Source: Bacteroidales bacterium (GTDB lineage: Bacteria > Bacteroidota > Bacteroidia > Bacteroidales > GCA-2748055). Taken from it: 45,615 bases of DNA. Made by a program: the position numbers and the translations under genes. Location of the stretch: positions 1-45,615 of the forward strand of contig JAOZUK010000020.1 of NCBI GenBank assembly GCA_029938715.1, in the 5' to 3' direction. Under the pieces are notes generated by a model. It ran no database searches, was not told the origin of the DNA, and saw only the letters and a list, made by a program, of their open reading frames with translations. Below, in pieces: positions 1 to 45,615 of the stretch; position 1 is the first letter of the stretch, and each line of letters starts with the position of its first letter.

Positions 1-1093
1 CCATAAAAAACATACTTATTATGGTTGCCACCGAGTTTACATCTCCCATAAATACAAATACCAGGGCTATGATTACAGTGACCAGTGTAGCATTAAAAGG
101 CTCATTGGTTTCGCCCTTACCCTTATAGAGGAAAATATTTAATCTGCGGAATGGGAATGAATGGTCTCCTGCCAGGGCCTGAAGGGTACGCGGTGCAACA
201 AGTATAGATCCAATGGCAGATGAAAAGGTTGAGGCTGCCAGTCCCAATGGAATAACTATCCCTCCAGCCAATGCAATATCTGCCATCACCAACTGATTGG
301 CGGGATCGGCCAGGGTGGCAAGGCTGGCTGATGCAGCAAGCTTATATACAATAAAAAAATAGACAATCATCCCGGTGATGGTGGCCAGTAAGGTACCCAT
401 GGGTATAGATTTACTTGGCTTCTTAAGATCGCCGGATAGCCCCACTCCAGCTGTAATCCCCGTAAAAGCAGGAAAGACAATGGCAAATACAAGAAAGAAA
501 CTGTTTTTCACATCGCCTCTCTCTGCAGATGCCAGGGAGAATGCATTTGCCTCGCCATATTCTGTCCCTCCAAAAAAGAACAATCCCAGGGAAACAAGCA
601 GAATGGCTACCACAATGTAGAGGGTTTTCATTCCCACAGCTGCTCCCTTTTTCAGGATCAAAACTGAAAGTCCGACCATGGCAGGTATACTGATTACCTG
701 CCTGGGTAATATTAAATCGTACCGTTCCGAAATCCAGTCGAAAAAAAACTCAAATGCTTCGGTGAAAGCAATGATGTAAAAAGCTACACTGATGGCCTGG
801 GAAAAGAAGAGTGCAAAACCGATGGTAGCACCAATATTCATCCCGAAGGAACGGGAAATAATAAAATACTCCCCTCCTCCTTCCACCCTTTTGTTGGTTG
901 CAATTTCAGAGATGGCCAGGGCCGTTGGGATGGTCACCATATGACCCAGAAGAATGACCCCGATCACCCCCCAGAATCCCAGAGTACCAACTGCAAAACC
1001 AAACCTCAGGAACAGTATGGCCCCAAGAATCGTAGCAATTGCCGTGAAGTAAACTGGTGCTGTGCCAAATGAATTTTTAGAGGATGATGCCAT
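1..1093 (-). CDS. SLC12-like cation-chloride cotransporter / APC permease (partial)
   Basis: The reading frame begins at the ATG at 1093 and stays open to the window edge, so the C-terminus is missing; about 364 residues are visible. It is a multi-pass membrane protein of the APC superfamily. Two segments look more like eukaryotic Na-K-Cl cotransporters (SLC12, CCC family) than ordinary amino acid permeases: GGGEYFIISRSFG near residue 70, which resembles the GGAYYLISRSLG segment, and FPAFTGITAGVGLSGDLKKP in the middle, which resembles FPAATGILAGANISGDL. A further APRTLQALAGD segment also fits. The role would be secondary transport of ions or amino acids across the inner membrane; the substrate cannot be told from sequence. 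It lies 36 bases downstream of hydG on the same strand. The family call at superfamily level is firm, the SLC12-like subgroup is likely. Confidence 0.8.
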   Translation of the reverse strand, partial: MASSSKNSFGTAPVYFTAIATILGAILFLRFGFAVGTLGFWGVIGVILLGHMVTIPTALAISEIATNKRVEGGGEYFIISRSFGMNIGATIGFALFFSQAISVAFYIIAFTEAFEFFFDWISERYDLILPRQVISIPAMVGLSVLILKKGAAVGMKTLYIVVAILLVSLGLFFFGGTEYGEANAFSLASAERGDVKNSFFLVFAIVFPAFTGITAGVGLSGDLKKPSKSIPMGTLLATITGMIVYFFIVYKLAASASLATLADPANQLVMADIALAGGIVIPLGLAASTFSSAIGSILVAPRTLQALAGDHSFPFRRLNIFLYKGKGETNEPFNATLVTVIIALVFVFMGDVNSVATIISMFFM

Positions 1094-1129
1094 CTTATCA
1101 GTAAAGATAAGAATTATCGGAAATAAAGA

Positions 1130-2554
1130 TTAGAAATAGAGGTCCCGTTCCCCCTGTTTCACGCGATCGAGCCTCTCTTCAAGCCGGGTCTTAAATTTAT
1201 CATCCTCAAGTTCTATGAGGTTTTTCTGAATAAGCCTGTAGCCTTTCTCTTTGATTCCATTTTTGCCATAATCCTCAAGGTACTCGGCCAGGGTGAGCAT
1301 GGCATTGGGTGTGCAGTATCTTTTTATAAAACCCGGAACGGAAAACTCCATAAAATGCTCCCCTGTTCTCCCTGTTCGGTAACAGGCTGTACAAAATGAA
1401 GGAAGGTACTCGTTCTCAATGAGATCATCCATGACTTCAGAAAGAGAGCGATCGTCACAGATCTCAAACTGCTCTGCATCCAGGTCCTGGTCCTTTTCTT
1501 TTTCGGAATATGCCTTCATTTCAATTTTGGTACCTCCATCGATCTGAGAGACTCCAAATTGTAGAACCTCATCTCGTATTTCGGCCGACTCTCTGGCTGT
1601 AAGTATTAATCCCGTATAGGGTACGGCCAGCCTTAAGATTGCCACCATTCTGGTGAAGTCCTCATCACTCACCTCCCAGGTGGGATCAAAATCCACATTT
1701 GAGGCTCTTTGAAGACGTGGGAATGATATGGTATGTGGTCCCACATTATAGACTGCTTCCAGGTGGTTCACATGCCTGATGAGTCCAAGCACCTCAAACC
1801 GCCAGTCATACAATCCGAACAGGGCTCCGATTCCAACGTCATCAATGCCTGCCTCCTGGGCCCTGTCCAGGGCCGAAATCCGCCAATCATAATCCTTCTT
1901 TAACCCACCGGTGTGATATTTGGCATAGGCCCCCCGATGGTAGGATTCCTGGAACACCTGGTAGGTTCCAATACCAGCATTGAGAACCGTTTTGAAACCT
2001 TCCATATCTAATGGTGCAGCATTAATGTTAACGCGCCTGATCTCTCCGTTTCCTTTTTTTACCTTGTAAACGGTTTTCACGGTGTCGGCAATGAATTCAG
2101 GCGTGTATTTGGGGTGCTCGCCATACACCAGGATTAGCCGTTTTTGTCCCATCTCCTCAAGCATCTCCACCTCCTCTATGAGCTCAGGATGAGTGAGGGT
2201 GGTTCTTTTCTGTGATTTGTTTGAAGTTCTGAATCCGCAGTACTCGCAATTGTTTACACAAAGATTTCCCACATAGAGAGGTGCGAACAATACGATGCGT
2301 TTTCCATAAACCTGCTCCTTCAAAAGACGGGCTCCTGCCTTAATTTCCTCGATAAGTCCGGGATCGGTAGCATTCACAAGCACTGCAGTCTCCTGCATAC
2401 TCAGTCGCTTCTTACTAAGCGACTTGGCAATAATGTTTCGCACCACTTCTTTCTCGGGTAAGGCGCCTTCAAGAATCACCTCAATCTCTTTCTCAGATAT
2501 AAATGGGACCTCTGGTTTATCTTCAATGGTATAAATTTGCGGATCGTAGATCAT
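1130..2554 (-). CDS. hydG: [FeFe]-hydrogenase maturase HydG (radical SAM tyrosine lyase)
   Basis: HydG splits tyrosine to make the CO and CN ligands of the hydrogenase H-cluster and yields p-cresol. The 474-residue length fits the family. The radical-SAM cluster motif CX3CX2C is present as C99, C103 and C106 in LCVNNCEYCGF. The C-terminal motif CX2CX22C, which carries the auxiliary cluster and separates HydG from the tyrosine lyase ThiH, is present as C388, C391 and C414. Both motifs are complete, so the enzyme should be active. No hydE, hydF or hydrogenase gene lies within the window, so the partners must be elsewhere. The upstream 200 bases separate it from a divergent gene. A ThiH assignment is unlikely because of the C-terminal cysteines and the absence of thiamine genes nearby. 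Confidence 0.93.
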   Translation of the reverse strand: MIYDPQIYTIEDKPEVPFISEKEIEVILEGALPEKEVVRNIIAKSLSKKRLSMQETAVLVNATDPGLIEEIKAGARLLKEQVYGKRIVLFAPLYVGNLCVNNCEYCGFRTSNKSQKRTTLTHPELIEEVEMLEEMGQKRLILVYGEHPKYTPEFIADTVKTVYKVKKGNGEIRRVNINAAPLDMEGFKTVLNAGIGTYQVFQESYHRGAYAKYHTGGLKKDYDWRISALDRAQEAGIDDVGIGALFGLYDWRFEVLGLIRHVNHLEAVYNVGPHTISFPRLQRASNVDFDPTWEVSDEDFTRMVAILRLAVPYTGLILTARESAEIRDEVLQFGVSQIDGGTKIEMKAYSEKEKDQDLDAEQFEICDDRSLSEVMDDLIENEYLPSFCTACYRTGRTGEHFMEFSVPGFIKRYCTPNAMLTLAEYLEDYGKNGIKEKGYRLIQKNLIELEDDKFKTRLEERLDRVKQGERDLYF

Positions 2555-2754
2555 ATTTGATCGATTTACGAACCTTTGGAAGAAATAAATAAAGTTGCTC
2601 TGCTTTAGCTCTTTACCTTCAGATCTTCCTCCGGATCAGATGAATTTTGATACCTTGAAGCCAGTAACACCAACTTCTCAGTGGGTGCAAATGTATGCAT
2701 TGTTATTTGAATAACAAAACAAATCCGGGCAAATATTGCTATTTTTATGCACTT
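2555..2754. other. Divergent intergenic region
   Basis: This 200-base gap separates hydG (minus strand) from the secreted protein gene starting at 2755 (plus strand) and must hold both promoters. No convincing paired -33/-7 promoter, hairpin or small gene was found. The plus-strand reading frame of the downstream gene runs back to an ATG at 2695, but that extension would place charged and polar residues before an otherwise standard signal peptide, so it was treated as non-coding. Confidence 0.4.
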
Positions 2755-3678
2755 ATGAACAAGTACTTCATATCCCTCTTAGTGATCACAATCCTCTGGG
2801 CCACCTCGCTATTTGCCCAGGATGCCAGATTGGCTTATTCCCTTCATCCTGGTGAAAAGTACAGATTGGATATAGATCTTCAACAGACCACTCACTCAGA
2901 ATCCATAAATAGCGAAGAACTTAATCTTTACAGCCTCACAAAGCTGGTATTTATTGTCGATTCAATCGATGAAAACGGCAGGATCTATTTGAGCGCCATG
3001 TACAACGACCTTCTGGTTTCCATGCTGGCTCCCAGAATGAACATTGACATAAACTCCGGTTCTGGCAGGAATCCCATGCTTACCGAAATGGTCAATTCTC
3101 TGGAGATGAACATATTTCACCTGGTTATGTCCACCACAGGTGAGTTGAAAGAGATATATGGACTGGATTCCCTCTTCTCTAACCTTGCCTCCTATCCGGT
3201 CAACGATACCCTGGAGCAACAGGTGGTTTTACAGACATTGAATGAAGTTTATGGTCCCGACTCCTTCAAAAGCCTGTTTAATCTTTTTTTCTGGGTCTAC
3301 CCTGTGATCTATCCCATGGCCAACTGGACCAATGACATGACCTATTACTTTAACACAAAACCGGTAAGGATGAATAATCAGTACAGTCTGATAAAAACCA
3401 GTGAGGAGGGACTGGTGATTCAGGGGATTGGAGTGTTAAATGCCAATAAAGAGTTTCTCGAAACAACAAACATGGGCGAAGTTAAATCTACGGTCTCAGG
3501 AAATCAAACCTATGATTTTCAAATGGATATAGATAGCGGATGGCTAAATAAATGTGTTTCCAGGCAGCAGATAAAAATTGAAACTACGATTGTGAAGAGC
3601 AGATATTTACCAGCCGGTTTGAAAATACCCTCTTTTACAGAGACTGTGTTTGAGGTCAAAGGATCAAAAATCAAGTAA
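2755..3678 (+). CDS. Exported protein of unknown function (DUF6263-like)
   Basis: The start was placed at the ATG at 2755 rather than the in-frame ATG at 2695 because the protein then opens with a typical signal peptide (MNKYFISLLVITILWATSLFA, cut before QDA). The mature part is about 285 residues, mostly beta-strand-like, with no repeat, no lipobox and no recognisable catalytic motif. Its pattern of a repeated strand region followed by a VxGxGVL-type segment and a terminal strand resembles the Bacteroidota family annotated DUF6263, but this is from memory and uncertain. It is followed after 20 bases by another exported protein, so the two may be co-transcribed. The likely location is periplasm or outer membrane surface. 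Confidence 0.7.
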   Translation: MNKYFISLLVITILWATSLFAQDARLAYSLHPGEKYRLDIDLQQTTHSESINSEELNLYSLTKLVFIVDSIDENGRIYLSAMYNDLLVSMLAPRMNIDINSGSGRNPMLTEMVNSLEMNIFHLVMSTTGELKEIYGLDSLFSNLASYPVNDTLEQQVVLQTLNEVYGPDSFKSLFNLFFWVYPVIYPMANWTNDMTYYFNTKPVRMNNQYSLIKTSEEGLVIQGIGVLNANKEFLETTNMGEVKSTVSGNQTYDFQMDIDSGWLNKCVSRQQIKIETTIVKSRYLPAGLKIPSFTETVFEVKGSKIK

Positions 3679-3698
3679 GATACAAACACCCGGAACCT

Positions 3699-4166
3699 AT
3701 GAAATCAGCAAAAGTGAAGATAATTAACCGCATCGCTGTGGTCGTCCTGATGAGTGCCACGTCGATGCTACTCTCGGCTCAACCCTATGAACACTCTGTG
3801 GGGGTTCGTGCAGGTTACTCCAGTGGCATTGTTTATAAAGCTTTTTTCAGGCATAGGCCGACAGCCATTGAGGGTGGTTTGCTTTACAACCGGCACGGCT
3901 TCAGCCTGAATGCATTGGCCGAATTCCACCCTGAATTATTCAGAAACAAAAGGATCCTGGTTTATGTGGGTGGTGGTGCATTTGGAGGCAGCTGGGAGGA
4001 TGACTTTTCATTGGGCCTTGCAGGAGTAGCAGGGATTGAGTATATCTTAAGAGATCTCCCTCTCAGCTTTAGCGCGGACTGGAAACCCATGCTCAATCTA
4101 TACCGAAATTTTGAATATGACCTGGTGGACTTTGGAGTATCAATCCGGTACCACTTTAAGATCTAG
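3699..4166 (+). CDS. Small outer membrane beta-barrel-like protein
   Basis: This 155-residue protein begins with a signal peptide (residues 1 to about 28, ending in LLSAQ). The rest alternates hydrophobic and polar residues in short strands separated by glycine- and charge-rich turns, for example VGVRAGYSSGIVYKAFF and ILVYVGGGAFGGSW, and it ends in ISIRYHFKI-like aromatic strand sequence typical of barrel proteins. With roughly eight strands it could be a small OmpA/OmpW-type barrel. No function can be named. It sits 20 bases after the preceding exported protein and 73 bases before the PLP enzyme gene. Confidence 0.65.
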   Translation: MKSAKVKIINRIAVVVLMSATSMLLSAQPYEHSVGVRAGYSSGIVYKAFFRHRPTAIEGGLLYNRHGFSLNALAEFHPELFRNKRILVYVGGGAFGGSWEDDFSLGLAGVAGIEYILRDLPLSFSADWKPMLNLYRNFEYDLVDFGVSIRYHFKI

Positions 4167-4239
4167 TAGTACTTTACTTTCTCCAAAAAGTATCCTATAT
4201 TTATGGGGATAGCAAAGTCTTCATTAAGCACCATATATT

Positions 4240-5181
4240 ATGATACCTACCTTGAAGGATGTTCAGTCGGCAGTTAAAAGAATCGGGCCCCTGGTACACA
4301 ACACACCGGTTCTCACTTCCTCGACTATCGATCGGATGATGAATGCCACTGTTTTTTTTAAATGCGAGAATTTTCAACGAATGGGTGCATTTAAAATTCG
4401 TGGAGCCACCAATGCCATTCTCCAGTTATCGAAGGATGAACGAGCCAGAGGTGTAATCACTCACTCCTCAGGAAATTTTGCTGCTGCCCTTGCCCTCGCT
4501 GCCAGCTCCCTGAATACAAAAGCCTATATAGTTATGCCATCCAATGCGCCAGCTGTAAAGAGGGAAGCCGTTGCAGGCTATGGAGCCCAGATCATTGAAT
4601 GTGCTCCCACACTGAAAAGTCGGGAGTCAACAACCCTTAAACACCAGAATAAGCTGGGGGCCACTTTTGTGCACCCATCGAACGATTTAAATGTAATCCT
4701 CGGCAACTCAACCGCCGTCTGGGAACTGGCCAAAAAAGCAGAGAACCTTGATGTGGTTATTGCTCCTGTTGGAGGCGGCGGTTTGCTCGCCGGAACCGCC
4801 CTGGCCACCAATTACCTACACTACTATATTGAAACCATCGGAGCAGAACCTTTTGGAGCTGACGATGCTTATCTTTCCTTAAAGACCGGTAAAATTCAAC
4901 CCAGCATAAATCCAAAAACCATTGCCGACGGGTTAAAAACCCAGCTGGGTGACAAAAATTTCCCCATCATACAGAAGTTTGTCAGCAAGATTATACGGGT
5001 GGAGGAGTCGGAAATTATTGAGGCCATGAAATTCATCTGGGAGCGAATGAAAATAGTCATAGAACCTTCCAGTGCGGTAGCTGTGGCCGCCATGTTCAGA
5101 AACAAAACTGATTTTAAAAACAGGAGGGTCGGTGTGATCATATCGGGTGGTAATGTTGACCTCTCCAATCTGCCATTTTAA
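4240..5181 (+). CDS. Threonine dehydratase / serine racemase-type PLP enzyme
   Basis: A fold-type II PLP enzyme of 313 residues. The PLP lysine is K52 in GAFKIRGA, the phosphate-binding glycine loop is GGGG at 178-181 in APVGGGGLLAG, and the substrate loop is SSGNF at 76-80. There is no C-terminal ACT domain, so it is the short catabolic type rather than biosynthetic IlvA. Activities known in this group are threonine or serine ammonia-lyase, serine racemase and threo-3-hydroxyaspartate ammonia-lyase; the sequence does not decide between them. The usual loop is SSGNH, and here the histidine is phenylalanine, which may change substrate or reaction preference. No isoleucine-synthesis genes lie nearby. 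Confidence 0.85.
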   Translation: MIPTLKDVQSAVKRIGPLVHNTPVLTSSTIDRMMNATVFFKCENFQRMGAFKIRGATNAILQLSKDERARGVITHSSGNFAAALALAASSLNTKAYIVMPSNAPAVKREAVAGYGAQIIECAPTLKSRESTTLKHQNKLGATFVHPSNDLNVILGNSTAVWELAKKAENLDVVIAPVGGGGLLAGTALATNYLHYYIETIGAEPFGADDAYLSLKTGKIQPSINPKTIADGLKTQLGDKNFPIIQKFVSKIIRVEESEIIEAMKFIWERMKIVIEPSSAVAVAAMFRNKTDFKNRRVGVIISGGNVDLSNLPF

Positions 5182-5284
5182 AAATAAATTGAGGTGGGTA
5201 GCTGATCTGTGTATCCCTTAACACATTAACCCTTGAATGTGTTGTAGAACATTGTAAAGGGGTTATGTTACGTATGAAATCATA

Positions 5285-5292
5285 TATATTTG
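5285..5292 (+). promoter_or_regulatory. Possible -7 promoter box ahead of the sigma factor operon
   Basis: TATATTTG matches the Bacteroidota primary-sigma -7 consensus TAnnTTTG exactly. No good -33 TTTG partner was found at the usual 19-21 base distance, so the call rests on the -7 box and its position. It would start a transcript near 5299 with a leader of about 100 bases that contains the hairpin at 5357-5389. Confidence 0.3.
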
Positions 5293-5356
5293 TGGGTATT
5301 GCATTTGAAAAAGGTAGAATACTTTTCTACTTACTAACTAAAACTATTGCTATCAG

Positions 5357-5389
5357 GGCGGGTGATCTTTAATCACCTGCCTTTTTTTT
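5357..5389 (+). terminator. Hairpin with T8 tract just before the sigma factor start
   Basis: A 10-base-pair stem (5357-5366 with 5372-5381, one G-T pair) closes a 5-base loop and is followed by eight Ts at 5382-5389. This is the form of an intrinsic terminator. It could end transcription from the PLP enzyme gene. Because it lies only 9 bases before the sigma factor ATG, and downstream of a possible -7 box, it could instead act as an attenuator in the sigma factor leader. Confidence 0.7.
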
Positions 5390-5398
5390 GCTTTCAAA

Positions 5399-5980
5399 AT
5401 GATGAAACTTCCTAAAGAAGAATCCATTGTCAACGGGATTAGAAATCACGACTCAAAAATCCTGCAGCATGTATACGATACCCAGTATCCAATTATTGAA
5501 GGGTATATTATACATAACCAGGGAACCAGAGATCATGCAAAAGATGTATTTCAGGAGGCCATGATCATCGTCTACAAACGAATAAGATCGGGCAAGCTGG
5601 AACTAAGTTGCAAATTTGGAACCTACGTCTATGCCATCTGCAAGAACATATGGATTCAGGAAAGGAAAAAGTACCTGCTGCGTGCAGAAAAATTGAGACA
5701 ACAACCACTGATGGTAAACGATCCCGGACCTGCCGACGATCCATTACTCCAGAATCATCTGAACGAGCTCTTTAATAAGCACTTCAATGAGCTTAGTGAA
5801 GACTGTCAGAAGATTCTCTCTATGTATTTCAACAATTTTAATGTGGAGGAAATCCGTACTGCTATGGATTACAAAGACTTACATCATGCAGCAGATCGGA
5901 AATACCGATGCAAGAAAAGCCTTATCAAAAGGATTGTGAATGACCCCCTTTTTAAACAGCTGAAAAATGAACAACGTTGA
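5399..5980 (+). CDS. ECF-like RNA polymerase sigma factor
   Basis: This 193-residue protein has the two-domain layout of extracytoplasmic-function sigma factors. Region 2 spans about residues 20-92, with DHAKDVFQEAMIIVYKRI and FGTYVYAICKNIWIQ forming the core-binding and -10-recognition helices. Region 4 spans about 122-182, with LSEDCQKILSMYF and the helix-turn-helix that follows. Its stop overlaps the start of the next gene by 14 bases, the usual arrangement of sigma and anti-sigma partners. It likely directs transcription of its own cluster, including the peptide exporter, when released by the anti-sigma protein. Region 4 is rather polar and lysine-rich but no key helix appears to be missing. 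Confidence 0.88.
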   Translation: MMKLPKEESIVNGIRNHDSKILQHVYDTQYPIIEGYIIHNQGTRDHAKDVFQEAMIIVYKRIRSGKLELSCKFGTYVYAICKNIWIQERKKYLLRAEKLRQQPLMVNDPGPADDPLLQNHLNELFNKHFNELSEDCQKILSMYFNNFNVEEIRTAMDYKDLHHAADRKYRCKKSLIKRIVNDPLFKQLKNEQR

Positions 5981-6710
5981 TCATATCATTAAATATCTAT
6001 CGGGTGAAATGAACCTGGATGAGGCCAGCTCTTTTGAGGACAAGCTGGCATCCGACCATGGATTCAAGGAGCAATATGAGGAAGTCTCTGCTGCTTATAA
6101 CCTGATCAGGGACCAGTTACAGAAACAGGATCTGGCTGATTTCAAAAAAAACCTTTCGGAAGTAATGGAGAGGCCGGTAACCGAACAGCCAAACCCTCAC
6201 CGAAGCCTTCGATCCTGGTGGTTTCTCCCACTCTTGTTGGCAGGTAGCCTTGCCATACTCCTGGCCGTTTTCCTCTCCAATCCTGATGGGAGCAAAACTT
6301 TTTCACGATACTATCATCCCGAAGAAGATCCGGTTCTTCTTGCATTTAACCAGGGAACCAGGGGGGGGACAGAATCAGGAATCTTATACTTTCAACTGGG
6401 ACAGTATGCCAAAACAATGGAAGTGATGTCTGAACTTATTGCAAAGGACCAGGATAATCAATTGGCTCTGCTCTATTACTTACTGGCGTCTATGGAGACC
6501 GGAAAGCAGGATGAGGCCATGGAGAAACTTGCACCACTGGATCTGAGAATTGATCACCAGGTGGGACAGGCACTATACTGGTATAGAGCACTGGCACTTA
6601 TAAAATCGGGGAGATATGTGGAAGCCGATGCGCTTCTGCTTCCCCTGATACAACAACAGGGTCCCTACCAGACTAACGCCAGACGGTTACAAAAGAACTT
6701 GTTAAAATAA
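5967..6710 (+). CDS. Membrane anti-sigma-like protein with periplasmic TPR-like region
   Basis: A 247-residue protein that overlaps the sigma factor gene by 14 bases. Residues 1-70 form a small helical cytoplasmic part starting with a Bacteroidota anti-sigma-like opening (HIIKYLSGEMNLDEASSFE, compare the YLxGELSxxExxxFE pattern). A single membrane segment lies at about 84-104. The remaining part outside the membrane contains helix pairs with TPR character, for example YFQLGQYAKTMEVMSEL and YRALALIKSGRYVEADALL. The role inferred is to hold the sigma factor at the membrane and release it on an envelope signal sensed by the TPR part. No zinc-binding HxxxCxxC motif is present, so it is not a ZAS-type anti-sigma factor. 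Confidence 0.75.
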   Translation: MNNVDHIIKYLSGEMNLDEASSFEDKLASDHGFKEQYEEVSAAYNLIRDQLQKQDLADFKKNLSEVMERPVTEQPNPHRSLRSWWFLPLLLAGSLAILLAVFLSNPDGSKTFSRYYHPEEDPVLLAFNQGTRGGTESGILYFQLGQYAKTMEVMSELIAKDQDNQLALLYYLLASMETGKQDEAMEKLAPLDLRIDHQVGQALYWYRALALIKSGRYVEADALLLPLIQQQGPYQTNARRLQKNLLK

Positions 6711-6742
6711 TTCTTAATTTAGGGGCATAAGCAAACTGGTCT

Positions 6743-8929
6743 ATGCCCTCATTCCCTTTTTACAAGCAACTCGACGCTATGGATTGCGGTCCAACCTGCC
6801 TGAGAATGGTGGCCCGCTTTTATGGTAAACATTTTACACTTCAGACTCTCCGGGAGAAGTCTCATCTGAACCGGGAAGGGGTATCTATGCTGGGTATTGC
6901 TAAGGCTGCTGAAGATATCGGGATGCAATCCATGGGTGTCTCCCTCACCTGGGAAAGATTGCGCACTGAAGCCCCCCTGCCGGTCATTGTCCACTGGAAA
7001 CAGAATCACTTTGTGGTGGTCTATAAGATTAAGCGGGGCAGGGTGCATGTGGCCGATCCTGCATTTGGTCACACGGTGCTCTCCAAAGAGGAGTTTTTAA
7101 AAGGATGGATAAGCACCCGAACTGATGGTGAAGCCAAAGGTTCTGTCCTATTACTTCAACCCACTCCAGATTTTCTGAACCAGGAAGATGAACCTATAAA
7201 AAAGAGTGGATTCAGGTACTTATTTCGCTATCTGGCCCCATATAAGCGCTATTTGTATCATCTATTGCTGGGCGTTATCCTGGCCAGTATCATTCAGTTT
7301 ATTCTACCCTTTCTCTTCCAGTCCATGGTCGATTTTGGGATCACAAACCAGGATCTGCCATTTATCTATCTTATCCTGCTTTTCCAGTTTGTTTTGATCC
7401 TCTCTCAAATGGGACTCGACTTTATCCGCAGATGGATTCTGCTTCATCTGAGTACCCGGGTCAACATCGCTCTTATATCAGATTTTCTGGTCAAACTGAT
7501 GAAGCTACCTGTAGGGTTCTTTGACACAAAGCTTACAGGAGATCTTCTGCAACGAATAGGTGATCACAAAAGAATTGAATCATTTATGACCACCTCTTCA
7601 CTTACCATCCTCTTTTCCATGGTAAACCTGGTGGTTTTTGCATTAATCCTGGCCATATTCAGCATTAAGATCTTATTGATCTTCCTGGCCGGCTCCCTGC
7701 TCTACTTTATATGGATCTTTATCTTTATGAAACGCAGAAGAAGCCTCGATCAGAAATACTTCTCAAAGATGGCCGAAAACCAGAGCAAGTTGATCCAGAT
7801 CATTCACGGAATCAGGGAGATCAAGCTTAATAATGCGGAAAGGGTCAAACAGTGGGAGTGGAAAGAAATTCAGGCCAGTCTGTTCAGGGTCAATATGAAA
7901 ACCCTTTCGCTCAACCAGAATCAGGAAGCCGGTGGTGTATTTATCAATGAAACCAAGAATATCCTGATCAACGTTACTGCAGCCATAGCTGTTCTAAATG
8001 GAAATCTCACCCTGGGTACACTTCTGGCCATAAGTTATATACTGGGGCAGTTAAATGGTCCCATCGAACAGATGATATCTTTCTTTCACAGGGCACAGGA
8101 CGCCAAGATAAGCATGGAACGTCTCGGTGAAATTCATGATTCAGAAGATGAGTATCAGCAGGATGCCGGTATATCAGTTGTGCCTGTTATTGACCGTATT
8201 ATTGTAAGTAACCTGGACTTCACCTACCCTGGTGCCATAGCGCGCAATGTTCTGGAAGAGATCAATCTGACACTTAAAAAGGATACTGTTACTGCAATTG
8301 TGGGAGTAAGCGGGAGCGGCAAGACAACATTGGTGAAGCTGTTGCTGGGATTCTATCCTCCGGCCAATGGAGAGATCCGTGTGGGTGATATGAATATGCA
8401 GATGATGTCGCCCGACCTGTGGAGAGGAAACTGCGGAGTGGTGATGCAGGATGGATACATCTTCTCCGATACCATAGCAAAAAACGTTGCCCTTGGAGAA
8501 CAGGAGATAAATACCGATCAACTGCTCTATGCAGCAAGGATGGCCTGTATAGATGATTTTATTGATCAGCTTCCACTGGGCTATAATACTGTAATAGGAC
8601 AGGAAGGTTTGACATTGAGTGGTGGTGAAGAGCAAAGAATCCTTATTGCCAGGGCCATCTATAAAAATCCGGGGTTTCTGTTTCTGGATGAAGGAACCAG
8701 TGCACTGGATGCCAATAATGAGCGAAGGATCATGGAGAACCTCCAACTGGTATTCAGTGGCAAAACGGTGGTAATTGTGGCACATCGATTAAGTACAGTA
8801 AAAAATGCAGACCAGATCATCGTATTGGACCAGGGCCGGATTGTCGAAGAAGGTAAACACAATGACTTGATTGCCAAAAAAGGACACTACTTCAACCTGG
8901 TGAGAAATCAGCTGGAACTTGGTAGTTAG
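6743..8929 (+). CDS. Peptidase-containing ABC transporter (C39 bacteriocin-type exporter)
   Basis: A 728-residue single-chain exporter with three domains. The N-terminal C39 peptidase (1 to about 135) has Q9, catalytic C15 in DAMDCGPTC, H89 in KQNHFVVV and D105 in VADPA, so it should cut double-glycine leader peptides. Six membrane segments follow at about 165-435. The C-terminal ATPase has Walker A GVSGSGKTT near 520, signature LSGGEEQR near 625, Walker B FLFLDEGTSALD near 645 and the H-loop AHRLST. The family exports peptides across the inner membrane, usually with a HlyD-like adaptor; none is nearby, nor is an obvious precursor peptide. It lies 32 bases after the anti-sigma gene and is probably controlled by that sigma factor. 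Confidence 0.93.
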   Translation: MPSFPFYKQLDAMDCGPTCLRMVARFYGKHFTLQTLREKSHLNREGVSMLGIAKAAEDIGMQSMGVSLTWERLRTEAPLPVIVHWKQNHFVVVYKIKRGRVHVADPAFGHTVLSKEEFLKGWISTRTDGEAKGSVLLLQPTPDFLNQEDEPIKKSGFRYLFRYLAPYKRYLYHLLLGVILASIIQFILPFLFQSMVDFGITNQDLPFIYLILLFQFVLILSQMGLDFIRRWILLHLSTRVNIALISDFLVKLMKLPVGFFDTKLTGDLLQRIGDHKRIESFMTTSSLTILFSMVNLVVFALILAIFSIKILLIFLAGSLLYFIWIFIFMKRRRSLDQKYFSKMAENQSKLIQIIHGIREIKLNNAERVKQWEWKEIQASLFRVNMKTLSLNQNQEAGGVFINETKNILINVTAAIAVLNGNLTLGTLLAISYILGQLNGPIEQMISFFHRAQDAKISMERLGEIHDSEDEYQQDAGISVVPVIDRIIVSNLDFTYPGAIARNVLEEINLTLKKDTVTAIVGVSGSGKTTLVKLLLGFYPPANGEIRVGDMNMQMMSPDLWRGNCGVVMQDGYIFSDTIAKNVALGEQEINTDQLLYAARMACIDDFIDQLPLGYNTVIGQEGLTLSGGEEQRILIARAIYKNPGFLFLDEGTSALDANNERRIMENLQLVFSGKTVVIVAHRLSTVKNADQIIVLDQGRIVEEGKHNDLIAKKGHYFNLVRNQLELGS

Positions 8930-8935
8930 TGCTCA

Positions 8936-9289
8936 ATGCAACCCATGGAAAATGATTGGAAGAAAAGGCTTGGTGTAGTATATTCGACAAACTCCGAATA
9001 CACTTTTGAAACAGACGGGAAGGAGAAGCAGAAAACAGCAGAACCTTCACAGCAAAAGCTCTATGTTAAACTCGATCGGAAAAATCGCAGAGGAAAGAGT
9101 GTTACCCTTGTGGAAGGATTTGTGGGCACCGAGAATGATCTGAAAGAACTGGGAAAAGAGCTGAAGAGCAAATGTGGAGTGGGTGGTTCAGCCAAGGAGG
9201 GGCTGATCCTTCTTCAGGGGGACTTCAGGGACCGGGTAATCTCTCTACTGAAAGAAAAAGGTTTTAATGTTAAGCGATCAGGTGGTTAG
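8936..9289 (+). CDS. SUI1/eIF1-family translation factor (YciH-like)
   Basis: A 117-residue protein. The C-terminal 75 residues are a SUI1 domain, shown by GKSVTLVEGF, LGKELKSKCGVGGSAK and LILLQGDFRDRV, the last matching the conserved QGDHR-type segment. Bacterial members are thought to act at translation initiation or on ribosomes, with no essential role known. The N-terminal 40 residues are charged and probably disordered. A second start at 8945 (MENDWKK) is possible. The gene begins 6 bases after the ABC exporter stop and overlaps the ankyrin gene by 23 bases, so it is transcribed with this cluster although its job there is unclear. Confidence 0.9.
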   Translation: MQPMENDWKKRLGVVYSTNSEYTFETDGKEKQKTAEPSQQKLYVKLDRKNRRGKSVTLVEGFVGTENDLKELGKELKSKCGVGGSAKEGLILLQGDFRDRVISLLKEKGFNVKRSGG

Positions 9290-10718
9290 TCTATATTTCA
9301 GAATTATACGAACACTGGTCCTGAGTCTGCTGCTGGGTTTTTTGTCTGGCCTGAGTTGCCGGGCCCAGGATGCAGAGCTTTTAGTGCCTGCAGATACCTC
9401 CTACTTCCAGGCAGGGGATGACAACTGGAACCTGGTGGAATCGGTGCTTAAGAAGCATCCTTCCAATGTACTTTTGTTGCTCAAACGAGGGGCCAATCCA
9501 AATTCCAGGTCTGACGGAGGTATGACTGCACTGATGTTCGCCGCCGAAATTGGTGACAGCATGTTGGTGAAGCTGCTCGTCCTGAACGGAGCAGACCTGG
9601 AACTCACCTATGTGGAAGGAACCACTCCCCTGATGGTGGCAATTCTTAATCAGCATTTCGAAGTAGTTCACTTTCTCCTGCGAAAAGGCTCAAATCCCAA
9701 TCATCAGGACGACGTGAAAGGTACTCCACTTATCTATGCTGCCGCCATCAATGATTACCAGATGGCTGATCTGCTGCTCTATTACGGAGCATCAGATACA
9801 CTCAGTGACCGGGAAGGCAATACACCCTTAATGACTGCTGTCTTTTTTGGGAACCTGGAGACTGCGGATGTGCTCCTTCAAAACGGATTGAATCCCGATG
9901 AGCCCGATAAAGATAAAAATACGCCATTGATGATTGCCGCACAACTGGGAAACAGGGAGATGATCAATCTGCTGCTGGAGTATGAAGCAGGCCTGGAAAA
10001 GATAAATAAAAAGAATTTCACCCCACTTGCACATGCCATCAGGTTTGACCAGGATAGTGCGGCAATGGTTTTGATCGACAGTGGGGCCAATGTGAACCAT
10101 TTGATCACTGCAAAAGAGAACCTGTACGACCTGGCCATGAAGCAGTATCAAAAAGCCATTCTTAAAAAGCTAAAGGAGAAAGGAGCCGGTCCCACCAAAC
10201 AGCCTAACTTTTCTGAATTTCAGCTGGGATGGGGAAACTCCTTTCGCAGCAATGAGCATATGATGCAGGTAAGGGTGTCCTGGGTGGATGATAAATTTGG
10301 ATTTTTTGCTGAAACAGGGGTAGATTTTCGCCCCACCCTGAGAAAGGTCCAGGTTCAGATGGAAGATCATCTGATCCATCAATACAGAGAATCCAGGTGG
10401 GTCTGGACCCATGGAGCAGGAAAATACTTCAAGCTTGCCCGTGATAAATCAAATATTGTATACGGACTCTATGCAGGTGCATATGGAATGCTTTCAATGC
10501 CAGATTACAGAGGGACCAGTGACCACCCAAAATTTCACTACTCTCTGGCGTTGTCGGGAGGGGTATACATGAAAGGTCGCTATGCAGGTATTAAAGCAGG
10601 ACCAGAACTTTACACTTACGGCACCCTACTTGAAGAGCCATGGAAAATCAACATCACTCTGTTTGCAAGGATCGTCTATAAGAAAGGCACACATGTTTAC
10701 AAGGATATTCAATACTAA
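9267..10718 (+). CDS. Exported ankyrin-repeat protein with C-terminal barrel-like domain
   Basis: A 483-residue protein. A hydrophobic signal segment covers about residues 11-33 (ending SCRAQ). About six to seven ankyrin repeats follow at residues 55-300; the repeat pattern is clear in GMTALMFAAEIGDSMLVKLL, GTTPLMVAI, NTPLMTAVFFGNLETADVLL and NTPLMIAAQLGNREMINLLL. From about residue 315 the protein changes to alternating strands (FSEFQLGWGNSFRSNEHMMQ, FGFFAETGVDF, KAGPELYTYGT) that look like an outer membrane barrel. The ATG at 9267 lies inside the SUI1 gene; a GTG at 9282 is an alternative start. The role is probably protein binding at the periplasmic face of the outer membrane; this is inference. 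Confidence 0.8.
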   Translation: MLSDQVVSLYFRIIRTLVLSLLLGFLSGLSCRAQDAELLVPADTSYFQAGDDNWNLVESVLKKHPSNVLLLLKRGANPNSRSDGGMTALMFAAEIGDSMLVKLLVLNGADLELTYVEGTTPLMVAILNQHFEVVHFLLRKGSNPNHQDDVKGTPLIYAAAINDYQMADLLLYYGASDTLSDREGNTPLMTAVFFGNLETADVLLQNGLNPDEPDKDKNTPLMIAAQLGNREMINLLLEYEAGLEKINKKNFTPLAHAIRFDQDSAAMVLIDSGANVNHLITAKENLYDLAMKQYQKAILKKLKEKGAGPTKQPNFSEFQLGWGNSFRSNEHMMQVRVSWVDDKFGFFAETGVDFRPTLRKVQVQMEDHLIHQYRESRWVWTHGAGKYFKLARDKSNIVYGLYAGAYGMLSMPDYRGTSDHPKFHYSLALSGGVYMKGRYAGIKAGPELYTYGTLLEEPWKINITLFARIVYKKGTHVYKDIQY

Positions 10719-10722
10719 TCCT

Positions 10723-11157
10723 ATGAAGATGAGGATCACTGTACTAATGGCAATCCTGCTACTGGTGTTCGTCTCAGGAAATTTTTCGGGTTGCGAAACT
10801 GAAGACTGGATGTTTGAGGTAAATTGTAACGACTGTTACGGGTACATGCCCGACAGTGCCAATCTTATTATTTACGTCACCATCGATGCCGAAAATGACT
10901 CGGTTCCTCTAACTTTTTATAAGGGTGATTATGAAAATGGTGAGATCGAATGGCAGGACACAGCCACCACCGACGAATTTTTTCTCTACTCGGAGATGGA
11001 CCGGACATATACCGTTACTGCCACCTATAAGTCGGGGGATGAAACAGTGGTTGCCTTTGATGAGGATGAAATGAACCTTTCCGATGGTTCGGCTGAATGT
11101 GGATCTCTATGTTACATTGTGAAAGGGGGCATATTAGATGTCCGGTTATTGAAATAG
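10723..11157 (+). CDS. Small lipoprotein of unknown function
   Basis: The frame is open from 10582, but that extension lies inside the ankyrin gene; the ATG at 10723, 4 bases after the ankyrin stop, gives a proper lipoprotein signal (MKMRITVLMAILLLVFVSG) with the lipidation cysteine in NFSGCETED. The 144-residue protein has three more cysteine pairs (NCNDCYG and ECGSLCY) that could form disulfides and a beta-sandwich-like middle. It is strongly acidic. No known family was recognised. It is the last gene of the sigma factor cluster. Confidence 0.72.
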   Translation: MKMRITVLMAILLLVFVSGNFSGCETEDWMFEVNCNDCYGYMPDSANLIIYVTIDAENDSVPLTFYKGDYENGEIEWQDTATTDEFFLYSEMDRTYTVTATYKSGDETVVAFDEDEMNLSDGSAECGSLCYIVKGGILDVRLLK

Positions 11158-11273
11158 TCCCGGGCACCGGTAGTTGTGATATCAGACCCGGTTGTTTGAT
11201 GATGAAAAAAAGAGATGATTCATAGAAGCATAACCATATATTTTCAATATTTTAGGGTCAATTGTAAGAACGT

Positions 11274-14200
11274 ATGGGTTTCCGACAAACTGTAATTGTA
11301 TCGTTACTGTTTCTGCTTGCTACCGGGATTTTATCAGCCCAGCCAAATAAGAACGGGGTACCCATCGTTACTAACTACGAGCATTCTGTCACCAAAGGCA
11401 GCGAACAAAACTGGTGTATCACCCAGGACCACAGAGGGGTTATCTACGTTGGCAATAATAACAAAGGAGTCCTTGAGTATGACGGTGTTGAGTGGAGAAG
11501 AATCCCGGTTCCCAGAGATCCTATGGTCTGTTCTGTAATTACGGGCCAAGATGGAGTTGTGTATGTAGGAGCTAGTTCAGAATTTGGTTACCTGTTACCT
11601 GATAGGTATGGGAAGATGATATTTCGCTCGCTGTCAGATACCATCGACCAGAAAAAATTACCCTTTGGAGAGGTTTGGAAAATCTATTACCTGGAAGGAA
11701 AGGTCTATTTTTGCAGCTTCAATTATATCTTTATCTATGATCATCTAAAAGAAACCCTCACCCACATAGAGACTCCTGAATATACTTACTTCTCTTTTCT
11801 AATTGACGGAAACATCTATTTATCTGCCTGGGAACAAGGATTGATGCGTTATCAGAATGATCAGTTTGTTGTGGTCCCCGGAGGAGAATTCTTTATAAAT
11901 AAAAGCATTACCGGATTGGTGAAGTTTGATAACACCAGAGTTTTGGCAGGTACATTCAGTAATGGTATTTACCTGTTTGATACGCAAAGCGGTTTTCTGG
12001 ATGAGGGCTTTATGGACCAGGAGCTTACAGAATATTTAAAGCAGGGGACCATTACAAATATCCAGGCCATGGAGGAGGATTTTGCAGTAGCCCGTCTTAA
12101 TCATGGGGTGGTCATTCTTAGCAGAGATGGGAAAGCTACTGAGATTGTCACTAAGAAAGAGGAACTTATAGATGAAGATGCCACCTTTGCATATTACAAC
12201 GAAAGGTTGGAAAAAACAAGTCCATTATGGATAACTAATTTTATGGGTGTCAGTAAGTTGGAACCCTCTAATCCATTCAGGGTGTTTAATGAGTCCTCCG
12301 GTTTCGAAGATTTTGTAACTGGTATTAAGTACTTCAATGGAACCCTGTTTATCTCGACTTTTAATGGTCTCTACTATAAATCATCGAGTCCAACAGGCAC
12401 CCGGTTTATCCCGGTTAAGGGCACTGAAGGGGAAACTATTTATCACTTGCTGGAATTCAATCCGTCGCGTTACCGGAATTTCCTGATTGCTTCTTCTGAG
12501 GCAACGACTTTTGTTATAGATTCCCGTATGGGTGTTTCAATTCTCAAAAATTTAATCCAGAATCCTCCAGAGAGTTTTGCCGACCAGGAGGAGTATGCCG
12601 GACAATTTATCGTCCAGGATCCGGAAAATTCTGAAATTATCTACACTGGTCGAAGTCAGATCTTAGGTTTACAGTATCACCGGGGACTTTGGCGGGAGAT
12701 CTCCAGGATGAAGGATTTCAATGAAGAGATACTTCTCAATAAGGTAATTGATAAGTATGGCTACCTATGGACCAGCTCCGATAACTGGGTGGTCCGGATC
12801 GACATCAAAGAGAAGACCGATCCTTCGCGAAAATTCATGAATAGTGAGAAAGGGCTTCCTTCCGACGAAAACAACCGCGTATTCCTTGATCCAGACACAA
12901 AAGAGGTTTTATTGGGTACAAGGGATGGCTTTTACAGGTATAATTACTTTCACGATACAATTTATCGCGATACCATTCACAACAGGATTCTTCCCCAGGG
13001 TAAAAACCTGATAATGACGTTTTACCAGGATCACGACGGGGATTACTGGTACTCTTTTGAAAATGAACACAAAGGCTGGAGCGAATTGGTAGCTGAAGAT
13101 CGGGGTTCAGGATTGAGAATACTGCATGATAAAACCTTTCAGAGATTGGCTAATACCTCCACCGATGTAATTTACAGCAGCGGAGAAAATGAGGTATGGT
13201 TTGGGAAATCAGATAGACTTTATCATTTTGATAAATCCTTTAAAAGAAACGATACCTTGCTGTTCCCCATACTGATCAGGCAGGTTACGCTAAATACCGA
13301 TTCTGTACTCTTTTATGGCACCCATTTTACAGAGGACCATCAGGGTCGTCTTTGTGCAAGTCTTGTCCAATCAGCCGATAGACGTCCAGAAATCAAACAC
13401 AGTTTAAATAATGTGTACTTCAGGTGGGCAGCTCCTTTCTTTGAGCAGGAGGAGGAGATAACTTACAGTTACAAGCTGGAAGGCTTTGGGGAGGATTGGT
13501 CCAGTTGGGAAAAGACTCCCTTTAAGGAGTTCACCAATCTGCCCCATGGATCGTACAGGCTTCTGGTAAAAGCACAAAATGTGTATGGAAATGAAAGCAT
13601 TCCTGCCTCCTACTCCTTTACAATCCTACGACCCTGGTATGCCCATATCCTTGCATATCTCGTCTATATCCTTCTTGCAGCAATAATAGTTTATATCATT
13701 ATCAAACTATACACCCGCCGGTTAAAACAAGAGAATCTTCGTCTGGAAGGGATAATAGCGGAGAGGACTGCTGAAATTCGAAAACAGAAAGAAGAATTAA
13801 CCGACAGCATTGAATATGCCAGCCGGATCCAACGGGCCATGCTACCTCCAGAAAAATTAATAGAAGAACATAATATTGAGCATTTTATCCTGTTCCGACC
13901 CAGGGACATTGTAAGTGGTGATTTTTACTGGATTGGTAATAAGAAAGGCAAGTTGCTCATTGTTGCAGCTGATTGTACCGGCCATGGTGTCCCAGGCGCC
14001 TTTATGAGTATGCTTGGAATGACTTTCCTGGATGAGATTGTGATCAAATCAGAGGTAACCAATACCGGTGAAATTCTGGACCAATTGAGAGAGCATGTGA
14101 TCACTTCACTGAGACAGTCGGGTAAAAACAACGAAAATTCGACCAGAGATGGAATGGACCTGGCCATGATATCAATAGATATCCCCAAACGTGAATTCCA

Positions 14201-14633
14201 GTTCTCCGGAGCATACAATCCTCTATACCTGGTAAGAAAACTTAAGCGAAACGAAAAAGCTAAGCTAAACAAAGGAGAAGAACTGGATCTTCCCAGGGGC
14301 TCTGTACATAACGACAATCATCTTTTAATACAGGTCCGGTCCGACCAGATGCCCATTGGTATATCGGAGAGAACAGTCCCTTTCACTGCCTCGACTTTTA
14401 AAGATGACGGGTATAGTATCTACATGTTTTCGGATGGTTTCCTTGATCAGTTTGGGGGTCCCCGTGGGAAAAAGTTCATGTCAAGGAACTTCAAAAAACT
14501 GATCCTTGAACTGCAATCCATAGCCCTGAAGGATCAGGGAGCTGCCCTGGATAAAGTACTTACGGGTTGGATGGGCGAGATCAGCCAGATTGATGATATT
14601 TTAGTGATGGGATTAAAACTGAACGACAATTGA
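11274..14633 (+). CDS. Propeller/Y_Y_Y sensor protein with SpoIIE-type phosphatase
   Basis: A 1119-residue membrane sensor. Order of parts: signal peptide (1-23, ending LSAQ); periplasmic two-component-regulator propeller repeats (about 30-690), for example the GVLEYDGVEWRRI and GNIYLSAWEQGLMRY-type blades; a Y_Y_Y domain at about 725-780 (YSYKLEGFGEDWSSW, LPHGSYRLLVKAQN); one membrane helix at about 785-808; a coiled coil to about 855; and a SpoIIE/PP2C phosphatase to the end. Metal-binding aspartates are all visible in VSGDFYW, AADCTGHGVPG, FSDGFLDQFGG and IDDILVMG, so it should be active. Bacteroidota propeller receptors normally carry a histidine kinase; here a serine/threonine phosphatase takes that place, comparable to SiaA or RsbU outputs. 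It overlaps the next gene by 4 bases. Confidence 0.9.
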   Translation: MGFRQTVIVSLLFLLATGILSAQPNKNGVPIVTNYEHSVTKGSEQNWCITQDHRGVIYVGNNNKGVLEYDGVEWRRIPVPRDPMVCSVITGQDGVVYVGASSEFGYLLPDRYGKMIFRSLSDTIDQKKLPFGEVWKIYYLEGKVYFCSFNYIFIYDHLKETLTHIETPEYTYFSFLIDGNIYLSAWEQGLMRYQNDQFVVVPGGEFFINKSITGLVKFDNTRVLAGTFSNGIYLFDTQSGFLDEGFMDQELTEYLKQGTITNIQAMEEDFAVARLNHGVVILSRDGKATEIVTKKEELIDEDATFAYYNERLEKTSPLWITNFMGVSKLEPSNPFRVFNESSGFEDFVTGIKYFNGTLFISTFNGLYYKSSSPTGTRFIPVKGTEGETIYHLLEFNPSRYRNFLIASSEATTFVIDSRMGVSILKNLIQNPPESFADQEEYAGQFIVQDPENSEIIYTGRSQILGLQYHRGLWREISRMKDFNEEILLNKVIDKYGYLWTSSDNWVVRIDIKEKTDPSRKFMNSEKGLPSDENNRVFLDPDTKEVLLGTRDGFYRYNYFHDTIYRDTIHNRILPQGKNLIMTFYQDHDGDYWYSFENEHKGWSELVAEDRGSGLRILHDKTFQRLANTSTDVIYSSGENEVWFGKSDRLYHFDKSFKRNDTLLFPILIRQVTLNTDSVLFYGTHFTEDHQGRLCASLVQSADRRPEIKHSLNNVYFRWAAPFFEQEEEITYSYKLEGFGEDWSSWEKTPFKEFTNLPHGSYRLLVKAQNVYGNESIPASYSFTILRPWYAHILAYLVYILLAAIIVYIIIKLYTRRLKQENLRLEGIIAERTAEIRKQKEELTDSIEYASRIQRAMLPPEKLIEEHNIEHFILFRPRDIVSGDFYWIGNKKGKLLIVAADCTGHGVPGAFMSMLGMTFLDEIVIKSEVTNTGEILDQLREHVITSLRQSGKNNENSTRDGMDLAMISIDIPKREFQFSGAYNPLYLVRKLKRNEKAKLNKGEELDLPRGSVHNDNHLLIQVRSDQMPIGISERTVPFTASTFKDDGYSIYMFSDGFLDQFGGPRGKKFMSRNFKKLILELQSIALKDQGAALDKVLTGWMGEISQIDDILVMGLKLNDN

Positions 14634-15433
14634 AAACATCTGCTCTCACCAGGGAGAAGCTGCTTGAACAGAGACGGGAGCTAATGGCCAGCCTGAAGTA
14701 CGCCAGCTTTATTCAGAGGGCTGTACTACCCAACCAACGCTATATGGAGAACATGCTCAATGATTTCTTTGTACTCCACAAACCAAGGGATATAGTGAGT
14801 GGTGACTTCTACTACTGTGCCCGTAAGGAAGAGTATCTGGTGGTGGCAGCCGGTGATTGTACAGGTCATGGTGTACCAGGTGCGCTGATGAGTATCATGG
14901 GAATCTCGTTTTTAAATGAGATTCTGAGCAGCAGGGGGCCCATCACTTCCAGCAGAATTCTGAATCTTCTTCGGGAGCGGGTAATGAGAGCCCTTCACCA
15001 GCGTGGGCATGAACTTGAAAATAAGGATGCCATGGACATGGCCCTTTGCATATTTAATCCTAAAACCAAAGAACTTCAGTACTCTGGGGCAAATAATCCC
15101 CTGTATCACATAAGAAACAAAGTCCTTACCGAGATTAAAGCGGATAAAATGCCAGTGGGAATCAATGCCATCGAAGAGAATTCTTTCACCAATCATACAA
15201 TGCAACTTAAAACCGGTGATATCGTATACATATTTTCGGATGGCTATCCTGATCAATTTGGCGGACCCGATGACAAGAAATTTAAATATGGGCCCTATAA
15301 AGAATTGCTCATTGAGATCTCGAATCAGTCTATGGAGGATCAACAGAAAAAGTTGGACCAGGTGATTACTGCCTGGAAGGGAGATGCCCCACAGGTAGAT
15401 GACATGCTGATTTTTGGAATAAAATTTGTTTAA
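14630..15433 (+). CDS. Soluble SpoIIE-type serine/threonine phosphatase
   Basis: A 267-residue phosphatase that begins in an ATGA overlap with the sensor gene. It has a short helical lead, then a full PP2C SpoIIE domain with VSGDFYY, AGDCTGHGVPGALMS, FSDGYPDQFGG and VDDMLIFG, so all metal ligands are kept. It matches the phosphatase half of the preceding protein at many positions (RAVLPNQ versus RAMLPPE, KMPVGIN versus QMPIGIS), which suggests a tandem duplication followed by loss of the sensor part. Family members remove phosphate from small regulator proteins in partner-switching pathways. It has no membrane segment and may supply constitutive activity or form a dimer with its neighbour. 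Confidence 0.9.
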   Translation: MKTSALTREKLLEQRRELMASLKYASFIQRAVLPNQRYMENMLNDFFVLHKPRDIVSGDFYYCARKEEYLVVAAGDCTGHGVPGALMSIMGISFLNEILSSRGPITSSRILNLLRERVMRALHQRGHELENKDAMDMALCIFNPKTKELQYSGANNPLYHIRNKVLTEIKADKMPVGINAIEENSFTNHTMQLKTGDIVYIFSDGYPDQFGGPDDKKFKYGPYKELLIEISNQSMEDQQKKLDQVITAWKGDAPQVDDMLIFGIKFV

Positions 15434-15443
15434 AGCATATGAG

Positions 15444-17771
15444 ATGCAGTTAGTTGCGTTTAGAGTACAAAACTTCAGATCTATAGTGGATACAGGCTGG
15501 CACCAGCTGGCTCATGATAACATCACCAGTCTTATTGGTCAGAATGAGTCGGGAAAGACATCCATTCTTGAGGCTCTGAAAGCATTTCATGATGGCCGCC
15601 TTATTGAAGATATGCTGAGAAGCGATCTTTCACTTCCTGTGGTTAGCTGTAAATTCAGTTTCCAGTTTTCCGATATCGAAAACCTTATCGATAAAAAGAA
15701 GCTCGATCCGGAGATCCGCAAATTAATCAATACAGTTGAAACCATATCTCTTTCAAGAAAATGGGAGGATGATATGGACTCCTTTATGGTTATGGGGGAT
15801 GAATTGCAGGAGTTATACAACGAAACCTACGATCATATTAAGCAAAGGGAGTTAAAAGTCCTGGAACATCTGGAACATCTCAACAGTGAGATAGCTGCTG
15901 CATCCAAGAATCTGAATAAGGCCAACGAGGAGTTGGAGTGGACCAAGGAGAAAGTGGAATCGGTGAAGCATCGGATGAATGAAATTAAACGCAACATCAG
16001 GAAATTTCCTTCAAAAGATAAAAAAGAGGAACTTAAGCAGGAGTTCGATCAGGAGGAGGAGATGCTTGAGCAACTCAATCAGACCCTGGAGCAAAAAAGG
16101 TCTAAACAGGAAGAGAAAAGTGACATTCTTGAGGCACTGGCTGAGAAACAGGGAGTATGTGACAAACTTAACGAACTTAAGGAGCAAACCGGTCTTCTGA
16201 AGGAAGAGCTTTTGGATGTCCAGGAACAGTTAAAACTGGTGCTTCAGATGACCGGGATGTTTCCTTCAGAAAAGGAGCAAAGAGCGGCAGAAATAAGAGA
16301 GGATATCTCACGCACTGACATTGAGCAGCTGAAGGATGAACTGTCTCATTTACAATCTGATCACAGCATTCATATGATTGCGGTGGAATTGGTTTTTGAG
16401 GGAATGAGTATCGAAAGTGCCATGACTGGCGCCAGGACCGAGTATGAATCGAGAAAAAAGTTTTATAGCTCCAATGAACTGGCAGAAGAGATATTCAAAA
16501 TATTACCCGATTTCGAGCTATTCGAAGATTTCAGCTCTCTCCTACCCAACCGCATCGATTTAGAGGACATTATCAAAAGCAATAAACGGGCCGAAGGTTA
16601 TAAAGCTGCCATTAACTTCCTGACCATAACAGGACTCGAATACTCTTTTTTTCAACAACCTTCGAGTCGCATCCTGAAACAGAAGATCGAAAACCTAAAC
16701 GGGGAGCTTACCCTTAATTTTCAAGATTTCTGGAGACAGAATGTGGGTAAGAAAAATAAGATCAAAATCAACTTTGAGCTCTCACACTACGATCATACCC
16801 ATCCGGACAAAAGTGGCAAACCATTCATTGAATTCTGGATTAAGGATGAAAAGGAACGCCTATACCCAAAACAGCGAAGCCGCGGAGTAAGGTGGTTTCT
16901 CTCTTTCTTCCTGGAGCTAAAAGCCACAGCCATGGACAAAAGCCAGCGAAACAAGGTGCTACTCATCGATGAACCGGGAGTAAGCCTCCACGCCAGGGCA
17001 CAGGAAGATGTATTAAAAGTATTTGATGATATCAGTGATCAGATTCAGATTATCTATACCACCCATTCACCTCACCTGATCGATGTGGATAAGTTATACC
17101 GCATCCTTGCGGTACAAAGAGCTGTGGAGGATGATATGAAGAGTGAATCCCTGGTCTTTAGTGCCCGATCGCTCAAATCTGCTACTGCTGATACCCTTTC
17201 GCCCATCTATTCGACCATGGGCGCCCGATTAAACCAGCAGGAGATCATAAAGTCATTCAACAATGTGATCGTTAAGGACCTTGCAAACTTTTACTTTATG
17301 AAAGCCATTGTTGCTCTTACCGGTTTTGAAAAAGAGTGCTATTTTTTACCATCTTCGGGTGCTGAGAGTATACCCACCATGGTTAATATTCTCATTGGAT
17401 GGGGTATCGACTATATTATTCTTAATTTTGGAAATTCCCAGGAACAGAATGTGTATGGTAATTTAATGAAGGAACAATTTGACAACAAGATTGATCTGGC
17501 CAAGGAACAGATGATATTGATGGAAGATTTCCTGGATGCTGAGGATCTCTTTTCCACCATAGATTTTAAAAAGTTTATCATAAAAGTACGTGAAGGAATT
17601 ACAGTAAAGAACTCAGAATACGTAAAAGACAATAACTTTGCCAGGACCATACTTGGCTCCAATTTCCTGCAGGAGGTCAACAGTGGGAAAGTGGTATTCA
17701 AGAACTTTGACGATGAAACCCGCCAAAATATGAACCACTGTATGCAGATGCTCTCCGGATTGCTTAAGTAA
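15444..17771 (+). CDS. OLD/SMC-like AAA ATPase with coiled coil and degenerate Toprim-like tail
   Basis: The start was set at the ATG at 15444 (MQLVAFRVQNFRSI), the usual opening of this group; an in-frame ATG at 15426 overlaps the phosphatase gene. The 775-residue protein has Walker A GQNESGKTS near residue 32, a charged coiled coil from about 125 to 285, an ABC-like signature region near 480 (QRSRGVRWFLSF), Walker B VLLIDEPGVSLH near 505 and TTHSPHLID near 540. The tail at about 605-775 is where OLD proteins carry a Toprim nuclease; the expected glutamate and DxD are not visible (GAESIPTM, ILNFGNSQEQ), so nuclease activity is doubtful. Tight spacing to the phosphatase suggests shared function. 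It could be a DNA-end or membrane-associated ATPase; the role is unknown. Confidence 0.85.
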   Translation: MQLVAFRVQNFRSIVDTGWHQLAHDNITSLIGQNESGKTSILEALKAFHDGRLIEDMLRSDLSLPVVSCKFSFQFSDIENLIDKKKLDPEIRKLINTVETISLSRKWEDDMDSFMVMGDELQELYNETYDHIKQRELKVLEHLEHLNSEIAAASKNLNKANEELEWTKEKVESVKHRMNEIKRNIRKFPSKDKKEELKQEFDQEEEMLEQLNQTLEQKRSKQEEKSDILEALAEKQGVCDKLNELKEQTGLLKEELLDVQEQLKLVLQMTGMFPSEKEQRAAEIREDISRTDIEQLKDELSHLQSDHSIHMIAVELVFEGMSIESAMTGARTEYESRKKFYSSNELAEEIFKILPDFELFEDFSSLLPNRIDLEDIIKSNKRAEGYKAAINFLTITGLEYSFFQQPSSRILKQKIENLNGELTLNFQDFWRQNVGKKNKIKINFELSHYDHTHPDKSGKPFIEFWIKDEKERLYPKQRSRGVRWFLSFFLELKATAMDKSQRNKVLLIDEPGVSLHARAQEDVLKVFDDISDQIQIIYTTHSPHLIDVDKLYRILAVQRAVEDDMKSESLVFSARSLKSATADTLSPIYSTMGARLNQQEIIKSFNNVIVKDLANFYFMKAIVALTGFEKECYFLPSSGAESIPTMVNILIGWGIDYIILNFGNSQEQNVYGNLMKEQFDNKIDLAKEQMILMEDFLDAEDLFSTIDFKKFIIKVREGITVKNSEYVKDNNFARTILGSNFLQEVNSGKVVFKNFDDETRQNMNHCMQMLSGLLK

Positions 17772-17790
17772 CATAAAATCATATAAATAG

Positions 17791-18858
17791 ATGAAAGTTC
17801 ATTTTTTCAGCATCTCTCTAATTGTCTTAAACTTTTTTGTTTCTCAATTATCAGGGCAGGACACGCTGTTGTTGTTTCACCCCACAGCTTATAATCTGGA
17901 AGTGATTCAGAACCTCATGGATGAGGATATACTCTCTCTGGAAGAGTACCACATCCTTGGAGTGTACCACGAATATGAAACCTATGATTATGAAAAAGCG
18001 GAGGAATATATGCGTCTGCACCCCACTGAACACTTTAGTTTGCTGGAGGTTGCCGGTACGCTGGAGCCTGGAAATATTTTTACAATAAATCCATGTACTC
18101 CGCAATTCATCTCTCTTTTCAGCAAGTCGCAAGGTGCCCTGTTTATGGGCGGGCCCGACATACCCCCTGTAACATACCATGAAAAGGTTCACCTGCTCAC
18201 TTCGGTCACCGATCCGTTCAGGCACTACTTTGAACTATCCTACCTGTTTCACCTGCTGGGGGGAAGCCAGGATTACAGTTGGATTCCCTATTTAGAGGGA
18301 AATCAAAGCTACCTGTTAAGCGGGATCTGCCTGGGAATGCAAACCATGAATGTGGCCACAGGGGGCACCTTGGTGCAGGATATCCCCACTGAGATATATA
18401 ACATCTGGAGTGCCGAAGATCTCCTCAATGGGGATCCGGACCAGATGCACAGGAATTATGCAGATAAGGTAAATACCGGGTGTGATGCTCCCACTTCCTA
18501 TCATTTCCACAGGGTAAATCTGGAGAAAAAGGAGATCCTAACGAAAGGGATTGGATTTAAGAGCCGCGTGGCCCCCCTGGTACTCAGCTCCCATCATCAG
18601 GCTCTTGAGAAACTTGGGACAGGTTGGGTGATAGTTGCCACCTCCATGGACGGAAAGATTGTCGAAGCAATTCGACACAGCAAATATCCTCATGTGCTGG
18701 GTGTTCAGTTCCATCCGGAAAAGCCCGGCCTTTTCGACCCCACCATTGAGCACCCACAAAATTGCAACAGTACCATCAATTTCCAGGAGTCCATTAAAGA
18801 TACTGACTCCCATGCTTTTCACCTGGCATACTGGAGTTATCTGGCATCAATTTTATGA
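17791..18858 (+). CDS. Exported class-I glutamine-amidotransferase-like hydrolase (peptidase C26-like)
   Basis: A 355-residue protein with a signal peptide (1 to about 22, ending LSGQ). The C-terminal half has the class-I amidotransferase triad: C180 in SGICLGMQ, H308 and E310 in GVQFHPEKPG. This is the layout of gamma-glutamyl-hydrolase/PuuD-like enzymes (C26), which cut gamma-glutamyl bonds; no synthetase partner is fused, which fits a stand-alone hydrolase. The first 130 residues are a less familiar lead. Export is unusual for C26 proteins apart from secreted gamma-glutamyl hydrolases. The gene starts 19 bases after the ATPase stop and may belong to that transcript; its substrate is unknown. 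Confidence 0.8.
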   Translation: MKVHFFSISLIVLNFFVSQLSGQDTLLLFHPTAYNLEVIQNLMDEDILSLEEYHILGVYHEYETYDYEKAEEYMRLHPTEHFSLLEVAGTLEPGNIFTINPCTPQFISLFSKSQGALFMGGPDIPPVTYHEKVHLLTSVTDPFRHYFELSYLFHLLGGSQDYSWIPYLEGNQSYLLSGICLGMQTMNVATGGTLVQDIPTEIYNIWSAEDLLNGDPDQMHRNYADKVNTGCDAPTSYHFHRVNLEKKEILTKGIGFKSRVAPLVLSSHHQALEKLGTGWVIVATSMDGKIVEAIRHSKYPHVLGVQFHPEKPGLFDPTIEHPQNCNSTINFQESIKDTDSHAFHLAYWSYLASIL

Positions 18859-18863
18859 ACTGA

Positions 18864-19238
18864 CTATTCAATCTCGATAAAACTGATATCCAGATTCAGG
18901 ATGGAGGAGTAATACTCTCCCCGTTCAAGGATATCATCATCGCCCTCTTCATACACCCAATTGATCTTCAGGTCATAACCGTCGTTATCTACCTCTTTTA
19001 ATTTCTTTAGAAGCCTCAACATGTATTTGGAGGTTCCACTGTTCAGGTACTCCATTTCAATATCTACTTCGGTGTAGGATGGCGGAGATGAGGCATAAGC
19101 GATAATCCAATCCAAAATATCCTCATAGAAAAGAGATACATCCTCAGGGATGGACCTGCCCTTGAATCTGATCTTACCGGACGGATCCAGCAATACATAT
19201 GGTGTTTTCTGAGTAGGTTGAAACTCTAGTTTATCCAT
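18864..19238 (-). CDS. SiaC-like regulatory phosphoprotein (DUF1987)
   Basis: A 124-residue protein matching the DUF1987/SiaC family in length and pattern: an opening strand with TPYVLLDPSGKIRFKGRSIPED, a helix YEDILDWIIAY, then EMEYLNSGTSKYMLRLLKKL and an acidic tail. In Pseudomonas SiaC is phosphorylated by SiaB and dephosphorylated by the SpoIIE phosphatase SiaA. The usual phospho-acceptor region reads roughly YFNTSSxK; here it is YLNSGTSK (residues 64-71), so S67, T69 or S70 could be the acceptor. It is convergent with the C26 gene, 5 bases apart, and near two SpoIIE phosphatases that are plausible partners. No kinase or cyclase is in view. Confidence 0.85.
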   Translation of the reverse strand: MDKLEFQPTQKTPYVLLDPSGKIRFKGRSIPEDVSLFYEDILDWIIAYASSPPSYTEVDIEMEYLNSGTSKYMLRLLKKLKEVDNDGYDLKINWVYEEGDDDILERGEYYSSILNLDISFIEIE

Positions 19239-19332
19239 GGCATTGCTACAAAAGTCTACCCAATATAGTAAAATTTTGATTGCTCCGGATGTTATCCAGT
19301 TTCATTTTATTACATATTATCAAGAGGATGGA

Positions 19333-20352
19333 TCAGAAGTACATCTTAGCCATGGGTGCAATATCCTCAGAGGCAAACTCCCCCTTTAGGAAACGATAAT
19401 ACCCGGTAATGGCAATCATGGCTGCATTGTCGGTAGTATAGCTAAGTGGAGGAATAAATATGTCCCAATTCTGTTTTCCTGCCTCCTGGACTATTGCACT
19501 TCGCAACGCAGAATTTGCGGACACACCACCGGCCAGGGCAATCTGATTGATTCCCTTTGTTGTTGCAGCTCTCCTGAGTTTATTCATCAATATATCAACT
19601 ATGGTTTTTTGAAGTGAAGCTGCCAGATCGGCTTTGTGCTGCTCCACAAATGCGGGATTCTCCTTAAGCCGATCTCTCAGAAAATAGAGAAATGACGTTT
19701 TCAAACCACTGAATGAGTAATCGAATCCCTGCAACCTGGGCTTGTTAAAGGTAAACTTGTGGGGATCACCTTCAGAAGCCAATCTGTCCAGATGAGGTCC
19801 GCCCGGGTAGGGCAATCCCAGCAACTTGGCACATTTGTCAAATGCCTCCCCTGCTGCATCATCAATGGTACGGCCAATAATTTCCATCTCATAGGGGTCC
19901 TTCACCACCACAAGCTGGGAATGCCCCCCTGAGACGAGCAAACATAAGAACGGAAATTCGGGTACCCTCTCGGCGCCTTTCTCCGACTGAATGAAATGTA
20001 CCAGAATATGTGCCTGCAGATGGTTTACCTCGATCATAGGTATACCAAGTGCAGCTGTGAAACCTTTAGTGAAGGAGGTCCCAACCAACAACGACCCCAT
20101 GAGTCCCGGACCTCTGGTAAAAGCCACAGCATCAATCTGATCTCTGGAAATGCCTGCAAGTTTCAATGCCCTGTCAACCACAGGAACAATATTCTGTTGA
20201 TGAGCCCTGGAGGCAAGTTCAGGAACTACTCCCCCATATTGAATATGCACATCCTGAGTGGCCACCACGTTTGAGAGCAGCTCCCTATCCCTCATCACCG
20301 CGGCGGATGTATCATCACAAGAGGATTCAATCCCCAGAATTACAGTACCCAT
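19333..20352 (-). CDS. tsaD: tRNA threonylcarbamoyladenosine synthase subunit TsaD
   Basis: TsaD transfers the threonylcarbamoyl group to A37 of ANN-decoding tRNAs together with TsaB and TsaE. The 339-residue length and motifs are standard: GIESSCDDTSAAV at the start, the metal-binding pair H111 and H115 in VNHLQAHILVHF, the nucleotide-binding LLVSGGHSQL, and ALAGGVSANS near the C-terminus. The start at 20352 is supported by the conserved MGTVILGIESS opening. It faces away from the tamB-like gene across only 26 bases, so the two promoters must lie partly inside the coding regions. Confidence 0.97.
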   Translation of the reverse strand: MGTVILGIESSCDDTSAAVMRDRELLSNVVATQDVHIQYGGVVPELASRAHQQNIVPVVDRALKLAGISRDQIDAVAFTRGPGLMGSLLVGTSFTKGFTAALGIPMIEVNHLQAHILVHFIQSEKGAERVPEFPFLCLLVSGGHSQLVVVKDPYEMEIIGRTIDDAAGEAFDKCAKLLGLPYPGGPHLDRLASEGDPHKFTFNKPRLQGFDYSFSGLKTSFLYFLRDRLKENPAFVEQHKADLAASLQKTIVDILMNKLRRAATTKGINQIALAGGVSANSALRSAIVQEAGKQNWDIFIPPLSYTTDNAAMIAITGYYRFLKGEFASEDIAPMAKMYF

Positions 20353-20378
20353 GACAACTTTTACTACTTTTGTTTTGA

Positions 20379-23300
20379 TTGATCATAAGAAGAGACAAAA
20401 GTATTAAAAAGATTGCGAAAATAGGGTTAATTGTGGTGCTGGTGTTTTTAACCATTCCTGCACTCTCTTTGCTGTTTCTTCAAAACAGGCAGGTGCAGAC
20501 CCTGGTTACTAAATATGTTGCTGCTCGATTATCGGAGGAGCTGATGACCTCTATCTCACTCTCGTCCATCAACTACTCCTTCTTCAAAAGAGTTCATATC
20601 CAGGATCTGTACCTGGAAGACCTTTATGGAGATACCCTGATCTACTCCGAACTCACTGAAGTGCGGTTGAAGCAGATTTTTTCGGGCCGGAAGGGAGTGG
20701 AGATACGAAAAATTACTGTTGAAAATGCCTGGTTGAACCTAGTGATTGATAGCAGTAATGTGGTCAATATCAAATACTTCGTAGACCTCATCAATAAGCC
20801 ACATGTTCCTCCAGAACGAAAATCCAGGTTGCATATTGCTAAGATTGAGATGATCGATGGCCGGTTTTCCCTCTCAAAAATGGTAAAAAATGAGACCAAT
20901 AATGAAATTAATTTCACGGATTATCACCTTGAAAATTTGCAGATTAAGGTAGATGACCTGATCAGTGAGAGGGACACGGTCAGCATGGATATCGTCTCCC
21001 TGACCACCCGGGAAAAATCAGGGTTTGAGATTGCATCACTAACTTCAGGATTATCTCTCGGCAAAACCCATATGCATTTTGATGAGTTGGATATATTAAC
21101 TGAAGGCTCTGTATTTCAGGTTCCGGAACTCAAATTCAATTTCGAGAAATTTAAGGATTTCAAATACTTCTCAAGCAAGGTGGACCTGGTCTTTGAATCC
21201 AATCAATCTACATTAAAAATAAGAGATCTTGCCTACCATGCTTCGGCTACAATGGGGATGCTGGATCACATAGACATTGAAGGTAAGGTCTTTGGAAAAT
21301 TAAACGACCTGCGTGGAAAAGATCTGTTAATGACTTTTGATCAAAACAGCACACTGGCATTTGATTTCGTAATGATTGGTTTGCCACAATTTAAAAACAC
21401 CTTCCTGGAGTTGAACTTCAAGGAGCTAAATACATCGGTAGGTGCTTTAAATACCTTGGTTGGAGAGTTAAAGGATAACTCAAGGGATCTTCTTTACCCG
21501 TGGAACAACCTTGGCAATCTGGATTTCAGGGGTCGTTTTACCGGTTATCCCGACGACTTTGTTGCATCTGGACTGCTCCATACAGATATGGGGGGAATGG
21601 TAATGGACCTCTCATTTAAACCCGACTCATCGAATCGAATTAAGTTTAACGGTCATTTAAAAACCAATGATTTCAGTTTGGGAGCGTTTTTGGAACAGGA
21701 AGAGGTACTGTCAGAACTGGATATGGATGTTTATACCGATGGAAGTATTACCAGTGGACAGATAGAGGCCAGGTTAAGTGGCAACATTGACTCCCTGGAG
21801 TTTTACCATTACGCTTATAGCAACATTACACTTGACGGAGAATTTACAAACAACACGTTTGACGGAGGGGTAAGCATAAGTGATCCTAATATAAAAATGG
21901 ATTTCCTGGGGAAGATGGATTTCTCGGGAGAAGTCCCGGTTTACAATTTCACAGCCGATGTGGCCCGTGCCCGTCCTTACTATCTTAAGCTTGGAAATGA
22001 GGAGCCCAATACTTTCGCATCATTTCTGATTGAAACGGATATTTCAGGGAAAACCTTGGATGAAATGAATGGCGAGGTGAGGGTGGTTAATAGCCTGTTT
22101 TCCAAGGGAGATGCGCTGATTCAGCTCTACGACTTTAATATTTCCACCAGAAATACGCCCGACTACTCTGAGATTCTGGTTAACTCGGAGATATTTGATG
22201 CGCATATCCAGGGCAAATATAAATTATCTGGCTTGCCTGTTTCCTTCAAAAACCTTGTTGATAGGTACATAAATGTGGATGTGGAGAATGAACCATTTAT
22301 TGATTCCCTGACCCGATTTACATACCAGTTTGATTTTAAGCGCGTAAATCCATTACTGGACTATTTTTATCCAGATCTTCAAATTGGTGATCACAGTCAA
22401 TTGCGAGGCACTTTTGATCCTTCCATGGCCAATAGCAACTCCTATGGTACATTCACAAACTTACAGTTCAGAGGCAACAAGTGGACCAATGTTGATTTAA
22501 TCACTGAAATAGGGGATGGAGATTTTCAGTTACATTTTGATTCAGATTCATTAAGTTATGGAAATAGTGTTTCATTGGTGGATCACCAGATCTATTTTTA
22601 TGCGGCAAATGACACTACTCAACTCAATATGTTCTGGGATAACCACGAAGATCCCAGCTTCAAGGGGAGCATTAATTTAACCGGGACTTTGCAATCTGAT
22701 TCTCTGGAGAACAGGGGATTTCTAATTCAGGTACACCCCACAGATTTCTATATCAACAATGACCTTTGGAATTTATCCAGATCCTCTGTTCTCATACGCA
22801 AGCAGTACGTTAAGATCGACAGTCTGATGGTAAGAAACAGGGAGAGATACCTGCTTGCAGATGGATATATTTCATCTCATGAAGATCAGGCATTGAACCT
22901 AGAGGTTAATAAAATGAACCTTCATGAATTATCAAAGCTGGCAGGACTTAATGCAGAGTTAACGGGAAATATAAGTGGTATTGCCAACTTTCAAAAATTG
23001 GATGGAACTCCCTACATCTTTTCAGACCTGAGGGTGGATACTCTTATTTTCAATGATCAAATGCTGGGGACAACCCAACTAAATGCGGATTGGGATGATA
23101 CCCAGAGATCAATCAACATAAAACTTAACTCCGAAGCTGAGGGTGTAAAGATCCTGGATGTGGATGGAGCCTTTTCACCCAAAAGCAGAACGCTGGACTT
23201 TGACATTCATATGAACGATATTAAGCTGGAGGCTTTCGAACTTTATGCTAAAAATGGGCTTGAGGATCTGAGCGGCATGGTCGATGTAAGCCTAACCCTT

Positions 23301-24848
23301 GACGGGACGCTCCATAAGCCAGAGCTGAACGGTACCCTTAATCTGGATCAGGGTGAAGCAACCATATCATTTCTCAATACACACTATACCTCTAACGATA
23401 AGGCCAGGATATATAACAACAATGTTTACCTGGAAGATTTTGTTGCTCTGGACGAACTGGGGAATACAGCCCGCATAAGTGGTACACTGACCAATACCTA
23501 TTTCAAGGATTTCCGAACCAATATCAATATTGAAGCTAATAACCTGATGTGTTTGAATACCACGTCCATTGACAATGATGTGGTATATGGCTCAATATTT
23601 GCCACCGGGAATGTGGGTATTAACGGACCATTTAACGCAATAAAGATAAGTGTTAAGGCAACCACTGAACAGAACACAGCCATTTACCTGCCCCTATACA
23701 CAGCCAGGGAAGTACAATCTTCAGATTTCATCTCCTTTATCATTAAGGATGAAGTGAAAGAGGTGGTGGTTCCTTTAGATACAAAGAAAATAGGGGGACT
23801 GGAGATGGACCTGGATCTGGACGTGACTGAGGAGGCAGAGGTTCAATTGATCTTTGATCCCAAGATGGGAGATATTATTGAGACCAGTGGTCAGGGCAAT
23901 CTGCGTATCCTGCTGGATCAAACCAGCGGTTTCACCATGTTTGGAGATGTGGAGCTATTGAAGGGGGACTACCTCTTTACCCTTCAGAATGTGATCAATA
24001 AACGATTCGAGATTGAGCCGGGAGGAAAGATCATTTTTAATGGATCGCCTACCGATGCAACCATCGACCTGGAAGCCATCTATACCACCCGAACAGCTCC
24101 GTATAACCTCTATCCCGGCGATCCAAGCGAAGCAGAATCATTAAAAAAGCGCATCCCTGTAGAGTGCAGTCTAATCCTGCAGGGTGAACTGCAATCCCCA
24201 ATAATCTCCACCGGTATTGAATTACCAACTGCCGATCCCAAAACCCGAGAACTGCTAACCAGCGCCACAAGGACTGAAGATGAGTTGATGAAACAGTTTA
24301 TTTCACTCCTTGTGATCAATAATTTTTACAGCGTCTCGGGGTATGGAGCAGGAGATATCGGAGGTGTGAACAGCAATGTGGCGGGTGTCACTGCAAGTGA
24401 ACTATTCTCCAATCAACTTACAAACTGGCTTTCTCAAATCAGTGATGATTTTGATATCGGGGTCAACTACAGGCCCGGTGATGAAGTGACCAGAGATCAG
24501 GTGGAACTGGCACTCTCCACACAATTGCTTGATGACCGGATCATTATCAGCGGAAATGTGGATGTGGGGGGACAGGAGACCAATCCTTCCAGCGGTGCAG
24601 CCAACAATCCATATATTATGGGAGATTTTGATGTGGAGTTTAAATTGACTGATAATGTGAGTTTGATAGCCTTCAACAGAGCCAGGGATGAACTTCTTTA
24701 TGAGACCGCTCCATATAAGCAGGGAGTGGGTATCTCCTACGAGGAGGAGTTCAATAGCTTTAAACAACTTAGAATGCGCTATAGGGAGGGCCTTTCCAAC
24801 AGGAAAAAGAGGAAGAAAAAGTCCATAGAGCCGGATTCAGAAGAGTAA
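20379..24848 (+). CDS. TamB-like translocation/assembly or lipid-transfer protein
   Basis: A 1489-residue protein with one N-terminal membrane anchor (about residues 13-33), a long periplasmic part of repeated beta-strand segments (for example NGTLNLDQGEATISFLNT and GLEDLSGMVDVSLTLDGT), and the conserved TamB/DUF490 C-terminal region at about 1000-1450, including GQGNLRILLDQTSGFTMFGD and LLKGDYLFTLQN. Family members are AsmA-like bridges between inner and outer membrane for lipid transport or outer membrane protein assembly. The start is a TTG at 20379 that directly follows an in-frame TGA; the first in-frame ATG would delete the membrane anchor, so TTG is the best choice. A TamA/BamA-like partner is not nearby. 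Confidence 0.92.
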   Translation: MIIRRDKSIKKIAKIGLIVVLVFLTIPALSLLFLQNRQVQTLVTKYVAARLSEELMTSISLSSINYSFFKRVHIQDLYLEDLYGDTLIYSELTEVRLKQIFSGRKGVEIRKITVENAWLNLVIDSSNVVNIKYFVDLINKPHVPPERKSRLHIAKIEMIDGRFSLSKMVKNETNNEINFTDYHLENLQIKVDDLISERDTVSMDIVSLTTREKSGFEIASLTSGLSLGKTHMHFDELDILTEGSVFQVPELKFNFEKFKDFKYFSSKVDLVFESNQSTLKIRDLAYHASATMGMLDHIDIEGKVFGKLNDLRGKDLLMTFDQNSTLAFDFVMIGLPQFKNTFLELNFKELNTSVGALNTLVGELKDNSRDLLYPWNNLGNLDFRGRFTGYPDDFVASGLLHTDMGGMVMDLSFKPDSSNRIKFNGHLKTNDFSLGAFLEQEEVLSELDMDVYTDGSITSGQIEARLSGNIDSLEFYHYAYSNITLDGEFTNNTFDGGVSISDPNIKMDFLGKMDFSGEVPVYNFTADVARARPYYLKLGNEEPNTFASFLIETDISGKTLDEMNGEVRVVNSLFSKGDALIQLYDFNISTRNTPDYSEILVNSEIFDAHIQGKYKLSGLPVSFKNLVDRYINVDVENEPFIDSLTRFTYQFDFKRVNPLLDYFYPDLQIGDHSQLRGTFDPSMANSNSYGTFTNLQFRGNKWTNVDLITEIGDGDFQLHFDSDSLSYGNSVSLVDHQIYFYAANDTTQLNMFWDNHEDPSFKGSINLTGTLQSDSLENRGFLIQVHPTDFYINNDLWNLSRSSVLIRKQYVKIDSLMVRNRERYLLADGYISSHEDQALNLEVNKMNLHELSKLAGLNAELTGNISGIANFQKLDGTPYIFSDLRVDTLIFNDQMLGTTQLNADWDDTQRSINIKLNSEAEGVKILDVDGAFSPKSRTLDFDIHMNDIKLEAFELYAKNGLEDLSGMVDVSLTLDGTLHKPELNGTLNLDQGEATISFLNTHYTSNDKARIYNNNVYLEDFVALDELGNTARISGTLTNTYFKDFRTNINIEANNLMCLNTTSIDNDVVYGSIFATGNVGINGPFNAIKISVKATTEQNTAIYLPLYTAREVQSSDFISFIIKDEVKEVVVPLDTKKIGGLEMDLDLDVTEEAEVQLIFDPKMGDIIETSGQGNLRILLDQTSGFTMFGDVELLKGDYLFTLQNVINKRFEIEPGGKIIFNGSPTDATIDLEAIYTTRTAPYNLYPGDPSEAESLKKRIPVECSLILQGELQSPIISTGIELPTADPKTRELLTSATRTEDELMKQFISLLVINNFYSVSGYGAGDIGGVNSNVAGVTASELFSNQLTNWLSQISDDFDIGVNYRPGDEVTRDQVELALSTQLLDDRIIISGNVDVGGQETNPSSGAANNPYIMGDFDVEFKLTDNVSLIAFNRARDELLYETAPYKQGVGISYEEEFNSFKQLRMRYREGLSNRKKRKKKSIEPDSEE

Positions 24849-24899
24849 AACTTTCCTATCTTAGCAACTTACTATTTCCAACACTTAAATTTTTAGATC

Positions 24900-26321
24900 A
24901 TGTTTATAATAATGGTTGTCGTTTTTGTTCTGGGGTACCTTGCCATCGCCCTTGAACACCCGCTTCATGTCGATAAGGCTGTTCCTGCTTTGGCCATCGG
25001 TTCTTTGATGTGGGTCCTCTACATTTTTGGCGCCTATGATATTTTCACTGCCGGACTCAGCGAGGCCTGGAATAGTTACATACATGGCGGACATGGGCAT
25101 GGAGAACCAGGAATCAAGGAGATGAGACACTTTATTGTCGATAAAGAAATCATCCACCACCTGGGAGAGATTTCAGAAATCCTGTTCTTCCTTCTGGGAG
25201 CGATGACCATTGTAGAGGTGATTGATCAGCATAACGGTTTCAAAATCATTACCGATAAGATCAAGACTACCAAGAAAGTAAAGCTCTTATGGATCCTTAG
25301 TTTCCTTACCTTTTTTATGTCTGCTGCCCTTGATAACCTTACTACTACCATTGTAATGGTTGCACTACTCAGGAAACTGATTTCTGATAAAGAAACACGC
25401 TGGTTCTTTGCTTCAATGGTGGTCCTGGCAGCCAATGCCGGAGGTGCCTGGTCACCCATTGGGGATGTGACCACCATCATGCTTTGGATCGGCAATCAGA
25501 TTACCGCCGGAAGCATTATCGCCCGTGTCATTATCCCCAGTCTTTTTACAATGATCGTTCCCCTGGCAGTTCTCAGTTTTATATTGAAGGGAAATGTAAC
25601 CCGACCTGAGGTGGATGCAAATGAGAAGATCTATACCACACTTTTTGAGCGTAAATTGTTTCTGATCCTGGGTGTATGCGGACTCCTTTTTGTGCCGGTT
25701 TTCAAAACGGTCACCCACCTCCCTCCATACATGGGCATGCTTCTGTCACTGTCGATGATCTGGCTTGTTTCTGAACTTCTTCATAAGGATAAACCAGAAG
25801 AGTTTAAAAAACGACTTAAGGTTATCTATATACTTCAAAAAGTAGATACCCCGACCATCTTTTTCTTCCTTGGAATTCTTTCAGCTGTGGCTGCTTTGCA
25901 AAGTGCAGGTCAGTTAGACCTACTTGCCGGATGGCTGGATAAGAACCTGGGAAATATCTTCCTGATCGATCTTGCCATTGGTGTTCTTTCTGCTGTGGTG
26001 GATAATGTTCCACTGGTAGCTGGTGCCATGGGTATGTATCCCATTGAAGATGCTGCCTCTATTGCAGCGATGACAGATCCGGCAGCCATCGCATATGCAC
26101 AAAACTTTGTTCAGGATGGTCTTTTCTGGGAATTCCTGGCCTACTGTGCGGGTACAGGAGGGAGTATTTTGATCATTGGTTCTGCTGCAGGAGTAGCCGC
26201 CATGGGTATGGAAAGGATCGATTTCATCTGGTATATGAAACGCATTTCGCTGCTGGCTCTGCTCGGATATGTTGCAGGTGCTGGTGTTTATTACATACAG
26301 TCTCTATTACTACACTCCTGA
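24900..26321 (+). CDS. nhaD: NhaD-type sodium/proton antiporter
   Basis: A 473-residue membrane protein of the ion transporter superfamily with about 12 membrane segments. Diagnostic pieces are SAALDNLTTTIVM, AANAGGAWSPIGDVTTIMLW and DNVPLVAGAMGMY, which carry the conserved DNLTT and GGAWSPIGD signatures of NhaD proteins. NhaD exports sodium or lithium in exchange for protons and is common in marine and salt-tolerant bacteria. A histidine- and glycine-rich loop (HGGHGHGEPG) lies near residue 62. It is followed by a strong terminator, so it is the last gene of its transcript and separate from the exb genes. Confidence 0.93.
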   Translation: MFIIMVVVFVLGYLAIALEHPLHVDKAVPALAIGSLMWVLYIFGAYDIFTAGLSEAWNSYIHGGHGHGEPGIKEMRHFIVDKEIIHHLGEISEILFFLLGAMTIVEVIDQHNGFKIITDKIKTTKKVKLLWILSFLTFFMSAALDNLTTTIVMVALLRKLISDKETRWFFASMVVLAANAGGAWSPIGDVTTIMLWIGNQITAGSIIARVIIPSLFTMIVPLAVLSFILKGNVTRPEVDANEKIYTTLFERKLFLILGVCGLLFVPVFKTVTHLPPYMGMLLSLSMIWLVSELLHKDKPEEFKKRLKVIYILQKVDTPTIFFFLGILSAVAALQSAGQLDLLAGWLDKNLGNIFLIDLAIGVLSAVVDNVPLVAGAMGMYPIEDAASIAAMTDPAAIAYAQNFVQDGLFWEFLAYCAGTGGSILIIGSAAGVAAMGMERIDFIWYMKRISLLALLGYVAGAGVYYIQSLLLHS

Positions 26322-26361
26322 TCCAGTCTACGGGAGCTGTTAATAAAAGGACAAAATCTTT

Positions 26362-26404
26362 AATAACGGGATATACTACAATGGAGTATATCCCGTTATT
26401 TGTT
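26362..26404 (+). terminator. Intrinsic terminator with 16-bp perfect stem
   Basis: A perfect 16-base inverted repeat (26362-26377 and 26385-26400) with a 7-base loop lies 40 bases after the nhaD stop. The T-rich tail that follows (TTTGTTATATATT) is weak. It separates nhaD from the exbB gene 27 bases downstream. Being nearly symmetric it might work in both directions, but no minus-strand gene ends here. Confidence 0.85.
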
Positions 26405-26430
26405 ATATATTCGACGCAAACTTATAACGC

Positions 26431-27114
26431 ATGAAAAGCTTGATTTTTCTTCAGGTTACCAATCTGGATACCAGTGGCATACAAGACACTTCTACTGAAT
26501 CATTTATCGATATAGCCATTAAGGGTGGCTGGGTGATGCTTCCCATTATCCTTCTCAGCCTGGTAGCTGTCTATATTTTCTTTGAAAGGTGGTTTGCCAT
26601 AAAAAAAGCAGCCAAAGTGGATCAGAATTTTATGAATCGCATCAAAGATTATATCATGGAGGGCAAGGTGGATTCGGCCCAGGCGCTCTGTCAGTCCACC
26701 GATAATCCGGTGGCAAGAATGATTGAAAAGGGTATCAGCAGAATCGGACGTCCATTGAATGATGTGAATGCAGCCATTGAAAATGTGGGTCGCCTTGAAA
26801 TTTATAAATTGGAGAAGGGATTGCCTACACTGGCTACAGTAGCCGGTGGTGCTCCCATGATCGGATTTCTTGGAACCGTTATTGGTATGGTTCAGGCTTT
26901 CCACCAGATGTCGACCGCAGGAAACAACATCAATGTGGGACAACTCTCTGGAGGGATCTATACAGCACTGATTACCACTGTAGCTGGACTGATCGTTGGG
27001 ATCATTGCCTACTTCTCCTATAATTCCCTGGTAGCCAGGGTAGATAAGGTGATTAACAATATGGAGGCGGGTACCTCCGAATTCATCGACTTGCTAAACG
27101 AACCTGTAAAATAG
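26431..27114 (+). CDS. exbB: ExbB/TolQ/MotA-family proton channel
   Basis: A 227-residue inner membrane protein with three membrane helices (about 28-50, 130-155 and 170-195). The conserved ExbB core is clear in TLATVAGGAPMIGFLGTVIGM and YTALITTVAGLIVGIIAYF, including the threonines that line the proton path. With ExbD and TonB it turns the proton gradient into force for outer membrane transport or, in the TolQ role, envelope stability. It leads a tight run exbB-exbD-exbD-tonB with gaps of 6, -1 and 16 bases. Confidence 0.93.
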   Translation: MKSLIFLQVTNLDTSGIQDTSTESFIDIAIKGGWVMLPIILLSLVAVYIFFERWFAIKKAAKVDQNFMNRIKDYIMEGKVDSAQALCQSTDNPVARMIEKGISRIGRPLNDVNAAIENVGRLEIYKLEKGLPTLATVAGGAPMIGFLGTVIGMVQAFHQMSTAGNNINVGQLSGGIYTALITTVAGLIVGIIAYFSYNSLVARVDKVINNMEAGTSEFIDLLNEPVK

Positions 27115-27120
27115 AGATCC

Positions 27121-27513
27121 ATGGCATTGAAACCCAGAAACAGGGTACTTGATAATTTTGCCATGTCGGGAATGTCCGATATTGTATTTCTATTGTTGAT
27201 CTTTTTCATGCTCACCTCTACCCTCATTGCTCCAAATGCCTTAAAGATGCTTTTGCCCAGTCGGGGTCAGGTGACCATTCAATCGGAGTCCACCATACCC
27301 ACAGTAACCATTCATAGTGGTAGTCGCATCACTGTAGATGGAAGAACGGTAAGCTTTGAGGAACTTGGCATGGTACTGGAGACCAGGCTACAGGGTGTGG
27401 CTGATCCCACCATTAAGGTGGTTACTTCATCGACTGTCTCTGTGGGTGATGCAGTAAAAATTATGAATGTAGCTGCCGAAAGAGATTACACCGTTGTCTT
27501 AAAACAGTTATAA
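27121..27513 (+). CDS. exbD: ExbD/TolR-family protein 1
   Basis: A 130-residue protein with a short cytoplasmic start, one membrane helix (about residues 17-37) and a periplasmic domain. The helix starts with SGMSDIVFLLLIFFMLTST, where the aspartate is the proton-carrying residue of the family. The periplasmic part has PNALKMLLPSRGQ and the terminal DAVKIMNVAAERDY helix expected for ExbD/TolR. It overlaps the following exbD-like gene by one base (TAATG). Confidence 0.93.
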   Translation: MALKPRNRVLDNFAMSGMSDIVFLLLIFFMLTSTLIAPNALKMLLPSRGQVTIQSESTIPTVTIHSGSRITVDGRTVSFEELGMVLETRLQGVADPTIKVVTSSTVSVGDAVKIMNVAAERDYTVVLKQL

Positions 27514-27911
27514 TGGCCATTGAGTCAAGGAATAAGACCAATAAAAACTTTTCGATGTCGGGAATGAGCGACATCGTATTTCTCTTGTTGATCTTTTTTA
27601 TGATCACTTCAACGCTGGTGGTACCTGCATCTCAGAATGTAAAATTACCAGAGAGCAACAACCAGACCCAATCCAATCCTGTACTGGTAGTCTCCATTGA
27701 CATAGATAAAACCATCTATGTGGATGACCAGGCCTATGGCATTGGTGAACTTGAAAGTGTATTAAGAAAAAAGCTTGAAAGTTATGGCGAAGCCCCCACG
27801 GTAAGGTTAAATGCCGACAGGGACCTGAATATGGATGAAGTATTTGCATTCCTGGATATAGCCAAGCGAAACCGATATAAGGTGATCCTTGGAACCAGGC
27901 CATCAAATTGA
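27513..27911 (+). CDS. exbD: ExbD/TolR-family protein 2
   Basis: A 132-residue paralog of the preceding protein with the same membrane helix and aspartate (SGMSDIVFLLLIFFMITST) and a similar periplasmic fold, but different in the middle (PASQNVKLPESNNQTQ). Two ExbD copies behind one ExbB are common in Bacteroidota and may form mixed dimers in the ExbB pore or serve different TonB partners. It starts within the stop codon of the first copy, so translation is probably coupled. Confidence 0.93.
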   Translation: MAIESRNKTNKNFSMSGMSDIVFLLLIFFMITSTLVVPASQNVKLPESNNQTQSNPVLVVSIDIDKTIYVDDQAYGIGELESVLRKKLESYGEAPTVRLNADRDLNMDEVFAFLDIAKRNRYKVILGTRPSN

Positions 27912-27927
27912 ATGATATAACCATCCC

Positions 27928-28875
27928 ATGAAGCTCAACAGAAGAGGCCTCATAGCAACCATCGTCTATCACACACTGCTGATCCTTTTGCTGGTGTTTG
28001 CCGGACTTACGTTCCCGGATCCACCGCCGGAAGAAGAGGGCATTCTGGTCAATTTTGGTACAGATGAAACCGGTTTAGGCGATTTTGAGCCCATTGGAGA
28101 TGATCAGCAGGCAGGTGAGCCTGAGCAGCCGGTGATTGAGGAGACTCCCGAGTTTGTAGAAGAGGTTTCAGAGCCTGTTGAAGAGGTTGTCGAGACTTAT
28201 ACCCCACCAGACCCACCCCCCGTGGATAACACCCAGGATGTGGAGGAGGTGCAGGTAAAGGAAGATCCCAAACCCACCGCTGAGGAGCTAGAGCGTCAGA
28301 AGGAATTGGAGCATCAAGTGGAGCTCGATCGTCAGAAGAAAGAGCGCCTTGCTGAGGTAGAGAGGCAACGCATTGAGGAGGAACGAATTGAACGTGAGGC
28401 TCGTGAGGAGCAGGAACGAATTGAAAAAGAGCGCCGGGAACAAGCTGAAATGCTTAACAATGCAGGCAGAAATGCATTTGGCAACCAGGGCGTGGGTGAG
28501 ACTGAAGGCTCCGAGGGTATCACTGAAGGAGATGGCAACCAGGGAGTTACTTCCGGAAGTCCCGATGCTAACAGGTATGATACAGGAGGTGGACTGGGAA
28601 ATGGAATCTCAATTGGAGGTTTGGGATCAAGAGGTGGTAGGGTTCCAAAGCCAAATCTTGAAGGATGTGAGGTAACTCAAAAAATTGAAATTACAGTTGA
28701 TATTCAAGTGGACAGAGATGGAAAAGTAATCAGTGCAATTGTCAGTAGCGGAACGTTCCAGGACAAGTGCATCTGGGATACAGTAGTTGCCGCAGCAAAA
28801 CTGAGCCGGTTTTCAGCTGACCAGAGTGCTAATTACAGACAGACCGGTTGGATCAAGTACATTATAGTACCTTAA
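27928..28875 (+). CDS. TonB/TolA-like energy transducer
   Basis: A 315-residue protein with an N-terminal membrane helix (about residues 9-27), then a proline- and glutamate-rich stretch, a charged helical stretch (about 110-185, with EERIEREAREEQERI) like that of TolA, a glycine/asparagine-rich linker and a TonB-type C-terminal domain (about 240-315, with ITVDIQVDRDGKVISAIVSS). It transmits force from ExbB/ExbD to outer membrane partners. The helical stretch makes it look like a hybrid of TonB and TolA, so a role in outer membrane stability is as likely as nutrient uptake. It converges with the TauE/SafE gene with a 14-base overlap. Confidence 0.85.
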   Translation: MKLNRRGLIATIVYHTLLILLLVFAGLTFPDPPPEEEGILVNFGTDETGLGDFEPIGDDQQAGEPEQPVIEETPEFVEEVSEPVEEVVETYTPPDPPPVDNTQDVEEVQVKEDPKPTAEELERQKELEHQVELDRQKKERLAEVERQRIEEERIEREAREEQERIEKERREQAEMLNNAGRNAFGNQGVGETEGSEGITEGDGNQGVTSGSPDANRYDTGGGLGNGISIGGLGSRGGRVPKPNLEGCEVTQKIEITVDIQVDRDGKVISAIVSSGTFQDKCIWDTVVAAAKLSRFSADQSANYRQTGWIKYIIVP

Positions 28876-29641
28876 AAGCATCCAGGATAAGCTTGATGGA
28901 GGCGATCAGAATGGCTACCAGGACAAAATAACGAATAAATACTGCCCCCCATTTTACAGCGATATTTGTCCCGATCCAGGCTCCGGTCATATTTCCCACT
29001 GCAAGAACAAGCCCAATCCAGATATTAACATCACCGTGTAAAAAGAAAATCAATAAAGCCAGAGGAGTGTAGAGCAAGATAATAAGTAGCTTGAGGGCAT
29101 TGGCCTTTACCAGGTCAAATCCACTCCCCAGTACCAGGCTTGTAAGAAGAAAGAATCCCACACCTGCCTGAATAAATCCCCCGTAAACTCCAACAAAGAA
29201 AAATACAATCGCCTGTACCCAATATGGAATGGGGGGATGGTCTTCATGACTGTTTATCCATCGATTGGGTTTTAAAAGAATCATGAAAAAGACCAGTATC
29301 ATTACACCGGCGATGGCCAGTTTCATCACCTCATCATTGAGATTGACTGCAATAAATGCCCCGGCAATGGCCCCTGCAGCAGCTGGAATCCCCACCTTGA
29401 ATCCAGATGGAAAATCCATCACCTTCTTTTGATGAAACCTGCTTACCCCTACTACATTCTGGAGAAAAATGGCAATGCGATTGGTTCCATTTGCCATATT
29501 GGGAGGAAGGCCCAGTGCCATTAGTACCGGTAGAGTAAGCAGAGAACCTCCTGCTGCCAGTGTATTGATGACGCCTGCCACAATTCCAACAGCAATTACA
29601 ATCAAATAGTGATACCACTCCATGGGATCAGAATGAGGCAA
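28862..29641 (-). CDS. TauE/SafE-family sulfite/anion exporter
   Basis: A 259-residue membrane protein with about eight helices. The opening [25 protein letters not shown] and the middle [20 protein letters not shown] are the two repeated signature segments of the TauE/SafE family. Members move sulfite, sulfoacetate or related organic anions; the substrate here is not known. The ATG at 29641 overlaps the glyA stop by 14 bases; a second ATG at 29623 (MEWYHYL) would leave a 4-base gap and is equally likely. It is probably transcribed with glyA. Confidence 0.9.
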
Positions 29642-30911
29642 ACATGGGATAATCTGTCATTAGTTCGTTTACTTCATGTCTCACGCCCTCTATGATGGAT
29701 TTATCATCAATATTCGTGATTACCCGATCCATCAATCCCACAATCACAGGGATGAGATCATCGGTCACCCCCCTTGTAGTAATAGCAGGCGTTCCCACCC
29801 TGATTCCACTGGTCTGAAATGGGGATCTGGAGTCGAAGGGCACCATGTTTTTGTTCACAGTAATATCCGCTTCCTCCAGAATGTTTTCTACCTGCTTCCC
29901 GGTGATATCCTCCACTTTGGTACGAAGATCAATAAGCATGGAGTGATTATCTGTACCATCAGAAACAACTTTATACCCCTGTTTCATAAACTCCTCGGCC
30001 ATCCTGGCAGCATTTTTCTTCACCTGCTTTTGATAAGCCTTAAATTCATCGGAAAGGGCTTCTCCAAAAGATACCGCCTTGGCCGCAATAATGTGCTCCA
30101 GGGGTCCACCCTGAATCCCTGGAAATACGGCTGAATTAATCAGAGAAGACATTTTTCGGACCACTCCTTTTTTTGTAGTTCTTCCCCATGGGTTTTCAAA
30201 GTCTTTTCCTATAAGGATTATCCCTCCCCTTGGGCCCCTAAGGGTTTTATGGGTGGTGGATGTAACAATATGTGCATGTTTCAAAGGATTTTTAAGTAAC
30301 CCGGCTGCAATTAACCCGGCCGGGTGTGCCATGTCCACCATAAGAATCGCTCCGATCTGGTCTGCAATGGCACGCATCCGCTTATAATCCCACTCCCTGG
30401 AATAGGCCGATGCTCCGCCCACAATCATCTTGGGTCTCTCCTTCAAAGCCACTTTCTCCATGGCATCATAATCCACACGACCTGTCTGTTCATCCAGTCC
30501 ATAAGAAACAGCCCTGTAAAGAATTCCTGAGCTGTTTACCGGAGAGCCATGTGAAAGGTGCCCTCCATGGGAAAGATCCAGCCCCATAAAAGTATCCCCT
30601 GGCTTAAGCACAGTAAGGAAGACGGCCATATTGGCCTGCGCTCCTGAATGGGGTTGGACATTGGCATATTCTGCTCCGTAAAGCTCACAGAGTCTATCGA
30701 TGGCAAGTTGTTCTACCTCATCTACCACCTCACATCCTCCATAATATCGATGTCCCGGATACCCTTCGGCATACTTATTGGTAAGGCAGGAGCCCATGGC
30801 TTCCATAACCTGGGTACTCACAAAGTTTTCTGATGCGATCAGTTCGACTCCCCTTCTTTGACGGTTCTGCTCATGATCAATAAAAGCAAATAGATCTATA
30901 TCCCTCTTCAT
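29628..30911 (-). CDS. glyA: Serine hydroxymethyltransferase GlyA
   Basis: GlyA interconverts serine and glycine and charges tetrahydrofolate with a one-carbon unit. The 427-residue length is standard. Visible motifs are the ASENFVS opening, [15 protein letters not shown] near residue 45-60, the PLP lysine K222 in [14 protein letters not shown], and the terminal region with [13 protein letters not shown]. All are intact. A -7-type promoter box and a 20-base palindrome lie just upstream, between this gene and the divergent permease gene. Confidence 0.97.
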
Positions 30912-30921
30912 ATTAAACGTT

Positions 30922-30941
30922 ATTTGAAAATATTTTCAAAT
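30922..30941. promoter_or_regulatory. 20-bp perfect palindrome, candidate operator
   Basis: The sequence from 30922 to 30941 is its own reverse complement (core TTTGAAAATATTTTCAAA). ATTAAA at 30912 and TTTAAT at 30941 form an outer pair around it. It sits in the 93-base gap between glyA (minus) and the FtsX-type permease (plus) and overlaps the possible glyA -7 box, the usual place for a repressor site. A chance AT-rich palindrome cannot be excluded. Confidence 0.45.
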
Positions 30942-30944
30942 TTA
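30937..30944 (-). promoter_or_regulatory. Possible -7 promoter box for glyA
   Basis: Read on the minus strand this is TAAATTTG, an exact match to TAnnTTTG. It would start transcription about 20 bases before the glyA ATG. No clear -33 TTTG element was seen at the right distance, so support is limited. Confidence 0.35.
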
Positions 30945-31004
30945 ATGTTTTGAATCTGTAATACCGGGAAAGTTGATTCGTCTTTTATAAAAAATTGCTC
31001 CAAT

Positions 31005-33380
31005 ATGAACTTTAATCGCCTCAAGCAGACTTTTCGACTGTTATTCAAAGAGAAACGAATCACCTTTATCAATATTACAGGACTCTCCATCAGCCTTGCC
31101 TGTGCACTTTTCATGCTCCTCTGGGTGGAGAATGAGCTCAGTTATGACAGGTTCCACAAGGATTTTAAGCAACTGTTCAGGGTAGAGGAAGATCAGTACT
31201 ACTCCAACGTCGAACCCTACCATGTGAATGTAACCCCGCATGTTTCGGGACCGGTATGGAAGGATGAAGTACCTGAAATCATAGAACAGTGTCGCCTGGC
31301 TTACAGTGGCGGACAACTCTTCACCTATGAGGAGAGTAAATTCTTTGAGGATGGAATTCTGGCAGTTGATTCCTCTTTCTTCGAGATGTTCACTTTCCAG
31401 TTTAAGTTTGGAAACAAAGAGGGTGTGCTGAGGGATCCCAACAGTCTGATCCTTACAGAAGAGGTCTCTGAAAAATATTTTGGAGACGAAAATCCTGTGG
31501 GTCGCTCCATCCTGGTAAATCAGGCAGATGAGTATGTGATATCAGGTGTGCTGGAAAAACTACCAAGGAACTCTGTAATAGGCTTCAATATATTGTTTCC
31601 CTGGCACTACATTGAATCGCAACAATACTACAGCACCAACTGGGGAAACAACTCCATTCAGACCATTGTAAAGCTGCAGGAAGGCAGTGTGGATACAATT
31701 GTGAACAGAAAAATTACGGAGGTAACCAATATATATAAGGAGAACAACACCATCGACTTCTCAGTGGCACCTCTATCGGGGATGCATCTTCACTCCTACT
31801 TTGGGTTTGGAAAGTCGCCCGGAGCCATCATGTATGTCTATATCTTTTCAGCCATTGCACTCTTTGTCCTTCTGATCGCCTGTATTAACTTCATGAACCT
31901 ATCCACAGCCAGATCATCCATCCGGGCCAAGGAGATCGGTCTCCGAAAGGTAAATGGTGCAGCCAGGGGACAGCTGATCAGGCAACACCTTTTCGAATCT
32001 TTTGTCCAGACTTCGATTTCAGTGGTATTGGCGATTTGTATTGTATTGCTTCTTCTGGGCAAGTTTAACCTTATCTCGGGAAAAGACATCATTCCTGCAG
32101 GTTTACTCAGTGCTCAGTTTATCCTTGGAATTGGAGCAGTCCTTCTGATTACCACACTTCTTGCAGGGAGCTATCCGGCACTATACCTTTCAGCCCTGAA
32201 ACCTTTAACAGCCATCAGGGACCAGTCAGATTCCAGAACCGGTAGTGGCCTGCTTCGCAAAGTACTCGTGGTTTTCCAGTTCTCTCTGGCTGTCCTTCTG
32301 ATCACCGGGGCCATGGTGGCCTCCAGACAATTGACCTATATGAGGAATGCCGAGCTGGGCTTTAATAAAAACAACCTGGTACATGTGGCACTACGGGGCA
32401 ACCTTAACCAGCACTATGAGATGCTAAGAGAAGAATTTATGCGAAGTCCATCGGTACTCAGCACAACCGCATCCATGCAGGCCCCATACCGAATCGGGAG
32501 TAACTCCAGCGGGATCAGCTGGGATGGGAAAGATCCGGAACAAGATGTACTGGTCTCTTTTACCGGTGTTCATTATGACTTTGTGGAAACCATGGGCATT
32601 GTGCTGCAGTCTGGAAGAGATTTTACGGAAGACTTTCCGTCGGATATGTACCGGGACACCACAGCTAACTGGATCCTTAATGAAACACTTGCAAAAATAA
32701 TTGGGAAAGATGAAATTGTGGGTATGGAACTCACATTTATGGGCATTAGGGGACAAATTGTAGGGGTGATGGAAGATTACCATTTTCAACCGTTGAGCAG
32801 CGAGATAGAACCCATGGCACTGGCGCCCATGCCTGCCGATAATTTAATGAGCATGGTGATCAGAGTGGCAGATGAGAGCCCCCAGGAGGGACTGAAGTTT
32901 ATTGAAGAGAAATGGGCCGAACTCCTCCCCCAGTATCCTTTCGAATACACCTACGTAAATGACGTGATTGACGACATGTATGGCACCGAGGAACGCATGG
33001 CCACCTTATTGAAGATATTCACCCTTGTGGCCATTCTCATTGCCTCTCTGGGCCTGTTTGCTCTTGCCTCATTTACAGCCCAGCGGCGCACCAGAGAGAT
33101 TGGTATACGCAAAACCATGGGCGCCATGGAACAGCAGATCATTCTGATGATGATTCGTGATTTCTCACTCTATATCATTATATCCCTTGTGATTGCACTC
33201 CCCACTGTATGGTTTATTGCGCGTCAGTGGCTAAATGAGTTTTCGTTCCGAATACAATTAAAGGCAGATCTCTTTATACTTACGGCCCTGGTCACCGGGA
33301 TGGTGGCTATACTCACTGTTTTATACCATGCCATACGAACTGCAAGGATTAACCCGGTGGAAGCATTGCATTATGAATAA
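31005..33380 (+). CDS. FtsX/MacB-type ABC transporter permease
   Basis: A 791-residue inner membrane protein typical of Bacteroidota: an N-terminal membrane helix (about 21-40), a MacB-like periplasmic domain, a first FtsX three-helix bundle (about 275-400, with RAKEIGLRKVNGA), a second periplasmic domain, and a second FtsX bundle at the C-terminus (about 670-791, with RRTREIGIRKTMGA and ending ARINPVEALHYE). Such proteins pass force from a cytoplasmic ATPase to the periplasm for lipoprotein, peptide or antibiotic handling. No ATPase gene is adjacent, so the partner must be elsewhere. It is divergent from glyA and converges with glpF with 3 bases between. Confidence 0.92.
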   Translation: MNFNRLKQTFRLLFKEKRITFINITGLSISLACALFMLLWVENELSYDRFHKDFKQLFRVEEDQYYSNVEPYHVNVTPHVSGPVWKDEVPEIIEQCRLAYSGGQLFTYEESKFFEDGILAVDSSFFEMFTFQFKFGNKEGVLRDPNSLILTEEVSEKYFGDENPVGRSILVNQADEYVISGVLEKLPRNSVIGFNILFPWHYIESQQYYSTNWGNNSIQTIVKLQEGSVDTIVNRKITEVTNIYKENNTIDFSVAPLSGMHLHSYFGFGKSPGAIMYVYIFSAIALFVLLIACINFMNLSTARSSIRAKEIGLRKVNGAARGQLIRQHLFESFVQTSISVVLAICIVLLLLGKFNLISGKDIIPAGLLSAQFILGIGAVLLITTLLAGSYPALYLSALKPLTAIRDQSDSRTGSGLLRKVLVVFQFSLAVLLITGAMVASRQLTYMRNAELGFNKNNLVHVALRGNLNQHYEMLREEFMRSPSVLSTTASMQAPYRIGSNSSGISWDGKDPEQDVLVSFTGVHYDFVETMGIVLQSGRDFTEDFPSDMYRDTTANWILNETLAKIIGKDEIVGMELTFMGIRGQIVGVMEDYHFQPLSSEIEPMALAPMPADNLMSMVIRVADESPQEGLKFIEEKWAELLPQYPFEYTYVNDVIDDMYGTEERMATLLKIFTLVAILIASLGLFALASFTAQRRTREIGIRKTMGAMEQQIILMMIRDFSLYIIISLVIALPTVWFIARQWLNEFSFRIQLKADLFILTALVTGMVAILTVLYHAIRTARINPVEALHYE

Positions 33381-33383
33381 GGC

Positions 33384-34133
33384 TCAGGCTATCAGAATCC
33401 CATGAAGCAGGTATAAAATGGCTGCAACGATGGCACCTGAAAAAGGGCCCACAACCGGGACCCATGCATAACTCCAATCGCTGCTTCCTTTATGATCCAT
33501 AGGCAAAATAGTGTGCATGATTCGGGGGCTCAGATCTCGTGCCGGATTGATGGCATACCCCGTGGTCCCTCCCAGGGATAATCCGATGGCCGTCACCAGC
33601 AGGGCCACAGGTAGTGCCCCTAAGGTTCCCAGTCCGATGTTTGCATTCAACTCTTCACCCATGGTTAGCGAAGGTTCGGCAATATATAGGATCACAAAGA
33701 TCAATACGAAGGTGCCAATTAGCTCACTGAGAAAGTTACTGACTGGTTTTCGGATGGCAGGAGCAGTGGAAAAACAAGCCAGCTGCGTGCCTGCATCTTC
33801 AGTGCGGTTAAAGTGATGCCTGTAAAATAGCCATACGGTAAATGCTCCCAGGGCAGCCCCTGCCATTTGAGCCAGGATAAATGGAATAACCTGAGCCCAG
33901 GAAAACATACCTGCAATAGCCAGTCCCAACGTAACTGCAGGATTGATATGGGCACCTGAGACAGGACCGGCCACAGCTACACCCACAAACACACCCAGGC
34001 CCCATCCCAGTGAGATAACAACCCATCCTCCTTCATGTCCCTTGGTATCCTTAAGTGCCACATTGGCAACCACTCCGTTACCCAACAGGATCAATAGGAA
34101 TGTTCCGATAAATTCTGCCACGATTTCATTCAT
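33384..34133 (-). CDS. glpF: Glycerol uptake facilitator (aquaglyceroporin)
   Basis: A 249-residue channel of the MIP family with six membrane helices. The two pore motifs are N64-P65-A66 in AHINPAVTLG and N196-P197-A198 in YAINPARDLSPR. The aspartate after NPAR (D200) marks the glycerol-conducting subgroup rather than water-only aquaporins. It lets glycerol diffuse into the cell and is the last gene of the glpD-glpK-glpF run on the minus strand (sulfatase gene further upstream), with 44 bases to glpK. Confidence 0.93.
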   Translation of the reverse strand: MNEIVAEFIGTFLLILLGNGVVANVALKDTKGHEGGWVVISLGWGLGVFVGVAVAGPVSGAHINPAVTLGLAIAGMFSWAQVIPFILAQMAGAALGAFTVWLFYRHHFNRTEDAGTQLACFSTAPAIRKPVSNFLSELIGTFVLIFVILYIAEPSLTMGEELNANIGLGTLGALPVALLVTAIGLSLGGTTGYAINPARDLSPRIMHTILPMDHKGSSDWSYAWVPVVGPFSGAIVAAILYLLHGILIA

Positions 34134-34177
34134 AATGTTTGGTGATTTGTGAATAGTAGTTGGTTAATAGTTATTGA

Positions 34178-35671
34178 TTATTGGCTTGGCTCCCAATTCT
34201 TTGCGCAGGACACAGCTTTGTTCCATCCCTCCTTCAGCTTATCCCGATTCTCCTTTGAAATGTCACTGGTAAATGTACGGTCCATGGCCCACTGTTTTTC
34301 AATTTCATCCAGGCCAGACCAGAATTGAACAGCAAGTCCAGCCAGATATGCAGCTCCAAGGGCCGTGGTTTCTATGGTCTCGGGTCGAATTACAGGAATT
34401 CCAATGAGATTGGCTTGAAACTGCATCAGCAGGTCATTTACGGCTGCTCCCCCATCCACCTTCAATTCCTTGATGGTGATCCCGGTGTCATCCTCCATGG
34501 CACCTATCACATCATAAACCTGGAAGGCTATGCTCTCCAGCGCAGCCCTTGCTATATGACCGGAAGTGACTCCCCGGGTGAGACCAGCAATCATACCGCG
34601 GGCATAAGGATCCCAGTGCGGTGCTCCCAGTCCCGTAAAAGCCGGCACGAAGTAGACTCCTCCATTATCTTCAACCCTGCTGGCCAACTCTTCCACATCT
34701 TCAGATTTGCTGATTAAACCCAACCCGTCACGCAACCACTGAACCACAGCTCCACCAATGAAGATACTTCCCTCCAGTGCATAGGTGGTCTTGCCATTCA
34801 ACTGCCATGCGATGGTGGTCACCAGGTTGTTTTTGGATTGAACCGGCTGCTCTCCTGTATTGCAAAGAATAAAACAACCGGTACCATAGGTGTTCTTGAC
34901 AGAACCGGGTGAAAGGCACATCTGTCCAAATGTGGCGGCCTGTTGATCGCCCGCAATCCCTGCAATGGGAACCGGTTCCGAAAAAATTCCGGATGCGGTA
35001 TGCCCATAGACTTCAGATGAAGACTTTACTTCGGGTAACATATTTTCAGGGATACCAAACAGACTGAGTAATTCCTGGTCCCAGGTCAAGGTATTGATAT
35101 TAAACAACATGGTACGACTGGCATTGGTTACGTCGGTTACATGCACACTCCCTCCGGTGAGATTCCAGATGAGCCAGGAATCGACGGTTCCAAGTGCAAG
35201 TTCCCCTACCCTGGCTTTCTCCATAGCCCCTGGAACATTCTCAAGAATCCAATTCCATTTGCTGGCCGAAAAGTAAGCATCAATCACCAACCCGGTCTTT
35301 TGCCGAATCGTCTCTTCATGGCCATCGGCCTTAAGTTGATCGCAGAATCCAGCAGTTCGGCGATCTTGCCAAACAATAGCATTGCAAAGGGGCTTGCCGG
35401 TTTGACGGTCCCATACAACAGCCGTCTCTCTTTGATTGGTAATGCCTATGGCAGCCAGGCTTTCAGCAGTAATATCTGCCGTTTTAAGTGCATCCTGAAT
35501 CACCTGCCACTGAGAGTCCCAGATCTCCAGGGGATCATGTTCCACCCAGCCAGGGGTAGGGAAAATCTGCTTGAATTCCTTCTGGGCCAAACCAGTAATT
35601 CTGCCGGAATGACTAAAAACAATGGCCCTTGAGCTGGTCGTGCCTTGATCGATTGAAAGAATATATTTCAT
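34178..35671 (-). CDS. glpK: Glycerol kinase GlpK
   Basis: A 497-residue FGGY-family kinase that phosphorylates glycerol to sn-glycerol-3-phosphate and so traps it in the cell. Family pieces are [14 protein letters not shown] at the N-terminus, [13 protein letters not shown], the substrate-loop [39 protein letters not shown] and [15 protein letters not shown] near the ATP site. All catalytic segments are intact. It lies between glpD and glpF. No glpR-type regulator is visible, so control is not evident. Confidence 0.97.
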
Positions 35672-35696
35672 AATATGGTGATTGGTGGATGGTGGG

Positions 35697-35712
35697 TTAG
35701 TGGATTAGTGGA
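35697..35712 (+). repeat. Short tandem repeat between glpK and glpD
   Basis: Two exact copies of the octamer TTAGTGGA fill 35697-35712 inside a G/T-rich stretch (about 35680-35720) that continues into the glpD stop codon with a third partial copy. Such short tandem arrays are common in Bacteroidota spacers. No function is claimed. Confidence 0.6.
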
Positions 35713-37287
35713 TTAGTTTAGGAGGTAGCCGGAGGCCAAGTGGGTGAATTCCTGCACCTGTCTATCGATCCAGCCTTTGTTATATCCCAATTCCAGGGCC
35801 ATAATCTCTGCCGCCCTGGGCGCAATTCTGATGCTTTCGCGTGCATCCAGTTGGAGTGCCCGGATGCGACGGGAGAGACAATCTTCCAGGGTACGCGCCA
35901 TCTCTTCCCTTGCTGCCCATACCACCTGAGCCTTGTAGATATGCAATTTCTCGCTAAGAATCTCCCCCATCTCCGGATCCTTCTCAATCATATCATCAAT
36001 AATCATTCGATCGCTGCCATACCAGTAAAGGGGATCCGATAAATCAGTATTCTCCTGATGTCCATGTATCTTAAGATTTTTTGTTACAGACTTATTTTTT
36101 GGATGACCGGCCCTGGAAACTGCTGCATTAACTACATCTTCACCCATTTTGCGATAGGTAGTCCATTTTCCTCCCGTCAGGGTAATAAGCCCCCCTTTGG
36201 ATACAAGGATTTTATGTCCCCTGGAAATCTCCTTGGTTTTCTTTCCTTCGGCCGTCGGAGCCGCCAGTGGACGTAAGCCTGTAAAAACGCTTAAAACGTC
36301 ACCACGGTTGGGAGGTTCAATCATATAAAGCTTTGCAGTTTCAAGGATATAATTTACCTCTGTCTCTTCTGCATGAGGCTCCAGCTCGGCTACCTGCTTC
36401 TCTACATCTGTAGTTCCCACTACGACTCTGTTGTGCCATGGAACAGCGAAGAGAACCCGGCCATCAGATGTTTTAGGGATCATCAGTGCTTCCTGTCCCT
36501 TCAAAAAATCCTGATCCATTACCAGGTGTATTCCCTGGCTGGGTTTGATCACATCCCTGGCCTTTGGGTCCTCCATCTTCAGTATCTGATCCACAAATAC
36601 TCCGGTGGCATTGATTACAGATTTTGCACCAATTACAAATTCACGGTCTGTCTCCTTATCAATAGCCTTCACACCTCTGACCATGCCTTTTTTTAGGATA
36701 AGCCCGGTCACCTCCACATAGTTTATTGCGAGACCTCCCTTTTCAAATAGGGTCTGGCAAAGATTTATGTTCAACCGTGCATCATCAAACTGGCAATCGT
36801 AATACCTGACCCCCCCCCTTAGCTTGCTGTTCTTAATGGCAGGAAGGGCTTTCTGCACCCCACGTTTAGAGAGAGGCACAGACCGGCCAATGCTACGCTT
36901 TCCGGCCAGCAGATCGTAAAGGGTCAATCCAATGGTAAAGAAGGGAACGCACCACCAATGATAGCATGGGATCACAAAAGACTGATCCTTAACCAGGTGA
37001 GGTGCATTTTGTTTGAGTAGGCCCCGCTCTCTTAAAGCCTCCAGAACCAGTGATAGATTTCCCTGCGCCAGGTACCTCACCCCCCCATGAACCAGTTTGG
37101 TACTTCTGCTTGAAGTACCTTTTGAGAAATCGGATTGTTCCAGCAGGAGGGTTTTGTATCCTCGGCTGGCTGCCTCCAGGGAGGCTCCCATTCCGGATGC
37201 ACCTCCACCGATAACCAGGATATCGAATTCTGTTTTTGAGTCTGCCAGTTGAGTGAGGATGTTTTGCCTTATATTTTTCTTAATCAT
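35713..37287 (-). CDS. glpD: FAD-dependent glycerol-3-phosphate dehydrogenase GlpD
   Basis: A 524-residue membrane-associated flavoenzyme that oxidises glycerol-3-phosphate to dihydroxyacetone phosphate and passes electrons to quinone. The FAD-binding Rossmann motif is VIGGGASGMGASLEAASRG at about 25-44, followed by SSRSTKLVHGGVRYL, the family signature. GTTDVE and GLRPLAAP near the middle and LTGGKWTTYR near 390 are also typical. The C-terminal DAO-C helical domain is present. With glpK and glpF it makes a complete route from outside glycerol to central metabolism. It ends in the octamer repeat before glpK. Confidence 0.96.
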   Translation of the reverse strand: MIKKNIRQNILTQLADSKTEFDILVIGGGASGMGASLEAASRGYKTLLLEQSDFSKGTSSRSTKLVHGGVRYLAQGNLSLVLEALRERGLLKQNAPHLVKDQSFVIPCYHWWCVPFFTIGLTLYDLLAGKRSIGRSVPLSKRGVQKALPAIKNSKLRGGVRYYDCQFDDARLNINLCQTLFEKGGLAINYVEVTGLILKKGMVRGVKAIDKETDREFVIGAKSVINATGVFVDQILKMEDPKARDVIKPSQGIHLVMDQDFLKGQEALMIPKTSDGRVLFAVPWHNRVVVGTTDVEKQVAELEPHAEETEVNYILETAKLYMIEPPNRGDVLSVFTGLRPLAAPTAEGKKTKEISRGHKILVSKGGLITLTGGKWTTYRKMGEDVVNAAVSRAGHPKNKSVTKNLKIHGHQENTDLSDPLYWYGSDRMIIDDMIEKDPEMGEILSEKLHIYKAQVVWAAREEMARTLEDCLSRRIRALQLDARESIRIAPRAAEIMALELGYNKGWIDRQVQEFTHLASGYLLN

Positions 37288-37305
37288 TATGTTATGCTGG
37301 GATGG

Positions 37306-38919
37306 TTAGAGTTCAAATTTTCCAGGTAGAGATTTAAGGTATTGTTCAAGCTCCTTTTTCATCTCATCCAGGATTTCCTGATAGGCAGGATCCTTTGCCA
37401 GGTTCTGGGTTTCACCCGGATCGGCCTCCAGGTCATACAACTGATCAGGATCAAAGTAGCCTGAAAGTATACCGTAGGAATGGTTCTCAGCGGCTCCTCC
37501 TCCCGGAACCACTTCCAGGTGACTGAAAGGTTTCTCCGAATCCCTGTTCACCACATCCATATTCCGAAATTCCCGCCCCCTGTTGTAACGATCCAGCACT
37601 GCCGCGCGCTCTTCAGCTGTCCAGTTTAAAGCATAATTGGGGTACCTGACTGCATAATACTTAAATTTTCCTTTGATCACTGCACGGGCGTACCCCAGCT
37701 CAAAAAAGAGAGATTCACGAGGGGCAGCTTCTGCACCTTCCAACGCATCTTTAAAACTTAGGCCATCCATAGAAGCAGGAAGTTGGTTTGCACCTGCCAT
37801 CTTTAATATTGTGGGAGCAAAATCCACATTGGAAACATAAGCATTGTATTCAGCTCCACATGGAAACCCTCCAGAGCGCCAAATGATGCTGGGATTCAGA
37901 ACGCCACCCTGATATAGAGTACCTTTTGCATGCTGCCCATGGTCATTGAAAAAGAAAATAATAGTATTATCCAGGATTTTATGCTCCTCCAGCTTAACAA
38001 TAAGTGCCCCCAATGCATCATCCAGCCATAAAATGTTCTCCCTGCCTGTTCCTTCCAGTCCGGCCTCCTTCAGACGCTCAGGCAGGGTATGCCTGGCAGG
38101 CATTCCCACCGGAGCCTCATCAAGGATTCCCCTGGCGGTTACCCTTGGATCCGCATTCCAGGAACGTTCTGCCTGGGTAGGCCCATGCGGAACTGTGGTG
38201 GCAAAATAGAGAAAAAAGGGTTTATTATGGTTCTGACTGATATATTCCAATCCGGCCTCAGTGGTCCAGTCCAAATTCTGAACAGCGAGTTGAGCTAAAC
38301 CAATAAAATTGGGATTGTTGTGATAGAGCCCCCCGGCATAGTCAAATCCGCTTGCCAGGATCGCTTCCTGCACTCGTTGATAATTCTCTTCTACCTTCTG
38401 CCTGTTATCGGGATCGTTGGGATCTGCATTGTAGTCGGGGAATTGATAGAGCCCACGGGCCTCTATTACATGGTTTTTTCCCACCATGCCTGTGGTATAT
38501 CCCAGCCTTTTCAAATGGTGTGTAAGAATGGTGTCTTTTTGTGTGATAAAAGAGTTCCACTGGATCACGGTCTGTCCCTCTTCATGAGCAGTCTTATTTA
38601 GAAATGCCCTATTGGTAGCGCGACTGGCATATTTCCCGGTGAGGCAGTTGAACCTGCTGGGCGTACATACAGGAGAGACCACATACTGGTTTGTCAATAA
38701 GGTACCCTCTGCCGCAAGTCTGTCCAGGTGAGGAGTTAAATTCTTGCCTGCTCCTTCAGGAAGACAATTGAACATTTCGGGATACATGTCATCGGCTATA
38801 AAGAAAATGATGTTGGGCTGCACACTCTCCGGATTGGTATTGCAACCAGAGATCAGAATCGTAAACAAAAATATCACTCCTGCTTTTAAGAGAAGCGTTT
38901 TATCAATCATTTGGTCCAA
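37306..38919 (-). CDS. Lipoprotein sulfatase (type I, formylglycine)
   Basis: A 537-residue sulfatase. The signal ends in the lipobox ILISGC with C26 as lipidation site. The nucleophile is C85 in the signature CTPSR, which a formylglycine-generating enzyme or anaerobic maturase must convert to formylglycine. The metal-binding pair FFIADDMY, the GMVGKNHV helix and the FFFNDHGQHAKG segment are present, so it should be active on an organic sulfate outside the cell or in the periplasm. The substrate is not predictable, though the fold suggests the S1 arylsulfatase/heparan sulfatase group. A second start at 38910 is possible. It lies 18 bases upstream of glpD and may be co-transcribed with the glp genes. 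Confidence 0.92.
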   Translation of the reverse strand: MDQMIDKTLLLKAGVIFLFTILISGCNTNPESVQPNIIFFIADDMYPEMFNCLPEGAGKNLTPHLDRLAAEGTLLTNQYVVSPVCTPSRFNCLTGKYASRATNRAFLNKTAHEEGQTVIQWNSFITQKDTILTHHLKRLGYTTGMVGKNHVIEARGLYQFPDYNADPNDPDNRQKVEENYQRVQEAILASGFDYAGGLYHNNPNFIGLAQLAVQNLDWTTEAGLEYISQNHNKPFFLYFATTVPHGPTQAERSWNADPRVTARGILDEAPVGMPARHTLPERLKEAGLEGTGRENILWLDDALGALIVKLEEHKILDNTIIFFFNDHGQHAKGTLYQGGVLNPSIIWRSGGFPCGAEYNAYVSNVDFAPTILKMAGANQLPASMDGLSFKDALEGAEAAPRESLFFELGYARAVIKGKFKYYAVRYPNYALNWTAEERAAVLDRYNRGREFRNMDVVNRDSEKPFSHLEVVPGGGAAENHSYGILSGYFDPDQLYDLEADPGETQNLAKDPAYQEILDEMKKELEQYLKSLPGKFEL

Positions 38920-39001
38920 TCATATTAAATAGTTATTTGGTTCCTGCTAATTTAACCTTATATTTTAATCACTCCCAATACTTTTTGTTAGATTTAACCA
39001 C

Positions 39002-40129
39002 ATGAAAACTTTCTTAGCTAAAACCACAAGGTTACTCGCAGTCGCATTTGTGGCTGCCGGACCATTTTTCACTCAAATCGCAATGGCACAAGAAAATTCA
39101 CGCGCCATTGAATTCCCCGATATTCCGGGATACAAGACCCTGAAATGCGATCTGCATATGCATACAGTTTTCTCAGATGGAAGTGTCTGGCCAAACATTC
39201 GTGTGCAGGAAGCGCTGCGTGACGGACTGGATGCAATTTCCATTACCGACCACTTGGAGTACCAACCCAAAATAGAGGATCTTCCTCATCCCGATCGAAA
39301 CAGTAGTTATCAGCTGGCTTCGGAGGCTGCAAAAAACACCGGTCTTATTGTGATAAATGGAGCCGAGATTACCCGCTCTATGCCTCCCGGTCACTCCAAT
39401 GCCCTTTTCCTTGAGGACGCAAATCTTCTTAATGTGGATGATCCTATGGAAGCTTTCAAAGAGGCTAAAAAGCAGGATGCATTTGTATTTTGGAACCATC
39501 CACACTGGACCGCCCAACAACCCAATGGAGTAGCCACACTCACAGAGATGCAGATAGAACTTATGGAGAATGGTCTCATTTCGGGAATTGAAATCTATAA
39601 CCATAGCACCTATTCAGATGAGGCACTGAAGATCGCAATGGAGCATAACCTGGCTGTCATAGGAAACTCCGATATTCACGGACTGATCGACTGGCAATAT
39701 GAAGAATCCAAAGGAGCTCACAGACCGGTTACCCTTGTGTTTGCAAGTGAGAAGAGTAAGAAAGCTATGAAGGAAGCCATGGAAAACAGGCAAACTGCTG
39801 TTTGGTTTGACAATACTCTGGTTGGATATGCCCGGTTTGTTGGCCCCCTGGTGGAGAGTTCCCTGGAGATCGTACGTCAGGATAAATCACAGGTGCAGGG
39901 CATTGAGATCAAAAACCACTCTGATGCAGATTTCATCCTGGAAAATCTTTCGGAATATACCCTTCATAACAAAGCCTCTGTTTTTGTGGCAAAAGCTCAT
40001 GAAACCACCATAATCCAGGTGAAAACCCTTGAGGTCATGGACTCTTTTGATCTTAAATTCAGAGTGCTAAATGCATTCACTGCTCCGGATCAGCATCCTG
40101 AAATCACTTTCACGGTGTCTATTAATTAA
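39002..40129 (+). CDS. Exported PHP-domain phosphodiesterase (Sb-PDE-like)
   Basis: A 375-residue protein with a signal peptide (1 to about 29, ending AMAQ). The PHP metal-binding residues are all in view: H52 and H54 in DLHMHTVFSDG, D59, D83-H84 in SITDHLEY, E122 in NGAEIT, H131 in PPGHSNA, H166/H168 in FWNHPHW and D224-H226 in GNSDIHG. This layout matches exported phosphodiesterases like Sb-PDE of Sphingobium, which hydrolyse organophosphate diesters. A C-terminal beta-sandwich-like part (about 290-375) follows. The stop is directly followed by the ATG of the next gene. The natural substrate is unknown; a phosphodiester of glycerol would fit the neighbouring glp genes, but this is inference. 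Confidence 0.88.
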   Translation: MKTFLAKTTRLLAVAFVAAGPFFTQIAMAQENSRAIEFPDIPGYKTLKCDLHMHTVFSDGSVWPNIRVQEALRDGLDAISITDHLEYQPKIEDLPHPDRNSSYQLASEAAKNTGLIVINGAEITRSMPPGHSNALFLEDANLLNVDDPMEAFKEAKKQDAFVFWNHPHWTAQQPNGVATLTEMQIELMENGLISGIEIYNHSTYSDEALKIAMEHNLAVIGNSDIHGLIDWQYEESKGAHRPVTLVFASEKSKKAMKEAMENRQTAVWFDNTLVGYARFVGPLVESSLEIVRQDKSQVQGIEIKNHSDADFILENLSEYTLHNKASVFVAKAHETTIIQVKTLEVMDSFDLKFRVLNAFTAPDQHPEITFTVSIN

Positions 40130-40705
40130 ATGACCACCAGGATATTTCAGGATAGTCAGGAATTCGAAAATATTGATTTTTCAGAACTCAAACTTCCCAC
40201 CGGAGATTATGAGGATTGTATTTTCTCAAAATGTACTTTTACAAACTGCAACCTGAGAGGTTCAAATTTTGGAGATTGTGAGTTTGTGGATTGCGATTTA
40301 AGCATGGTTAACCTGACTGATGCTACTTTAAGAAGTATCAGGTTTAAACGATGCAAAATGCTAGGAGTGAAATTTGAATCGTGCAATGGACTCCTTTTTT
40401 CTGTGGGATTTGAGCAATGTCAACTAGACTTATCCTCATTTCATATGCTGACTCTGGCAAAAACTGAGTTTCAGGAATGCAGGCTCCTGGAAGTTGATTT
40501 TTCCAATGCGGATCTTACAAGTGCAGTTTTTCACCAATGTGATCTTTCGGGTGCTGTTTTTCTTCAATCAAACCTGGAGAAATCCGACTTCAGAACCGCC
40601 GTTCACTACTCCATCGATCCCGAATTGAACAGAATGAAAAAAGCCAGGTTCTCTATGGATGGACTCGGTGGCCTTCTGGGAAAATATAATCTGAATCTGG
40701 ATTGA
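40130..40705 (+). CDS. Pentapeptide-repeat protein, Qnr/McbG-like
   Basis: A 191-residue protein made almost wholly of pentapeptide repeats with the A(D/N)LxF-type pattern and cysteine before many repeats, for example CTFTNCNLRGSNFGDCEFVD and FSNADLTSAVFHQCDLSGAVF. This folds as a right-handed square beta helix that mimics DNA. The C-terminal YSIDPELNRMKKARFS and GGLLGKYNL segment is typical of the stand-alone Qnr/McbG-like group that protects DNA gyrase; whether this one does so is not known. It starts at the base after the PHP gene stop, so it is translationally coupled to it. There is no signal peptide. Confidence 0.88.
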   Translation: MTTRIFQDSQEFENIDFSELKLPTGDYEDCIFSKCTFTNCNLRGSNFGDCEFVDCDLSMVNLTDATLRSIRFKRCKMLGVKFESCNGLLFSVGFEQCQLDLSSFHMLTLAKTEFQECRLLEVDFSNADLTSAVFHQCDLSGAVFLQSNLEKSDFRTAVHYSIDPELNRMKKARFSMDGLGGLLGKYNLNLD

Positions 40706-40992
40706 TCATCTGGTTCCATTTTCAGGGCGTTCCAATGAACGTATTCAATAAGTTGCTATATTGGTGGCTATTAACACTAACCTCCTAAAGCTATCCACAT
40801 GGAAAACAGCAAGAAATCGCTTCTCTTTAACGCCAGTTGCACCGCACTTGTGGTAACTGCACTTAAAAATGTAAAACAAAAACGAATAAAGGTGATACTA
40901 ACTACTTATCTTCAAGTCGTTACATAGCAATATTCTACAAAAAACTAAATACTACTTTAGAACTACATCTACTAACCCCTCAAACTTGAATC
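40706..40992 (+). other. Leader region of the MFS gene
   Basis: This 287-base gap holds the truncated MFS-like reading frame at 40799-40927 and otherwise AT-rich leader sequence. ACTAAC and a following CCTC/CCCT stretch occur at about the same distance before the remnant ATG (40776) and the intact MFS ATG (40971), so the leader seems duplicated together with the 5' coding end. No hairpin terminator was seen. Confidence 0.5.
40799..40927 (+). pseudogene. Truncated 5' copy of an MFS transporter gene
   Basis: A 42-codon reading frame begins MENSKKSLLFNASCTALVVT and matches the start of the MFS protein at 40993 (MEQNSNKLRLFIGSCFALLV) at 15 of 22 aligned positions with one gap. After about residue 22 the likeness ends and the frame closes with TAG. 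Leader sequences also correspond. The simplest reading is a remnant of a second, related MFS gene that lost the rest of its sequence. A functional upstream small reading frame is a less likely alternative. Confidence 0.6.
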
Positions 40993-42327
40993 ATGGAACA
41001 GAACTCTAACAAACTAAGACTATTTATTGGTAGTTGTTTTGCACTATTGGTAACGGCCCTGACCTTTGCAATGAGGGCAAAAATTGAAGAAATATTTGGC
41101 CCTGTTGAAGAAGGCGGCATTTTTGGACTTTCGAAAGAAGCCATCGGCTGGGCATTTAGTCCTGCATTCTGGGGTTTTACTATTGCCATGGTCCTGGGAG
41201 GATTTGTTATCGACATTGTAAAGACAAAGACCCTGGTTTGGACAGCATTTATACTTCAGTTAATCGGGGCTATTGTATTTATACTTGCAAAGAATAAAGA
41301 GGTGCTGTTTATAGCCAATGTTTTTATCGGACTTGGAAACGGAACTGTTGAAGCAGCTTTCAATCCACTGGTTGCTACCATCTACCCAAAAGACAAAACC
41401 AGGATGTTGAACAGGTTTCACGTCTGGTTCCCTGCCGGGATTGTGATCGGCAGTCTGCTGGCCTACTTTATGATGGATAAAATGGATATTAACTGGCAGA
41501 TTTATGCAGCTCTGCTTTTTATTCCACTTGCGATCTATGGTGTTATCTTCCTCGGACAGAAAATTCCGGAAACAGAACGTGTGGCCAGTGGTGTTAGCTA
41601 CAAGGGAATGATGATGGCTGTTGGCGCACCTTTTACAATCATTATATCGATGACCCTCATGATTCTGCTGGCGACCAAGGTCATTAATTTCCCGGAAGGA
41701 TGGATGTACCTGGCTCTAATTGGACTGGTTTCCCTGATATCTATTCTGGAGGCAAAATTGGTTCATAAGGAAAAGGCCATATTTCCTATAATGTTCTCTT
41801 TGATGCTTCTTACCTCTTCCACAGAACTGGTGACCAATCAATGGGTGAACGCCCTGCTTGGAGGTGCTGTTGAGAGTGCTATTCTCCTGCTGGCACTTAT
41901 ATCCACCATCATGGCTCTGGGTAGGTTTTTTGCCGGACAACTGATTCATCGTATTAATCCCGTGGGTGTGCTGCTCATGTCATCAATATTTGCGGCACTC
42001 GGAATTTACGTGTTGAGCTTTGTAAGTTCATCTGGTATGACAGTAGTTGGTGCTGTTCTATTTGCCATTGGGATTACTTATTTTTGGCCCACCATGCTTG
42101 GATTTTGCTCTGAATATATTCCAAGGACAGGAGCGTTGGGGCTTTCTCTTCTTGGAGGTGCAGGATTTGTTTCAGCATCCATGTTTATGCCGGTAATGGG
42201 TAAGATCCTTGAAGAGAATGATACTAGTGTTGCTTTGCAAAGCATGGGGATACTCCCTATCTTGATGATAATTGGATTTGCAGTCCTCTTTGTTCTATAC
42301 AGAAAGAAGAAACCAGAGGTCTTGTAA
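40993..42327 (+). CDS. MFS transporter
   Basis: A 444-residue inner membrane protein with 12 predicted membrane segments and a central cytoplasmic loop near residue 195-210. The first helix region (LFIGSCFALLVTALTFAMRAKI) and the following GPVEEGGIFGLSKEAIGWAF are typical of a Bacteroidota sugar or nucleoside MFS group. The substrate cannot be named from sequence. It is followed after 60 bases by a sulfatase and likely imports a product released outside the cell, which would fit the sulfatase and phosphodiesterase neighbours; this is inference. Confidence 0.88.
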   Translation: MEQNSNKLRLFIGSCFALLVTALTFAMRAKIEEIFGPVEEGGIFGLSKEAIGWAFSPAFWGFTIAMVLGGFVIDIVKTKTLVWTAFILQLIGAIVFILAKNKEVLFIANVFIGLGNGTVEAAFNPLVATIYPKDKTRMLNRFHVWFPAGIVIGSLLAYFMMDKMDINWQIYAALLFIPLAIYGVIFLGQKIPETERVASGVSYKGMMMAVGAPFTIIISMTLMILLATKVINFPEGWMYLALIGLVSLISILEAKLVHKEKAIFPIMFSLMLLTSSTELVTNQWVNALLGGAVESAILLLALISTIMALGRFFAGQLIHRINPVGVLLMSSIFAALGIYVLSFVSSSGMTVVGAVLFAIGITYFWPTMLGFCSEYIPRTGALGLSLLGGAGFVSASMFMPVMGKILEENDTSVALQSMGILPILMIIGFAVLFVLYRKKKPEVL

Positions 42328-42387
42328 GGCCGGGCAAATTCTTTTAGAATAATTTTGATTGATTAAAAAATTAGAAAAGCCTGATCA

Positions 42388-43809
42388 ATGAGGCATTTTA
42401 TTGGTATTCTGGTTGGGACAGCTCTTTTATTGGGGTGTGGCCATCCACAACCCTCTCCAAATGACCCACCCAATATTATCCTCTGTATGGCGGATGACCA
42501 GGGATGGGGGGATATGGGGTACAGGGGACATCCTCATCTTCTGACACCTAATTTTGATGCCATGGCAGCAGAGGCGGTGCGATTTGACCGATTCTACGCG
42601 GCAGCCCCGGTCTGTTCCCCTACTCGCGGAAGTGTAATGACCGGCCGGCACCCCAACCGGTTTGGCTGCTTTACCTGGGGAAGAACTCTCAGGCCTCAGG
42701 AAATCACCATAGCTGAGCGACTTAAAGAGGCTGGGTATGTGACAGGTCATTTCGGGAAATGGCACCTGGGCTCCGTCCGCATGGGGAGTCCTGTGAATCC
42801 AGGCAACAGTGGATTTGACGAATGGTTTTCGGCTCCAAATTTCTTCGACAATGATGCCATACTTAGCCGCGAAGGTGTAGCAGTCAAAAATAAGGGGGAA
42901 AGCTCCATGCTTACTATGGATGCAGCACTGGAGTTTATCCAAAAACATGAAAAGGGCGAAAAACCCTATTTTGCTGTGATCTGGTTTGGTTCTCCCCACC
43001 TTCCCCATCGCTCCGCTGAGGAAGACAGGTCACTTTACCAGGATCTTTCCCCTGAGCTTCAAAACTTTTATGGCGAGATTACAGGGATGGACAGGGCCAT
43101 GGGTAAACTGCGCATCTTACTGAAGTCCATAGAGAGCTATGAAAATACCATACTTTGGTATTGCAGCGACAATGGAGGTCTTCCTCAGGGAGGAAGCACA
43201 GGAGGCCGAGGTCACAAAGGCCATATTTACGAGGGGGGATTGCGTGTTCCTGCCATCATTCAGTGGCCTGCCATGTTCCATAAACCTCAAGTAGTCAAGG
43301 TGCCTGTCAATACATCGGATATTTTTCCTACGATATTAGAGATGGCTGGTATAGAGAATATTAACGACCGCCCTATGGATGGGATTAGCTTGTTACCCCT
43401 ATTAAATGGGGAGATTCATGAAAGAGATCAGCCCATGGGCTTTTGGAGCTATCCTGCTGCTGGAATCAGGACCCCAAGTGCGCAATGGATGCCAGAGTTA
43501 TTTGAAGCTCAGAAACAGGGAAATATGGTGGGTGATTCTGCTCGTTTACGGATCGAGGATATTAAAATCGTCCCATACCCAATGGATAGTTTACCCGGGC
43601 ACGCTGCATGGTTGGACTGGCCATGGAAATTGCACCGCATTCAGAACGAAACCGGCCTAACGACCTGGGAGCTATTTGACCTGGAGAAAGATTCCATGGA
43701 ACAGTTCAATCTGGTTAACATGCAAACCGAAAAAGCTGCATCCATGAAAATCATGCTTGAACAGTGGCAGCATTCGGTATTGAATAGCTTGAATGGAGGA
43801 GATTACTAA
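42388..43809 (+). CDS. Lipoprotein sulfatase (type I, arylsulfatase A-like)
   Basis: A 473-residue sulfatase. The signal ends in LLLGC with C17 as lipidation site. The nucleophile is C76 in the signature CSPTRGSVMTGRHP, followed by the conserved GHFGKWHLG, and CSDNGGLPQGG carries further metal ligands. It should hydrolyse an organic sulfate after formylglycine maturation; no maturase gene is in the window. It differs from the 37306-38919 sulfatase in length and detail and is closer to the arylsulfatase A/N-acetylgalactosamine-sulfatase branch. Its end overlaps an upstream extension of the following gene, which was trimmed. Confidence 0.94.
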   Translation: MRHFIGILVGTALLLGCGHPQPSPNDPPNIILCMADDQGWGDMGYRGHPHLLTPNFDAMAAEAVRFDRFYAAAPVCSPTRGSVMTGRHPNRFGCFTWGRTLRPQEITIAERLKEAGYVTGHFGKWHLGSVRMGSPVNPGNSGFDEWFSAPNFFDNDAILSREGVAVKNKGESSMLTMDAALEFIQKHEKGEKPYFAVIWFGSPHLPHRSAEEDRSLYQDLSPELQNFYGEITGMDRAMGKLRILLKSIESYENTILWYCSDNGGLPQGGSTGGRGHKGHIYEGGLRVPAIIQWPAMFHKPQVVKVPVNTSDIFPTILEMAGIENINDRPMDGISLLPLLNGEIHERDQPMGFWSYPAAGIRTPSAQWMPELFEAQKQGNMVGDSARLRIEDIKIVPYPMDSLPGHAAWLDWPWKLHRIQNETGLTTWELFDLEKDSMEQFNLVNMQTEKAASMKIMLEQWQHSVLNSLNGGDY

Positions 43810-43819
43810 GCACAAATCA

Positions 43820-44485
43820 ATGAAGAAAATAGTTGCTTTTAACGGCAGTCCCCGTCCCGCGGGCAATACCTCTCATTTACTTAGCAAGTTTATCGAGGGT
43901 GCCAATGAAAATCAGATTGAGATAGAAGTTTTGCATCCACAGAGGCTAAACCTGGAGTACTGTACCGGTTGCCTGCGCTGCAATGTGTTAAGAAGGTGTT
44001 CCATCAGGGATGACGATTGGGCGGAAGTCAGTTCAAAAATAGTGAATGCAGATGTGCTGGTCTTCGCGGCTCCAGTCTACTTTCACCATGTCCCTGCCCC
44101 CATGAAGGCCATGCTGGACCGTTTCCGATCATTTATCAATGTACAGATCACCGAAACCGGGCTGATTCATACCCCATGGCACACCTGGAACAAGGATTTT
44201 GTGCTAATTCTTAGCCTGGGATCATCAGATGCAGTGGATGCAGATCCGGTTATTGAACTCTTTAGGTATATGACTTCCATTCTGGGTGAGAACAACAGGC
44301 TGCATATCATTACTGCCACTCGCCTGGCTGTTGTAAAGCAGGTCATCAAAACTGAAGAAGAACTGCGCGAACTCTATCAGAAAATGAGATTGTCACCCCA
44401 GCTGGCACCTGTGGATTTTCTACGGAACCAGGAGTTGCTGGAAGCGTGTCGAGAACTGGGAGCTAAAATTGCGCGCCGAATTTAA
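43820..44485 (+). CDS. Flavodoxin-fold NADPH-dependent FMN reductase, iron-sulfur flavoprotein-like
   Basis: The start at 43820 (MKKIVAFNGSPR) was chosen because this is the normal family opening; the frame extends upstream to 43793 inside the sulfatase gene. The 221-residue protein has the FMN-phosphate loop NGSPRPAGNTSHLL and the flavin-binding FAAPVYFHHVPAPMKAMLDR. Cysteines C48, C51, C54 and C60 form CX2CX2CX5C, the compact motif of iron-sulfur flavoproteins that hold a 4Fe-4S cluster and pass electrons to FMN. The physiological partner is unknown. It starts 10 bases after the sulfatase stop and converges with the barrel protein gene with a 23-base overlap. Confidence 0.9.
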   Translation: MKKIVAFNGSPRPAGNTSHLLSKFIEGANENQIEIEVLHPQRLNLEYCTGCLRCNVLRRCSIRDDDWAEVSSKIVNADVLVFAAPVYFHHVPAPMKAMLDRFRSFINVQITETGLIHTPWHTWNKDFVLILSLGSSDAVDADPVIELFRYMTSILGENNRLHIITATRLAVVKQVIKTEEELRELYQKMRLSPQLAPVDFLRNQELLEACRELGAKIARRI

Positions 44486-45326
44486 CCAGCATACCCGACA
44501 GCCTCCCCGTAAAAATGGCTTCCTGTATAGGTGCACTAATATAGTAGTTACGGTACCCTGCAGACATATAAAAATGCTTCGTTATCAGGAAATTAGCACT
44601 AGTTGAAAACTGGTAGGTTAACTCGGAATTATAAATGGTGGGACCTATATCACCATAGCCCACCAGTTCGAGCCATCTAAAGGGACGGTATGCTATGTTT
44701 GTGGCAATCACCGGATCCACCCACATGTTACTTATTTCTCCGGAAATTGGCAATTGCCCAACCAGATCGGTGGTAAGTCCCACTTTAGTATAGACAAATT
44801 TTAATCCTAACATCAGATCAAATTCCAGTTTCTTTTTTCGAACCACCCTGTACCCCGCTGCCAGATCTCCTCCAGCATAGGCCAGTCTTAGGGTATTATT
44901 TTCGAAAAGATAATCAAACGGGGCAATGGCATCGCTCTCTAATACAATACTGGAGACATTGAATTGCGTAATAAATCGGTTGTGCTTGTAACGGCCAGCA
45001 AGCATGAGGGCAAATTTGAGAGAGTTCAATACCTCCTGAGGGCTAAGGTCAATGTCATGGATCGAATATCCTGAGGGCAATTGTTCGATTGGAGGAGGTA
45101 TAAAGGGCAATTGCGCGGGCTCTGGCATTACTGCAATCTGTCCTTTTATTCCCAACAGCCAGACATAGGGTGCAATTCTTACATTCCAGTCATTCCATGT
45201 GGTATCCTTTTTTGGAGCTTCTACAGCGTATGTCTGACCCACTATTGGCTGAGAATAACATACACTCAGAATAACAATAAAAACAGCAACAACAGTGAAT
45301 TTGTATGGGATGCTTTTAAAACTCAT
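44463..45326 (-). CDS. Outer membrane beta-barrel protein of unknown function
   Basis: A 287-residue protein with a signal peptide (about 1-30). The mature part alternates strands with polar turns (IAPYVWLLGIKGQIAVM, AGGDLAAGYRVVRKKKLEFD, FYMSAGYRNYYISA) and ends in LVKFGAQF, a terminal phenylalanine strand recognised by the BAM complex. It resembles barrel proteins often labelled outer membrane protein or DUF-type porins in Bacteroidota, with no named role. A proline-rich segment (PFIPPPIEQLP) lies near residue 75. Confidence 0.72.
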   Translation of the reverse strand: MSFKSIPYKFTVVAVFIVILSVCYSQPIVGQTYAVEAPKKDTTWNDWNVRIAPYVWLLGIKGQIAVMPEPAQLPFIPPPIEQLPSGYSIHDIDLSPQEVLNSLKFALMLAGRYKHNRFITQFNVSSIVLESDAIAPFDYLFENNTLRLAYAGGDLAAGYRVVRKKKLEFDLMLGLKFVYTKVGLTTDLVGQLPISGEISNMWVDPVIATNIAYRPFRWLELVGYGDIGPTIYNSELTYQFSTSANFLITKHFYMSAGYRNYYISAPIQEAIFTGRLSGMLVKFGAQF

Positions 45327-45387
45327 GGATTCTAAAATACAAAAAAAAACACCTAAATCATTGATTTAAGTGCTCTCTTCTGCAGTG

Positions 45388-45473
45388 TGCCCAGAACAAG
45401 AATCGAACTTGCACGACCAAAAACGGTCACTAGGCCCTCAACCTAGCGCGTCTACCAATTCCGCCATCTGGGC
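45388..45473 (-). tRNA. tRNA-Leu (anticodon GAG)
   Basis: On the minus strand the acceptor stem GCCCAGA pairs with TCTGGGC, the anticodon stem CTAGG/CCTAG closes the loop TTGAGGG with anticodon GAG (45437-45439), a long variable arm of class II type follows, and the T-arm has GTTCGATTC. The long variable arm and anticodon identify leucine. The 3' CCA is not encoded (the bases after the discriminator A are CAC). Confidence 0.96.
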
Positions 45474-45480
45474 AGAAATG

Positions 45481-45508
45481 TCGAAAGTCGAAAGTAAAAA
45501 GTTGAAAG
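45481..45508 (+). repeat. Heptamer tandem repeat between tRNA-Leu genes
   Basis: Four consecutive 7-base units fill this stretch: TCGAAAG, TCGAAAG, TAAAAAG and TTGAAAG. The first two are identical, the others differ by one or two bases. Similar GAAAGT-type arrays are common in spacers of Bacteroidota genomes; whether they have a function is not known. Confidence 0.75.
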
Positions 45509-45560
45509 TGTATAAAAACATCACATTCAACATAAACTTCCAACCAACTGCATTGCTGCG

Positions 45561-45615
45561 TGGTGCCCAGAACAGGACTCGAACCTGCACATACTTGCGT
45601 ATACTAGTCCCTGAA
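45561..45615 (-). tRNA. tRNA-Leu (anticodon CAG), cut by window end
   Basis: The 3' part of a second class II tRNA. The acceptor 3' half TCTGGGC with encoded CCA, the T-arm GTTCGAGTC, a variable arm with stem ATAC/GTAT and the anticodon loop TTCAGGG with anticodon CAG are visible on the minus strand. The 5' half lies beyond the window. It differs from the first tRNA in having the CCA encoded. Confidence 0.85.

What the first reader, a model, noticed from the sequence alone, without database searches (positions are those of the whole stretch)
11274..19238. Possible undescribed sensor-phosphatase / SMC-like ATPase / SiaC signalling module
Four same-strand genes in tight succession encode a periplasmic-propeller sensor with SpoIIE phosphatase output, a second SpoIIE phosphatase (4-base overlap), an OLD/SMC-like ATPase with coiled coil (about 10 bases from the phosphatase) and an exported C26-like hydrolase (19 bases further). 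A SiaC-like phosphoprotein converges on them. In the known SiaABC pathway a SpoIIE phosphatase acts on SiaC, so the parts of a partner-switching circuit are here, but joined to an ATPase not known from that pathway. The sensor uses a receptor type that normally feeds histidine kinases.
Basis: partly seen in the sequence, partly recalled or inferred. Interest (0 to 1): 0.78.

Follow-up and report, generated by a model that had tools for sequence, protein, structure and literature searches.

The report
Phosphatase paired with defence-like ATPase
In a group of uncultured Bacteroidota, a signalling phosphatase without a sensor of its own is encoded right beside an ATPase from a family known for phage defence, whose DNA-cutting site has mostly decayed, which suggests that a former defence enzyme now feeds signals into a protein switch.

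Summary
The conserved unit is smaller: a stand-alone SiaA-type phosphatase ('PP2', 14630-15433) followed by an OLD-like ATPase (15444-17771). Among 80 public loci with this ATPase, PP2 is directly upstream in 78 of 78 that hold the upstream DNA, across 27 identity clusters in which no other neighbour is universal. In 295 genomes of the order, 18 carry the ATPase, and the same 18 carry the only complete stand-alone phosphatases in the (cut) match list. Ten of ten other such phosphatases scanned have a fused input domain. The ATP site is invariant in 61 of 61 proteins; the nuclease triad is complete in 6 of 61 and absent in the window. The gene is present in 18 of 18 genomes of the genus. Best reading: the ATPase is the separate sensor of PP2, which acts on a SiaC-family protein. 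The pairing is shown, the mechanism inferred. Sensor, C26 hydrolase and adjacent SiaC are conserved only in the window's own lineage; propeller-SpoIIE fusions are common.

The parts
14630..15433 (+). PP2: stand-alone SiaA-type PP2C (SpoIIE) phosphatase, 267 aa, no input domain; core of the unit
   Evidence: PF07228 E 4.7e-22; closest solved structure SiaA-PP2C 6k4e; NCBIfam SiaA, domain part only, 174 bits against a cut-off of 700; D59, D76, D204, D258 invariant in 62 rows
14651..14725 (+). N-terminal helix (residues 8-32) of PP2, proposed input contact
   Evidence: model; role inferred
15444..17771 (+). OLD-like ABC ATPase with long helical insert; core of the unit
   Evidence: AAA_15 E 7.1e-25; OLD, GajA and SMC folds; PP2 directly upstream in 78 of 78 loci
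15537..15560 (+). Walker A of the ATPase (residues 32-39)
   Evidence: G32, G37, K38, T39 identical in 61 of 61
15798..16397 (+). helical/coiled-coil insert (residues 119-318)
   Evidence: model; low sequence conservation
17253..17768 (+). TOPRIM-like C-terminal domain (about residues 604-775) with decayed nuclease triad (K611, F662, N664 in the window)
11274..14633 (+). propeller/Y_Y_Y sensor with SpoIIE output; lineage-specific neighbour
   Evidence: missing beside the pair in L035, L064, L074, L095
17791..18858 (+). exported C26-like hydrolase; lineage-specific neighbour
   Evidence: PF07722 E 4.6e-27; missing in L037, L075, L076
18864..19238 (-). SiaC-family phosphoprotein; candidate substrate, lineage-specific neighbour; Ser67 at the place of P. 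aeruginosa SiaC T68
   Evidence: PF09345 E 6.8e-31; alignment to 6kko; motif LNSGTSK in 17 of 17 orthologues

Best explanation
A two-gene signalling unit. PP2 is a SiaA-type phosphatase without a sensor of its own. The adjacent OLD-like ATPase, whose nuclease centre has mostly decayed while its ATP site is kept, is its separate input module: on meeting its signal (inferred: a DNA state, because OLD and SMC/Rad50-type heads act on DNA) it binds or hydrolyses ATP, changes its coiled-coil or dimer state and turns PP2 on or off through PP2's N-terminal and switch helices. PP2 then dephosphorylates a SiaC-family protein, a partner switch balanced by SiaB-type kinases. Shown: conserved adjacency; one clade of sensor-less phosphatases tied to one group of ATPases; kept ATP and phosphatase residues; lost nuclease residues; co-occurrence with SiaC. 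Inferred: physical contact, direction of control, signal and substrate.
For: PP2 directly upstream of the ATPase in 78 of 78 loci able to show it, 27 clusters and in 17 of 17 stretches from the order sample (the two sets overlap). The 18 ATPase genomes are the 18 with complete stand-alone PP2 among the listed matches. The 34 ATPase-linked PP2 are split from 25 fused domains by one branch, 99/97. 10 of 10 other SiaA-like phosphatases scanned have fused input domains. Walker and H-loop residues identical in 61 of 61, TOPRIM triad in 6 of 61. SiaA-type fold. SiaC in all 18 ATPase genomes and in 119 of 119 with SiaA-like phosphatases. PP2 and ATPase distances correlate (Spearman 0.72 over 27 clusters, 0 of 500 permutations as high). 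Precedent for control through a regulatory helix and switch helices in SpoIIE (PMC5468089, passages).
Against: No complex, activity or interaction was tested. The distance correlation is expected from shared descent alone, and the nearest neighbour agrees in only 49 of 70 loci. The adjacent SiaC is confined to one cluster. Only 5 PP2-specific positions stand out. A few lineages keep the whole TOPRIM triad (6 of 61), so nuclease activity may persist there. The phosphatase list was cut and scored 8 candidates a genome, and two short SpoIIE frames at contig edges of the own genome (C412, C629) cannot be judged. A tyrosine recombinase gene lies next to the ATPase in 6 loci of 4 clusters.
Confidence: 0.5

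Rival explanations
1. An anti-phage defence pair, now chromosomal: the OLD/AriA-like ATPase senses phage and the phosphatase is regulator or effector.
For: PADLOC: AriA E 1.1e-25, Old E 4.5e-20 on the ATPase; outside relatives sit in phage or defence-like contexts, L147 between portal and capsid genes, L151 beside an AAA_21-DUF4435 gene; a tyrosine recombinase gene is adjacent in 6 loci of 4 clusters.
Against: Present in 18 of 18 genomes of the genus and 22 of 28 of the family; 18 of the 19 genomes of six family codes in the lists; stable synteny; mostly ordinary chromosomal neighbours among 10 scanned; nuclease triad lost in 55 of 61; PP2 has no PADLOC match.
Confidence: 0.2
2. The phosphatase acts on the ATPase itself (or on a third protein), not on SiaC; the ATPase is the output of the pair, for example in DNA maintenance.
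For: The pair is constant whereas SiaC is adjacent in only 1 of 27 clusters; SMC/OLD folds.
Against: Phosphatase is closest to SiaA and that group co-occurs with SiaC.
Confidence: 0.18
3. One reading: sensor, PP2, ATPase, C26 and SiaC form one module in the window's family.
For: Tight spacing; SiaC beside the pair in 16 of 16 own-cluster loci that hold that side; two SiaA-like phosphatase domains and one SiaC at one locus.
Against: Sensor, C26 and pair are each missing in some family members while SiaC stays.
Confidence: 0.1
4. Chance neighbourhood held together by slow rearrangement.
For: Synteny blocks persist within families.
Against: Across 27 clusters all other neighbours change and the pair does not separate.
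Confidence: 0.02

Closest known systems
SiaABCD pathway of Pseudomonas aeruginosa (SiaA phosphatase, SiaB kinase, SiaC, SiaD)
   Same: PP2 is closest to the SiaA PP2C domain; a SiaC-family gene lies at the window locus; SiaA acts on SiaC T68 (PMC7647112, passages), and the window SiaC has Ser67 there
   Different: PP2 lacks SiaA's N-terminal part (its match starts at model position 401 of 658), sits beside an ATPase, and no SiaB gene is at the locus (own-genome SiaB matches are on C255, C749 and C67)
OLD family ATPase-nucleases, classes 1-4 (P2 Old, Gabija GajA, retron OLD, PARIS AriA/AriB)
   Same: ABC head, insert, TOPRIM-like C-terminus; OLD and GajA structures align to residue 775; PADLOC Old/AriA matches
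   Different: partner is a PP2C phosphatase, a context not among the classes described in the passages read of PMC10568477; nuclease triad decayed in 55 of 61; stable chromosomal gene
RsbU/RsbT of Bacillus subtilis (recalled, from no call)
   Same: a PP2C phosphatase controlled by a separate ATP-binding-fold protein
   Different: RsbT is a small GHKL-type protein of the stressosome, unrelated to OLD/SMC ATPases
Propeller/Y_Y_Y-SpoIIE, TPR-SpoIIE and similar fused phosphatases of Bacteroidota
   Same: same SiaA-like catalytic domain
   Different: sensor fused in one chain; a separate side of the tree

Membership tests
SiaA (SiaABC pathway phosphatase) | SiaA-type PP2C domain | tested here: met
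   6k4e 185.8 bits against 26.8 for the next structure; TM 0.84/0.91; NCBIfam SiaA domain match, below the full-length cut-off
SiaA (SiaABC pathway phosphatase) | metal-site aspartates | tested here: met
   invariant in 62 rows
SiaA (SiaABC pathway phosphatase) | fused N-terminal sensor part | tested here: not met
   267 aa only; SiaA model matched from position 401 of 658
SiaABC locus | siaB and siaC in the same cluster | tested here: not met
   SiaC adjacent in 1 of 27 clusters; SiaB matches of the own genome lie on other contigs
SiaABC pathway | dephosphorylation of SiaC | not testable with these tools
   needs an enzyme assay
OLD family | ABC ATPase with intact Walker A/B and H-loop | tested here: met
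   61 of 61
OLD family | C-terminal TOPRIM fold | tested here: inconclusive
   6p74 and 8sm3 align up to residue 775 at rmsd 7.4-7.5; domain not searched alone; motif alignment consistent
OLD family | TOPRIM metal-binding residues (nuclease) | tested here: not met
   window has none of three; 6 of 61 relatives have all
OLD classes 1-4 | class partner (none, UvrD-like helicase, reverse transcriptase, split TOPRIM) | tested here: not met
   constant partner is PP2; no other gene family recurs in all 27 clusters
anti-phage defence system | patchy, mobile distribution | tested here: not met
   18 of 18 genomes of the genus
anti-phage defence system | protection against phage | not testable with these tools
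   needs a phage assay

The most novel reading that the evidence does not exclude
A phage-defence OLD nuclease was domesticated: it lost DNA cutting, kept ATP-driven sensing of DNA, and became the dedicated separate sensor of a SiaA-type phosphatase, so that genome state or foreign DNA is read out through a SiaC partner switch. This would be a further OLD context and a new kind of input for SpoIIE/SiaA phosphatases.
Probability: 0.35. Interest if true: 0.82.

Novelty: new variant of a known kind. Interest (0 to 1): 0.62.

Why it matters
SpoIIE/SiaA-type phosphatases usually carry their sensor in the same chain. A conserved pair in which an OLD/SMC-like ATPase takes that place would show how a defence-type ATPase can be recruited into signalling, would add a phosphatase context to the OLD family, and is small enough to reconstitute. 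In the listings no title or abstract start describes such a pair; listings were capped (15 of 234, 12 of 17), and most subscription papers are not in that library.

Tried and rejected
Whole-module reading (sensor, C26, SiaC as parts of the conserved unit): rejected; kept as a rival for the window's family.

Defence reading: strong PADLOC domain hits, but genus-wide presence and nuclease decay; kept as a rival.

A third recurrent component: an about 660-aa protein lies upstream of PP2 in 9 loci of 8 clusters, with an OmpA-like gene before it in 8 of these loci; Pfam named no family in the one 660-aa protein scanned, NCBIfam only weak CpoB/YbgF matches. Not taken as a part.

PP2-specific residues as docking site: only 5 positions against 13 fused domains; two (89, 119) fall in helices 82-100 and 107-122 that I take for the switch helices; too few for evidence. 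Promoter-like sites 16 against 17.7 in shuffles, terminator-like 11 against 7.7: uninformative. Plasmids: 86 records match, none covering 80% of the query, all under 60% identity. Phylum sample: 3 of 395 genomes including the own; the two others are distant and partial, without PP2 in the held flank. The TOPRIM part was not searched alone; VIA rows are dominated by the head.

Rows dropped before counts: L073 and L082 start inside the ATPase (80 to 78). Of the 20 stretches, L050, L053 and L054 lack the 5' side (17 left). L088 fell out of the neighbour clustering (79 of 80). Six of 24 genomes match only by a 26-28% identical OLD-type protein and were not counted as orthologues. A3 took 60 and A4 61 of the 62 intact, under-85%-identical loci, plus the window (L066 and L079 left out of A3, L121 of A4). 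One search took 10 of the 13 loci L205-L217. 96 of 176 relatives confirmed were not shown.
Full report
What is there. The window carries on the plus strand a Y_Y_Y/propeller sensor with SpoIIE output (11274-14633), a second, stand-alone SpoIIE phosphatase PP2 (14630-15433), an AAA_15/SMC-like ATPase (15444-17771) and an exported C26-like hydrolase (17791-18858). A SiaC-family gene (18864-19238) converges on them, then tsaD (19333-20352, minus) and a TamB-like gene (the TamB name is recalled, not from a family search). The genome held has 945 contigs, 97.36% completeness and 4.3% contamination.

The conserved unit. The ATPase was sought in 295 genomes of the order: 24 match, 6 of them only by an OLD-type protein of 26-28% identity, leaving 18. 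In the stretches fetched, PP2 is directly upstream in 17 of the 17 that hold the 5' side. A profile scan of genome contigs confirmed 176 relatives and kept 80. PP2 is directly upstream on the same strand in 78 of the 78 with upstream DNA; median gap 11.5 bases, range -71 to 260 by mechanical starts. At 60% ATPase identity these are 27 clusters, and PP2 and ATPase are the only gene families found in all of them. None of 14 more distant OLD-like relatives has PP2 in its held flank, but for nine of them the flank is only about 0.6-1.2 kb. The 80 record titles all say MAG; one is named Chlorobiota and one Spirochaetes, the rest Bacteroidota or its members.

Reciprocity. With the PP2 profile, 119 of 295 genomes match at E 1e-50. 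Among the listed matches the complete stand-alone frames (272-305 aa) are exactly 18, each on the ATPase's contig; the others lie in frames of 392 aa or more, except a 241-aa one in G256. The list was cut and at most 8 candidates a genome were scored, so a weak orphan could be missed; in the own genome two SpoIIE frames of 297 and 229 aa at contig edges cannot be judged. Ten of 13 fetched other phosphatases were scanned with Pfam: all ten carry an input domain (Y_Y_Y/propeller 5, TPR 3, receiver 1, cyclic-nucleotide 1). In a tree of 59 domains the 34 ATPase-linked PP2 form one side of a branch against 25 fused ones, support 99/97; the window's sensor falls among the fused ones. PP2 and ATPase identities correlate over 27 clusters (Spearman 0.72, 0 of 500 permutations as high), the nearest neighbour is the same in 49 of 70 loci; common descent alone could give this.

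The phosphatase. Its profile finds SiaA-PP2C 6k4e at 185.8 bits, the next structure at 26.8. Its model (pLDDT 88.4) matches 6k4e at TM 0.84/0.91, the next structure at 0.69 by query length. NCBIfam gives SiaA positions 401-657. The metal-site aspartates are invariant in 62 rows. SiaA dephosphorylates SiaC at T68 (PMC7647112, abstract and passages). In the order sample SiaC is in 119 of 119 genomes with a SiaA-like phosphatase and in 3 of 176 without. A SiaC-family substrate for PP2 is therefore likely, but which SiaC is open: genomes hold 1 to 14 scored copies (scoring stopped at 14), the own genome 5, with 3 SiaB matches.

The adjacent SiaC. It has Ser67 where P. aeruginosa SiaC has T68 (read), in a motif identical in 17 of 17 orthologues. 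It lies beside the pair in all 16 own-cluster loci that hold that side and in no other cluster within the held flanks; L044, outside the cluster, has one about 10 kb away. In family members without the ATPase, SiaC adjoins the sensor in G706, is one frame away from it in G707, lies near tsaD in G704 and is missing beside tsaD in G700 and G701; the G703 contig ends too soon. So SiaC belongs to the locus rather than to the ATPase.

The ATPase. The model (pLDDT 83.4, pTM 0.68) has an ABC head split by helices 119-318 and a C-terminal alpha/beta domain. Foldseek's best match is GajA (8u7i_A, E 6.9e-12). VIA-align lists SMC heads first (Z 19.1), OLD 6p74 third (Z 18.9, rmsd 7.4, 359 aligned) and GajA 8sm3 at rank 35 (Z 16.8, rmsd 7.5, 393 aligned). 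G32, G37, K38, T39, D509, E510 and H541 are identical in 61 of 61. Of the TOPRIM residues the glutamate is kept in 27, the two aspartates in 8 and 7, all three in 6 of 61; the window has none. The sites were placed by alignment, not by a structure. Relatives from viral contigs L146 and L147 keep the glutamate and acidic residues, and L147 lies between phage portal and capsid genes; they are the nearest outside relatives in the tree, but the collections were searched unevenly, so an origin from mobile OLD genes is a suggestion. Another stretch of the same domain (E700, D701, D707-F-K, R716-x-G-I) is nearly invariant, so the domain is still under selection.

Inheritance. 18 of 18 genomes of the genus and 22 of 28 of the family hold the ATPase. 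In the order sample the 18 positive genomes fall into six family codes, and the only other genome of these codes in the lists is G248; family members without any phosphatase or SiaC match would not be listed there. Ten neighbour proteins of other clusters were scanned: mostly ordinary chromosomal functions (PfkB, tRNA methyltransferase, ABC-F-like, OmpA-like), but also a tyrosine recombinase whose relatives lie next to the ATPase in 6 loci of 4 clusters. The genus pattern is that of a stable cellular system rather than a mobile island.

Mechanism. The simplest reading is that the ATPase stands in for PP2's missing sensor. In SpoIIE a long regulatory helix contacts the switch helices, and dimerisation activates the phosphatase (PMC5468089, passages). 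PP2 keeps a helix 8-32 before the catalytic domain, and the ATPase offers a long helical insert. The signal would be what OLD/SMC-type heads handle, DNA; that is inference.

Novelty. PMC10568477 describes OLD classes 1-3 and mentions class 4 (PARIS); the word phosphatase does not occur in its text (passages). Searches pairing SpoIIE/PP2C with OLD, TOPRIM or AAA terms showed no such pair in titles or abstract starts. Both parts are known kinds; their constant union appears not to be described. I rate it a new variant of a known kind.

Noticed in passing
L093, L098, L100, L101, L105, L108, L120, L134 (and a fragment in L111), upstream of PP2: An OmpA-like gene and an about 660-aa exported TPR-like protein lie upstream of PP2 on the same strand in 8 loci (the 660-aa one also as a fragment in L111), 8 clusters; possible further partner, unexplained.
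   Followed up: partly
window 6743-11157: C39-peptidase ABC exporter, SUI1-family protein, ankyrin-repeat protein and a small exported protein form a syntenic block upstream in the own family.
   Followed up: no
L147 (viral contig) 5656-11660: An OLD relative of the ATPase lies between a phage portal gene and a capsid gene.
   Followed up: no
L151 (viral contig) 8001-11472: An OLD relative lies next to a fused AAA_21-DUF4435 gene, PARIS-like.
   Followed up: no
L144 101-4255 (minus): A distant OLD-like gene sits between a trigger-factor-like gene and a ClpP gene.
   Followed up: no
G000:C749 (L056) 2707-5726; G000:C805 (L057): The own genome has a separate SiaA-like/SiaC/SiaB cluster at C749 and two SiaC genes about 1 kb apart at C805.
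   Followed up: no
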